From positions 434,001 through 498,000 of the forward strand of contig JADILM010000005.1 in the NCBI GenBank assembly GCA_016617785.1: a stretch of DNA of 64,000 bases, in the 5' to 3' direction. Position numbers and translations under genes: made by a program. This document shows positions 1-64,000 of this stretch, piece after piece. The stretch comes from Sporobolomyces roseus (taxonomy: Eukaryota > Basidiomycota > Microbotryomycetes > Sporidiobolales > Sporidiobolaceae). How positions within the stretch are numbered: position 1 is the first letter of the stretch; every line of letters begins with the position of its first letter. The notes below the pieces were generated by a model. That model was not told where the DNA came from. It ran no database searches and saw only the letters and a program-made list of their open reading frames with translations.

Positions 1-1516
1 CAATCCAGTCTCGAACGCCCACGTTCTCGCAACGTTTCGGATTGTGTAGCCTCCTCCTCCTAGGATTATGAGCGGGACGTTGAACGTTCTCATGAACGAA
101 ACACAACTTGCGTGACCTGTAGAATGAGGGCGTTAGCTGAGAGTAGGGGGGAAGAGGGGGAAAAAGGGAGTATGCACCTTGCATTGAAAGGTTGAAAGAA
201 CCTAGTTTGTCAGAAGCTAGGGAATCTGCTCCACATTGTAAGATGACTGCTCCAGGTCTATACCAATCCATAATAGCTTGCATAACCTGTAAGTTGCCTC
301 CGTATGCTCAGCACATCGATCAAGCTGAGTAAAGCAAAGAGGGCGAACATACGGGTCTAAAAACACTCCCATAACTTTCATCATCGATCCCATCTTTGAA
401 CGGGAAATTCACTGCATATCCCTTCCCTTTCCCTTTCCCTTTATCCCCCAATGCTCCAGTACCAGGAAAGAAATCTCCATATTTATGAAAACTTGCAGTC
501 ATGACTCGATCGGTCGTGTAAAAAGCTTCTTCTACTCCATCCCCGTGGTGAACGTCGATATCGATGTAGAGTACTCGTTGATGATACCTATATAGTCAGT
601 TCTAGTCAGTTGAGTAGGAAGATGAGAGAGGGGAGGGAGAGATGAGTACCGTAAGAGTTCGAGAATTGAGAGAACTATATCGTTGATGTAACAGAACCCG
701 GAAGCTTCTCGTTTCTTCGCATGATGTAATCCTCCTGCCCAATTCACTGCGATGTCGGCTTTTGAATCGATCAATCTTCGTGCGGCACCTAGAAACGAGA
801 GAAAGGTCAGCTTGAGAAGAGGATCGAAGAGAAACGAGAAGGGAACTTACTGAGCGATCCACCAGCTGATATCGAACAAAACTCGAACAATCCCTCGAAA
901 GGTGGACAATCCTCTCCTACGAGGACTGCTCACTCACGACAAAGTCAGATCATTCAACTCGTTTTTCTTCGAAATTATAGGTTCAACTCACATCTCGAAC
1001 CATGACCTGTCATCTCATCGAAAGTTTCTGGCGTGACTCTAGCTAAGAAATCAATGTATTCATCTGTATGGAACCTAGTCATCTCGTGTGGAGTACAACG
1101 ATCCGGTTTCTATTCCCCCCTCAAATTCTTTCATCAGCTCAGTGGGGACAAGGACAGGAGGATACAAAGGGATAGCTTACGAGTACGTCCATTTGTTTCT
1201 CTAGACCATAGTTTGTGATCAAGTTGTGAGCCATCTTTATTCGATGAGGTTTCATCGGATGAACTAAAGAAATTCTCACTCTCATGATAAGCCTTGTTTC
1301 GTTGAGTCAGAGAAGAGAAGGGGGAGCTCACCCAAGTTGAATGCATATGCTCCAACATCATCTAGAATGAGTGAGAGAGAGGGTTAGTTGAGTGAGAGAG
1401 AAAGGAGGAGAAGATGGAGAGAGAGATTTACCATCATAGTAGTAGGCAACTTTACGTTTATCTGGACCACCTGGTACTGAAGGGTTCAATAATTGATAAG
1501 CTGATGAGCTCGCCAT
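1..1516 (-). CDS. RPD3: RPD3-class histone deacetylase, 3' end beyond window
   Basis: Zinc-dependent class I histone deacetylase, the catalytic subunit of Rpd3/Sin3-type corepressor complexes in the nucleus. The start ATG is at 1516 and reads [11 protein letters not shown]..., followed by KRKVAYYYD. Spliced exons give the family motifs in order: [42 protein letters not shown] (tandem active-site His), [19 protein letters not shown] (zinc-binding Asp and His), [21 protein letters not shown] and, at the left edge, [15 protein letters not shown] with the catalytic Tyr. FFPGTG without the Hos2-type insertion and the YTTDRVM segment favour Rpd3/Clr6 over Hos2/HDAC3. At least seven introns are visible. 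The loop before YAVNF carries a K-G repeat (DKGKGKGKG) encoded by short GGGAAA repeats. The C-terminus is missing because the gene runs off the window. It is divergent from CHS5 with only 84 bp between the two start codons. Confidence 0.93.
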
Positions 1517-1600
1517 GCTCTCAGTTCGAGTCGAGTGAGGAAGAGGAGAAGAAGAGTCCTCCTTCTTTGATCAGCTCCTGTTCACTTCAGATTCTCATTC

Positions 1601-3493
1601 ATGATGAACAGCTCGAATAGATCATTCAATCAAACATCCAAAGCATCGAGTAGCACTCAGGTCAGCTCCCTTCTACTCTCTCTCACTTGTGATTCGAGAC
1701 GTGTTGTTGACGCAACTTCCTCCTCTCCTCCCTTCACTCTACTTGCACAGCCGTATGATTCACCTAGTGGAACTCAAAAGTTTGTCATTGGGAAGATCGA
1801 TGGTGCGCTCTCCCTTTTTCCACTCTCGTCGAGTGACACTGACCTCCTCACTCCCCTCTCTTTCTCTCTAAATCAGCTGGAATCGCCGTCCTCATTTCCG
1901 ACGTACGCTCTCCCTCCCCATATACCTCACACCAGCACTGACAGATACCCCTACTTAAACAATACAGTCAGTTCATTTGATCGAATTCCCTTCCCTCCTC
2001 TTACCTTCGGGAGTAGGACCCGGTTCAATCGTAAACATTGCTTGTACCCGCAACACTTCAGCCGAGAAATCAGCCGCGAAAGAATTCTGGGATTTGCAGA
2101 GGGAGATCAAAGAGTGTTTTGGGGAGAACGAACCAGAGGCTCCGAGGTTGAGAATTAGGAATACTACTCAAACTTCCGTACGACTCCTCTCTCTCTATTC
2201 TAGTGTGTGTGTGCTGATGAGTAAAAGGGAGAGTGGATAGGTTACGTTGGAATGGGATAAATTGAATTTGGCTTCTGCAACTTTGATTTCACTTTCAATT
2301 TATCGCAACAATCAACGATTAACGACTATCCCTTCACCCTTAACCAATACTTCCACTAAACTATCTGGACTCCAACTCGACACGGACTACACTTTCCACC
2401 TAGTGCTCAAAACAACTGCCGGAACCTATTCCTCTCCCATCGTGAAAACTCGTACTCACACAATCGACAACACTTCGGGTATCTCAGTATGTTTCGGACT
2501 GGTCGAACCGAAAGAGTTGTTGGAGCAAGCGAAAGAAGCGGTGAAAGAAATGGGTGCGAAGTGGGACGACAAGATTCAAATTGATACGACTCATTTCGTT
2601 GCTACTTCGAGTGCGAGTCGGAATGAACCGAGAGGTGGTCCAGGAGTTGAATATCAGAAAGCTATTCAATTATCTATCGTACGCTCTTCTTTCTTCTTCT
2701 CTTTCCTTTTCACTGATGCAGGAGTCATTGTCAGCGAAATTCCTGACATCGGTTTTTCTTGGTCAATCGTTTACAGCCCGTCGTTTCACCCGAATGGATT
2801 CTCTCTTGTCAAAGATCTTCGAAACTAGTACCCATCTCCGCTTTCTACCTCGGTACGACCAACCACGCCGCGTCACTCTCTTCAGCTCAACTCGTCTCTC
2901 CCACTCCACCCGCTCCGGTCAATCGACAAATCACTCAGAATACGACCATGACTACTACGAAAGAAGAAGAGGAACCTGTCGAGGAGGAGAGGAAGGCACC
3001 GGTACAGTTGGAAGAGGATGTCGAACAACCTCCGGAAGAACAGAGGGCTTCGAGGGATGAAGAGAGAAAGGTCGAAGAGGAGACGGATAGTTCGAATCGA
3101 GCGGTCAAGAGTGAGGTGGAGGAACAGAAGGAAGAGGAAAAATTCGAGCAACCTCAAACAGTGAAGGAAGAAGACAAGGAGGATCAATTCGAAACTCCGA
3201 CTTTGGAATCCTCGACTCCAGCTGAGGAGACCCTTGAAGCTCGCCAGGAAGACGCAGAGACGAAGCTTGAACAACCTGATAGCCTAGTCGAAACACTCGA
3301 ACCCGAAGAGGTGAAGGGCGAGCAGGAAACGGTTGATTTGGATGATGCGTTTGAGGAATCAGAAATTCATGGAGAGGATCTCGAGGATGTGAAGAACGTC
3401 GAGGAGGCTGAGAAGAAAGAGGGCGGAAAGGAGGAAGAGGTTGAGGGCGAGGGAGGGGATGGAGATAAAAGCTTAGTCGAGATTGAGCTGTAG
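1601..3493 (+). CDS. CHS5: Chs5, exomer complex scaffold (FN3-BRCT)
   Basis: Scaffold of the exomer coat, which moves chitin synthase 3 and related cargo from the trans-Golgi to the plasma membrane. Six exons (1601-1660, 1751-1802, 1877-1902, 1968-2177, 2241-2678, 2777-3493) keep phase and give 500 aa. In order: the N-terminal dimerisation segment (FVIGKIDAGIAVLISD, then SVHLIEFPSLLLPSGVGPGS), a fibronectin type III domain (PRLRIRNTTQTSVTLEWD... to ...SPIVKTRTHTID), a BRCT domain (GISVCFGLVEPKELL... to ...PVVSPEWILSC), and a long acidic Glu/Lys-rich tail typical of Chs5. The order and motifs match the Saccharomyces protein as I know it. The start at 1601 is the first ATG in frame with the conserved N-terminus; a second ATG follows immediately. 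The gene shares a very short bidirectional promoter with the histone deacetylase. Confidence 0.93.
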
Positions 3494-3789
3494 TAGTCAA
3501 GTAGTAGTGAACTATTTCGTATACTGTCTGTTTTACGTCGTCGTTAAAATAGTGATTGATTAGTCACATCGTTCACTTGTGCGAAACGAGAGAGAGTTGT
3601 TTCGGTGCGAATAGCCGGAGAAAAAGATGCTTAGGAAAGGTTCGTCGACTTGTGGTTTGTAATGAGCGATTTCGGGGACTATCGAAACGCGAGAGCCGAA
3701 GTTTCTCTGAGTGGCTTTCTCGCTTCTCCTCTCTCTTTCCACTCTTCACTTTTCTCTCCACTCTATCTCACTCTACAACACTACAAATC

Positions 3790-5719
3790 ATGGCGTAAGT
3801 TCTCTCTTCTACATTCCTCTTCCACCGTGACCCCCACTTTTTTTAACGTTTCACCTTCAACTGGAACTGACACATCCTCCTCTTCTCTCTCTCTCCTTTA
3901 GTTCCTACGCATCCGCCGCCAAAGATCGCTTGACTGGTCTCATCTCCCACTTGACCGCACAAGGCAAGGACGCCTTGACTGCTCAAAACCCCGACGACGT
4001 TGTCATTTGTGCCGCCGTACGAACTCCCATCACTCGTGCCAAGAAAGGAGGATTCAAGGATACTTGCCCTGAGGATCTTCTTGTCGCTGTCTTCAAAGGT
4101 GTAGTTGAGAGGTCGGGAGTCGATATCAACTTGGTAGAGGAAATTCAAGTTGGAAACGTTTTACCTCCTGGTGGAGGAGCTACCGTTGCAAGGATGGCTC
4201 AATTAGCTGGTAAGTCACTCACTCATACTTATCGAACGGAATGTGAACTGATTGAAGAAGTGAAAATTGTAGCTGGTTTCCCTTCGACTTCTTCGGTCGC
4301 AACTGTCAACCGACAATGTTCTTCAGGTTTGATCGCTGTCAACCACATCGCCCTTCAAATCGCTGCTGGTCAAATCGATATCGGTATCGGAGCTGGTGTT
4401 GAATCGATGACGATGGGTTACGGTGCCGGTGTCATGCCTGAAAAGGTATGCTTCACTCTTTCGGAATCTGTGAGGTGTAGCGTTTACTGACTTCAAACAT
4501 TCCCTCTGTGTGTAGTTCTCCGAGTCTGTCCTCGAGAACGAAGGTGCCGCCGACTGTCTCCTCCCCATGGGTATCACCAGTGAGTCTAAAGTTTCGATTT
4601 CAGCTCGAGGAAACCTCGATACTGACTTCCTCCACTATGCTCACAGGTGAGAACGTTGCTGCTCAATACAACGTCACCCGAAATGCTCAAGACGCTTTCG
4701 CCGCCGCTTCGTTCCAAAAAGCTGCCGCCGCTCAAAAAGCCGGCAAGTTCAAGGACGAGATCGTTCCCGTCAAGACCAAGGTTACCGACCCCAAGACTGG
4801 AGACGAACACGAGATCACCGTTTCCGAGGACGACGGTATCCGCGCTGGTGTCACCAAGGAATCATTGTCGAAACTCAAGCCTGTTTTCTCAAAGACCGGT
4901 TCAACTCACGCTGGTAACGCTTCCCAAGTGAGTCTTCTCTGCATTCATTCGCAGCTCCTGAGCATGAACTGAACGCGTCTCGTCGTCTCGCAGGTTTCTG
5001 ACGGTGCCGCCGCTGTTCTCCTCACTCGTCGTTCGAAGGCAAAGGAACTCGGACTCCCCATTCTCGCCAAGTTCTGCTGCTGTGCCGTAGCTGGTGTCGA
5101 GCCCAAGGTTATGGGTATCGGACCAGCTTTCGCGATTCCCAAGGTTCTCTCAAAGGCCGGTATCTCGAAGGACGAAGTTGATCTCTGGGAAATCAACGAA
5201 GGTACGTCTCCACTCTTCTGCATCTCTTTATTCCGAAGTTGTGACTGATACCGAAGAGCTTGAATTTGTGCAGCTTTCGCTTCGCAAGCTGTCATGTCGG
5301 TCGACACTCTCAAGTTGGATTACGCCAAGGTCAACCCTTCGGGAGGTGCTATCGCTCTCGGTCACCCTCTAGGTGCTACTGGTGCTCGTCAAATCGCTAC
5401 CGCTTTGTCAGAGGCCAAGAGGAGTGGTGCGAAAATTATCGGAACTAGCAGTACGTCTTCTCATTCTCTCTTCTTTCCTTGCTTACGACCTCGAGCTGAT
5501 TATCCTCGTCCTCTGCGCAGTGTGCATAGGCAGTGGTAAACATTCTTATGGTTCATCGTCATCATCGGAACTAGTACTGACTTCATTTTTCTCCGTTCTC
5601 TTCCCTCTTTTCCTCCTTCTTTTCACGCTACTCTCTCCCGTCTTGCTCTCTCTTCTTTCCCTTCCTTCTCTGCTATAACAGGTATGGGTGCTGCTGCCAT
5701 CATTGTATCCGAACAGTAG
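3790..5719 (+). CDS. POT1: Peroxisomal 3-ketoacyl-CoA thiolase (acetyl-CoA C-acyltransferase)
   Basis: Last step of peroxisomal fatty-acid beta-oxidation: thiolytic cleavage of 3-ketoacyl-CoA to acetyl-CoA and a shortened acyl-CoA. The first coding exon is only 5 nt (ATGGC, 3790-3794) and splices to 3902 to give [19 protein letters not shown]. Residues 11-19 (RLTGLISHL) fit the PTS2 consensus R-L-x5-H-L, so import by Pex7 is expected. Thiolase motifs follow: [18 protein letters not shown], the nucleophile Cys in [36 protein letters not shown], the His motif [19 protein letters not shown] and the C-terminal Cys motif CIGSGMGAA, ending IIVSEQ. The CIGSG motif is split over a 15-nt exon near 5519-5533. 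About eight introns. Cytosolic or mitochondrial thiolases would lack the PTS2. Confidence 0.95.
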
Positions 5720-6004
5720 GCCGCTCGTCGTCGTCGAGCGTCCTTCGTCTCTGTCTCTCGTTTTCTCCCCCGGTGTTTCGACTAGTTTTTCTCTCATTAG
5801 TATCCTTTGTACCCGAAATACAAATCGCAGTTCTATCCCTTCTTTGCTGTCCCGTTCGCTTTGATTTCATCGAGAGGCGAGAACTTGAAGCAAGAAATTG
5901 CGAATCTTCGAAATGGCCCCACTTCGAAAGTTCTCCTCGCTCCTTCTCTCTTGCTTCGCTTCTTCGACTCACTATAACACGACAGCTCAACACAATCTTC
6001 GACT

Positions 6005-6727
6005 ATGACAATCATTCACATCGTTCTCACTAAACTCAAGAAGGAAGAACTCCCCGAAAACTGGACAGCAGATATCTCAGCGACGGGCCAGGCAATGGTC
6101 GGTGAGTCAATCTCAGTAGCTCTATACTTGCTAGGGGCGATCTCACTGTCGCCCGAAGGAGTGGACATCTTCTGGAGCTGCTATAAATCTTGATCTTTCA
6201 AGCGTTCTCCCGCACCTCGCTGACTCTTTGATACCTTCTGATCATGACAGGTAAGATTGAGGGACTACTGAGGTGTGAGGTCGGTCCCCCTTTGCCATCA
6301 ACACAATGGAGAGCGCAAGGATGGGATCAAAGTACGCCGAATTTTGACTCTATCCTTAGATGCACAGAGCTGATGGCTCGAATTCCTGCGTCCAGTGCTG
6401 TATGCTGAGCTCAAAGATGAGGAGGCGCTCAAGTTGTACGCGGATCACCCAGTTCATGTCGAGTGCGTTCGAAGTTCTCTCTCGCAGGCCGCGGCTCCTG
6501 ACTGTAGGCTAATGAGATCGGCTGAACGCACAGGTACAAGAACAAGACTGTTCCCTTCACTACCGGTAAGTCAAGCCAGTCTCGAGTGGCAGAGACACCG
6601 AGGAGGCGCATCGCAAACTCCTTCAGCTCTCGTTCCGAATGCTCTCTGTCCACTGGTCAGGCAAGAGACTCAGCTGACATCCTCAACACCTCCCACAGAT
6701 GTCCTCGCGTTCGATCTCGTCGTCTAG
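6005..6727 (+). CDS. Dabb (stress-responsive A/B barrel) domain protein
   Basis: Small protein of 101 aa from five exons (6005-6101, 6251-6331, 6396-6462, 6534-6565, 6699-6727), all in phase. It starts MTIIHIVLTKLKK and ends TDVLAFDLVV. The pattern is that of a single dimeric alpha/beta-barrel (Dabb) domain: an N-terminal strand beginning with a conserved His (IIHIVLTKLK), a central Leu/Tyr-rich helix (DEEALKLYADHPVHVEYK) with the HP-HVE signature, and a C-terminal strand (VLAFDLVV). Fungal members are cytosolic and usually of unknown substrate; some relatives are enzymes of polyketide or aromatic metabolism. No cluster context suggests a specific reaction here. The family call is good; the function is not known. 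Confidence 0.8.
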
Positions 6728-7135
6728 AGCTGTACAAAATGATGCAATATCTCGACTTCCGACTTTCTATCAAATTCTCTCCCTCGCCAGTCCTCCTCGT
6801 CTGAGGTCTCGTCTCGGGTACTGCCACGCCTCCTCCGACGGAAGGGAACGCTTGAAGGGAGTCTTTGGTCGCTCAAAGTCGCTCGAGCTTGGAGATGACC
6901 TGGCGGGAAAGTGCGTCCTCCGCCTTCGTCTGCCCCAATGCGACCTTTCTGTTTCTGGATTCACCGACTCGCATCGCTCTCTACCACCTCGTCTCTGTCG
7001 ACAATGCGAGACGCACATCGCGCCGATGGATTCTCGATGAACCGATGACGTTACGCGTTTTTTCGGGGAAGAGTCGAACGCGCTAATTTCGGTCAACCTT
7101 TCTTGCTTCTTCTTCTCACTCACTCACCGAAGAAA
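6728..7135. other. Intergenic region, no gene seen
   Basis: About 400 bp between two genes on the same strand. Open frames here are short and lack family resemblance. Presumably it holds the 3' UTR of the Dabb gene and the promoter of the next gene; the stretch just before 7136 is pyrimidine-rich (TTCTTGCTTCTTCTTCTC). Confidence 0.5.
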
Positions 7136-8008
7136 ATGGTCACTACTCGTACTCAAGCAGCTCTACAAGACTCAACGAACCAGAATCAAGTTCTCGTAAA
7201 GGAGAAAGGAAAGAAACGAGCCAGAGTAGAATGTGAGTCTTCTCTACGCTCCTTCAAATTGCTTGGGTTGACTTGCATCGTATCAAGCTGCAATAGCAGA
7301 TGAAACTCCAGCGCAGCACTCAGAGCGCCTTCCTCCGCTCAACAAGAATGTAAGTCTCAACTCCTTCTCATCCATCGTCTCGCTTATCTCGACTCTAACC
7401 CCTTCATCCGAAAACAGCACCTCCTCAAGCTCGTCATCTCATCGCAGTACTTAACTCCTTCCGAGCTTACGGTCCTCGCTCGAATCTCAAAGTCCGCTCT
7501 CGATTTCGCTCGACGAGCTCTTTACCACAGGATCACTCTCGTCTTCCTCCTCGACGAAGCTGGAGAAGGTTTCAACCCAAGAGTCCTCCTGCACTACGAC
7601 AGTCAAGATCTCCTTTCCCTCGTCATCCGCAATAAAACGCTTCAACCCTTCGTCGAAACTCTCCGGATCAAATTCGAGGGCAGGGAATGGAGGATGATGT
7701 CGTGGGATCTGCGGGAATACGCTCAAAGGCATTACGATTTCTCGAAGGATCGAAACCTCAAACACAGTTGGGACGATAATGAGGAAAAGATCGTGATGTT
7801 GAAACGCTACGGATGTCATGCCCACGACAAGGCGATCAAGCTACTCGAGGTTTGCGAGAACGTGGGAAGGCTTGAGTACTCGTCGGTGGCGGAAGGTAGG
7901 CTACCTAGGGTAGTGCAGAACTGGGCTAGTGGGAAGAAGAGGAAGTTGGAGTTTGAATCGTTCCAGTTTTGGGACGACGAACCTTTCGATGAGGATTCCG
8001 TCTGGTGA
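7136..8008 (+). CDS. Hypothetical protein, 245 aa
   Basis: Not recognised. Three exons (7136-7232, 7300-7349, 7418-8008) keep phase and give 245 aa. The N-terminus is basic and polar (MVTTRTQAALQD..., then KEKGKKRARVE, a possible nuclear signal). The segment HLLKLVISSQYLTPSELTVL followed by ARISKSALDFARRALYHRI resembles the helical opening of fungal F-box-like or LRR-type proteins (cf. LTHVCRSLRSLAQPLLYR-type repeats), followed by LHYDSQDLLSLVIRNKTLQP with FVETLRIKF. The C-terminus is acidic (FWDDEPFDEDSVW). The F-box-like reading is only a weak resemblance. The start is the first ATG after the pyrimidine-rich leader. Confidence 0.7.
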
Positions 8009-9730
8009 GGTGCACCTTGGATTATCATATTGGATCTGAATCGTGTCTGTACCTGTGATCAGCTGTAAATAGTCGTACAATGGACACTTCCTCTCGTCGT
8101 CTGATGTTCTCGCCTTCTTCCTACTTGCACTCCGGCTCTGCCTTTCACGAGAGCTATCGACTCGAGATGCATCGAGCATGACCTAGTCAATGAAGAGAAG
8201 AGCATAGTTGGAAATGTGGGAACGACGAGGTGAAGAGGGCGCGAAACGGGCAAAGTGGGCTCAAGTGGGCAGATTTGGGCAAATCACTCTCTTTCTTTCG
8301 AGAATTTCAACGAGACTGACTACTCTGATTCGGCTCGGAGTGCTGCTACTGTCCTCCTTTCGTCGAACGAATCGACTCTCCTCTCAACTTCCTTCAAAAT
8401 TTCCGAAATCTGTGAGTGAGGGCGAAGGAAATTTATGAGGGTCCCTGCAAAACTCGCTTCACAGCTTCTCGATTTTCCAGTTCAAGTAGTCGACGGATTG
8501 TACCTGCGATATTCAGCTCGTAACGACGTCGTGGGAGCGTCGATCGAATCGGAAATCCTCGAACTTGGGAAACTAAACTCGACTCGCTTTCGCTAGATCT
8601 GTCTCTCGAGTTCAAGGCTCGATCGTGACGAGCTGTTGCGGCGGCCCACACCTCATTAGCGAAGCTAACAAGCGGTGTAAGGTCGGGCAGCGAGCTGGGG
8701 ACGAAAGCGTCGAAAGCGTTTGATGGTGAACGTAAAAACGAGGCCAAGCTCGCAACGTTGACGCCTCTCCCTCGGGACTGTTTCGGTTTGTGGCACTCGT
8801 GCGACGAAACAACCTACACTCTACTGACAGATGACCGCCTTCAAGATAGAGAATTGCTGAGTACTGATCGCCTGTCTTCAAGAGTTTGAGCTCAAGATTC
8901 GCACTTCGAGAGACAAGGTCGTTAATCCAAGACGAAGAGCGGTAGAACGGCGAGCGAGCGATGTGGATAATTGGATGCGAGAGATCCAGACTTGTCGTCG
9001 ATACATTGAAGTGCTTGCGAGACCGAGCGAGAGTTTCGTTTGATCCGAAGGTAGTTGAGCATAATCGCAGCACATCGTCCAAAAAATGTCAGTAGTATGT
9101 TCTCATCTATCGATAGGTTGCACCCGAATCCCTCAATTTACCTACATCCCCTTCCTCTGCCCAAGTCCGCTCCTCGTCTATTCAACAAACAAGATTCCGC
9201 TCTTTTCGTCTCAAAATAGCCTGACCGATTCCTGGTAGCATCGACTCGAGCACGTGTATACCCGAGGGTTCCTGAGCTGATATAGCGAGCTAGCGACTTG
9301 GCCTGAGAGGCTAGTTTGAGCGAATTTGAGAGAATCAAGTTGAGAATGAAAAACGATTCGCTCGCTCTCCCTTGTACTCCTTTACCTTTATGTTGTCCTT
9401 CAGACTATGGTGAAGGAGCAAGGAGAAGAGACCAGTAGACTTACGGGGAAGTGTGACAGAGAAGTGAAGAGGAGGGAAAGAAGAGAGCAAAGTTCTTAAG
9501 ATGGGGTCGATCCTCTCTCGCTCTCGTCATCACTCGTCTCTCAATACATCGTTCGCTCGCTTCTACGCCAGATCCATGCGAGGCTGATCGGTAGACAGTG
9601 CAGAACGAGCCAATTGCAAGTGCAAGGAAGAACGAGCGAATTAAACACGATTACGAAAAGAAACCGAGTGCGACCGACGTAAGAAGAGACAAAAGAAACT
9701 ATAGACCAACAGAGAGAAGAGAGTCCATGG
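8009..9730. other. 1.7-kb region with only weak coding signal
   Basis: No confident gene. On the minus strand, a 157-codon open frame (9082-8612, no ATG) and an overlapping 105-codon frame ending at 8433 have protein-like composition. The second contains ASFLRSPSNAFDAFVPSS and ends EAVKRVLQGPS. I could not find splice sites that join them in phase. This may be an unrecognised or decaying minus-strand gene, or the long 3' region of the membrane-protein gene at 9731-11698. At 8251-8287 there is a small run of GTGGGC/TTGGGC words. Nothing else seen. Confidence 0.3.
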
Positions 9731-11698
9731 TCATCGTCTCGAGCCATTCCGACCCCTCGCGAAACTGTCAGGATCAGCTAATCCTTCGTAAGCATCTCCT
9801 CCTCCTCCTCTCTGATCGTTGAAATATCCTTCTCTCTCGCTTCGTGGATCGAATGCTCGTGGTATCGGGGTTGCGCTACCCGGAGTGCCAGCTGTGTGGT
9901 AGGAGTCGAAACCGGTTGCGGTAGTAGCGACTGATGGAGAGGGATTGTAAATTGGTCGTTGAGCCGTACGAGGTGGACCTTCATCTCCCATCTATGGGCG
10001 GCATTACGATGGAGTCAACTACTGAGGAAGGAGTTAAAGACAGAGAGACGGAGAGAAAGGAAGTAAGAAAAGAGAAGGGAACGATTCGAACTTACAGGTT
10101 CTGGTAAAGTTCCCATCGGAGCAGTCATTCTCGGCACTCCCTGACCTCCTCCTACACCTCCACGGCCGTTCATAGGGATCGCTGCTGAATGAGGAGTAGA
10201 CGGGTTCCCCATCGGTGAATCGAGAACACTCGGCTCACTACTCGCATTGTAATTCGACATTGGATGCTGAGCTTGTGCTTGCTGATGTTGCTGCTGTACG
10301 TGAGGCGGGGGAGTCGAAGATGGATGAGGTGGCTGACCCATCACGAGAATCTGAGAGAGGTGGGAGAGCAAGTGAGTCAGCGGTTACAGAGGAGAGGGGG
10401 AGAGAGGAGAACTAACGGTGTTGCCTTCAGGATCGGTTGCGTCTGCGTACGAAGCTCGAAGCTATGAGGACCACGTTCAAGAGTCAGATAGTCGGAGGCA
10501 CGTAACGCACAGTAAGTTCCTTGAGGTGGTAGATTCCCTCCTCCTCCTCCTTCTCCGATCCCATGACCCATCCTTGTACTTCCTCTCCTAGTCTTCTCGG
10601 TCCATCCAGAGTATACTGATCCGTCATCTCGCAACAAAGCAGCATCGTGTTTCCTTCGTAGATAGATGAGGAGGAGAGCGAGAACGATTATTAAAGCGAG
10701 GCCTCCGAGCACTCCTCCGATGATAGCTGTACAAGCCGAACATCCAAAGTAAGCACACGTGAAGAGAGCTACTGGGGAGAGAGTTTTAGCGTACCTCCTA
10801 CAGGAGTTGAAGAACCTGAATCTGAATTATTCGAGGAAGGATTCGCACCATTCGAAGCACTTGCAGGATTCCTGTGCGATGGCGGAGCAAGACATCAGCT
10901 TCGAATCCATCGCTCGGAGTTCTGGATGTATATGTAGACGCAACGCACGCGGTATAAGTAAAGCTCGGATCCAACGAACTTGCGAGACTCAAGATCCCTC
11001 TCCTCGCACCAGGATCGTTGTTTCCATAACATTGATCACTCGAGGAGCCGGCATTGATGAGTGCATCGGGGGTTGTAGCTGGTCGTGAGGAAAGTGAGTC
11101 AGTTTCAGTCGGGAGGGAGACGAGTCGAGTGAGACGGTAAGGAAGGAGCGCAAAGGAAGAGAATGGGACTTACTTTGATGACCATTTGTACCACTCGCTC
11201 CATCTCGGATCACATCTGTACGCCGAGGATGTCGACTCCAGTCAATATCTCGAGAAGAAGGAGAATGGAAAGGATCCGCTATAACGCACAGAACATAGCA
11301 GCAACACTCAAACCCGGCGGTAAATCTACCTCACTCTCATCCAGTCAGCTTATCATTCTCGTTCATACAGAAATCGAAAATGAAAGAAAGGGGAGCTCAC
11401 CGCAATTCCAAACGAAAGTTCCCTCAGTCCTCTCAGTATACGCATCGGGCAATGCATAAGTCTCAATAAACTCGTTCGTACCACTCACGAAGAATCCCAG
11501 GTATTTCGGACCAAGCGGTGCGGTGTAGACCCATGAGGAAGGAGAACAGGAGTAGAGCGGGGGCAGAGTGATTGAGGTTTGGATCTCTGAGGTTGAGTTT
11601 GAGGGGGACGCTGAGGGAGAAGTGGAAGTAGTGTTTTGTGCGGCAAGGAGGGACGATAGGGAGAGAAGAAGGAGGGAGGATCTTGCGAGGGAAAACAT
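9731..11698 (-). CDS. Single-pass membrane protein with signal peptide
   Basis: Unrecognised type I membrane protein. The start at 11698 reads MFSLARSSLLLLSLSSLLAA, a clear signal peptide, followed by a Ser/Thr-rich N-glycosylation-prone segment (NTTSTSPSASPSNST) and an extracellular part with PPLYSCSPSSWVYTAPLGPK. A Ser/Asn-rich stalk (NPASASNGANPSSNNSDSG) precedes one TM helix (VAIIGGVLGGLALIIVLALL then LIYLRRK) and a long cytoplasmic, Pro/Gln/His-rich, probably disordered tail ending FARGRNGSRR at 9731. The layout (signal, Ser/Thr stalk, TM, basic stop-transfer, disordered tail) is that of fungal wall-sensor or Mid2/Skg6-like proteins, but no named domain is visible. Several introns; the one near 11400-11330 has an ambiguous acceptor. 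Function not assigned. Confidence 0.75.
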
Positions 11699-12346
11699 GT
11701 GTGAGGAAGGTTCGAGGAGGATTCTGAGGTCGATTGAGAACGAGCGAGGAGAGGTGAAGCAATGCTCAACTTGATTGTGTCGTAGCTAGCGTTGGTTGAT
11801 GTCGATTCGAGGTGAGAGATCAGAGGAGAGACAGGGAGCTAGCGGCGAACCCGCACCGACTTGATGAATTGAGAAAAGAGCCTGCTGCTTGATCCACTGT
11901 CGACTGTGGTGCCTGAAGAAGAAGGACGAATCGAAGTGAGCGAATCTGAGTATACGAGTTAGAGGAGAGAAGGAGAGAAGTAGAGAGGCGTTCGGTGGAA
12001 ACTTCAGCTACACCGCGGCACTTCCGAAAGTCCGGCGAAGAGTGGGTCAACCTGAAGACGCTCCTAAGAACAGTAGCTTAGTATGTCGAGTGAGCCATTG
12101 GTACCTCGAGCAGAGAGGTGAGGAGAGATAGCGAAACAAAGAAGGATGAGAAAGGTTGGAAAATTGACAATTTGGTGTGATTATACATTCATACATTGAG
12201 AGGGGAGCTGTTCCGACAAAGGTTGTTGCTACTACTTGTTTGCTTAGTGATATAGATAAGAGGGGACACGAGGGAGAGTGAAGTCGAGAAGGAGGAAGGA
12301 GGGTTTAGAGTGCGAGTGTCGAAATCAAGTCGGAATTGCGAGTTCA
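11699..12346. other. Intergenic region, no gene seen
   Basis: About 650 bp upstream of the signal-peptide membrane gene and downstream of the candidate small gene at 12347-12815. Open frames are short and without family features. Presumably promoter and 3' UTR. Confidence 0.5.
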
Positions 12347-12815
12347 TCATCTGGGGGTTTGCCTCTCGACGATCTTGTTGATGCGTATACACTCTATTGT
12401 CCATCTCTATGTCAGCTTGCTGATACGAGGGGGAGAGCAAGGAAAAGCAAAAAAAACCGATTTTTGTCTCTGTTGGATCGAAGGGAAGCTGACAAAAGAA
12501 CCCTTGTTTGACCAGATGAGCGAAAACTTTGGTAACGTTTTGATCTATCTGTGTACACTGCTTTGAGAGTTGAGGCGGCGATGAAGAGTTAGATGACGTT
12601 CCTTGAACTCTACATAACTCCATCTGTACAACATGCAAGACGACTTGTAAGCTATGAAAGGATCAAGCGATACATAGAGAGTGATTGCGTACGACTGGTG
12701 CATCTTTATGAGTCTCGTTGAGAGTGTAAGTTGAATTGGGAGATTGTTGGATGAATGCGGTAATCGGTTCTTGTTCTCGCTCGCTGAGATCGGTGGGAGG
12801 GATACGCGGGTCCAT
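12347..12815 (-). CDS. Candidate small gene, 97 aa, unrecognised
   Basis: Proposed three-exon gene: 12815-12693, 12623-12513 and 12406-12347. All junctions are GT-AG and in phase, and a CTGAC branch site sits just before the last acceptor. The protein starts MDPRIPPTDLSEREQEPI and ends RINKIVERQTPR. The middle part (QLSKQCTQIDQNVTKVFAHL) and the end look like a small helical subunit of a complex, but I do not recognise a family. The supporting context is that its ATG lies 130 bp from the ATG of the divergent ZUP1 gene, a spacing seen repeatedly in this window. No individual exon is long, so this model rests on splice-site and phase consistency; it could be coincidence. Confidence 0.4.
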
Positions 12816-12945
12816 TGTTCGAGTATTCGGAGGTATTTGTGTGAGTTGAAAGTGGTTGGAAAGAAGGAAAGAGGCGAAAGTTTCATCTTGAACTTCTACA
12901 TCTCTCTCCTCATTACCCTCAATCTGAGTAAAGCTAGATGACAAG

Positions 12946-15183
12946 ATGAACTGTTTCGTATGCTCGGAATACCTCAATGGAGACGATCAATTCATACAGT
13001 CCCATCTCAACCGATGTTGGTTCCCTCTCATCTTCTCAAGCCCTCCTTCTTCACACTCACTGACCAGATGAGGTCACACAGGTCTAGATAGACAAGGTTC
13101 TTCTTCCTTTACTCCACGAGCTCTCACACCTTCTCTCCCTTCTCTCTCACAACCTTACACCGCCTCGAATTCTGCTTCAGAAGACGCCGACTTAGCATTA
13201 GCTCTCTCCCTAGCCCACCAGCCATCTCCTGAGAAAGATCGACAACTCGCCCTCTCCCTCGCACAGCAAGAGAATCACTCATTTACGAGAGAGTCGGATT
13301 CGAATTTGTGTTGTCCTTGTTGTCAGGTTTATTGGGGTGACATTGGATTATCAACGTTGAATGATGAGGGCGATGAGACGGAACGGCAGAGGAAGAGGCA
13401 TGTTGAGAGGTGTTTGGACGCGAGGATGAAATCGGGAGGAGGACAAGGAGGACATGGGGAATGGGAGATTGACGATGAAGGAGACGACTATGACGGGACA
13501 GAGAACAGAGAGTCTAGATGGGAGAACGGGAAAGCAGGAGATGTTGAATGGAATGGAGGAGTTGGAACGAAATTCGAAGTCAAAGGAACTTCTCGTAAGA
13601 CTAGCCTTGCTCTCCTTTCCTCTCCCAACTCGCCCTTATCTGACTCGTATATTCCATCCTCGCTCCAGATATACTACCGCTCATCCGACAAGCGCTACAG
13701 AAGTCTCACTTGTCACCTCATGGTCGAACTCAAACCGCTTACTTGGTTTCAAACGAGACTCTTCACATCGGAACAAAGTTCAACGATTGGTGAGCTCTAC
13801 CACTTGCTCAGTGATGTTTTGCTCCTTCTGACTGGGCGCCACATGGGTGAACTCACAGGGGTTGGGGTTGCGGCTATAAGAATCTTCAAATGTTATTCTC
13901 TTCTCTTCGACATTTACCTCAATACGACGTCCATCTTCGTTCACTCCTCGGATCTCCTACCTCTCAGGGAGAGATCCCAATTCCGACGATACAAGAGTTA
14001 CAGAGGATAATCGAGAACGCTTGGTCACTCGGTAAGCTCTCGCTTTCTCACCACTCTCTTGTCGTTCACTGAGTGTTCCCATTCGAGAGTTCTACAGGCT
14101 TTGATCCACCTGGTGCTGCTCATTTTGGAAGGAAGTTGGTGGGGAGCAGGAAATGGATTGGGACTACCGAAGTTTACACCGCTCTCACCTATCTCGGCAT
14201 CAGGCAAGTCAACTTTGCTTGCTTCAACGTGATACGGTGCTCTCATCTAACGCATTGGCGCGACGAATGACCTCCAGGGCCAAGATTATCGATTTCCCGA
14301 AAGTCAAGAAGGGTGACTTGCGAGCTGGAAAGGGAGACGATGTGACTACTCATCAAACTCTTATCGTGCGCTCTCACTCTCGAATTCCTAGTTATCGTCT
14401 TCAAGCCAATAGCTAATTCGAACAGTCGCGAACGCAGGAATGGATCATTTCCTATTTCTCCTCCCCCTCCTCTTCTACTTCTTTATCCTCCTCTTCCGTT
14501 TCGCAACCTCCTTCCACTTCGCCCAAGAACGCTTTCACCGCTCTCTTATCCTCCTCAAGCACTTCTCATCCAGTCAAGACCCCTTCAAAGACTCGAAAAC
14601 AACCGCTTTACCTCCAGCATCAGGGCCATTCGAGGACGATCGTGGGGATCGAGAGGATGAAAGGAAGCGGAAGTGGCGGGGAGGGGAAAGGAGACGAATG
14701 GTTGTTGTTGTTCGATCCTGGAAAGTGAGTCTCGCGTTCTCCTCGTTTCAGGCAGCTTCTAAAGAAAACTGATCGCTGACGGATGAATGTGTGACCTACA
14801 GACCCATAGCAAACGATCTCAAGTCCCTCGTCGCGTCAACCTCGGCTCCCTTGTCCGACTCAGCTTCGCAAGAACCACTTTCGAAAAAGTTCAAACCGAA
14901 TGGATTTGGACGCCTCTCTTCGAACAAGCAATCTTCGCCTTCTTCAGATGATTGGAAGTTTGGAGATGTACTGAAAGGGTTCAGAGTCAATATGAAGGAT
15001 CTAAAGAAGAGGGACGAATACCAGGTGCGTTTCTCTATCGCTCGGAACTTCTCCACGAAGCAGTCAGCTTCTGACAGTGTGGCGATGATTCGACAGATCT
15101 TGTATGTCGAAGAAGGTGGAGCACCTTTGACAGAGATGGAGAGGATGAAGAGGAGGAAAGTGGTTTCGCAACCCGCAAAATAA
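12946..15183 (+). CDS. ZUP1: ZUP1/ZUFSP-type C78 deubiquitinase
   Basis: Cysteine peptidase of family C78, related to human ZUP1 and S. pombe Mug105, which cut K63-linked ubiquitin chains in DNA-damage responses. Nine exons give 550 aa (12946-13015, 13097-13594, 13669-13789, 13859-14031, 14098-14203, 14278-14365, 14438-14724, 14802-15024, 15097-15183). An N-terminal zinc finger (CFVCSEYL... with HLNRC) is split by the first intron. UIM/MIU-like helices follow (EDADLALALSLAH, RQLALSLAQQ), then a second finger (CPCCQVYW... HVERC). The catalytic domain has Cys in DWGWGCGYKNLQ, the FDPPGAAHFGRKL loop, WIGTTEVYTALTYLGIR, His in LYLQHQGHSRTIVGIE and Asp in LLLFDPGK. The C-terminus is basic. Intron 5 appears to be GC-AG (donor at 14204). 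It is convergent with ATG26. Confidence 0.92.
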
Positions 15184-15599
15184 GGAGACTCTGCGCATTC
15201 TTCAACAGTATATCCACGAATCACTCAGTTTCTCCGCTTTATTGTACCTCGTTTCGCTTTGGTTTGCCTTCTCCTGTTCTTCGTACTCAATTCGCATTGA
15301 TTTTCCCCCCTACTTCTCGTCGCAATATCTACAGATTCCTCTCTCACTCAGTCGCATCTCTCGCAAATGGCCGAGGTCTGTTGAGAAACTGTGTTTGCGA
15401 TACGAAAGGTTGAATACATAGGAAGACATCGAGAAGGAAACGAGAACTCTATACAATGTCAAAACTATTTACTAGGCGAGAAGGGAAGGATTAGGTGCTA
15501 GAGTCGAAGTAGAATGCGAGTTGCGAAAAGACGAAGAAGAGGAAAGGGGGGGACGTTGCGAATGTAGAGAGGGAAAGGAGAGAGCTCGAAAAGAGTGGT
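15184..15599. other. Convergent intergenic region
   Basis: About 416 bp between the stops of ZUP1 (plus) and ATG26 (minus); both 3' UTRs and termination signals must lie here. No open frame of interest. Confidence 0.6.
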
Positions 15600-18500
15600 C
15601 TACTTGTTATGAGAGATCGGCTTGCCCAACATGGAGAGCATACGGGAAGTTAAGCCTTTACCCTCCTCCTGTTGATGTCCCTTGTCACCCTCCTCTCTGA
15701 CCTTTGTCGGACTTCTCGTCATCGAAGAGTCTCTTGAAACACTGACTGCAGATTCCGACGCAGATTCTCGACTCATGTGATCCCATTCGTCCGACGAGCT
15801 CGCCGTTTTACTCCCCTCTCCCTTTGGCGAGCTTCCTTCACTCTCCCCTCGTTTCCTTTCCTTCTTCTCGTCCTCCTCGGCGTGAGACTCCTTGTCGTTT
15901 CTGATGGATCCGGCATCGCTTGAAGCCTCCTTCGCTGAGAGTCGGTCGGCACGGTCGAGGTCCTTTGCAACTGACTTTGCGATATCTCCAGCATCTTCAT
16001 CCTCGGCATCACTAGACGAGTCGCCAATCTCCTTCTCGACGTCGGTGGGTTTCGGTACGAGCGACTTGGCGTATTCAAGATCCCGGTAGATACATTCGAT
16101 AGCGCTAGCGACTCCGTCCTCCTATCAATGTAACCGAAAAAATCAGTACGAGCAAGAGGATGGCAGTCAGAACAGTAAGAGCTTACCTTTCGAATATCTT
16201 CTCCCGCTTGTCGAGCACGTTCGATTTGCTTCTCGTCAGTGGTAGCAGTAACGAGTGCTTCAGTCACTTCTTTCGGCTTGAAGTCGTGGATGTGTGTTCC
16301 GATACCAAGAGTTTGAACTCGATCGGCGTAGAAATGTTGATCTCCGAAGAAAGGTCGAATGATAGTAGGGAGACCGGCTAAAGAGGGAGATCGAAATTAG
16401 TCAGGGAAGAGTGGGATCGAGGGAGGAGAGCGAGAACATACCTCTCAAACTCGCTCCTGTAGTTCCAGCACCTCCGTGATGCACTGCAGCGTCGATTCGG
16501 GTGAAGAGCCAATCGTGAGGGATCGATTTGACGTTGTAGATGAAAGGTCGATCGAGCAATTCAGATTGTTCTTTCTCCTTCTTCTCCGAAGCCTTCTTCT
16601 GTTCCTCCGAGTCGTCCTTCGATCCAGCTCGGTCCGACCATCCCTTTGCAACGATGGCGTAGACGTCCGCTTGCTCGACTGCTTGCGAGATAACTCGAGT
16701 CATTTCGACGGGATCAGGAATGATAATTGAACCGAATCCGATGAAGACGATCTTCTTGTTCTTCTCTTTCGCTTCGTCCATCCACTCGAGGAGATCCTTC
16801 GGAGGCTCCCACTTGTCGCCAGAGTTTGAATCGTCCGGGTTCTCGAGAATCCAATACCCTGTAACGTGAATGTTCTCTCGCCAATCGAGAGGAGGAGGAA
16901 TGACGACGGGACTGTAGACAAAAGAGGTCTATTAGTGACGGTAAACGAGAAGAGTGAAGGCAAAGCAAGCTTACGAGAAGTTGTATAAGAAGGGAATCTT
17001 GTGTTGTTGCATCGCGTCGAGATTGGTCGGTCGGACCCGCAAAGTATCCTTCCTCCATCGGTTGACTTGACCTGAAGTGGCTCTCCAGAAGACTTGATCG
17101 AACATCGTGTAGGTCTGTGACCTCAAATGATCCGTCAGGACAAGACTTCGATAAATCGATGCTGATCAAAGCGAGAGCTCACCATATAGTTGTAACCGCC
17201 TCCCATCTTGATCTCAGGAACAGCGAAGGCGTGGGGATAAGCACGGGTTCGAGACCAGGGCATCGTGAAAGCGCTGGACGATGAGGGGGAAATCAGCGTC
17301 AAGCAGAAAGAAGAGCAAAGACGTCGAGTCGTACCGATAGTAAGGGATTTGAAGAGCTTCAGCGATATGGTAACCAGCGATAGCACTCGGTGACTCGATG
17401 AGGACGTCTGTATTCTGGCATCCTTCCCAGGCACTGTCGAGGAGATCGTCGAGCCATCCTCGGAATTTGCCAATCGCTTCCTTCATGAAGGAGATGGTGA
17501 AGAAGTCGTGCGAGATCATGACTGTGAGAACACCAGAAGATCAGTACAATCATCGAGGGACAGATATTGAAGCTTGAGCTCACGTTGCATCAATTCGGCG
17601 GGATCTCCTCCGACAGCAGCAAACTCGATTCCATGACCTTCGACCCATTTCTTGTACTCTCCATGACTCGCGATCTTGCACTTGTGACCCTGAGCCATCA
17701 AACCTTTGCACAATGCGATGTAAGGTTGAACATCTCCTCGAGAACCGATAGTCAAACAGGTGAAACGAAGAGGTTTGTCGGGACGGAAAGTGACGAAATC
17801 TGAAGTAGTCGAAGAGAACATGATCGGAGGTTGACCTTGAACAGCTTCAGATCGAGGGTGAGGGTAGTCGAGAGCAGGGTTCGAAACTGTTGTGCCGGAG
17901 AGATCGAGGAGAGCTTTGAGTTCTTGATGATCGAGACTGTCTTCTTGTTCCTTGTTGTCCTTGCGTTTCTGGCGAGCGAGTTCGAGTCGAGCTGTGAGCT
18001 TGTCGAGGCATTCATCCCTTCGTTCGTTGCTGTTGAGTTCGAGGAAAACCTCTTCATGACCTCGAATGACTACCATCAAACCCGAGAACCCGATCCGGTA
18101 CGAGCGATGTCGTGAAGCGTCGAGAATATCGGTGATAGGTAAGATCATCTGCGAGAGTTGAAGGAAAAGCCAGTCAGCTGTCGATGTCAACTATCTGGTT
18201 TCTTGGCAAAACTCACCTTGGTCTTGACAGCGAGAATACCAGAGGAGCGGAAGCAGAAGTAGTTCGTCGAGATGTAGACGCGGCCGGAGATAGGAAGACC
18301 TCGGTACAGGTAGGCAGGATACTCTGTAAACAGAGGTGATCGTCAGCTTGAGTTCGTTGTGAACAGTAATGAGATTAGTACGTACGTTCGAGAAGTTCCT
18401 CCTTGTCAGAAAGTCCGAACATCTTGCGGAACTGCGTCGTCGTCTTTGAGCTTCCATCGTCTTCCTTGATATCCTCAGGTTCCTCAACGACAGTTTCGTC

Positions 18501-21228
18501 GAGTACAGTCTTGTTCGGATCCGGTCTCTGCTCTGTCGCAGTTTTACCCTTCGTGTTTCGACGACCGGGAAGATTGCTGTGAGTGACGACCTCGAGAATC
18601 TTGCGACTGCCGCTCGAAGAAGCTGAGAAGATCTTTCCGAGGGTCGAAGTTCGTCGAGGAGGTTCAGCAACGGAAGTCGCGCTCGAAGATGGTTCGGGAG
18701 GATAGGTGTGCCCTTGAGCAGAAGACGGGAGACTGTCGGAAGATGGAACAGTGCCGACGGGAGGAGGAGTAGCAGAGTCGCGAGAATCGGTAGAAGGTCG
18801 AAGAGTAGCGACTGAACCGGAGGGAGGAGTGTCTGAAGCGTTGCTATTGCTGGCGAAGTGTTTGAGCTTCGAAGCGAGAGTGCTTCCTTGAGTAGGAGTC
18901 TTCTCGAGGTCGAGGTCGGATTTCTCATTCTGAGGTGGAGCTAGCGTATTCTCCGAATCGTTGTTGTTAAGGAGCATAGCTGACATCTTCTCAGTCAAGC
19001 TTCGACGGTTCGCCTTGTTCTCCTTCTTGTCCTTCTTGTAATCCTTGTGTTGATCTGCTGGATCTCCGATGTCGGCGACGGCTCTTCGAGTCGAATCGTC
19101 AATATCGGGATCGTGAGCTGTTCGAGCGCCTTCTTGGTGGAGCTTTCTGAACGTGTCGAGGACGAGATTGAGCTTCTCGAGAGCCAAATCGATGTCCTTG
19201 AAGTAGGAAAGCCAGTATTCGTCGATCGAGTAACCTTCGTCGGCGTCGTACACTCGGAGTCGGATCGTCTCTGCGAATTCGAGAGATTGAGAACGTTCGA
19301 TATCGATGATGGTCTCGAGAGGAATCGCGATCTGTGAAGATGACGACCCGATTAGTCGAGGTGAGGCAGAGCTGAATAAACGAGTCGAGCCTACCTTGAC
19401 ACTTTCTCCCTCGTTCTGACACCTGAACACAACCTTCTTGATCGTCTTCACCCACTCGTCACGACTTGCCTCACTGTCGGCGCTAAAGTGCCATCTCTTG
19501 TGGTTCGTCGTAACTTTGAAGTGATGTCGATTGTGCGAAGAGGGCTCGACAGAGATGCAGTAATGAAGATCGACGTGACCGTCAGGGAAGTACGGATCCT
19601 ACATCTCGCAAGAGTTGGAGTCAGATTGCGAGGAGAAAGGGCGAGATTGAAACGAAGGAAACGAACGGTTGAAGAAGGGTACCAGCTGAGGATGCTGTCT
19701 TTGAGAATGAACCAGTGCTTGTGATACCGACGAGCTTTACTTCGGACTGAGAGTGATCCCGATCGAACGGTAGTGCCCTGTAGACGCGGGAAAAGGGAGT
19801 CCGGATCAGCGCGAGAAGTGACAAAAATTTCGGAGAAACAGTCACAAACCTCTTTCTGCGAAAGGTAGGCGTAGAAACAGACGTGACCAGTAGTAAGGTA
19901 AAGGTATCCTTGAAGAAGTACCGATCGGAATAACCAACAAGGGAATTCTACATCGAGAATTCTCGCTCAGTTTCGATACTTGTTGGTAGAGAGGGATGAG
20001 GACGTACCAGCAACGACGTCTTCGACCTCTTCGAGTCCGAACACATCCATGAGCTTCTCGGCAAGCTTCAGTCGTCGTCCCATACTCTTCGCCGTGTTGG
20101 CAGTTTCGCTTCGACTCGGTGGTAAAGGTCGTTTCTTCGCCTCTTCCAACATCTCATCCTTTTCATCCGGTACTTGTCCCTCCTCTGTGAGTTCTCCATC
20201 GGCAGTCTGTGAAGCGTACATCCCATTCGCCCCTTGTACTTCTCCAGGCTCTCCAGACTCCGTTCTTCGTCGAGCTGCGATCGGTCGATGAATAGCGAGA
20301 ATCGACGATTTCGACAAGTCACTGGGAAGGGCTGAAGGTCGAGGTTCGCCAAGATTGGGGAGATTCGTCGATTTCGATGCAGGAGAGTTGCCAGCAGATC
20401 GAGGTGAGATGAATTGACTCTTCGAAGGTTGAGCGTCGGAACTGTCGTCTTCACTTTGTTGAGGTCTGTCGGCTTCTTCTTCCTCCAGAAGTCGCTGTTG
20501 TGCGGCAGGAGGCAGAGTTTCGTAGACCGTCGGTCGTCGAGGTGGAGAAGGGGTCTGAGAGGGAGAACTGGACTGTTGAACGTTCGCGAGTTGAGTGCTT
20601 CTTCGGTTAGGTGACATTGCTTCCTTAATGTGAGAGATTGGATCCTCTGAACGAGCAGTTCGATCGGGATCTTCTCTTGCGAGAGCGTGAAGCATTCTGT
20701 ACGGGAGAAAAGGAGGTGAGTTTGACGGCTCCCCTCCGAAAGCAGCGAAATTTGTACATACTTCATGAAGCCTTGATTCATTCCTCCATGATAAGTTCTC
20801 GATCCACCAGATTCAAACAGTTCTCGCTCCCTCGTTTCGTCCTCCAATTCATGACGTTGTTCCCTCGAATAGTCTGGTTCTTGATTCCTTGACGCGACGC
20901 TGTATCCATCACTGTCATCACTCGTAGTAGATTCGGCTGTGCCAATTGAAGATTCCGTATCGGCGTCTCGAGCCGATTGCAAGTCAGGCTCAGAATCCCT
21001 CAACCTCGCTTGACCCATTCCTCCGTATCTCTCTCCGCCCATTCCCCATCCGCTAAGATCTGGAGGATGATTGCAATCATTCGGAGAGTTGAATGCCGCG
21101 CTGTCTGAAGGCGCTTGATGAGGATGAGATTGTGTCGGCTTGGATTCAGGTTCAGGAGAACTGGATTTCTCTTCCCCTTTCACTGAAGTATCGATAGGAT
21201 TCGGTTGTTGAGAGGGATCTGGTGCCAT
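15600..21228 (-). CDS. ATG26: Sterol 3-beta-glucosyltransferase (UGT51/Atg26)
   Basis: Transfers glucose from UDP-glucose to ergosterol; in some fungi it is needed for pexophagy. Start at 21228 ([13 protein letters not shown]). The long disordered N-terminus contains [18 protein letters not shown]. Domains in order: first GRAM ([20 protein letters not shown] onward), a PH domain split by introns ([20 protein letters not shown], then [20 protein letters not shown]), a Ser-rich linker, a second GRAM ([20 protein letters not shown], then [13 protein letters not shown]), and a GT1/GT28 catalytic domain. The last has [74 protein letters not shown], and the donor-binding block [20 protein letters not shown] with [18 protein letters not shown]. 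It ends [10 protein letters not shown]. Size and order fit fungal Atg26. An upstream ATG at 21625 could add a spliced N-terminal exon. Confidence 0.93.
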
Positions 21229-22160
21229 CCTTTCACTCGGGTGCGAGTGTGAGCGAGGGAGAGTCGGAGAGGTTCTTGGAAAGGTTGTAGCGAGGGAGAA
21301 GGAATGGACTTTGTGTCTTGTTGAGTCGGCGTTAGCTGTGGGATGAGTGAGAGCTAGTTCAGTACATGGCCTGCAATAGTTCGTTCTCTGCGCCCCTCTC
21401 GCTCCTTCCCTCTCCCCCCTTCTTTCCCTCTCCCTCTCTCCCCCACATACACCGCTTTGAATCCTTCAAAGAGTGAACGGAGGCGTTTGTGCTTACCTCG
21501 TGAATGCTTTGGTGTGAATTCGAGCGAGCTGGGAAAGATGCTGAAGTGAGTGAGGTTGAACGAGAATGAGCGAGTCCAAAGGTCGTCGATCCGAAACTCA
21601 GACCGAGTTCAAACTTGTCCTCCATTTTTCGTCATTTTGGGTACACTACTCCTCGGTCCCATTTTCGGCTCTGCGAAAGCATAAGCGGAGAGAGACGAGT
21701 AAGCGTTGCTGACAAAGTCGAAGGAGGATCTTCGCAAATTTCGGAGTTGTTCGACGATCCCTCCTGTCAAGCGTCCATCACTTCGAGGACCTGCCGACGC
21801 CCACGACGTCGAATGATCGTCGAACAGAAGACACACGAACAAATAGAAGGAAGCGTTCCAGCGAAACCTTTTCAAGCTCGCTTTGAGTTTTCAGGCCTTC
21901 CCATCGCGAAAATTCCAGGTTTGCTCGACTCTCCTGCCTCCCGGGACCTGGACATATCCTCTCCTCGTCCACATTCAACCGCTCAGAATTAGTGTCAAGC
22001 TCCTGACCCTGTTTGGAGAGCTCCGCGGCGACTCTCGGAGGATCTGCCTGACGAGGAGACATGCGACCTTTGCTTGTTCTCCTACTATCTCGAGCTGAAG
22101 AGTCGAGAACGGTAACGCGACACTCTAGAGGGCTTCGAGAAAGCTGGAGTTCGAGCTGAT
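21229..22160. other. Divergent promoter region, possible upstream exon of ATG26
   Basis: 932 bp between the ATG26 start and the plus-strand membrane gene. On the minus strand an ATG at 21625 opens MEDKFELGLSFGS..., reading to a good donor (GTAAGC) near 21497. This may be a 5' UTR exon, an alternative ATG26 N-terminus or a chance frame. No other coding signal. Confidence 0.4.
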
Positions 22161-23762
22161 ATGGGTGTGAGTTCCTCTTACTCTCGTTTCTTCCCCTTCG
22201 GTAACAGCCTGTACTCTGTCTCTCCGACTCGAAGACGCTTCGCTGAGACTGAACACTGTTTACTTGACCTGCTGTCGCCTTTGCTTATCTCAGCTCAATC
22301 CAGTTTTGGTACGTCACGAGCACAGATTTGAGCTTTTCGCACAAACTCAGGATTTTTGCTTGACGCACAGGATATCGTCTGTTGTATCTGTTCGGTCAAG
22401 GGAATCGTCGTGATCTGTTCAGGATGTCTAGCAGCCGTGAGTCTTTACGCTCGAGGACAGTGCTCTCAGTCGCATTTTGGCAAAGAACTGATCTCGAAAG
22501 TGTTGACTAGACCTATCTCGCCGCATGCTACGCTCTACGAGAAATCGCTTTTCCTGCATTGAAGAAGCTTCATGAGAATTGGGTCACCTACATGGCAAGT
22601 CTCCTTCCTCTGTCAGCAGTTTCTTCGAGTTCGCACATTTCTGACTCGATCGTTCGCAAGAGCGTAGATCATCAATCAAAGCAAGATTCCAGTCATGGAT
22701 TGGATCAACGATATCAAGGTAGTGAGTCGCTTGGCAAGCGCCAGAGTTGAGCGAGACCACAACAAGCACTGACTCCCGATCTCTTGTTTCTGCAGCTTTT
22801 CTACGGCGCACTCGTCTACGCAGGAATTGGTGCGGTGCTTCTACGCGTAGTATACACAGAAGAGTACTGAGCACGAGCAAACCTCGCACAGGTCTCGCTG
22901 GTCTACTCGGAGCTCTGCTTGAGATCCAACTTTTCCTCTGGCCATATTGCGCCTACCTCGTCGTTTCTGCGTAAGCGATTGTCCTTCCTCGACCATGCTC
23001 ATTGGGGGCTGATCTCGATCGACTTCACACGCAGTTACCTGTGAGTGATGACACATCTCGACCTGACAGCGAAACTGTTCTGATCCAACGTGATTTCGTC
23101 TCGCACAGGAGCGGAAAGAAGATATGGGACATCGTACAAAGCTTCTTGGGATTCCAGGACAAGATGAAAGATGTCTGGTGAGTGCCGACGACTTCTGAAA
23201 AGCCGGATTCCTTGACCTCAAAGTATCTCCACTCCACAGTAACAAAGCTGGCGATATCCTTGAATTCGACTGCGATCAAGCTTTCGAGGACGCAAAGACG
23301 GTAAGTCAGGGAGCAGAGTGTTTCAGAGACCAGAAACTCACGGATTCTCTCTCACCTTGTGGTACACCTACTGGGTAAGCTGCGATCCTTTGCTATCGGC
23401 TACCGTCCATCACTAATCCTTCTATTCGACAACAGGCAGGAGGCGTCATTGCCCTCTTGATGTTGACAACACTAATCTGTTCCCTCCTCCTGATCCGTCG
23501 AATCCATAAAGAGACCGGTTCCTATCTCTTCACCTTCTGCGGTACATCTTGTGGTGGCGACAAGGATAGCGATGACTCGAATGAGCTTGGGAAAGGTTGG
23601 GATATGCAGAGGAGGAGGAGAGGTCGAGTGAGAAGGGGTCGAGGCGAGAATGGAGATGAGGAGATCGAGTTGATGGGATTGGGCGACGGGAAGAGGATCA
23701 GTGAGAGTGAGAGTGACGAGGATGATGGTCGAAGTAGGACATTTGAGCTGCCGAGGCGGTAG
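22161..23762 (+). CDS. Multi-pass (tetraspanin-like) membrane protein
   Basis: Not assigned to a named family. It is built from many tiny exons: ATGGGT (6 nt, 22161-22166), CTCAATCCAGTTTTG (15 nt), then the rest, including another 6-nt exon TTACCT at 23035-23040. In-phase splicing gives MGLNPVLDIVCCICSVKG, a hydrophobic segment (GIVVICSGCLAATYLAACYA), an amphipathic stretch (FPALKKLHENWVTYM), a long hydrophobic hairpin (FYGALVYAGIGLAGLLGALL then EIQLFLWPYCAYLVVSA), a luminal-type loop with two Cys (MKDVCNKAGDILEFDCDQAF), a last TM (GGVIALLMLTTLICSLLLI) and a basic/acidic tail ending RTFELPRR. The topology (TMs, one larger Cys-containing loop before the last TM) recalls tetraspanins, but I see no CCG motif. 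One intron has a GC or weak GT donor at 22595. The overall gene is convincing; individual small exons are less certain. Confidence 0.7.
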
Positions 23763-23943
23763 TGGCCCTCGGAATTCGGGAATATGAACAATGATAGAAT
23801 CAGAGTTTATCGTTTTCAACCGACTGCCGCTGCTTCCGTCGGCGAGACAGAGAGACCTCCATTCGCTCCTCCTGATCCGAGATTGAGAGCCTTGGAGACA
23901 GTGGGCTGTCGAGCGCATTTGAGGTGGTTCGTTCAGAGCTCCT

Positions 23944-24720
23944 TCAGCTTTTCCATCCACTCGTGATTCGATCCAATACTTCATCTTCCGTCTCTTCTCT
24001 AGCTATCTCGATCTCAACGTCTGGCTCTCCTCCTCCGCCGTTTAGCGCTTCTTCCTCTTCGCGAGCTATCCGAAGATCTTCCTCCTCTGCCGCAAGTCTC
24101 GCTTTGATCGATCTCCATTCGGGATGCAGGTCTCTCCATCTACAATATGCGGGAGAGCGCGTGTCAATGAATAGTCGAAGTGCGAAACGCAGCGGGAGTC
24201 GGTCGAAAGCAGCGAGTCGACTTCGACCCAATATTGTATTCGATCCTCGTTCCCTCGACTGATCCCGATCGAAACAAAGCTGGACTCACGTCTTTTCCTC
24301 CTCCCACCTATTCAGGCAATATAGCAAGAACGAAATTATCAGTCTCTTCATTTCGAGCGAAAACGATCACGGCTAAGACGTCGCTTCAGGGAGTAGATGA
24401 AAGGCTCACCAGACAGTGGTCACACATTCGAGTCCACACGCCTCTCCACAGCATTCCTCTGGTGTCGGTTCTTTCGGTGGAGAGTCTTTGATCGCTTCCA
24501 GCCGAATCTTCTCCAATCTCTCGGTTGAATGCTTGCCTTTTGCCACTAGCTTTTGATAGAATGCTGATTTGAGCTCTGAAGGATCTGGAACGGCTGTAGC
24601 GGGTTGTGACGAGGAGGAAGGGGAGGGAACAGATGAAGATGAAGGAGGAGTCGAGGGAGTCGAGGAAGGCGCGGACGAGCTGTTTGAGCCTGTCAGACTG
24701 TTGTAGAGACTCGAAAGCAT
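23944..24720 (-). CDS. Oxidoreductase-like domain protein (PF09791 type)
   Basis: Three exons (24720-24410, an 18-nt exon at 24307-24290, and 24139-23944) keep phase and give 174 aa. The N-terminus is Ser/Pro-rich (MLSSLYNSLTGSNSSS). The conserved core is KEPTPEECCGEACGLECVTT followed by VWWEEEKTWRD, the Cys-rich PTPEDCC-G-GC--CVWD--- motif of the oxidoreductase-like N-terminal family (human OXLD1 relatives, mostly mitochondrial). A charged helical tail (KARLAAEEEDLRIAREEEEA) ends in ITSGWKS. The biochemical role of the family is poorly known; Cys spacing suggests metal or redox chemistry. The 18-nt exon supplies the WEEEKT part of the motif. It is convergent with the membrane protein gene on the left. 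Confidence 0.82.
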
Positions 24721-25077
24721 AGATCGAGCGAGGCCTCAGAGTAGAGAGAGGTGTTGTCGCAAAGATGTTGAGCGAAAACTGAGGACTGAAAAATCCTTCG
24801 AGTATCGGCCAACTAATCCTGACGTTCAGCAACACACCCTGTCTCGGTGCCTGCGCCAAAGCGTTTGCGAAGCAGGAAGGCGTTGCGAGAATCGAGCATC
24901 TGAGGAGAAGAGGCTCGCAAAGAAAAATCCCGAGACTTTGCAGCGACTCGCTGTGCTCTTTCAGTGGCCCTTCGCTGAGTGATGTAACCTCGTCGATGCT
25001 CTCGATATGGTCGTAACTTCCGGCGAATCTCGGAGCGGAACAACAGGATATTGACAGATCGTGCGCTCGACATCACC
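24721..25077. other. Intergenic region, no gene seen
   Basis: 357 bp between two minus-strand genes: promoter of the oxidoreductase-like gene and 3' UTR of the ubiquitin protease. Open frames are low-complexity extensions of neighbouring sequence. Confidence 0.5.
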
Positions 25078-27318
25078 TCATTCCGCCTCCCCGTCTTCCT
25101 TCCCAGCCTCCGACCCGTCTGCCGCTTCCTTCTCCTCCTTACCATTTCCATTCCCCGTATCTTCAACTCGCTTCTTCCCGTTTCCCTGCGATCTAGCTCT
25201 CCAGCTCTCGACTACTCTCGGTCTCAACCCCTCAAGCATCTCCTGCAATGTCTTCCCTGCTCCCTCCGTCTCCTCTGTTCTCCTTCCGTTGTCCTCCAAT
25301 CGTTCATAGAATAGTAAGAATGGATTGTTTCGTAAAGCTTCGTCGATGGTCGAGACGTCGACAGTTTCATCCGAAATTCGATACCATTCGGGCAATTTTG
25401 GATGGACCTTGATCTTGGTTGTGCTCTCGGTATCGTTGGAGGTGGATGAAGAATCGCGAGATGGAGGAGGATTCGGTCGCCGACGGAAAGCGACGTAGTG
25501 TCCGAAAGAATGCGAACCGTAATGGACGACGAGCGAACTCAATCGATACAAATCTTTCGTGTTCATCGCTGTCGTCTGTGAGGGAGAATCGGAAGGGGAA
25601 GAAGGGTTGTCGGAGAAAGGGTTGAGGTCGAGATATTCTGGGAATGTGACCTGACATGAATTCTTGATTGGTCCGGAGTAGCCATAGTGAGTAGATCGAT
25701 TGAGATGGATCAGGAGGACTTCCGGTGTCTATGGAGATTCACTTCGTCGGCTCACGTTGGTGCGGAGAGGAGAAAGAGAGCTTACTCTAGCCATGTTGAC
25801 AGTCTTCCCTGCCGCACTCCCAGTCCTCTCCAATTTGATGCCATCATACTCACTCCCGAGTGTCAAATCCTTCTCGTAATCTCCCGAATCCACGACAGCT
25901 TGTAATCGATCAACCAATTTCCCGATTTTCCGTTTCCTGTCTTTCCTCGAACTAGTCATCTTCGTCTCCTTCTTCGACTCAGCTTGAGGTATGTCGAAGT
26001 TGTTTTTAGAATTGAGGAGCGAGGAAGTAGGTTGTGATTCGGCAGGAGGGATCAAGCCGGCCAGGCGATCTCGCTGAGTCGTGTATTTGTCGAGAGTTGC
26101 GAGCATCGAACATTTGCGACAGGCGTAATCGCTCAGTAAGTCCGGTTTTGTATATTCGTGAAGGAGATCGTAGAGTGAACAGCTGGACTGTGAGGTCGAG
26201 ATGCTGAAGACATCAGCTGACTTGAAAGTTGATGTATCAGCCTAGCGTTACTCACAACTGGCGGTACATTCAGCATCAATAGCTCTTCTCCCTCGTGTCT
26301 CGTATCCCTGACATATCCACACTGCATGCATCGAATTCTCTGACTTCTCAGCCAGAACCAAGGATCGTTCTTGCCACTCCTTCCCTTTCGCTCTGTCTCT
26401 TTCCCTAGTCCCTCAATTCCGATACTGAATCCGTTTCGCCTCAGTTTCTCCACTTCCTTCAACCCGCTCCCATTCTTGAGTGATTGCTGCAACTGAGAGT
26501 ATTTCTCGACTTTAATCTGTTCTTCTTCGACTGCGTCCCTGATCATTCCCCATAACTCATGCGCGTCCTGTTGGTCGCTACTACTCAGTAATCTTCGACG
26601 ACTCTCGCTCGAATCGGCGAGTGCGCTTGCGAGGAGGAGAGGGCGTAAAGGCGGCGGTCGAGACGAGGTAGAGGGAGTGTTGAGACCCGTGAGCGTCGTA
26701 TAGAGAGCAGAAGCGACCGGGATGGAGTAGGAGAGGGATTCAGATGTCGTCAAGAGTTCGTCGAGGTAGCTCAGGAGAGAAGGGAGTGAAGCCATAGACT
26801 GCGAGGAAGGGTTCGAACAAATCAGCTCATAGTCTTAGATGCCTGCTCAATCCTCGGTCCTTGCTCACCTGTAGAGTAGCATTCAGGAAGCATAGGTTCC
26901 CTGCAGCATTCAGTAAGCCCGGAAAGTGTAGATCTGTGAGACGCAGCTCTTCCATAAAATCAGCTGCTGGTCGGCGAAGGGAATCTTCTGTGAGAGACTG
27001 CTTACTGCCGCTCTCCCAAGCTTCTCTACCTTCTTTCGTATCAGCGTATCTCCTCCTAATTCCCTTCCCCTTGTCCCCTCCACTCACTCCTCCATTCCCA
27101 CCTTGATCCGCTGTGACTCCCCAATCCACTTTCCCGAATGCTTTGCCTGATAGCAGCGAGTTGAGACCCATCTTGAATAGCTCTATGAGGTTTCGATTCG
27201 AGGAGATGTAATAAATGAGAAAGATGGAGAGTAAGAGAACTTGTGCAAGAGTTGAAAGTAAAGGTTGTAGAGCTGTGGGGTCGTAAGAAGTGGTCGTGTA
27301 AGGATATTGCGAGCTCAT
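25078..27318 (-). CDS. Membrane-anchored ubiquitin-specific protease
   Basis: Ubiquitin C-terminal hydrolase of the USP/UBP family. Start at 27318. An N-terminal TM helix (LLSTLAQVLLLSIFLIYYIS) follows 20-odd residues, as in yeast Ubp1 and the mitochondrial outer-membrane USP30, so the enzyme probably faces the cytosol from an organelle membrane. The Cys box reads GLLNAAGNLCFLNATLQ, with the nucleophile Cys but one extra residue and Leu in place of the usual Thr before Cys. Further parts are SSDQQDAHELWGMI, two zinc-binding CxxC pairs (RIRCMQCGYVRDT and ACRKCSMLATL), and the His box SLVVHYGSHSFGHYVAFRR, then WYRISDETV with FLLFYERL. The C-terminal tail is Glu/Lys-rich. Catalytic residues are present, so activity is likely despite the unusual Cys box. 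Whether it is UBP1- or UBP16-like cannot be decided here. Confidence 0.88.
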
Positions 27319-27648
27319 GCTTGAACCATTCTTGGTCGAACGAGATGAGAGGTGAAAAGTGAAAAAGCAAGAGTGAAGAAATGATGTCGAGGCGAAGAGG
27401 GATTTCGCAAGTCATCTCGAAATAGCCCATAACCTAGCGAGAAGGCAAGCAATCGAGTAGATTGCGTGCTGGTCACAGGAACAGCAAAAACGAACGAGAT
27501 GAAAGGAAGGTAAACGAAGAAACGAAAAGAAAATCGAAAGGAAGTAGACAAAAGGTACTGATGAAGGGGTTGCGTAAGACTAGACAAGAACACATAGAGA
27601 GGGGACGGATAGAGGAGATACAAAACGAAGTGAAGAAAGGGTATCTGT
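27319..27648. other. Intergenic region, no gene seen
   Basis: 330 bp between two minus-strand genes: promoter of the ubiquitin protease and 3' UTR of the gene at 27649-29557. Purine-rich on the plus strand; no gene seen. Confidence 0.5.
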
Positions 27649-29557
27649 CTACGAGGCGGGAGGAGCTTGATTCGCTTCTTGCTCTGCTTCTTGCATCGCT
27701 TGACCAATCGCTATCCTCGAGCGAACAAACGCTTGGATCCTTTCCCTGTTCCTCCGACCCTCCGGCGTATCCAGTCGAGCGCGACTCTCCGCCAACATGG
27801 ATTCGACGAGGGTAGCGGGAGAAGATGAAGATTCTTGAGGTAAAGGTAGGATGACTCGTTGTTGTCGTAAGGCTGCGATGGCGCGGTCGGCGGAAGTGAG
27901 TGGGCGTACGGGTGCTGGACAGGAAGAGGAAGAAGGGGAAGCTGGGTGTGATGTGGCTGGGGTCGAGGCTGAAGCCGAATCCAGTTCTCGAGCGAGTGCA
28001 GAACCAAGGACGACGGGAGTCGAAGCGCCGGAGCCTTCCTCTTCTCGTTCTCTCGTGAGCGCCCTTCGTCGACGGGCAAACTCGGAGAAGGTGGTCCTCG
28101 TTGATGAGCCTGTTTCTGAAGTCGATACTCGATTCGGCCTTCGTCGAGGTGAATCTTCGTCGTCACTTCCTCCTCCTCCCTCTCCGACATGCTCAACGAA
28201 TCCAGCTCGCCATATTCCTTCCATCAACGGTGATTCTCCCTCTCCGGTTCGTCTCCCTCTTCCTGCCTCGGATTCCCTCAAAAGCTCTGGATTAGCCCTC
28301 CTCAAGTTCTCGCCCATCTGTCTAATCTCCTCATTACCCTGCCTCACCGACGCCAGACCGTCTCCAAGTACCATTCTCGTCAATACTCCGATTTGTCGCT
28401 GACCTTCCTCTTCGTTCATGCTACCGTTTCCCAATCCCTCCAACATTGAACTCGTCTGATCTCGAATCCTTCTGCGGTTGACTGCGTTCTGAACTCGAAT
28501 GGGAATGGTCGGATCTCGAGTGGTCAATTCGGCGAGGAGGGAATTCATGTCTTCAGAAGTAAGGTTTGAGTGAGGACTTGAGGTACTGAGCTGCGTGACG
28601 AATTCGGCAAAGGTACCGGATTCATGAACTGGTCGAGTGGTATGGGCGACAATGCGCCAGAGTTCGTCCTGAGTAGGGAGGGAATCGGAGGAGTTTTGAG
28701 CGGGAGGAGGTGGAGTTGCGATGGGAGAAGGGGGAGCTTGGATGACGACAGTAGCGACAGGTGCGATAGGATTGGGTGGAGGATTTTCGGATCCAATGTC
28801 GTTGAGAAGTTGAGCGAAAGAAGGTTGAGGTTGATCGAATCCAAACAGAGCTCCTCGTTCCGTCTCCCTTAACCTTTCAGTTGGGGTCAAATTCCCTGTT
28901 CCACCTAGTGTTGGTCGAGGTACAAGTTGTCGAGCAGACCTGGATGCTAGACTGCCGGTCGTTGCAATCGGAACGCCGACTGGTTGAGGAACGAAACTGC
29001 GAGAGAGACTCTGTTGTCGACGTTGTTCGATTCTCGCGGCTCTTTCCGCTTGCTCGTTGATGTTGCTGCTGATTCTGGCCGGCCTCAACAGTAACTCGTC
29101 CTCCTCCTCTGACTCGTCCGAGGTCTCGCTATCGTCGGAAGCGTCTTCGAGAAGCTGCTCCATGTCGGTCGGCGCGAGAGGATGTGATTCGAATAGCGAT
29201 CGGGAGTATGACTGGGGGATCTGACCTCGAGGTCTTCTGTGTGGATTCGTCGAGGAGGTCGAGGCTACAGGCTGTTCGACTTTTCGAGGTCGTCGAATTG
29301 TCGTTTCCTATCTCGAATTTGGACAATCGAGACTTAGGTCAGTTTAGCTCGCCGATACAGAGTGATCTGTAGCTCACCTGTAGCAAGATCTCGAAGGTCC
29401 TGATCGTATTTTCATCCTTGTCATCCAACCCAACAACGAATTCTTCGAAACTTGTTGGACCTCCCTTCCTCTTCGGATTATTCAACGCGGCTTGCAAGAG
29501 TAACTTTGCTTTAGTCAAGAAGAGCTGGTCGTAGTAGGTTGGCGTAGGGATTCCCAT
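27649..29557 (-). CDS. Hypothetical protein, 612 aa, largely disordered
   Basis: Not recognised. Two exons (29557-29378 and 29307-27649) joined in phase give 612 aa. The first 60 residues (MGIPTPTYYDQLFLTKAKLL ... FVVGLDDKDENTIRTFEILL) look folded and helical. The rest is low complexity: an acidic block (DASDDSETSDESEEEDELLL), Arg/Ser/Pro-rich stretches, a helical segment near NLTSEDMNSLLAEL, and a C-terminal helix (RRNRERIQAFVRSRIAIGQA, then Glu/Ala-rich). A nuclear or cytosolic scaffold is possible but there is no direct evidence. The uninterrupted second exon of 1.66 kb makes the gene itself certain. The gene is divergent from TCTP. Confidence 0.78.
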
Positions 29558-29938
29558 CGCGTCCTAGTCTTTGGCCTTGTTTCTTCACCAGGAAACTACG
29601 CGTGGCTCGTGTGGATCGGGTAGAGGGTGTGAGGCGTAGAGTACCGGAGTCTACTTGATACAGTCGTGTGATCTGAGAGGGAGTGATGAGGGTCGAAGGA
29701 AAAGGCTGGCCAACAAGACGATCCGGTGAATCATTCCCCTTCCCCTGAAGTTGAGCAAAAAAGTTTGGTCTCTTTTTCTCCCCTCCCCCCTCTCTCCCAC
29801 TACTCAGTCAACTCCTCTCTTTTACTCTACCTGTGAGCGCGTTCTCATACCTGATTCTTGAGCTGTCAAATACTGATTACGCCGTGACCTTCCTTTCGAA
29901 CTGCAGCTTTTCCTCCCCAACCCCTTCTCCTCTCAATC
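29558..29938. promoter_or_regulatory. Divergent promoter region of TMA19
   Basis: 381 bp between the hypothetical gene (minus) and TMA19 (plus). It contains a strongly pyrimidine-rich stretch on the plus strand (about 29772-29825) and another run (CTTTTCCTCCCC...) just before the ATG, as is common for highly expressed translation genes in fungi. No TATA box is evident. Confidence 0.4.
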
Positions 29939-31128
29939 ATGCTTCTCTACAAGGATATCATCACCGGTGACGAGCTCATCTCTGACGCTTACGACGTGAG
30001 TTATAACAGAATTCGGGCTTGGAAGAGCTGTTCAGACGAGAAACCGGGTGAATTTGGAGCAGAAAGGAAATTCAACGTAAAGTCGGGAAAAGATCAGCGA
30101 ACATGAGCGGGAGAAGGCAAAGGCTTCCAGAGAAAGTTATTGTGGGACTGTACGGACCATCCAGCGTGAATGAACGGGGCGGAATGATCAAGTTGAATGA
30201 ACGCGATTACGGATCAACGTGTGAATTTTCGAAACCTCTCTTTTGACCGTACTGACTCTCTTTGTCGCTTTTTCTTGACAGCTTTCCGAAGTTGATGGTG
30301 TTGTCTACGAGGCCGACTGCCACATGATCACCCTCCGAGAGGGAAACGTCGACATCGGTGCCAACGCTTCCGCTGAGGAGGCTCCTGAAGAGCTCGCTGA
30401 GGGAGAGACCCAAGTCAACAACATTGTCCACTCTTTCCGTCTCACTGAGACTCAATTCGACAAGAAGTCTTACCTCACCTACCTCAAGGGATACATGAAG
30501 GCTGTTAAGGCTAAGCTTTCGGAGACCAAGCCTGATGAGGTTGCTGCTTTCGAGAAGGTGAGTCAGAATGTGAGCTTCATGCGGGGAGTGGAACTGATTG
30601 TATCTGTTCATTTCGTGTAGGGTGCCGCTACTTTCGCTAAGAAGTGAGTTTTCTTTTCCTTTCGTTCATTTTCTGCCTTCTTCCCTTCTTTCCGCCTCTC
30701 TGTCAGCTGCGACAGCTGCTGACTTGCTTGTGTGCTTCTAGGGTTGTCGGAAACTTCAAGGATTACCAATTCTTCACTGGAGAGTCTATGGAGTGAGTTA
30801 ACTTCACCTTTTCCGCTTCAGACTTGTACTGACGATAGATTCCTCTAGTCCGGACGGCATGGTTGTTTTGATGAACTACCGAGAGGATGGTGTCACTCCC
30901 TACATGGTTCGTTTGCTCAATCTCAGGACTTGACGGGGGATTTTTCGAATCTTTCGAAATCTTCTCCGTTCTCCGCCTCTTCTTCTTCCTCTTCCCCTGC
31001 TGACTCTCCTGTGCTTAATGCAGATCTTCTGGAAACACGGCGTGAAAGAAGCAAGCTCATTTCAATCTACTTCGTACGCAGTTGAACTCGACACTAACTT
31101 TTTTTCGCATTTCCAGGAGAAACTCTAA
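29939..31128 (+). CDS. TMA19: Translationally controlled tumor protein (TCTP)
   Basis: Abundant, conserved ribosome-associated cytosolic protein that binds microtubules, calcium and translation/stress factors. Seven exons (29939-29995, 30282-30557, 30621-30643, 30742-30792, 30849-30906, 31024-31050, 31117-31128) give 167 aa, the normal family length. Motifs: MLLYKDIITGDELISDAYD, the acidic flexible loop, NNIVHSFRLTETQFDKKSYL (TCTP signature), YLKGYMKAVKAKL, FKDYQFFTGESM, DPDGMVVLMNYREDG and the C-terminus IFWKHGVKEEKL. The last intron (31051-31116) has a GC donor (GAA|GCAAGC), with a CACTAAC branch, T-tract and CAG acceptor; it restores the canonical KEEKL end. Without it the frame would add 22 unrelated residues (SSFQSTSY...). 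The 1562-bp tandem array begins inside exon 6 at 31031. Confidence 0.96.
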
Positions 31129-32592
31129 GCAAATGGCTTCAACTCATCAAGAGTCCTCCTCTCTGTCCTTCCGTCTCAATCTCTACCTTAGAGAGACCCT
31201 GGAACCGAGACTAGACTTGGCGTTTCCCGTGTTTGAATTGGTCTTCTCTGCTATTTTGTGTCGTTTTTTAGGTTTTCTCTCTGTAATCCTCCCTCCCCTT
31301 TACCCACCCGCATTCTACTACACACTTTTGGGCTTTCACTTCACACTCATTTCCCCCCTGACGGCCTCACAGCGTCTCGACTACTCACACTTTCTCTCAA
31401 AACATGGAAATAGGAGCAAACTCTGCTTTTCAGCCTATATCCGACGCCGATTCTCGAGGCGAGGTTTGCTCGGTTTGAACTGTCAAGCACCGTTGCGTAT
31501 TAATCTCATACGTGACGAGCAAGGAAGGGAGCAGCGAGTCTGTCGAATCGAAAGTACGACTCTTTTCGAAATTTGACAGTTTCGTACTTTAGTGTTCGAG
31601 AGACTAGATGTAGAGGAGCCGAGTATGGGTGACCAGGATTCGCTCAGTACTGAATGACTGCTGACCTAGCCGAATCGAGATCAGCTGAGCCTAGAGCAAA
31701 AGGGAGAGTCAGGAAGGAGGGTCAAAGCGAAAAATTGTGCATCTCGACGAGTTTCGCTCCTGTTTTGCTGCAGCTTTTGAGCAGGCTGTGAAGGTAGAGA
31801 ATGAAAAGACGGAAGACGAGCAAGCCCGACTCGAAATCTCGAAAGTGTCGACCAAAGGTACCGTCCATGCCAAAGAACTTTGCGGCCCGTTCCGAAACTT
31901 TGACGCTTCGCTCATAGACTTCGATTTGACAGTCAACGGGTCCTCTCTGAGACGCTACCCAAGACTGATGGACAGAGAAGAGGCCAAGGAATGTCTCCGC
32001 GGCTTGGATTTTTGCAGGATCGAAAAGCGACACTTTGAATTCGAGCTCGCTTCCTGCTCCCTCTGACTATCCGAGCTAGCCAGATATGACTCGACGATAC
32101 CAGGTAACTGAGAGCGACTGTACGAGCAAGTAAGAGTCGAGCAATCGAAAGTCTTACAGTTCACTTGGAATCGATCCGATTCGAAAGGATTCGCTTCGCA
32201 TCGACTCGAATCCGCAACTTGTGAGCAATCCCGCTCAAACTCTGGCAGTCGTCTCGTTTGACTCTCAGAAAGCGTACCCTACTTCAGCGAATGGAGATTT
32301 GTCAATCGTTGGCAAGTGGAAAATTCAAAATTCGACTTGGTCGCGAAAAAGCCGAGAAAAGTCAAGGGGAGATCGATAGACGTGCAGATTCGCCTCAGAT
32401 CTCTCGAACGCTAGGTAGCTTGCTGACAGCTGACCGCAATACTAGATTGATCACAAGGCCCAATTGAGAAGTCGAGACGCTCAAAGCGAGGTCTGTACCC
32501 GATCTCTACTTTTTCGAAAGCCTCGTCCTGCATCACTCTTTTGTGGTGATCTCACCTTATCAGCAGGGCACCGCTCTAGTGTCTCAGATCTA
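31031..32592 (+). repeat. Array unit 1 (functional TCTP 3' end)
   Basis: Founding-position unit, containing the real TCTP exon 6 tail, last intron and terminal exon. It carries the C/C variant pair (GAGGAGCCGAG and GGATTCGCTC near 31616-31645) shared only with unit 11. Confidence 0.95.
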
Positions 32593-34154
32593 GGAAACAC
32601 GGCGTGAAAGAAGCAAGCTCATTTCAATCTACTTCGTACGCAGTTGAACTCGACACTAACTTTTTTTCGCATTTCCAGGAGAAACTCTAAGCAAATGGCT
32701 TCAACTCATCAAGAGTCCTCCTCTCTGTCCTTCCGTCTCAATCTCTACCTTAGAGAGACCCTGGAACCGAGACTAGACTTGGCGTTTCCCGTGTTTGAAT
32801 TGGTCTTCTCTGCTATTTTGTGTCGTTTTTTAGGTTTTCTCTCTGTAATCCTCCCTCCCCTTTACCCACCCGCATTCTACTACACACTTTTGGGCTTTCA
32901 CTTCACACTCATTTCCCCCCTGACGGCCTCACAGCGTCTCGACTACTCACACTTTCTCTCAAAACATGGAAATAGGAGCAAACTCTGCTTTTCAGCCTAT
33001 ATCCGACGCCGATTCTCGAGGCGAGGTTTGCTCGGTTTGAACTGTCAAGCACCGTTGCGTATTAATCTCATACGTGACGAGCAAGGAAGGGAGCAGCGAG
33101 TCTGTCGAATCGAAAGTACGACTCTTTTCGAAATTTGACAGTTTCGTACTTTAGTGTTCGAGAGACTAGATGTAGAGGAGTCGAGTATGGGTGACCAGGA
33201 TTTGCTCAGTACTGAATGACTGCTGACCTAGCCGAATCGAGATCAGCTGAGCCTAGAGCAAAAGGGAGAGTCAGGAAGGAGGGTCAAAGCGAAAAATTGT
33301 GCATCTCGACGAGTTTCGCTCCTGTTTTGCTGCAGCTTTTGAGCAGGCTGTGAAGGTAGAGAATGAAAAGACGGAAGACGAGCAAGCCCGACTCGAAATC
33401 TCGAAAGTGTCGACCAAAGGTACCGTCCATGCCAAAGAACTTTGCGGCCCGTTCCGAAACTTTGACGCTTCGCTCATAGACTTCGATTTGACAGTCAACG
33501 GGTCCTCTCTGAGACGCTACCCAAGACTGATGGACAGAGAAGAGGCCAAGGAATGTCTCCGCGGCTTGGATTTTTGCAGGATCGAAAAGCGACACTTTGA
33601 ATTCGAGCTCGCTTCCTGCTCCCTCTGACTATCCGAGCTAGCCAGATATGACTCGACGATACCAGGTAACTGAGAGCGACTGTACGAGCAAGTAAGAGTC
33701 GAGCAATCGAAAGTCTTACAGTTCACTTGGAATCGATCCGATTCGAAAGGATTCGCTTCGCATCGACTCGAATCCGCAACTTGTGAGCAATCCCGCTCAA
33801 ACTCTGGCAGTCGTCTCGTTTGACTCTCAGAAAGCGTACCCTACTTCAGCGAATGGAGATTTGTCAATCGTTGGCAAGTGGAAAATTCAAAATTCGACTT
33901 GGTCGCGAAAAAGCCGAGAAAAGTCAAGGGGAGATCGATAGACGTGCAGATTCGCCTCAGATCTCTCGAACGCTAGGTAGCTTGCTGACAGCTGACCGCA
34001 ATACTAGATTGATCACAAGGCCCAATTGAGAAGTCGAGACGCTCAAAGCGAGGTCTGTACCCGATCTCTACTTTTTCGAAAGCCTCGTCCTGCATCACTC
34101 TTTTGTGGTGATCTCACCTTATCAGCAGGGCACCGCTCTAGTGTCTCAGATCTA
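32593..34154 (+). repeat. Array unit 2
   Basis: Complete 1562-bp copy with the T/T variant pair (GAGGAGTCGAG, GGATTTGCTC). The TCTP exon 6 fragment is preceded by CAGATCTAG instead of CAGATCTTCT. Confidence 0.95.
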
Positions 34155-36591
34155 GGAAACACGGCGTGAAAGAAGCAAGCTCATTTCAATCTACTTCGTA
34201 CGCAGTTGAACTCGACACTAACTTTTTTTCGCATTTCCAGGAGAAACTCTAAGCAAATGGCTTCAACTCATCAAGAGTCCTCCTCTCTGTCCTTCCGTCT
34301 CAATCTCTACCTTAGAGAGACCCTGGAACCGAGACTAGACTTGGCGTTTCCCGTGTTTGAATTGGTCTTCTCTGCTATTTTGTGTCGTTTTTTAGGTTTT
34401 CTCTCTGTAATCCTCCCTCCCCTTTACCCACCCGCATTCTACTACACACTTTTGGGCTTTCACTTCACACTCATTTCCCCCCTGACGGCCTCACAGCGTC
34501 TCGACTACTCACACTTTCTCTCAAAACATGGAAATAGGAGCAAACTGTGAACAAGCGGACCGACTCGAACGTGAATGACACGTGAGGAGAAAGAGTCTGG
34601 GGCAAAACTGAACGGAGAAACCGATTCAGAGGAATTGAGCTTGAAGATGAACTTCAACTCTAGAGAGAAACCAAGGCAGATGTACGCCTGGGAAGGGGTA
34701 GGTAGTCGAGTCGATCCGAGTGGGGTGCAGGGAGAGTCGAGGGAAAGAGAGGTCTCACAAAGGTAGAGAGGAAGGGTTGAGTAGAAGTTGTGTAGTGTAA
34801 AAGTGATGATTCCAAAAGCAAGAGAGGAGTCGCTTGAGCGCCTCCTTTATAGTTCTACGTGAGCTATGGTCATCGAACATTCTAGCAAGAAAGAGTCAAA
34901 GGAGTTGGTCTAAGCTGGGCGGAGAGAGACATGAAAAAGATAGAGAGTATCTAAAGATGGCTACAAGGCATATGGGACAAGGGGAATGACGGCGTCGGAG
35001 TCGCAAGGTGCACTCGCATCGACGGACGGATGGAGATAGGAGAAGACGGAGAACGGGGAACGATCATACGGAGATCTCCTTCGAAAGGGAAGAAGAGGAA
35101 AACTCTTTCTTTCGTCGATAACTCGTTAACGCTTCACTGTAGCGAGATGCTCTAGGCAGCATCGTGCTCAGAATCGTCGGAGCATTCTCTAGCTACCCAA
35201 CATGTGAGGATACAGCTGAAGGGGAGGGAAGTTCTTTGACCGATCAAAACGACTTGGAGATATTTTCTCGATCTGTCGGATAAAGACCAGCCGAGAAAAA
35301 CTTCTCGAGAGAAATACTTCTTCGCAACTTCTCTCGCAATGATATTTCAAGCTTTGATACAAAAATACTCAAAGCTCTACTAAATCATAGGACTCGGGAA
35401 GTCGACCCGCTCACACAAACTCTGCTTTTCAGCCTATATCCGACGCCGATTCTCGAGGCGAGGTTTGCTCGGTTTGAACTGTCAAGCACCGTTGCGTATT
35501 AATCTCATACGTGACGAGCAAGGAAGGGAGCAGCGAGTCTGTCGAATCGAAAGTACGACTCTTTTCGAAATTTGACAGTTTCGTACTTTAGTGTTCGAGA
35601 GACTAGATGTAGAGGAGTCGAGTATGGGTGACCAGGATTTGCTCAGTACTGAATGACTGCTGACCTAGCCGAATCGAGATCAGCTGAGCCTAGAGCAAAA
35701 GGGAGAGTCAGGAAGGAGGGTCAAAGCGAAAAATTGTGCATCTCGACGAGTTTCGCTCCTGTTTTGCTGCAGCTTTTGAGCAGGCTGTGAAGGTAGAGAA
35801 TGAAAAGACGGAAGACGAGCAAGCCCGACTCGAAATCTCGAAAGTGTCGACCAAAGGTACCGTCCATGCCAAAGAACTTTGCGGCCCGTTCCGAAACTTT
35901 GACGCTTCGCTCATAGACTTCGATTTGACAGTCAACGGGTCCTCTCTGAGACGCTACCCAAGACTGATGGACAGAGAAGAGGCCAAGGAATGTCTCCGCG
36001 GCTTGGATTTTTGCAGGATCGAAAAGCGACACTTTGACTTCGAGCTCGCTTCCTGCTCCCTCTGACTATCCGAGCTAGCCAGATATGACTCGACGATACC
36101 AGGTAACTGAGAGCGACTGTACGAGCAAGTAAGAGTCGAGCAATCGAAAGTCTTACAGTTCACTTGGAATCGATCCGATTCGAAAGGATTCGCTTCGCAT
36201 CGACTCGAATCCGCAACTTGTGAGCAATCCCGCTCAAACTCTGGCAGTCGTCTCGTTTGACTCTCAGAAAGCGTACCCTACTTCAGCGAATGGAGATTTG
36301 TCAATCGTTGGCAAGTGGAAAATTCAAAATTCGACTTGGTCGCGAAAAAGCCGAGAAAAGTCAAGGGGAGATCGATAGACGTGCAGATTCGCCTCAGATC
36401 TCTCGAACGCTAGGTAGCTTGCTGACAGCTGACCGCAATACTAGATTGATCACAAGGCCCAATTGAGAAGTCGAGACGCTCAAAGCGAGGTCTGTACCCG
36501 ATCTCTACTTTTTCGAAAGCCTCGTCCTGCATCACTCTTTTGTGGTGATCTCACCTTATCAGCAGGGCACCGCTCTAGTGTCTCAGATCTA
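34155..36591 (+). repeat. Array unit 3, split by the LTR-like insertion
   Basis: Complete unit whose length is 2437 bp because of the insertion at 34546-35415 plus a 5-bp duplication. T/T variant pair. It has a private change TTTGACTTCGAGC near 36036-36048 (TTTGAATTCGAGC elsewhere). Confidence 0.95.
34546..35415. mobile_element. Solo-LTR-like insertion with 5-bp target-site duplication
   Basis: 870 bp present in only one of the eleven units. It starts TGTGA and ends TCACA, so it has TG...CA termini inside a 5-bp perfect inverted repeat. It is flanked by the direct duplication CAAAC (34541-34545 and 35416-35420), which is single in all other units. TG..CA ends, a 5-bp duplication and no long open frame are the marks of a solo LTR left by recombination of an LTR retrotransposon. 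A TATA-like CTTTATAG lies near 34845-34852, compatible with an LTR promoter. A non-autonomous DNA transposon is the alternative: imperfect similarity of the ends may extend further inward (GCGG..CGACT), but 5-bp duplications fit LTR integrases better. Confidence 0.8.
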
Positions 36592-38153
36592 GGAAACACG
36601 GCGTGAAAGAAGCAAGCTCATTTCAATCTACTTCGTACGCAGTTGAACTCGACACTAACTTTTTTTCGCATTTCCAGGAGAAACTCTAAGCAAATGGCTT
36701 CAACTCATCAAGAGTCCTCCTCTCTGTCCTTCCGTCTCAATCTCTACCTTAGAGAGACCCTGGAACCGAGACTAGACTTGGCGTTTCCCGTGTTTGAATT
36801 GGTCTTCTCTGCTATTTTGTGTCGTTTTTTAGGTTTTCTCTCTGTAATCCTCCCTCCCCTTTACCCACCCGCATTCTACTACACACTTTTGGGCTTTCAC
36901 TTCACACTCATTTCCCCCCTGACGGCCTCACAGCGTCTCGACTACTCACACTTTCTCTCAAAACATGGAAATAGGAGCAAACTCTGCTTTTCAGCCTATA
37001 TCCGACGCCGATTCTCGAGGCGAGGTTTGCTCGGTTTGAACTGTCAAGCACCGTTGCGTATTAATCTCATACGTGACGAGCAAGGAAGGGAGCAGCGAGT
37101 CTGTCGAATCGAAAGTACGACTCTTTTCGAAATTTGACAGTTTCGTACTTTAGTGTTCGAGAGACTAGATGTAGAGGAGTCGAGTATGGGTGACCAGGAT
37201 TTGCTCAGTACTGAATGACTGCTGACCTAGCCGAATCGAGATCAGCTGAGCCTAGAGCAAAAGGGAGAGTCAGGAAGGAGGGTCAAAGCGAAAAATTGTG
37301 CATCTCGACGAGTTTCGCTCCTGTTTTGCTGCAGCTTTTGAGCAGGCTGTGAAGGTAGAGAATGAAAAGACGGAAGACGAGCAAGCCCGACTCGAAATCT
37401 CGAAAGTGTCGACCAAAGGTACCGTCCATGCCAAAGAACTTTGCGGCCCGTTCCGAAACTTTGACGCTTCGCTCATAGACTTCGATTTGACAGTCAACGG
37501 GTCCTCTCTGAGACGCTACCCAAGACTGATGGACAGAGAAGAGGCCAAGGAATGTCTCCGCGGCTTGGATTTTTGCAGGATCGAAAAGCGACACTTTGAA
37601 TTCGAGCTCGCTTCCTGCTCCCTCTGACTATCCGAGCTAGCCAGATATGACTCGACGATACCAGGTAACTGAGAGCGACTGTACGAGCAAGTAAGAGTCG
37701 AGCAATCGAAAGTCTTACAGTTCACTTGGAATCGATCCGATTCGAAAGGATTCGCTTCGCATCGACTCGAATCCGCAACTTGTGAGCAATCCCGCTCAAA
37801 CTCTGGCAGTCGTCTCGTTTGACTCTCAGAAAGCGTACCCTACTTCAGCGAATGGAGATTTGTCAATCGTTGGCAAGTGGAAAATTCAAAATTCGACTTG
37901 GTCGCGAAAAAGCCGAGAAAAGTCAAGGGGAGATCGATAGACGTGCAGATTCGCCTCAGATCTCTCGAACGCTAGGTAGCTTGCTGACAGCTGACCGCAA
38001 TACTAGATTGATCACAAGGCCCAATTGAGAAGTCGAGACGCTCAAAGCGAGGTCTGTACCCGATCTCTACTTTTTCGAAAGCCTCGTCCTGCATCACTCT
38101 TTTGTGGTGATCTCACCTTATCAGCAGGGCACCGCTCTAGTGTCTCAGATCTA
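36592..38153 (+). repeat. Array unit 4
   Basis: Complete 1562-bp copy, T/T variant pair; no private difference noticed. Confidence 0.95.
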
Positions 38154-39715
38154 GGAAACACGGCGTGAAAGAAGCAAGCTCATTTCAATCTACTTCGTAC
38201 GCAGTTGAACTCGACACTAACTTTTTTTCGCATTTCCAGGAGAAACTCTAAGCAAATGGCTTCAACTCATCAAGAGTCCTCCTCTCTGTCCTTCCGTCTC
38301 AATCTCTACCTTAGAGAGACCCTGGAACCGAGACTAGACTTGGCGTTTCCCGTGTTTGAATTGGTCTTCTCTGCTATTTTGTGTCGTTTTTTAGGTTTTC
38401 TCTCTGTAATCCTCCCTCCCCTTTACCCACCCGCATTCTACTACACACTTTTGGGCTTTCACTTCACACTCATTTCCCCCCTGACGGCCTCACAGCGTCT
38501 CGACTACTCACACTTTCTCTCAAAACATGGAAATAGGAGCAAACTCTGCTTTTCAGCCTATATCCGACGCCGATTCTCGAGGCGAGGTTTGCTCGGTTTG
38601 AACTGTCAAGCACCGTTGCGTATTAATCTCATACGTGACGAGCAAGGAAGGGAGCAGCGAGTCTGTCGAATCGAAAGTACGACTCTTTTCGAAATTTGAC
38701 AGTTTCGTACTTTAGTGTTCGAGAGACTAGATGTAGAGGAGTCGAGTATGGGTGACCAGGATTTGCTCAGTACTGAATGACTGCTGACCTAGCCGAATCG
38801 AGATCAGCTGAGCCTAGAGCAAAAGGGAGAGTCAGGAAGGAGGGTCAAAGCGAAAAATTGTGCATCTCGACGAGTTTCGCTCCTGTTTTGCTGCAGCTTT
38901 TGAGCAGGCTGTGAAGGTAGAGAATGAAAAGACGGAAGACGAGCAAGCCCGACTCGAAATCTCGAAAGTGTCGACCAAAGGTACCGTCCATGCCAAAGAA
39001 CTTTGCGGCCCGTTCCGAAACTTTGACGCTTCGCTCATAGACTTCGATTTGACAGTCAACGGGTCCTCTCTGAGACGCTACCCAAGACTGATGGACAGAG
39101 AAGAGGCCAAGGAATGTCTCCGCGGCTTGGATTTTTGCAGGATCGAAAAGCGACACTTTGAATTCGAGCTCGCTTCCTGCTCCCTCTGACTATCCGAGCT
39201 AGCCAGATATGACTCGACGATACCAGGTAACTGAGAGCGACTGTACGAGCAAGTAAGAGTCGAGCAATCGAAAGTCTTACAGTTCACTTGGAATCGATCC
39301 GATTCGAAAGGATTCGCTTCGCATCGACTCGAATCCGCAACTTGTGAGCAATCCCGCTCAAACTCTGGCAGTCGTCTCGTTTGACTCTCAGAAAGCGTAC
39401 CCTACTTCAGCGAATGGAGATTTGTCAATCGTTGGCAAGTGGAAAATTCAAAATTCGACTTGGTCGCGAAAAAGCCGAGAAAAGTCAAGGGGAGATCGAT
39501 AGACGTGCAGATTCGCCTCAGATCTCTCGAACGCTAGGTAGCTTGCTGACAGCTGACCGCAATACTAGATTGATCACAAGGCCCAATTGAGAAGTCGAGA
39601 CGCTCAAAGCGAGGTCTGTACCCGATCTCTACTTTTTCGAAAGCCTCGTCCTGCATCACTCTTTTGTGGTGATCTCACCTTATCAGCAGGGCACCGCTCT
39701 AGTGTCTCAGATCTA
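38154..39715 (+). repeat. Array unit 5
   Basis: Complete 1562-bp copy, T/T variant pair; no private difference noticed. Confidence 0.95.
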
Positions 39716-41277
39716 GGAAACACGGCGTGAAAGAAGCAAGCTCATTTCAATCTACTTCGTACGCAGTTGAACTCGACACTAACTTTTTTTCGCATTTCCA
39801 GGAGAAACTCTAAGCAAATGGCTTCAACTCATCAAGAGTCCTCCTCTCTGTCCTTCCGTCTCAATCTCTACCTTAGAGAGACCCTGGAACCGAGACTAGA
39901 CTTGGCGTTTCCCGTGTTTGAATTGGTCTTCTCTGCTATTTTGTGTCGTTTTTTAGGTTTTCTCTCTGTAATCCTCCCTCCCCTTTACCCACCCGCATTC
40001 TACTACACACTTTTGGGCTTTCACTTCACACTCATTTCCCCCCTGACGGCCTCACAGCGTCTCGACTACTCACACTTTCTCTCAAAACATGGAAATAGGA
40101 GCAAACTCTGCTTTTCAGCCTATATCCGACGCCGATTCTCGAGGCGAGGTTTGCTCGGTTTGAACTGTCAAGCACCGTTGCGTATTAATCTCATACGTGA
40201 CGAGCAAGGAAGGGAGCAGCGAGTCTGTCGAATCGAAAGTACGACTCTTTTCGAAATTTGACAGTTTCGTACTTTAGTGTTCGAGAGACTAGATGTAGAG
40301 GAGTCGAGTATGGGTGACCAGGATTTGCTCAGTACTGAATGACTGCTGACCTAGCCGAATCGAGATCAGCTGAGCCTAGAGCAAAAGGGAGAGTCAGGAA
40401 GGAGGGTCAAAGCGAAAAATTGTGCATCTCGACGAGCTTCGCTCCTGTTTTGCTGCAGCTTTTGAGCAGGCTGTGAAGGTAGAGAATGAAAAGACGGAAG
40501 ACGAGCAAGCCCGACTCGAAATCTCGAAAGTGTCGACCAAAGGTACCGTCCATGCCAAAGAACTTTGCGGCCCGTTCCGAAACTTTGACGCTTCGCTCAT
40601 AGACTTCGATTTGACAGTCAACGGGTCCTCTCTGAGACGCTACCCAAGACTGATGGACAGAGAAGAGGCCAAGGAATGTCTCCGCGGCTTGGATTTTTGC
40701 AGGATCGAAAAGCGACACTTTGAATTCGAGCTCGCTTCCTGCTCCCTCTGACTATCCGAGCTAGCCAGATATGACTCGACGATACCAGGTAACTGAGAGC
40801 GACTGTACGAGCAAGTAAGAGTCGAGCAATCGAAAGTCTTACAGTTCACTTGGAATCGATCCGATTCGAAAGGATTCGCTTCGCATCGACTCGAATCCGC
40901 AACTTGTGAGCAATCCCGCTCAAACTCTGGCAGTCGTCTCGTTTGACTCTCAGAAAGCGTACCCTACTTCAGCGAATGGAGATTTGTCAATCGTTGGCAA
41001 GTGGAAAATTCAAAATTTGACTTGGTCGCGAAAAAGCCGAGAAAAGTCAAGGGGAGATCGATAGACGTGCAGATTCGCCTCAGATCTCTCGAACGCTAGG
41101 TAGCTTGCTGACAGCTGACCGCAATACTAGATTGATCACAAGGCCCAATTGAGAAGTCGAGACGCTCAAAGCGAGGTCTGTACCCGATCTCTACTTTTTC
41201 GAAAGCCTCGTCCTGCATCACTCTTTTGTGGTGATCTCACCTTATCAGCAGGGCACCGCTCTAGTGTCTCAAATCTA
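39716..41277 (+). repeat. Array unit 6
   Basis: Complete 1562-bp copy, T/T variant pair. Private differences: CGACGAGCTTCGC (near 40431), CAAAATTTGACTT (near 41011), and CTCAAATCTAGG at its right junction, where others have CTCAGATCTAGG. Confidence 0.95.
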
Positions 41278-42839
41278 GGAAACACGGCGTGAAAGAAGCA
41301 AGCTCATTTCAATCTACTTCGTACGCAGTTGAACTCGACACTAACTTTTTTTCGCATTTCCAGGAGAAACTCTAAGCAAATGGCTTCAACTCATCAAGAG
41401 TCCTCCTCTCTGTCCTTCCGTCTCAATCTCTACCTTAGAGAGACCCTGGAACCGAGACTAGACTTGGCGTTTCCCGTGTTTGAATTGGTCTTCTCTGCTA
41501 TTTTGTGTCGTTTTTTAGGTTTTCTCTCTGTAATCCTCCCTCCCCTTTACCCACCCGCATTCTACTACACACTTTTGGGCTTTCACTTCACACTCATTTC
41601 CCCCCTGACGGCCTCACAGCGTCTCGACTACTCACACTTTCTCTCAAAACATGGAAATAGGAGCAAACTCTGCTTTTCAGCCTATATCCGACGCCGATTC
41701 TCGAGGCGAGGTTTGCTCGGTTTGAACTGTCAAGCACCGTTGCGTATTAATCTCATACGTGACGAGCAAGGAAGGGAGCAGCGAGTCTGTCGAATCGAAA
41801 GTACGACTCTTTTCGAAATTTGACAGTTTCGTACTTTAGTGTTCGAGAGACTAGATGTAGAGGAGTCGAGTATGGGTGACCAGGATTCGCTCAGTACTGA
41901 ATGACTGCTGACCTAGCCGAATCGAGATCAGCTGAGCCTAGAGCAAAAGGGAGAGTCAGGAAGGAGGGTCAAAGCGAAAAATTGTGCATCTCGACGAGTT
42001 TCGCTCCTGTTTTGCTGCAGCTTTTGAGCAGGCTGTGAAGGTAGAGATCGAAAAGACGGAAGACGAGCAAGCCCGACTCGAAATCTCGAAAGTGTCGACC
42101 AAAGGTACCGTCCATGCCAAAGAACTTTGCGGCCCGTTCCGAAACTTTGACGCTTCGCTCATAGACTTCGATTTGACAGTCAACGGGTCCTCTCTGAGAC
42201 GCTACCCAAGACTGATGGACAGAGAAGAGGCCAAGGAATGTCTCCGCGGCTTGGATTTTTGCAGGATCGAAAAGCGACACTTTGAATTCGAGCTCGCTTC
42301 CTGCTCCCTCTGACTATCCGAGCTAGCCAGATATGACTCGACGATACCAGGTAACTGAGAGCGACTGTACGAGCAAGTAAGAGTCGAGCAATCGAAAGTC
42401 TTACAGTTCACTTGGAATCGATCCGATTCGAAAGGATTCGCTTCGCATCGACTCGAATCCGCAACTTGTGAGCAATCCCGCTCAAACTCTGGCAGTCGTC
42501 TCGTTTGACTCTCAGAAAGCGTACCCTACTTCAGCGAATGGAGATTTGTCAATCGTTGGCAAGTGGAAAATTCAAAATTCGACTTGGTCGCGAAAAAGCC
42601 GAGAAAAGTCAAGGGGAGATCGATAGACGTGCAGATTCGCCTCAGATCTCTCGAACGCTAGGTAGCTTGCTGACAGCTGACCGCAATACTAGATTGATCA
42701 CAAGGCCCAATTGAGAAGTCGAGACGCTCAAAGCGAGGTCTGTACCCGATCTCTACTTTTTCGAAAGCCTCGTCCTGCATCACTCTTTTGTGGTGATCTC
42801 ACCTTATCAGCAGGGCACCGCTCTAGTGTCTCAGATCTA
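41278..42839 (+). repeat. Array unit 7
   Basis: Complete 1562-bp copy with a mixed T/C variant pair (GAGGAGTCGAG but GGATTCGCTC near 41885). It has a private change GTAGAGATCGAAAAG near 42041-42055. Confidence 0.95.
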
Positions 42840-44401
42840 GGAAACACGGCGTGAAAGAAGCAAGCTCATTTCAATCTACTTCGTACGCAGTTGAACTCGA
42901 CACTAACTTTTTTTCGCATTTCCAGGAGAAACTCTAAGCAAATGGCTTCAACTCATCAAGAGTCCTCCTCTCTGTCCTTCCGTCTCAATCTCTACCTTAG
43001 AGAGACCCTGGAACCGAGACTAGACTTGGCGTTTCCCGTGTTTGAATTGGTCTTCTCTGCTATTTTGTGTCGTTTTTTAGGTTTTCTCTCTGTAATCCTC
43101 CCTCCCCTTTACCCACCCGCATTCTACTACACACTTTTGGGCTTTCACTTCACACTCATTTCCCCCCTGACGGCCTCACAGCGTCTCGACTACTCACACT
43201 TTCTCTCAAAACATGGAAATAGGAGCAAACTCTGCTTTTCAGCCTATATCCGACGCCGATTCTCGAGGCGAGGTTTGCTCGGTTTGAACTGTCAAGCACC
43301 GTTGCGTATTAATCTCATACGTGACGAGCAAGGAAGGGAGCAGCGAGTCTGTCGAATCGAAAGTACGACTCTTTTCGAAATTTGACAGTTTCGTACTTTA
43401 GTGTTCGAGAGACTAGATGTAGAGGAGTCGAGTATGGGTGACCAGGATTTGCTCAGTACTGAATGACTGCTGACCTAGCCGAATCGAGATCAGCTGAGCC
43501 TAGAGCAAAAGGGAGAGTCAGGAAGGAGGGTCAAAGCGAAAAATTGTGCATCTCGACGAGTTTCGCTCCTGTTTTGCTGCAGCTTTTGAGCAGGCTGTGA
43601 AGGTAGAGAATGAAAAGACGGAAGACGAGCAAGCCCGACTCGAAATCTCGAAAGTGTCGACCAAAGGTACCGTCCATGCCAAAGAACTTTGCGGCCCGTT
43701 CCGAAACTTTGACGCTTCGCTCATAGACTTCGATTTGACAGTCAACGGGTCCTCTCTGAGACGCTACCCAAGACTGATGGACAGAGAAGAGGCCAAGGAA
43801 TGTCTCCGCGGCTTGGATTTTTGCAGGATCGAAAAGCGACACTTTGAATTCGAGCTCGCTTCCTGCTCCCTCTGACTATCCGAGCTAGCCAGATATGACT
43901 CGACGATACCAGGTAACTGAGAGCGACTGTACGAGCAAGTAAGAGTCGAGCAATCGAAAGTCTTACAGTTCACTTGGAATCGATCCGATTCGAAAGGATT
44001 CGCTTCGCATCGACTCGAATCCGCAACTTGTGAGCAATCCCGCTCAAACTCTGGCAGTCGTCTCGTTTGACTCTCAGAAAGCGTACCCTACTTCAGCGAA
44101 TGGAGATTTGTCAATCGTTGGCAAGTGGAAAATTCAAAATTCGACTTGGTCGCGAAAAAGCCGAGAAAAGTCAAGGGGAGATCGATAGACGTGCAGATTC
44201 GCCTCAGATCTCTCGAACGCTAGGTAGCTTGCTGACAGCTGACCGCAATACTAGATTGATCACAAGGCCCAATTGAGAAGTCGAGACGCTCAAAGCGAGG
44301 TCTGTACCCGATCTCTACTTTTTCGAAAGCCTCGTCCTGCATCACTCTTTTGTGGTGATCTCACCTTATCAGCAGGGCACCGCTCTAGTGTCTCAGATCT
44401 A
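42840..44401 (+). repeat. Array unit 8
   Basis: Complete 1562-bp copy, T/T variant pair; no private difference noticed. Confidence 0.95.
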
Positions 44402-45963
44402 GGAAACACGGCGTGAAAGAAGCAAGCTCATTTCAATCTACTTCGTACGCAGTTGAACTCGACACTAACTTTTTTTCGCATTTCCAGGAGAAACTCTAAG
44501 CAAATGGCTTCAACTCATCAAGAGTCCTCCTCTCTGTCCTTCCGTCTCAATCTCTACCTTAGAGAGACCCTGGAACCGAGACTAGACTTGGCGTTTCCCG
44601 TGTTTGAATTGGTCTTCTCTGCTATTTTGTGTCGTTTTTTAGGTTTTCTCTCTGTAATCCTCCCTCCCCTTTACCCACCCGCATTCTACTACACACTTTT
44701 GGGCTTTCACTTCACACTCATTTCCCCCCTGACGGCCTCACAGCGTCTCGACTACTCACACTTTCTCTCAAAACATGGAAATAGGAGCAAACTCTGCTTT
44801 TCAGCCTATATCCGACGCCGATTCTCGAGGCGAGGTTTGCTCGGTTTGAACTGTCAAGCACCGTTGCGTATTAATCTCATACGTGACGAGCAAGGAAGGG
44901 AGCAGCGAGTCTGTCGAATCGAAAGTACGACTCTTTTCGAAATTTGACAGTTTCGTACTTTAGTGTTCGAGAGACTAGATGTAGAGGAGTCGAGTATGGG
45001 TGACCAGGATTTGCTCAGTACTGAATGACTGCTGACCTAGCCGAATCGAGATCAGCTGAGCCTAGAGCAAAAGGGAGAGTCAGGAAGGAGGGTCAAAGCG
45101 AAAAATTGTGCATCTCGACGAGTTTCGCTCCTGTTTTGCTGCAGCTTTTGAGCAGGCTGTGAAGGTAGAGAATGAAAAGACGGAAGACGAGCAAGCCCGA
45201 CTCGAAATCTCGAAAGTGTCGACCAAAGGTACCGTCCATGCCAAAGAACTTTGCGGCCCGTTCCGAAACTTTGACGCTTCGCTCATAGACTTCGATTTGA
45301 CAGTCAACGGGTCCTCTCTGAGACGCTACCCAAGACTGATGGACAGAGAAGAGGCCAAGGAATGTCTCCGCGGCTTGGATTTTTGCAGGATCGAAAAGCG
45401 ACACTTTGAATTCGAGCTCGCTTCCTGCTCCCTCTGACTATCCGAGCTAGCCAGATATGACTCGACGATACCAGGTAACTGAGAGCGACTGTACGAGCAA
45501 GTAAGAGTCGAGCAATCGAAAGTCTTACAGTTCACTTGGAATCGATCCGATTCGAAAGGATTCGCTTCGCATCGACTCGAATCCGCAACTTGTGAGCAAT
45601 CCCGCTCAAACTCTGGCAGTCGTCTCGTTTGACTCTCAGAAAGCGTACCCTACTTCAGCGAATGGAGATTTGTCAATCGTTGGCAAGTGGAAAATTCAAA
45701 ATTCGACTTGGTCGCGAAAAAGCCGAGAAAAGTCAAGGGGAGATCGATAGACGTGCAGATTCGCCTCAGATCTCTCGAACGCTAGGTAGCTTGCTGACAG
45801 CTGACCGCAATACTAGATTGATCACAAGGCCCAATTGAGAAGTTGAGACGCTCAAAGCGAGGTCTGTACCCGATCTCTACTTTTTCGAAAGCCTCGTCCT
45901 GCATCACTCTTTTGTGGTGATCTCACCTTATCAGCAGGGCACCGCTCTAGTGTCTCAGATCTA
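44402..45963 (+). repeat. Array unit 9
   Basis: Complete 1562-bp copy, T/T variant pair. Private change GAGAAGTTGAGACG near 45837-45850 (GAGAAGTCGAGACG elsewhere). Confidence 0.95.
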
Positions 45964-47525
45964 GGAAACACGGCGTGAAAGAAGCAAGCTCATTTCAATC
46001 TACTTCGTACGCAGTTGAACTCGACACTAACTTTTTTTCGCATTTCCAGGAGAAACTCTAAGCAAATGGCTTCAACTCATCAAGAGTCCTCCTCTCTGTC
46101 CTTCCGTCTCAATCTCTACCTTAGAGAGACCCTGGAACCGAGACTAGACTTGGCGTTTCCCGTGTTTGAATTGGTCTTCTCTGCTATTTTGTGTCGTTTT
46201 TTAGGTTTTCTCTCTGTAATCCTCCCTCCCCTTTACCCACCCGCATTCTACTACACACTTTTGGGCTTTCACTTCACACTCATTTCTCCCCTGACGGCCT
46301 CACAGCGTCTCGACTACTCACACTTTCTCTCAAAACATGGAAATAGGAGCAAACTCTGCTTTTCAGCCTATATCCGACGCCGATTCTCGAGGCGAGGTTT
46401 GCTCGGTTTGAACTGTCAAGCACCGTTGCGTATTAATCTCATACGTGACGAGCAAGGAAGGGAGCAGCGAGTCTGTCGAATCGAAAGTACGACTCTTTTC
46501 GAAATTTGACAGTTTCGTACTTTAGTGTTCGAGAGACTAGATGTAGAGGAGTCGAGTATGGGTGACCAGGATTTGCTCAGTACTGAATGACTGCTGACCT
46601 AGCCGAATCGAGATCAGCTGAGCCTAGAGCAAAAGGGAGAGTCAGGAAGGAGGGTCAAAGCGAAAAATTGTGCATCTCGACGAGTTTCGCTCCTGTTTTG
46701 CTGCAGCTTTTGAGCAGGCTGTGAAGGTAGAGAATGAAAAGACGGAAGACGAGCAAGCCCGACTCGAAATCTCGAAAGTGTCGACCAAAGGTACCGTCCA
46801 TGCCAAAGAACTTTGCGGCCCGTTCCGAAACTTTGACGCTTCGCTCATAGACTTCGATTTGACAGTCAACGGGTCCTCTCTGAGACGCTACCCAAGACTG
46901 ATGGACAGAGAAGAGGCCAAGGAATGTCTCCGCGGCTTGGATTTTTGCAGGATCGAAAAGCGACACTTTGAATTCGAGCTCGCTTCCTGCTCCCTCTGAC
47001 TATCCGAGCTAGCCAGATATGACTCGACGATACCAGGTAACTGAGAGCGACTGTACGAGCAAGTAAGAGTCGAGCAATCGAAAGTCTTACAGTTCACTTG
47101 GAATCGATCCGATTCGAAAGGATTCGCTTCGCATCGACTCGAATCCGCAACTTGTGAGCAATCCCGCTCAAACTCTGGCAGTCGTCTCGTTTGACTCTCA
47201 GAAAGCGTACCCTACTTCAGCGAATGGAGATTTGTCAATCGTTGGCAAGTGGAAAATTCAAAATTCGACTTGGTCGCGAAAAAGCCGAGAAAAGTCAAGG
47301 GGAGATCGATAGACGTGCAGATTCGCCTCAGATCTCTCGAACGCTAGGTAGCTTGCTGACAGCTGACCGCAATACTAGATTGATCACAAGGCCCAATTGA
47401 GAAGTCGAGACGCTCAAAGCGAGGTCTGTACCCGATCTCTACTTTTTCGAAAGCCTCGTCCTGCATCACTCTTTTGTGGTGATCTCACCTTATCAGCAGG
47501 GCACCGCTCTAGTGTCTCAGATCTA
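45964..47525 (+). repeat. Array unit 10
   Basis: Complete 1562-bp copy, T/T variant pair. Private change CATTTCTCCCCTG near 46281-46293 (CATTTCCCCCCTG elsewhere). Confidence 0.95.
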
Positions 47526-48562
47526 GGAAACACGGCGTGAAAGAAGCAAGCTCATTTCAATCTACTTCGTACGCAGTTGAACTCGACACTAACTTTTTTT
47601 CGCATTTCCAGGAGAAACTCTAAGCAAATGGCTTCAACTCATCAAGAGTCCTCCTCTCTGTCCTTCCGTCTCAATCTCTACCTTAGAGAGACCCTGGAAC
47701 CGAGACTAGACTTGGCGTTTCCCGTGTTTGAATTGGTCTTCTCTGCTATTTTGTGTCGTTTTTTAGGTTTTCTCTCTGTAATCCTCCCTCCCCTTTACCC
47801 ACCCGCATTCTACTACACACTTTTGGGCTTTCACTTCACACTCATTTCCCCCCTGACGGCCTCACAGCGTCTCGACTACTCACACTTTCTCTCAAAACAT
47901 GGAAATAGGAGCAAACTCTGCTTTTCAGCCTATATCCGACGCCGATTCTCGAGGCGAGGTTTGCTCGGTTTGAACTGTCAAGCACCGTTGCGTATTAATC
48001 TCATACGTGACGAGCAAGGAAGGGAGCAGCGAGTCTGTCGAATCGAAAGTACGACTCTTTTCGAAATTTGACAGTTTCGTACTTTAGTGTTCGAGAGACT
48101 AGATGTAGAGGAGCCGAGTATGGGTGACCAGGATTCGCTCAGTACTGAATGACTGCTGACCTAGCCGAATCGAGATCAGCTGAGCCTAGAGCAAAAGGGA
48201 GAGTCAGGAAGGAGGGTCAAAGCGAAAAATTGTGCATCTCGACGAGTTTCGCTCCTGTTTTGCTGCAGCTTTTGAGCAGGCTGTGAAGGTAGAGAATGAA
48301 AAGACGGAAGACGAGCAAGCCCAACTCGAAATCTCGAAAGTGTCGACCAAAGGTACCGTCCATGCCAAAGAACTTTGCGGCCCGTTCCGAAACTTTGACG
48401 CTTCGCTCATAGACTTCGATTTGACAGTCAACGGGTCCTCTCTGAGACGCTACCCAAGACTGATGGACAGAGAAGAGGCCAAGGAATGTCTCCGCGGCTT
48501 GGATTTTTGCAGGATCGAAAAGCGACACTTTGAATTCGAGCTCGCTTCCTGCTCCCTCTGAC
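47526..48562 (+). repeat. Array unit 11, partial (1037 bp)
   Basis: First two thirds of a unit, with the C/C variant pair seen otherwise only in unit 1, and a private GCCCAACTCG near 48320 (GCCCGACTCG elsewhere). Near-identity stops sharply at 48562, after CTCCCTCTGAC. Confidence 0.95.
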
Positions 48563-48912
48563 GCTCTGAGCTAGCCAGATACGACTCGACTATACGAGAT
48601 TGTCGAGAGCGACTGTACGACCAAGTAAGACCCGAGACATCGAAACTTTCACAGATCACGTTGAATCGATCCGATACGAAAGGATTCGCTTCGCCTCGAC
48701 TCAAAGTCGCGACTTGTGAGCAATCCCGCTCAAACTCTGGAAGTCGTCTCGTTCGACTCTCAGAAGGCGTACCCTACTTGAGCGAATCGAGATTTCTTGA
48801 TAGTTGGCAAGTAGAAAATTGTAAATTCGACTTGGTTGCGAAAAAAGCTGAAAACCGTCAAGGGGAAGTCGATTGAGGTGCAAGTTTGCCTCGAATCACT
48901 CGAGCGCCAGTG
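48563..48912 (+). repeat. Diverged half-unit flanking the array
   Basis: Collinear continuation of the unit (GAGCTAGCCAGATA.GACTCGAC, GAGCGACTGTACGA, AATCGATCCGAT.CGAAAGG, TTGTGAGCAATCCCGCTC all recognisable) but only about 85 % identical by eye, against near-identity up to 48562. Homology fades around the CTCGAGCGCCAG word. Open frames of the unit are broken here, for example the 69-codon plus-strand frame meets a stop. Confidence 0.85.
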
Positions 48913-49054
48913 AGGATAGCACTCCTACAGTTGCTGGCTAGCAGTGAGCAGCAGAAATCGACGAAATGAAGAAGACCGATACAACATTTGACTAATCACA
49001 CTTCTCTACAAAAACAAGTTCCGCTAGTTTCTTGCGACGACCAACCCATATCCG
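48913..49054. other. Right flank of the array, no gene seen
   Basis: Short unique sequence between the diverged half-unit and the stop of the F-box-like gene; presumably its 3' UTR. Confidence 0.5.
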
Positions 49055-50266
49055 CTAAGCTCTATGCCGTTGAAACTCGCCATACTCCACCTCACATCCG
49101 AACTGACCGATCAGGTCAACCACCAATTCACCCTCCCTCTCCATCGTTTGTGAGACCTCGGCTGTTCCTCTCAACTTTAGCATCCGAACCCTCTCCAGTC
49201 TGCATCCTGACGCTTCCGCTTGTGAGCTTCCGGGAGGTCCTCCATACAAGCATCGAAAGACGATAAGGATCGTGTCGAGGAGAGTTTGACCGGGAGAGTT
49301 CTTGAAACCGATTTCGAGAGCTGATTTGACATTCGTCGATAACGTGTGAAGGAAGGGCATCATGAACAAATTGGCTCGAGGATCAGAGAGGTTCGGTAAT
49401 TCGAGGTATCGAAGGGGAGATTCAGCAGTGTTTTGTTCGAACAGGAGAGTTGAGGCGAGGACTTGATCGAGAGTCTCGAACGGTGGCAGGTAGAGTTCCT
49501 CGATGGAAGGGAAGACTCCGGGTACTATGTGGAGGAGAGGCATGAATGATTGAATGGAGTATAGATTCGATAAGTCGAGGATTTTGAGACCGGTGAAGGT
49601 GCCTTGCGCTTGACACGTTTCCTTGCAGAGTTGTTCGATTATAGGGTTCTCGAGAGACTGCCAATGGTTATTGACGAGCGTGAGGGAGTCGAGATGAAAC
49701 TTGAATGAGGATCCTTCGTGCGAGGTGAGAGCTGAACCGATTGAAAGTCGTTTCAAGTCTATCTCGATAGGATGCGTCAGTGGGGCTTCAATGAGAGTAT
49801 TTGCCCTGTACTTACTTGTTAAGCTCTTCCCAGAGAGAGAACGAATCGACATCCCCGAGCATCCCACGATATCTAATTCTTCCAACTTCCCACCTCCGTT
49901 CACCCCAGACCCCTCAAAGTTCCTCTCAATGCACTTCAACAGCTGCTCAGCAAGTTTTCCTTGTATCGTCTCCTCCGTACCGATTCCCCCGTTCCCGATC
50001 CCTCTTCCCTTCGAAGGTTCAAAGACAACGCTTCTAACAGTCCCCGCATGCCTCTTGAATGCTTCAGAATTCACCAGAGATTGCACTTGTTGATCTTGTT
50101 GGAGTCTCAAATCCAGGTACAGGTACTGGTGAGCGACCGGAGTGAGGGAAGGGTGGATCAAGGTGAGGGGAACAACTTGAAGAGGGTCAACGACTTTCGT
50201 AGGGTTCAAGAGTGTACTGAAGATCTTGATCAGTAGCTCTAGTGGTAAAGTGAGGAGAGTAGGCAT
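49055..50266 (-). CDS. F-box-like / leucine-rich protein
   Basis: Two exons (50266-49816 and 49758-49055) in phase give 384 aa. The start is at the ATG reading MPTLLTLPLELLIKIFSTLL; upstream in-frame codons have no ATG. This N-terminus is a typical fungal F-box opening (LP.ELL..IF..L), followed by HPSLTPVAHQYLYLDLRL, the usual R..LAxxxLYrxl continuation, and an irregular Leu-rich body (KLEELDIVGCSGMSIRSLSG, LKRLSIGSAL, LDSLTLVNNHW, LKILDLSNLYS, IEELYLPPFETL), as in F-box/LRR proteins. The likely role is a substrate receptor of an SCF ubiquitin ligase. Substrate unknown. It is divergent from the 538-aa gene, 218 bp apart. Confidence 0.78.
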   Translation of the reverse strand: MPTLLTLPLELLIKIFSTLLNPTKVVDPLQVVPLTLIHPSLTPVAHQYLYLDLRLQQDQQVQSLVNSEAFKRHAGTVRSVVFEPSKGRGIGNGGIGTEETIQGKLAEQLLKCIERNFEGSGVNGGGKLEELDIVGCSGMSIRSLSGKSLTSKYRANTLIEAPLTHPIEIDLKRLSIGSALTSHEGSSFKFHLDSLTLVNNHWQSLENPIIEQLCKETCQAQGTFTGLKILDLSNLYSIQSFMPLLHIVPGVFPSIEELYLPPFETLDQVLASTLLFEQNTAESPLRYLELPNLSDPRANLFMMPFLHTLSTNVKSALEIGFKNSPGQTLLDTILIVFRCLYGGPPGSSQAEASGCRLERVRMLKLRGTAEVSQTMEREGELVVDLIGQFGCEVEYGEFQRHRA

Positions 50267-50484
50267 GTTGAGTGAAGAGGACGAGGTCAAGCTTCGAAAG
50301 AGGTCTGCTTCTGAGGTTGAGGAAGACTGGATCCTGCTTTGCTTCGCGTTTGGGCTTGAAGGAGTCGTCAAGCTGGGTCGAAGTCGAGGTCGAACGCGCT
50401 AGAAGGTGATGTGGAAAATAGAGTTCTTCCTTCACGAAAAAAACTAACTTTTCCTTTTCCTTCCCTCAGTCTTCCTCAGCCTCG

Positions 50485-52230
50485 ATGCAGTACAGCATGC
50501 CAGTCAGCATCAAGGATGAAGGAGTCAAGTTCACGCTTACGTTCAAGAGCAAAAAGAAGACCTTCGCCTTTCGTGCTTCACGCAATCCTTTACCCTCCCT
50601 CACCCTCACCAAGTTCTTCTTCATAGTCGGGATAGCTTACGATGTTGGCGAGAGGCTTGACATGCTGGGGTATCAGGACGGTGAAGGCAGGTGGAGGGAG
50701 ATCTCTAGTGGACAATCCAACGAATTTCACGACTTTTGGAAACTCGTGAGCGGGTGGAAGTCGTCGGAACCGGTAAACGTGCTCCTCCACTGCGATTGCC
50801 AGTGGATACCTCACTCTCAAGACGCACTACGTGTTTGGGCAGCGGACATGAGGAACAAGGGATTGAGCTGGAAAGAATTGGACAAGTTTCATCCCGGTTT
50901 GGAAGAGAGACTGGTCAAGTCGTTGGGGGAGGAGGAGGAAGAACGGCGCAGGTGGAGACTAGACCTTGAGAAGCAGGCGATTGACGTCGACATTGCCGCT
51001 GAGAAGCAGAGAGAGAGGACCAGGAGGAAAGCGGCGAAAGAGGAGCTGGCTTCGCAGGGAAGACTCGGTTTGACGGACCCACCGCTGCCTAGGACAACGC
51101 CCCTCGGAGACGTCGCAACGAACGGTGAGTTGTCCCAGTCTCTGTCGTTCCCTCAGCTCGGAACTGAGATTTGTCGCTTCATAAAGGACCTCGTACATCT
51201 TCGACTTTCACTCCGCAACTCGTCGCACCCTATTTCCTCCGGTATCCCGCACAAGATGTCGATGCTCCTCGTTTCGACAAGTACCGATACAAATTCATGG
51301 TTGGCCACGGCACTGCAATCTTCCCTCTCACTCTGCCTCTCTCATCGGCATGGGACAGACATCACAACTTTGGAATGCTATTGTCGCTTGCGGAATCGAA
51401 ATTCGTGCTCTCGGAAGCGCCTGTCGGGTTCATCTGGAGGGGGACCAAGATCACGGCCTCCGATCAGTTCAGTAGGGCTTTGCTACGCGAGACGCCTCCC
51501 GAATATCAGGGATGTTTCCTTGTCCAAGGAGAGCTCTCGCTCATCACCACCAACAAGGCTCCTAATGCCCCGAACGATTTCGTTGTCGAGGAAAGAGAAT
51601 CGATCGATCGATTCTACGCTCATCGTAAGTTGTCTACCTCTCTTTGATGAGCGCCCAAATCTCGCTTAATCACACTCTCGATCTCCTCTAGACGTTGAGC
51701 CTACCTTGGCTGCTTCTCCACCTCTTTATTCCGACATTCGTTCGACCCAACCTCCATCCTATAACCGACCTTCTTCCCCGCCCGAGCTTTCCTCTCACCT
51801 GGTCGCCTCGACCACAGCTACTCCTGAAGGTCACTGGACTTGCACAAGAACGATCACCGAGAATTGGACCTTTACTCCCGGTCCATCACCACTTCCTTCG
51901 ACAGCTTCGAAACCTGCTCCTCCTGCCTCGATTGCGACTCCTCTCGTCCGTTCGGACACTACTGGAATACGCCCACTTCGACTCTCGCAACATGTTAGAT
52001 CCCTCTCTTATATCGTAGATGGCGAGAGGCGGGCCAGGCAGCAAGAGGGAGATGACGATAGCGATTCTGCTGAAGAGGCTGAAACCATTGGAATTCGCAG
52101 AGCTTTCGGGGAGAGGCTCGACCACATCACCCCCAGGGACAATCTGAGTGAACAGCGAAGGTTGGCGGAGGTCGAAGCGATCGGGAGAGCTGTTGTTCGA
52201 GAGTGTTACGAGAGAACGAGGCGAAATTAG
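50485..52230 (+). CDS. Hypothetical protein, 538 aa
   Basis: Not recognised. Three exons (50485-51124, 51187-51624, 51692-52230) in phase. The N-terminal part (MQYSMPVSIKDEGVKFTLTF, KKKTFAFRASRNPLPSLTLT, then FFIVGIAYDVGERLDMLGYQ) looks like a small beta-rich domain. A charged coiled-coil region follows (EEEEERRRWRLDLEKQAIDV to AEKQRERTRRKAAKEELASQ), then a second structured part (YFLRYPAQDVDAPRFDKYRY, FMVGHGTAIFPLTLPLSSAW, PPEYQGCFLVQGELSLITT) and a Ser/Pro-rich tail with an acidic patch (GDDDSDSAEEAE). No signal peptide or TM. The start is the first ATG and a good context precedes it (CCTCGATGC). Function unknown. Confidence 0.75.
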
Positions 52231-52813
52231 GTCGAAGGGATAGGGTTGTAGGATGGGGAAGGTGCTGTGGGCAGTGAGGAGTCGATCTGATGTGCCAGGA
52301 AAAGAGATCACGGAGCTGGAAGAAAGCGGGGAGAGGAGGAGGCAACACTAAGGCAGGGGAATCTCGGCGATTTCGATCGAATGTCCGACAGCTATAGTCT
52401 TGAGGAAAGAGGAAGGGGAGCTTGAGGCCATCTGGCGGCGCTTTGATATCCAAATCACAAGCATGGATAACCTAGATGAGTAGCGCCACTTCGAGAGAAA
52501 CAGAAATTCAGTCTTGACCGATCGAGTATGGCTGGCTGGCAAGGTTAGATCGATTGCTGATGCGGTCAGGTCGTGATATTCGAGACACTCCTTCCAAAAG
52601 GGAGAGTAACGATGCAGCTGCTTTCGAGCCCACTCTACGGAAGCGAGACGTAAATTCAGCAAGTTGATCGATTTCGTTCACCAGTGTAGAATACTCTGAG
52701 GACGTAAACCCTGAGTACCTGTTCCATTCGTCTATCCTCATCAGTCAGACACCTTCGTCCCTAGTGACTGAGAGCATAATGAACGAACCTCCATCTCGAT
52801 TCCCCCTCTCAAG
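52231..52813. other. Convergent intergenic region with a weak minus-strand frame
   Basis: 583 bp between the stops of the 538-aa gene and RRP43. A minus-strand frame from an ATG at 52741 (MRIDEWNRYSGF..., 77 codons) and an overlapping frame with WARKQLHRYSPFWKECLEYH have protein-like content, but I could not splice them into one model. Most likely 3' UTRs. Confidence 0.35.
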
Positions 52814-54177
52814 CTATAGTAATCCCCTCAATTCCCCCGCTCTCCCTCTCGCCAATTCCATACATTCCTTCAACACACCTCTCGCATCCTTCCCTAACGT
52901 TGCACCAGCCTGATACACTCCCAACAACTCTCTCTTCTTACTTTGAGAATCGAGGACTATTGTGATTTGCGAGGTCGAGAGTTGGGATTCGAATAATGTT
53001 GGATCGGGTAACAGATGCCTACACTCACAAGCGAGGTCAGCGAGAGAAACAGGAAGGAGGGAGAGGAAGGAGACGTACCCATTGAAATACCCGAATGAAA
53101 CGGCATAAGGTTCTGAAGAGAGCTCGATTGGTCTCCCCGGCGTTTCAGAAGAAACGGGGTCGCAAATCGTATCGTTCGTATCTACATCGAAAGTCGCGTG
53201 AGGGAGTACCACTACATCGAACAGAATTCCCCTTATCAGTCTCTCGCAACGAGTTGAGAGATAGGAGAGAATCGTTAAGACGTACGTGATTTGAGAGCTC
53301 CTACGCAAGCTAGTACTGCGGCATCTAATACTCCTCCATCGTAATTCAGACATACTAGATCCAAGTATAAAACGAACGCTGATTTTCCAGGTTCAATACA
53401 TAAACTCTCCAAATCCACGATGTTTGATCTACGTCGAACTCGTCGGTCCATCAGCATGATATGAAGAGATGGATGCAGGTACGAGCGACGTACGAGATCA
53501 GAATATCTTTGAGACGAGAAGAAAGGACTTGAGATTCATCTGACGGTGGACCTGGTCGGAATATCGGGGAACATAACGAGGAAAGATCGATATTTGGTAC
53601 TGTTCGACAGTCGAACGCAGTCAGTATCGACAGGGAGTAAGGAGGCAGAGAGGGAGAAAAAGTACCGATGAAACCTTGGTAAGGGGTGGAGATTTCTGGT
53701 GGAGCGATTTCGAGAGTTATACCACATACTATTGTCGTGTTGCCTAATCGGACGAGGGCGGAGGAAGGGGCAGTCGAAACGGATCCTGCGAAACAGAGGA
53801 GACGAAAACGAAGAGAAACGAAAAATCAGCACTAGTGATCTGGAGCGCTTCTCTGTAGCTTCCATCTGCGTTCCTGTACTCTTTACTTGTGTCTCGCATC
53901 CTCCCGCCTCGTGTATACTCCCAAAGTTGTCGGTGAACTTTCTTGATCGCAAATCCTTGCTCGCTCGTTCAGATTGAAATGAAAGCTTACCTAGATTGAC
54001 TGAGGCGTCTCTCCACACATTCTGTGACTTGCCCAGTGGTCTCCCATCTGGTCTGACTTGTTGATCCAAGAATTTAGTTAAATAAGGAGAAGGATGTAAT
54101 CGCTTGAATAAATCAGGAGTCAAGGTCGAACTGGTCGAGGTCGAAGCTTCTAGTGGAGCTGTTTGAGTTGTAGCCAT
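52814..54177 (-). CDS. RRP43: Exosome subunit Rrp43/EXOSC8 (RNase PH fold)
   Basis: Ring subunit of the RNA exosome, with an RNase PH fold that is catalytically inactive in eukaryotes; nuclear and cytoplasmic 3'-5' RNA decay and rRNA processing. The start at 54177 reads MATTQTAPLEAS. Motifs: LFKRLHPSPYLTKFLDQQVR with PDGRPLGKSQNVW (the R-DGR signature of RNase PH-like subunits), VRLGNTTIVCGITLEIAPPE, VPNIDLSSLCSPIFRPGPPS, CIEPGKSAFVLYLDLVCLNY, DGGVLDAAVLACVGAL, HATFDVDTNDTICDPV and the C-terminal FESQLSTSQITIVLDSQSKK with GVYQAGATLGKDARGVLKEC. About six exons separated by short introns. Its start lies 103 bp from that of the divergent gene at 54281. Confidence 0.92.
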
Positions 54178-54280
54178 ATTGATCGGGATTCGAGGTGAAG
54201 CGGAGGAGAAGAGAAGCGATTTATATTCTTGACTTTCAACTAATCACTTCACACTCTGAGATCAACTCAGTCTGCCAGGA

Positions 54281-55447
54281 ATGACCAAGACGGAAGATAC
54301 CCTATCCATCTACACATCCCTCCCATCAATTCCCTCAGTCTCCCCCGCCTACGACCCTCAAAACGCAACTCTGAAAGATTCCGATTCCCTCTCCTCACTC
54401 TCGCGACTAGTACAACAAGGACCCGCATCCTACATCCTACAAGACTACCTCCAAGGTGAATTTGAGAAAGAAGAAGAGTTTGGCAAGTATAGGGAAAGGT
54501 ACGAGAGGAGTAAAAAAAGGAAACGAGAGAAATCGGCGAGTATAGAAGTAAGGGGTTGGACTAGCGCAGAGGGAGGAGACGATGAGAGGGGAAAGAGTAC
54601 CATGATGGAAGACAGCGGGGAAGATGGTGGGAGGAAGAGAGGTAGACCGAGTAAAAAGGAAAAGAGTGAGAGGAATAATCAGGTCAAACTACCGAAACAG
54701 TATCGTACTATTCGAGCTAGTGACGAACTACCAGAGAGTGAGTCATACTATCGAGTTTGCCATTGTCTCGTTCAGCGTAAGATGCTGACTACTTCTTTAC
54801 GTTTCGCAATCTTTGTCTCTCTTACCTCTCCTACTCCCAGTTTTCCCTTCAGGCGTGCGTTCACCCCTCTCTCATACAATCCACGACCTATTACTAACAT
54901 CCCATGCCTACTTCACAGTCACTCCTCGCCTCCCTACATTCACATTCGTCCACTCTTTTCACCTCAACGCATTCCCTTCTCCCTCCCCTAACCTCCACAA
55001 CCCCTCTCCTCCCTCCTCATCTCCTAACTCATTTCTCTCAACTTCAAGAATCCCTCCACGCGGAAGAAGAAGCTTTATTAGGTAGTCTCAAGAGAAAGGG
55101 ACAAATGAACGAGGTGAAGAGGGGTAGAATCGGGAGGTTAGGCGGAGGATCAAGGAAGGGCGCTTGGGCAAACGGGGAGAGGGCTTTCGAGAGTAGCGCG
55201 TTGGTCGCTATGGGTATGTTTGAAGTTCCGTGGGTATCAGATGAAGAGAAGGGGCATTTACTGATTCTCATCGCATTTCGAGTTTACAGGTATGCTCACT
55301 CAGCTCCTGGTCGAAGATGCACTCACGAGTCAACACATTCCGCCTCAACCCGAAGACAGTCGTTCAGCAGCCGTCCGAGGAAGAGAGGAAGCGGATCCTG
55401 ATCTCGCTCTCCCTATTCCTCCCGTCGCTTCCTCTTCGAACGCTTGA
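54281..55447 (+). CDS. Hypothetical nuclear protein with AT-hook-like motif, 307 aa
   Basis: Four exons (54281-54737, a 14-nt exon 54841-54854, 54919-55213, 55290-55447) keep phase and give 307 aa. The N-terminal half is charged: KYRERYERSKKRKREKSASI (bipartite-like nuclear signal), an acidic patch, then DGGRKRGRPSKKEKSERNNQ, where RKRGRPSKK matches an AT-hook core (RGRP). The second half has helices (LTHFSQLQESLHAEEEALLG, then LKRKGQMNEVKRGRIGRLGG) and FESSALVAMGMLTQLLVEDAL. DNA binding in the nucleus is inferred from the motif only; I do not recognise the family. The 14-nt exon is needed to move from the first to the third exon in phase. Confidence 0.72.
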
Positions 55448-55688
55448 TCACCTCCTCTCATATTTCTCGGCCGCTACGCAACTCCGCACACATTTCGCTC
55501 ACTACCCTTCTCGCTGTGTCATACCCCGAAGTAAAGATTGTTGATGTATCATAAAATCGCAAATTACAAGTTTCTCAACGATGCTACATGCAGAAAAACT
55601 ACAACAAGCGAGAATAAGGCTTCAGTGAAATACTCCTCGACGAGGAGCACACGAGTAGAGTAGAGTGTGAGGGTTCGAAGGTTCGAGG
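55448..55688. other. Convergent intergenic region
   Basis: 241 bp between the stops of two convergent genes; contains TGTATCATAAAATCG near 55545-55560, AT-rich for this genome and suitable as a 3'-end signal. No gene. Confidence 0.4.
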
Positions 55689-56312
55689 TCATGCGATGAT
55701 ACAGCAACAGTATTTTCCTCTCAAAGCTTGTTTCTCTTCTTTCGTTGGTTCTTGAAAGATCACTATCAGTCACAAGCAGAGTCAGAGATCGATATTCTAG
55801 CTCAAGCATATGAGGCTCGTGTGGGGAGGAAAGTCAGGATTCGAAACAAAGAGTGAGAAAAGCTCACCTTTTCGTTCCCTCTCTTTCGACTCACTCCTCT
55901 TCTCTTCCCCTACACCACCACCTGCTCCAACTCGCGCACTATTGAACTCACTCTCGAACAACCCACTCAGCTGAACGAAATAACTTTGTTGAGTCGGTGT
56001 CGCGAGGACGTGTGGGTATTCCTCCTCCTCCTCTTCTTTGTTCGAGAGCTCGGATTTCGTTGGTGATGAAGGAATAGTCGGGGAGGAGAGGGAGACGAGG
56101 GGTGGTGAGGAACAATATGGGGGAGGAGTTGAGGAGGGAGCTGGGGTGAGAGAGAGGGGAGAGGGAGGTGTGAGTTTCCGACGCGATGGGGAGCGGTTCA
56201 GGCTTGTTGAAGATGACGGAGAGGGAACGGATAGAAGTGAAGTAGAGGATGAAGGCAAACTCGGGGATGGGGAGGATGAATGAGGAGAGGACGAGTGGAA
56301 AGAGGAGGACAT
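55689..56312 (-). CDS. Ser/Pro-rich protein with predicted C-terminal CaaX box, 172 aa
   Basis: Start at 56312 (MSSSFHSSSPHSS). Exon 1 (56312-55868) encodes a Ser/Pro-rich disordered region with RSPSRRKLTPPSP, an acidic stretch NKEEEEEEYPHV and ATPTQQSYFVQLSGLFESEF. Exon 2 (55762-55689) encodes VIFQEPTKEEKQALRGKY followed by CCCIIA and stop. The last four residues, CIIA, form a CaaX box, so farnesylation or geranylgeranylation and membrane attachment are expected; neighbouring Cys residues could be palmitoylated. An alternative upstream acceptor (after CTTGAGCTAG) would give a longer hydrophobic tail in another frame. I prefer the CaaX reading because the junction uses a good branch/acceptor and gives a coherent prenylation tail. 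No family recognised. Confidence 0.62.
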
Positions 56313-57122
56313 CGCTTCTTGGAAGTTCAGGTTAATAAGTTCAGAGTCCGACTGATTCTGTATTAGGGGTTGGCGTGTGAAAGCGTTAACAGCGATCGAA
56401 GGTGGTTTGTCGCGTCGAAGACCAGGAAGGGAGAGAAGAAGAAGGAAAAAGAAGGAAAGGAAGCCTGTCGTATGAAGGAAGTGAAGGAAGCCAGTTCGGT
56501 TCTAATGAGCCTCCTTTGCTTATGGTTTTCGGTCCTGTACTTTGTTCTTCTCTGGCCGAATTCGTATAGAGGTTCGGTAGGTGAGCGAAGTCTTCGAACG
56601 AGATCAGAGACTCTTTTTTCGCCTTGTTCTTCCCGAAGAAGCTACCGAAGGTGTTTGAATCGCGTGGCCGCGTTTGGTTTAGCTTGAATTAGGCTCAAAA
56701 GAGGAGTTCCGAGATCGTGGAAGAAAGGGAGGGAACGAAGAAAGGGAATCCAAGGCGCGACCCGACGTGGATTCGGCGGAAAAAGAATCTTTGGGTCTTG
56801 ACCGTAAAGGGGTCTTGATGGCATCTGTGGTCAAGTCTCTTCGACATCAACATCCGTCCGAGCGAGGTGAAAGAGAGAACGCACTCACCTTTCGAAGCGA
56901 AGAAGCGCCGGATTCGGATGCGAAAAACGAGAACAAAGGGAAATTCTGTTGCGAACGTAGGGAACCAGTCCAAGCCTGATATCCGAGAGAAGTGCTGACT
57001 AATGGGAGATCGACAGAGGCGATCGGAGGAGTGAAAGCGGAATCGGGAGGACGAAGCGAAAATTGAGCTGAGCGGAATCATCGCAGATCCGAATGGTCGA
57101 AGCTTTCGACAGCAGAACGAGC
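56313..57122. other. Intergenic region, no convincing gene
   Basis: About 800 bp. On the minus strand an uninterrupted 197-codon frame (57288-56695) crosses it, but its codons are rich in Arg, Ser and Phe without domain features, and a strong splice donor near its start suggests that the frame is fortuitous. Plus-strand frames lack support. Confidence 0.4.
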
Positions 57123-57288
57123 CTAGCATCGCGTGAAGTATACTACGCCTGCGGGTAGCCATCGAAAAGATCAGTACGGAATTTCGCGAGTCTCCCGACT
57201 GATCGAGGCAAGGGAACTCACCAAGTCTCATTAATATCAAGGCTGTCACAAACCTGACCAGTTCGACTATAACCACTTTCTCCACCAT
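57123..57288 (-). CDS. Possible 30-aa membrane microprotein
   Basis: Two exons (57288-57222 and 57148-57123), joined by a strong GTGAGT donor and a CCCGCAG acceptor with an ACTGATC branch-like site, give a 30-residue protein beginning MVEKVVIVELVRFVTALILM. It is almost entirely one hydrophobic helix with charged ends (E3, K4, R12, R21, terminal RC). The size and form resemble small tail-anchored subunits of membrane complexes, but no family is recognised. The same ATG also opens a longer unspliced frame. This is a low-confidence proposal based on splice-site quality and hydrophobicity. Confidence 0.25.
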
Positions 57289-57637
57289 GGAGGGTAGTGT
57301 CAGAGGGAGACTCGAAATCGAAGTCGCTTGCGAAACGAGAATCGATTGAGCTTGCGGAAAGGTTCAAAGAAAGCTTCGCGAGGCGGTCGGCAGGGTCGGG
57401 ACATGTTGCGAGGGAATGATAGTCATATGTTACAAGAAGTATGGCGATCGATAGTACAGCACTGCAGGCCAGGATAAAGCGAGATCAGCTCAGTCCGAAA
57501 GGATGCATTCGGCTGTAATCGAGAAACTGAACCTACCAGTTTCGCTCAATTGATAGTGAGCACATATGATAAGAGTTGACAACAATTGAGAATCGGACAA
57601 TCCCGCTCGTGAAAGGAAACCCTTCGCCTCTCTCTCA

Positions 57638-58858
57638 TCAACAGCATCCTCCCTTCCCACCGTTCGCACTTCCTCCCATTCCCAGATCCAAATTCGGCAG
57701 TATCGAATTCCTGTTCTTATTCGCCGCTGCTTTCTTCCCTAAATTCTTCTGTTGAGCCTCATGAACCATTTTCGTGATCGTGTTGAAAGCCTAAACGACA
57801 TCAACCACCATCACAGATCAGTTCAACTTCTCTCTGTGCGCAGGAAGAGTGTCGCTTACCTCTTCGACTCCCTCTCCATTCTTAGCAGAGCACTCAACAT
57901 AACCCGCCAATCCTTCTTCTCTAACCCATTCCTCAACTTCTTCTCTCGAAACTTCCCTCTTCTCTCCACTAGCCCCTTCCTCAGTCTCCTTGATATCCCC
58001 TTTGTTACCCACCACTAGAATCAATAGGTCTTCTTCGCCCCACTGCCTGAGATCTTGCAACCATGTTTTCAGATTCTTGAAGGATTGGTGAGAGGTCAGG
58101 GAGAAACATAGTAACGCTCCACCTGCTCCTCGGTAGTAGGATCTTGTGATCGCTCGGAACGATTCCTGGAGAAATTAGTGAAGGATTAGTAACAGAACGG
58201 GAGAACCGAAGAATTTCGTAGTTCTTTCGCAAGACGACGACAAGATGGGGAAAAGGGGATTTATCGACGAACTTGTCCGGCTGTGTCCCACACCTGTAAC
58301 TTGCACTTCTTACCTGCATCGGGACCATCTGTGAGGGTGACGAGCCGTGAACCGAATTCGACTCCGATAGCTGTAAAAAGCGAAAACTAGGAAATCAGCG
58401 CGAGATCTCTGGGGATTGAGGGAGAGTCGCTGGATTTGACTAGTTGGTATTCTCCATCACGTCTTGTACTCCATCTGGCAAGGCGTCGAGTCTCTTGGGA
58501 CCGTACTCGACCCCCACCGTTCCCCCCCCTCTCGAATCCCAAACTCCCTTTGCCCTCCATGTCCCCCTTTGAACAGACCCATTCTACTATCCCAACTTAT
58601 ACAGCCCTATGAAGCTCGAACTTACTAGGTTCAGAGTTCTCCAAAAACCGTTGATCAGTTAATCGAACCAACAAACTACTCTTCCCAGTAGCTGCATCTC
58701 CTAATAAGATTTGTTTCTGGATCTGTAGAGTCACACACAAGCTTCGGGTCGAGGTCAGTGGAAGTCGTGAGAGAGCTTGAGAGAGATGAGGGAGAGGGGG
58801 AAATGATGTAGTGGTTTTGAAGGGAGACGAGGAAACGTACGAAGGACCATTCTGCCAT
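57638..58858 (-). CDS. Rab-family small GTPase (Rab2/Rab4-like)
   Basis: GTP-binding switch for vesicle traffic. The start at 58858 reads MAEWSF, then a GT-AG intron and IQKQILLGDAATGKSSLLVR (P-loop GDAATGKS). Further motifs: switch I Thr and effector region in EPTIGVEFGSRLVTL, G3 in [28 protein letters not shown] (Rab2/4/14 signature), G4 in LVVGNKGDI, G5 in VECSAKNGEGVEEAF, and the C-terminus NGGKGGCC, a di-cysteine geranylgeranylation signal. The [17 protein letters not shown] string favours the Rab2/Rab4/Rab14 group acting at Golgi or early endosomes. Unusual points are the very short N-terminus before the P-loop and an acidic insertion (KETEEGASGEKREVSREEVE) between G4 and G5. The exact subfamily is not decided. 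Confidence 0.9.
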
Positions 58859-59343
58859 GATTGATCGGACGAGCTGGGTATTGAGAGATCTGAGACGGGA
58901 TGAAGCGGATCAAGAGTAGAGTGATGTGAGGAGAAAGAAGTCAACTTTCGCAAACTTTCCCTCATCTGAAGAATGGACACCTCGCCCAAGACGCAAGTCG
59001 CTTGGGGCAGACGAGCAGCGAGCGTAGAAGTGTATCGTAAGCGAACACATTTCTGCTGAGCGATTTCTACGAGGAAATCTGGCGAAACACGATTCTGAGA
59101 TGCGCGACGACTCTCAAGTAAGGCAGTGACGCACACTCAACGGGCAACTCAGCCTACCTTTGAAGCCATGCGGATCACAGCTTCTCTCACGCTAATCGTC
59201 ACTCGCATCGTAGACGTCTTCTTTCGCAACCCTTCTAAATTTTCATTTCCTTCATTGTCCCACCACTTTCATCTACCATCGAAACCAACTCCCTCACATT
59301 ATCCCTCACTAATCCCCTCATTGAAAAGCCAGTAGTAAACCGT
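58859..59343. other. Intergenic region, no gene seen
   Basis: 485 bp holding the promoter of the Rab gene and the 3' UTR of ATP15 (both minus strand). Short open frames only. Confidence 0.5.
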
Positions 59344-60232
59344 TTAGTGTTGTTCAGCCGTAGGGGGAACGATCCATTCCTAATCAAAATCCAAAGAAAA
59401 ACTCGTCAATTTCCTCGCCAAGTTCCTCAAAGTTCGGAAAGTTCGTTGCTTACAGCAGTGGAGGGCTTTCCGCCTTCCCATCTCTGAAATTTCAGCGTGA
59501 CAGTGCCACGCTTCTCAGCGGCGAGACGTTGTTCCTCCTTGAGAGCTTGACGAGTTGCTCGTCCGGCTACTTGGATGTATTTGTTGAACCTAAAGACCGG
59601 TCAAGTGGAGGAGTCCGGAACGATTACAGGGTGAGAGACGGACACATAGGATTGGGGTGGAGTTGTGCGAGGGCAGGCGGGAGATACGAGGGGAGAAGTT
59701 TAAGGGAGGAGGTGGGATATCGAGATTATAGAGGATGTTCGGGTTGAGGTAACGGCGACGGTTCGGCAAGTGACGAGTACCGAAAGAATGATCAATCGAG
59801 TTGGCGCATGGAGTGGTGAGATGGGACAAAACGAGAAGAGTCGAAGTGAGAGGGAAGACGTTGGGTAAGAAGTTAATTGTGTCGGAAAGAGCGGGCGGCA
59901 AGAGTCGAGGTGATGAGTCAAGTTTCAGCGCATAGGATTCCCGAGGAAGCGAGGGAAAGGTTATGCCGAGAAGAGGTACGGAGATGGGGAGGAGGGAGAA
60001 ATGAGAAGAGCGAGGGAACGGGGAGAGCGGGCGGGATGAAGGGTTGCAGATTGATGAGAGTAGTGTCATGTAGTCATCGAGTATGCGTACAGGACAGTAG
60101 AGGTTGTATTGATGCAGTGGGTGAATTCGGGGAGATGGAGCAAAGATGAGAAGAACAAACATCAGTCTCCACTCTCGTGCAGTAAGAGACAGGAGAGCTA
60201 TGCACTCACGTAAGAACTCCGCGCCACGACAT
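59344..60232 (-). CDS. ATP15: F1-ATPase epsilon subunit (Atp15)
   Basis: Smallest stalk subunit of mitochondrial F1Fo-ATP synthase, in the matrix. Three exons (60232-60210, 59589-59454, 59379-59344) give 64 aa, the family's normal size: MSWRGVLTFNKYIQVAGRAT, then RQALKEEQRLAAEKRGTVTL and KFQRWEGGKPSTA, ending EWIVPPTAEQH. The pattern W...G..F.KY...A...R.ALK.E is that of eukaryotic epsilon. No cleavable presequence is visible, as is usual for this subunit. The first intron is about 620 nt (60209-59590), far longer than others in the window. The gene is divergent from HID1, with 154 bp between start codons. Confidence 0.9.
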
Positions 60233-60386
60233 GATTGACTAGTGAGAGATTTGACGGGGGGGTAGTGGTCGGAAATGAGAGTCTTCGTCGACAGCACTTT
60301 TTGTTATGTTTCAATTCCAAGCAATTCTAATCCATCACTCTTTACCTCGATTTACTACTTTCTCGCTTCGGATACAACAGGATAGC

Positions 60387-63300
60387 ATGTTGGGATGGTC
60401 TAGTCAATTAGGGAACAAGCTATTGTGAGTCTCCTCTTTCTCTTCATCGAGATAGAGGAAGAAAGGCCAGCACCCCCACCGTCAGCCCGTCAACTCTCTC
60501 GCCTTCAAGGACTTGCGAGACAGTAGATGTTGAATAGAGGGTCTCAGGCGAGTATACGTTATAAGACAGGGTCAGGATTCGAGGATGAGGGAACACGGTT
60601 TATCGCTCAACTTGTTCTTTCGCAATCTCGACTAATCTAACCCTCCCTATCTTTCCTTAACGTCTACAGCGGTCAAGACCCTAAATTAGAGTTTCGCAAA
60701 CCTGGTCAAGGTGCTGAGCTACTCGCAGGTCCAGTCGTACGTTCCCTTTGAGACTCGCTATCTCTGTTCGTGTTTCTAGGACTGACGATACAGGGTTTCC
60801 AATTAGGCTTTCAATGTCGAAGGTATGTCGATTGAAGGACAAATACACTATTACCGACTGAACTGATGTGTTGCCATCAATTTCGACCTACAGATCCATA
60901 TTGGCATCAAGTACGCTTCTCTCGCTTTGCTTCACTTCTCCTACCACGACTGACTCTAGAGCTCGCTCGATAGTACCTAACACTCTTCGACGCGACTTCC
61001 GAAGTCCTGTATCTCCTTCCCACCTCTCTCCTCCTTCGAACCCTGCATCAGAACCCAACGAATCTCTTGACCCTCCTCTCCTTCGCGACTTCCCACCTCT
61101 TCTCCTTCCTCTCTTCCCCTCAATTTCCCACAGAGAAAACTATTGGAGAATGTTTGAGCTGTGTCAGGGTTCTAACGAGGTTGATGCCGTTATTGTTGGG
61201 ACCTCAAACGGATTCGAGAGTGAGGGATAGGGTTGAGGAACAAGTTTTCTGGAAGAAAGAACGAGTGGTTATACAACGATCTCAGGAGGAAGTGAGGAAG
61301 GAAGAGGGAGTTGCAGGGGCAGAAGAGGGTCAATTCGTTCTCGAAGACGAAGACGATGATGAGGAAGATCAAGCGACCCCTAAACCTTCCTCGTCCTTCG
61401 ACCCCTCGACCTCATCAACCACTCGAGTAGAAGAATCAGAAGAACTCCCTTGTCTCGCCGAACGTCTCATCTCAACTCTAATCAACTTACTCTTCGTCCC
61501 AGCTCTCACGCTCCCTTCGGATCTCTCGACCCCATCCTCCCTAATCAACTACTCAATCTGGGAACCCGGAATCGCTTCACCTCCTTCTCCCTCTCCCTCT
61601 CCTCCAACTCCACCTCAAATCCTCTCGAATCGTTCAGAAATCTTGAAACTTCTCACCCTCCTCATTTCCCTCCCAGCTCTCTTGACTCCTCCAAACCTGT
61701 TCCCTATTGTCCCAAACAGGTTCCGACAGATTCTAGTGGATGGGACAGCACTCAAAGGAGTGGGAAAGGATGAAGAAGAGAAGAAAGTGATTTTGTGTTT
61801 ACTATGCAGCGCGATCAATACGGTCTGTGCTTCATCGGGGGAGAACGAAGGACCTGTGAGTCCAGGAGGTGGAGGTGGATTGGCGGAAGGAGCGAAAAGG
61901 TTTGCTTTGGAAGCTGCGAAGAGGAGTAGGGATGTTACATTAGGCAATAATCCTGGAGGTTCTTCAGATCCCAAAGATGAATTGATCGGGAATTGCTTAC
62001 AATTCTTGTCGGTCGTGTTGATCCCTCATGCCCCAACGGGAGGAGGAGGAGGAGGAGGAGTGAATTTGTTTGAATTCTATTTTTCGAAATTACATCGAAA
62101 GGAGGATTTCGAATTACTTTTTCAAAGATTACTTTCCCAAGTTTACTCGACCCTCCATCCGATATCGACGGGATCGATGCTCCCACTCAATTTCAGCTTA
62201 CCGATTCCTGGGGCGAAGAACGAGGATTCAGCGGCTGGAGGGAGGAAGAAGAGTTCGAGATGGATTGTCGAGAGTCTGACGGTCTTGTGGAGGTTACTCG
62301 AAGGGAATAAGAAGTTCTTGAGGTGGGCTTTGGTTTCGACGAAGGAAGGAGGAGGGATGAGTAGAATAGGGGAATTAATGGGATTGTTGGAAATCGTCAG
62401 GAATGAATGGAAAGGCGATGAAAGTGAGTGGTCCTCCTCGTCTGTCTCATCTCAGGCGTCACTTACTGATGGACAGAGGAAGGTATCCCGCACAGCTCAA
62501 ATTGGTCTGGTTCGATTATGCTCGTTCCTCTTACAAACGATCACTGCAGAAGCCGCTACACTCGCTTCAGCTTCGCCTGATTACGCGAACGAGCTCAAGA
62601 GGGTACTGAGTACATCCATCGTAGAAGCTGATGGAGGAGGAAGGTTGGGGACACTGGTGAAAAGACAAAGTGGGATCTTGGGAACCCCTCTCGAGAGTCT
62701 GAACACTCTGACTTTGATCGAGTTCCTCATCGTATGTTTCTTTCACCCGTTCACCCTCAGTATCATATCGCTTACGGGTTTCCTGGGTTCTCCGAAACAT
62801 AGACTAGCGCTCACTCGCTCATTCTTTCACCTTCGACTAATAAATCCGGACGTCTTTCGACTCTTTACCCGTCGATCATTCTCTCAATCGACAACTTGTC
62901 GCCTTTCATCGTCGGATTGGGTCTCGAAGCGAGTACAAGGTTGACTAGGATCTGGTTGGCTTTCTCAGCGCCGAGTTGGGTTCTGATGGAGGAAGGGAAT
63001 CCAAGGCTGATCTACTGTACGTTCGCTTACTCTGTCAGACCTGGAGAAAGACGTCTGACTGTTGTGCTTGCGGACGTAGATCTACTCGAGACGTTCAACA
63101 ACATCCTCTATTCGAATCTCTCTTCCAACGATCAACTCCTCTACTCCCTCTTACAAACCCAAAAGCGCTTCGAGCTCCTGTCTCAATTCACTCTCGAGAT
63201 CGGAGTATCCGAAGCTCGTCGTCTTCGATCCGAACGTCGCAAGAAACGACAAGAACAACAGCAATCTTCGCTCGAACCAGTTCAAGAAGATCGACCTTTA

Positions 63301-64000
63301 CTCTCACCGAGAGCTTCGATCGTCTCGCCTCGATTGAGCGTCTCATCTCGAGGAGGGGAGGAAGAAGCGGTGAGCGAGAAAGTAGCAGGCAAGAGAAGGG
63401 AAAGGAGTTTGAGCTCGACTTTGGGAGCTGCTGGGTTCAACATGTCCGAACTCAGTTTGAATGAGCCGGGTGGAAGTACGGCCGAGGATGAAGGGCCTTT
63501 CGTTGGGAAGAACGGATTCACGCCGACTGAACAATGGGTTTCGAGTTGGAGGGAAGGGTGAGTGACGATTTCGTGCGAATGACTACTGTTGTTGCGAGCT
63601 CATTTTGCCTTATGCTTCTTCACAGATTACCTCTCGATCCGATACTTTTGATGATCTCGGAGCTTTCACCTCAACTCGCGACCTCTCCAACCCGAACTCA
63701 ATCACTCCAGCTCCTCTCGACTCTCGTTCCCTCCATTCCTGCTCTTCTTCCACCAGCTCCAACACCGAGACCTCGTAGATTCCTACTCAACGAACCGCTT
63801 CAGGCTTGGCTAGCTTCGACAGTTTACGGAAAAGTGTATTTGATGGATCTCGAGTATTTGAGGGAGACTTTGCCAGTGCAACTGTTTGGTGTTCAACAAG
63901 GGACAAGTAACGGAGGAGGCAGAATGGGAGGGCTCGGAATCGGAGGATTGGGGTTGGACGGAGTCGGGAGAACAGTCGAGGAAGTCGGAGGAAGAGTCGG
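60387..64000 (+). CDS. HID1: Hid1/Ecm30 family protein, 3' end beyond window
   Basis: Large Golgi-associated protein family (human HID1, yeast Ecm30) needed for secretory and dense-core vesicle sorting. The start at 60387 reads MLGWSSQLGNKLFGQDPKLE, resembling the myristoylated MGNTDSKLNFRK start of animal HID1 but without Gly2. Splicing gives FRKPGQGAELLAGPV, AFNVEDPYWHQ, then YLTLFDATSEVLYLLPTSLL onward as one long exon. Family motifs: RVLTRLMPLLL, CLAERLISTLINLLFVPALT, NYSIWEPGI, LCLLCSAINTVCA, LHRKEDFELLFQRLLSQV, LWRLLEGNKKFLRWAL, RIWLAFSAPSWVL, LETFNNILYSNLSSNDQLLY. Acidic and poly-Gly loops are fungal insertions. The frame is still open at the right edge (VGRTVEEVGGRVG), so the C-terminus is missing. 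Confidence 0.9.

Follow-up and report, generated by a model that had tools for sequence, protein, structure and literature searches.

A chimeric tandem array at the 3' end of the TCTP gene of Sporobolomyces roseus, combining the gene's last exons with part of a dispersed non-coding family

In the window, i.e., the whole 64,000-nucleotide stretch of Sporobolomyces roseus contig JADILM010000005.1 analysed here, a 1562-bp unit repeated in tandem from within the TCTP gene is a chimera in which about 710 bp from the TCTP end are joined to about 810 bp from a non-coding family with dispersed loci. The origin favoured here, considered probable but well short of certain, is a chimeric satellite formed when a duplication joined the TCTP end to a fragment of the dispersed element, followed by expansion and homogenisation. 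The features concerned are as follows.

29939..31128, + strand: intact TCTP (TMA19) gene with seven coding exons and a 167-aa product
31024..31050, + strand: TCTP coding exon 6, with the array onset inside it at 31031
31031..48562, + strand: tandem array of 1562-bp units, ten complete and the eleventh truncated (shift comparison, BLAST)
31051..31116, + strand: last TCTP intron, GC-AG, in every unit
31117..31128, + strand: TCTP coding exon 7 (EKL-stop), identical in 11/11 copies
31404..32066, + strand: two-exon ORF model within the unit (143 aa), unlikely to be a gene
31744..32556, + strand: family-related part of copy 1 (unit 712-1524), unit 1381-1439 being without match
32582..32601, + strand: unit-to-unit junction, with CAGATCT also at the start of exon 6 at a 3-bp offset
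34546..35415 (about), strand not given: solo LTR within copy 3, with CAAAC on either side
48563..48910, + strand: tail of copy 11 at the right edge, diverged and made of family sequence
49055..50371, - strand: converging neighbour ORF, 438 aa

Tandem repetition of the TCTP 3' end

The coding exons of TCTP were placed at 29939-29995, 30282-30557, 30621-30643, 30742-30792, 30849-30906, 31024-31050, and 31117-31128, and their 167-aa product ends in TPYMIFWKHGVKEEKL. Database searching returned 2077 matching proteins at E<=0.001; among the best 120 of these 2077, the top match (89%) was from Sporobolomyces pararoseus, and the closest proteins were those of Sporobolomyces. No second TCTP gene was found in the 22.4-Mb genome. 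With the repeat onset lying 7 nt inside exon 6 of 7, each unit contains the exon-6 tail, the last intron, exon 7, and the 3' flank, as the first-pass annotation had described after placing the left boundary of the array within exon 6, and TCTP remains intact since copy 1 supplies its end. The array may affect TCTP 3' ends, as the first-pass annotation proposed. The same protein is predicted from the sequence whichever of the 11 exon-7 copies exon 6 is spliced to, and an internal exon-6 acceptor, if used, would end TCTP at TPYMI*.

Shift comparison and BLAST both recovered tandem repetition at exactly 1562 bp from 31031, with copy 11 homogeneous to 48562, in agreement with the limits and the eleven near-identical head-to-tail copies given in the first-pass annotation, which comprise ten full copies and a truncated eleventh (copy number from one assembly). 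With unit positions counted from 31033, the copies start at 31033, 32595, 34157 (interrupted), 36594, 38156, 39718, 41280, 42842, 44404, 45966, and 47528, and one of the ten full units is split by the 870-bp solo LTR. Full copies were 99.7-100% identical to copy 1 (BLAST), and copy 11 was homogeneous over 1035 of its 1562 bp, followed by a diverged tail, overlooked in the first pass, that extends up to about 48910. Eleven sites varied among copies (pairwise difference, mean 0.17%, maximum 0.39%), with copies 2, 4, 5, and 8 mutually identical and private variants in copies 3, 6, 7, 9, 10, and 11. The homogenisation by exchange proposed earlier is plausible; C at unit 587 was common to copies 1 and 11 alone, and C at unit 609 to copies 1, 7, and 11. 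The array was missed by Tandem Repeats Finder because the longest period searched was 500.

The dispersed family and its relation to Helentrons

Matches to dispersed loci cover unit 712-1380 and unit 1440-1524, while unit 1-720, searched as three segments, gave no dispersed match at the threshold used for unit 712-1524. The first-pass annotation had missed this family-derived half, and had argued that a unit dispersed genome-wide would make the TCTP junction incidental; about half of the unit is indeed dispersed, but the TCTP-derived half was found by genome search in this array only. DNA searches placed the family at at least 22 places, all on contigs C1-C7, one of which (C1:3139k) was left out of locus-level comparisons. 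A second family array, at C2:439958-444653, has a 1091-bp unit present as four full units plus 332 bp and lacks terminal exons, and permuted pieces of the 1.09-kb module occur at other family loci. As in satellite DNA, units are more alike within arrays than between arrays, with 99.7-100% identity to copy 1 in the TCTP array and 99-100% among the full C2 units, against 62% between the two arrays (341 columns). Moreover, the motif TTCGACTTSGTTGCGAAAA, with <=2 mismatches allowed, gave 38 matches compared with 1 for its reversed control, with 11 of the 38 belonging to the TCTP array or its edge and 5 to the C2 array. In searches for RNA genes, Rfam gave no match in the window, nor in 31024-32700 at E<=1, and only 4 tRNA matches over 19 family loci.

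The family includes a 4842-bp element, found on C5 and C3 as two copies 99.8% identical, its left end being defined by these two near-identical copies only and its right terminus, where T follows CTCA in 4/4 copies, being common to four loci. The element contains no ORF >184 aa, and no target duplication was seen at either copy. A 12-bp inverted match lies 5 nt from the left end with its partner 31 nt from the right (0/2000 shuffles), consistent with the subterminal inverted repeats expected of Helentrons (11-15 bp near the 5' end, paired with a copy roughly 20-60 nt inside the 3' end); these offsets fall inside the reported Fusarium Helitron2 range and outside the mite HINE values of 38-60 and 2-4 nt (PMC4067079, PMC5148889). 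In addition, a hairpin (GCCG-CGAAGT-CGGC, with a 4-bp GC stem only) about 14 nt from the right end corresponds to the 3'-end palindrome or hairpin of Helentron/HINE elements. The Helentron/HINE elements (Helitron2, DINE-1-like) described in these reports are likewise non-coding, with subterminal inverted repeats, a 3'-end hairpin, and internal direct repeats; they insert at TT or T-rich sites without target duplication, and gene-fragment capture and association with duplication breakpoints have been reported for them (PMC4067079, PMC5148889). The family element is probably a non-autonomous Helentron-like rolling-circle element. Unlike in Helentron/HINE elements, the enzyme was not found, although the Rep-helicase profile PF14214, with no match in the genome, was silent in all 14 control genomes too and hence uninformative here; the element ends are missing from the array; and the host's last exons form part of the repeat unit. 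The exact 11-mer of the subterminal repeat was absent from the 64-kb window. The TCTP array is family-derived and not itself a HINE, because it is built from the inner module of the element and the element ends are absent.

Founding, homogenisation, and alternative accounts

The proposed sequence of events would begin with a fragment of the dispersed non-coding element, probably Helentron-like and non-autonomous, lying just downstream of TCTP. A single duplication would have fused this fragment with an internal position of exon 6, the short common sequence CAGATCT possibly serving as the joining site, although the 3-bp offset of the CAGATCT match counts against this microhomology step. The resulting unit, in which the TCTP end described above, 3' flank included, is followed by the element piece, may then have grown to about eleven copies by unequal sister exchange and gene conversion, which would also have maintained the similarity of the copies. 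The right edge, adjoining unique DNA, would have escaped correction and drifted to 16% difference. DNA folding was considered as a cause of breakage and gave no consistent signal, with z from -2.72 to +1.09 in 9 family stretches and from -2.02 to +2.01 in 3 non-family stretches.

The edge tail is 84% identical to the inner element tails, differing at 57 of 348 sites although the TCTP parts agree, and its JC distance is 0.185 compared with a mean of 0.0017 within the array. Its substitutions fall 18/17/22 by codon position, indicating that the stretch after the candidate ORF is non-coding. This edge distance, together with database relatives on contigs whose lengths fit units of 1562 and 1535 bp, suggests an old founding duplication and a recently homogenised array. 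The recent amplification suggested in the first-pass annotation fits the present homogeneity but not the apparent age of the founding event. Since the edge sequence appears older than the middle, traces of the founding duplication and of the later homogenisation both seem to be preserved at this one locus. The array can be explained without any function.

The edge divergence could also stem from the insertion of a diverged circle, and a rather unlikely alternative is that the TCTP 3' end received, through homologous insertion, a circle (rolling-circle or excised) carrying the TCTP end and the element, either singly or as a multimer. A single crossover of this kind would yield both the TCTP-end/element/TCTP-end and the exon/element/exon layouts, circular Helitron intermediates and tandem Helitron insertions have been reported (PMC5148889), and the permuted module pieces elsewhere, as well as the 57 differing sites confined to the element tails, are consistent with it. 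However, a circle made at the TCTP locus should match the edge tail, gene conversion accounts for the edge equally well, and no circle was observed.

It is improbable that the array was selected, like CUP1, for the dosage of a small gene in the unit, modelled as the 143-aa two-exon ORF, with the TCTP end as a passenger. Exon 2 of this ORF is open in 11/11 copies, the ORF has the best coding score of the six frames, and three database relatives were found, but none of these is an annotated fungal protein and the three end at different places. Furthermore, its codon score of -1.8 is below the 5th percentile (-0.5) of held-out coding stretches, though above their minimum (-5.1); 71% of open stretches in the window equal or exceed it, and the second exon of the ORF is homologous to family DNA. 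No relative was confirmed by viral scans with two of the relatives as queries or by a prokaryote-genome scan with one. Weak Pfam matches were set aside, namely Cas_GSU0053 in the candidate ORF (E 0.0085; 16.5 bits, cut-off 25) and a match in a different ORF of the unit (E 0.19).

A service to TCTP itself, in which serial interchangeable terminal exons and 3' ends would halt transcription before the converging neighbour, seems very improbable. The identity of all 11 exon-7 copies, usable with the protein unchanged, and the converging ORF at 49055 (no Pfam match at E<=0.01) would suit such a role; against it, the C2 array of the same family has no terminal exons, and the lack of variants in unit 1-321, where about 2.5 are expected by proportion, is weak evidence. 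Multiplication of one unit by the assembler, as the mutual identity of copies 2, 4, 5, and 8 might suggest, is hardly credible because copies 3, 6, 7, 9, 10, and 11 carry private variants (and copy 3 alone the LTR) and a database relative lies on a contig of 1592 bp, i.e., 1562+30, as expected of a circularised unit in Logan as described for that resource (PMC12424806).

Known arrays and other family loci

The first-pass annotation knew of no such arrangement at TCTP, which holds for TCTP in the literature searched, whereas the geometry has a precedent in the CUP1 array of Saccharomyces cerevisiae, where the repeat holds YHR054C, a perfect match to the last 1 kb of RSC30, and the complete RSC30 stands at the array end (PMC4232551). 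As reported there, CUP1 units are about 1.2-2 kb (Type 1 repeat, 1998 bp), and the array edge lies inside a neighbouring gene whose terminal part recurs in each Type 1 unit and which is intact at the edge, the same layout as at TCTP; the CUP1 array has as its own features a selected resistance gene and junction homology of <=3 bp (PMC4232551). The TCTP array differs in having no convincing gene (judged from sequence, its ORF is open in 11/11 copies with a weak codon signal and shifting ends), a dispersed element in the unit, and terminal exons that are repeated together with an intron. Expansion into homogenised arrays is also reported for the internal repeats of dispersed elements (review, PMC9659126; Ogre-derived satellites, PMC7004042), as seems to have happened with the family's inner module here; unlike those described in these sources, the present arrays are small and beside genes, and the TCTP unit is chimeric with host exons. 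Thus, the geometry is already known from CUP1 and the element-plus-terminal-exon satellite is a new form, providing a natural case of mobile-element debris and a gene end together becoming satellite DNA at a single-copy housekeeping gene, with both of the joined pieces still recognisable. It also warns annotators that repeated terminal exons and a unit ORF need not be genes.

A second gene, at C5:1136k, has its terminal exon and 3' UTR in two copies (98.9%), one on each side of a family member, and offers an earlier stage for comparison. Local duplications (>=200 bp, >=90%) were detected at 7 of 20 fetched family loci (one being the C2 array) plus TCTP, compared with 0 of 11 window chunks of 4 kb and 0 of 8 LTR loci (Fisher p 0.0036 with TCTP, 0.0083 without), an enrichment that is only suggestive because the family loci were longer (3.2-10 kb vs 1.8-4 kb) and the controls non-random. 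A broader reading, unlikely and offered as speculation, is that members of a Helentron-like family, on landing behind genes in Sporobolomyces, repeatedly cause duplication of those genes' terminal exons, creating "terminal-exon satellites" that would persist, stay homogeneous, and offer the host gene interchangeable 3' ends; its cases would be TCTP (elevenfold), an RNA-binding-type gene (twofold), and the 3' coding end of an F-box gene (twofold). Genes around family loci are often, not always, convergent by codon score.

The LTR-like insertion noted in the first pass as interrupting the array proved to be a solo LTR of an LTR retrotransposon, i.e., a single 870-bp LTR with TG..CA ends and a 5-bp target duplication (CAAAC), with 8 further matches elsewhere in the genome among those listed, one of them cut by a contig end. 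It is a passenger in copy 3, outside the array mechanism.

Structure of the array and of the TCTP gene

Comparison of the window with itself at a shift of 1562 bp gave near-complete identity, broken only at an insertion in copy 3, and reproduced the limits in the first-pass annotation, 31031 for the start and 48562 for the end of the homogeneous part of copy 11. The eleven copies counted there comprise ten full-length units and an eleventh that is homogeneous for 1035 bp only. Their near-identity was borne out (11 variable sites, mean pairwise difference of 0.17%), with private variants in copies 3, 6, 7, 9, 10, and 11 and copies 2, 4, 5, and 8 identical to each other. The left boundary does lie in TCTP exon 6, the repeat starting 7 nt into it, and the LTR-like insertion is an 870-bp solo LTR splitting copy 3, with CAAAC on both flanks. 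An own-genome search listed eight further matches to this LTR. Two copies on the same strand, separated by about 7.2 kb (C8:1304908-1312993), may form a full element, and other copies sit at three contig ends (C5:473-1341, C8:601-1470, and C11:1-265).

The TCTP model encodes 167 aa in seven coding exons, and its closest database relatives among the matches listed were Sporobolomyces proteins (best 89%). The genome of the window measures 22.4 Mb, close to the 20.9 Mb (47.6% GC) reported for S. pararoseus (PMC7041287). The four TCTP exon matches in this genome were all at the array locus. The TCTP protein is intact. Eleven identical terminal exons are available to exon 6 and, as predicted from the gene model, splicing to any one of them leaves the protein unchanged; a TPYMI* ending is predicted if exon 5 is joined to the exon-6 acceptor of an internal copy. 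The last intron (window 31051-31116) is GC-AG. The intron at 30907-31023 has a GTTCGT donor; the four other donors, the last intron aside, are GTGAGT.

The unit accommodates a two-exon model of 143 aa, whose exon 2 is open in 11/11 copies. A search of 5.8 billion proteins, queried with one of the unit's ORFs, returned three relatives, and a profile search returned the same three: P0121, the nearest (96%), on five contigs, the longest of 1592 bp; P0122 (89%), on one contig of 1565 bp; and P0123, a distant relative on a contig of 32772 bp. A small gene in the unit was considered and judged unlikely: the protein and profile searches matched no named fungal protein, the relatives end at different places, the codon score was poor, though the best of six frames, and exon 2 is homologous to DNA of the dispersed repeat family described below. 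The source label 'lgn' of the P0121 and P0122 contigs is, in our reading, Logan, whose circular contigs are described as having the same 30 bases at both ends (PMC12424806); units of 1562 and 1535 bp, if perfectly tandem or circular, would be expected to yield contigs of 1592 and 1565 bp. Given these lengths and the private variants in six copies, an assembly artefact is an unlikely source of the array.

Composition of the unit and the dispersed family

Own-genome DNA searches matched positions 712-1380 and 1440-1524 of the unit (numbered from 31033) to members of a dispersed non-coding family, whereas three segments covering 1-720 gave no family match at the same threshold, so that the unit is a chimera of roughly 710 bp of TCTP end and roughly 810 bp of family sequence. 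The possibility that the unit is dispersed genome-wide, raised in the first-pass annotation, thus applies to its right half; the TCTP-derived part was found in the array and nowhere else in the genome.

Family relatives occur at at least 22 places on contigs C1-C7, all locus counts being lower bounds. Members are about 60-84% identical to one another and, for most matches, 58-71% identical to the TCTP unit; an alignment of 11 copies over about 330 bp had a mean column identity of 67%. The principal family loci are as follows (positions within fetched loci in brackets).

C2:439958-444653 (L058 2958-7653): second family array, unit of 1091 bp, four full copies and a further 332 bp
C5:1135949-1138220 (L076 949-1483 and 2688-3220): duplicated gene end, 535 bp, 98.9% identical
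C5:107049-111890 (L067 1049-5890) and C3:604457-609296 (L068 1957-6796): 4842-bp non-coding element, 99.8% identical

Genes for Mo25 and homocitrate synthase flank the second array and converge on it. Pieces of the 1.09-kb module, in permuted order, are present at other family loci. The right terminus of the 4842-bp element is common to two further loci, both on C4 (identity of about 92% and 83-84% across the parts present there), and T follows CTCA in 4/4 copies. A GC hairpin with a 4-bp stem precedes the right end by about 14 nt, and a 12-bp inverted match links the two ends, set in by 5 nt at one and by 31 nt at the other. The longest ORFs do not exceed 184 aa, and a search for target duplications found none. 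These ends resemble those of Helentrons and non-autonomous HINEs (PMC4067079) and of Fusarium Helitron2 elements (PMC5148889), making the element a putative Helentron/HINE member, although its inverted-match distances fall outside the mite HINE values.

Duplications at other family loci

Local duplications, direct or inverted, were present at 7 of the 20 fetched family loci, compared with 0/11 window chunks and 0/8 LTR loci, these controls being shorter and not random. The duplication at C5:1136k holds the end of the last intron, the terminal exon, and the 3' UTR of an RNA-binding-type gene, and its second copy sits beyond the family member, on the far side from the gene; an own-genome search found no third copy of the segment. 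Judged by layout, this locus has the same design as the TCTP array, with two copies. The gene is presumably Nop4/RBM28-like, from its RNA-binding look by eye; Pfam gave no match for two of its reading frames and two weak matches, below the cut-off, for the frame that covers the second copy. Moreover, an F-box-like gene adjoining the C5 element end has 286 bp of its 3' coding end doubled in tandem (100%).

Inverted duplications around family elements were observed at L061 (C6:1399501-1407500; 3-kb arms, 98%, with a SET-domain gene), L064, and L070 (arms of 461 and 725 bp, both 100%), all with arms reaching the edge of the sequence compared. At L059 (C1:4229k), a 309-bp direct duplication (2217-2525 and 4639-4947, 99.7%) flanks family elements and starts within a tRNA gene match.

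Origin and homogenisation of the array

The array most likely started from a piece of the element downstream of TCTP, which one duplication would have joined to exon 6. CAGATCT is common to both sides of the unit junction, displaced by 3 bp, and may be a sign of microhomology. The main rival to such an in-situ duplication is reintegration of a circle as the first step. The first-pass annotation knew of no precedent at TCTP, and neither a terminal-exon satellite nor a TCTP array was among the matches listed in the open-licence literature; an array edge within a neighbouring gene, however, is known from CUP1: the S288c-type unit takes in the terminal 1 kb of RSC30, a complete RSC30 stands at the array end, and junction homology is ≤3 bp (PMC4232551). 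Massive locus amplification without direct selection has been described in yeast (PMC4856073). Satellites arising from inner repeats of mobile elements have been described too (PMC9659126, PMC7004042).

After the in-situ duplication, unequal exchange and conversion would have expanded and homogenised the units, a scheme supported by the shared and private variants and the diverged tail at the array edges. C at unit 587 occurs in copies 1 and 11 alone, and C at unit 609 in copies 1, 7, and 11. At unit 796, a base private to copy 11 makes the ORF read Q, as in P0121 and P0123, so this edge copy probably keeps an older state. The copy 11 tail differs from the inner tails at 57/348 sites (JC 0.185), about 100 times the mean between-copy difference, so founding duplication and homogenisation were probably separate events; the recent amplification proposed earlier fits the present homogeneity (0.17%) and probably not the founding step. 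In P0123, a single ORF spans the TCTP-derived and family-derived parts, which suggests that their fusion predates this genome.
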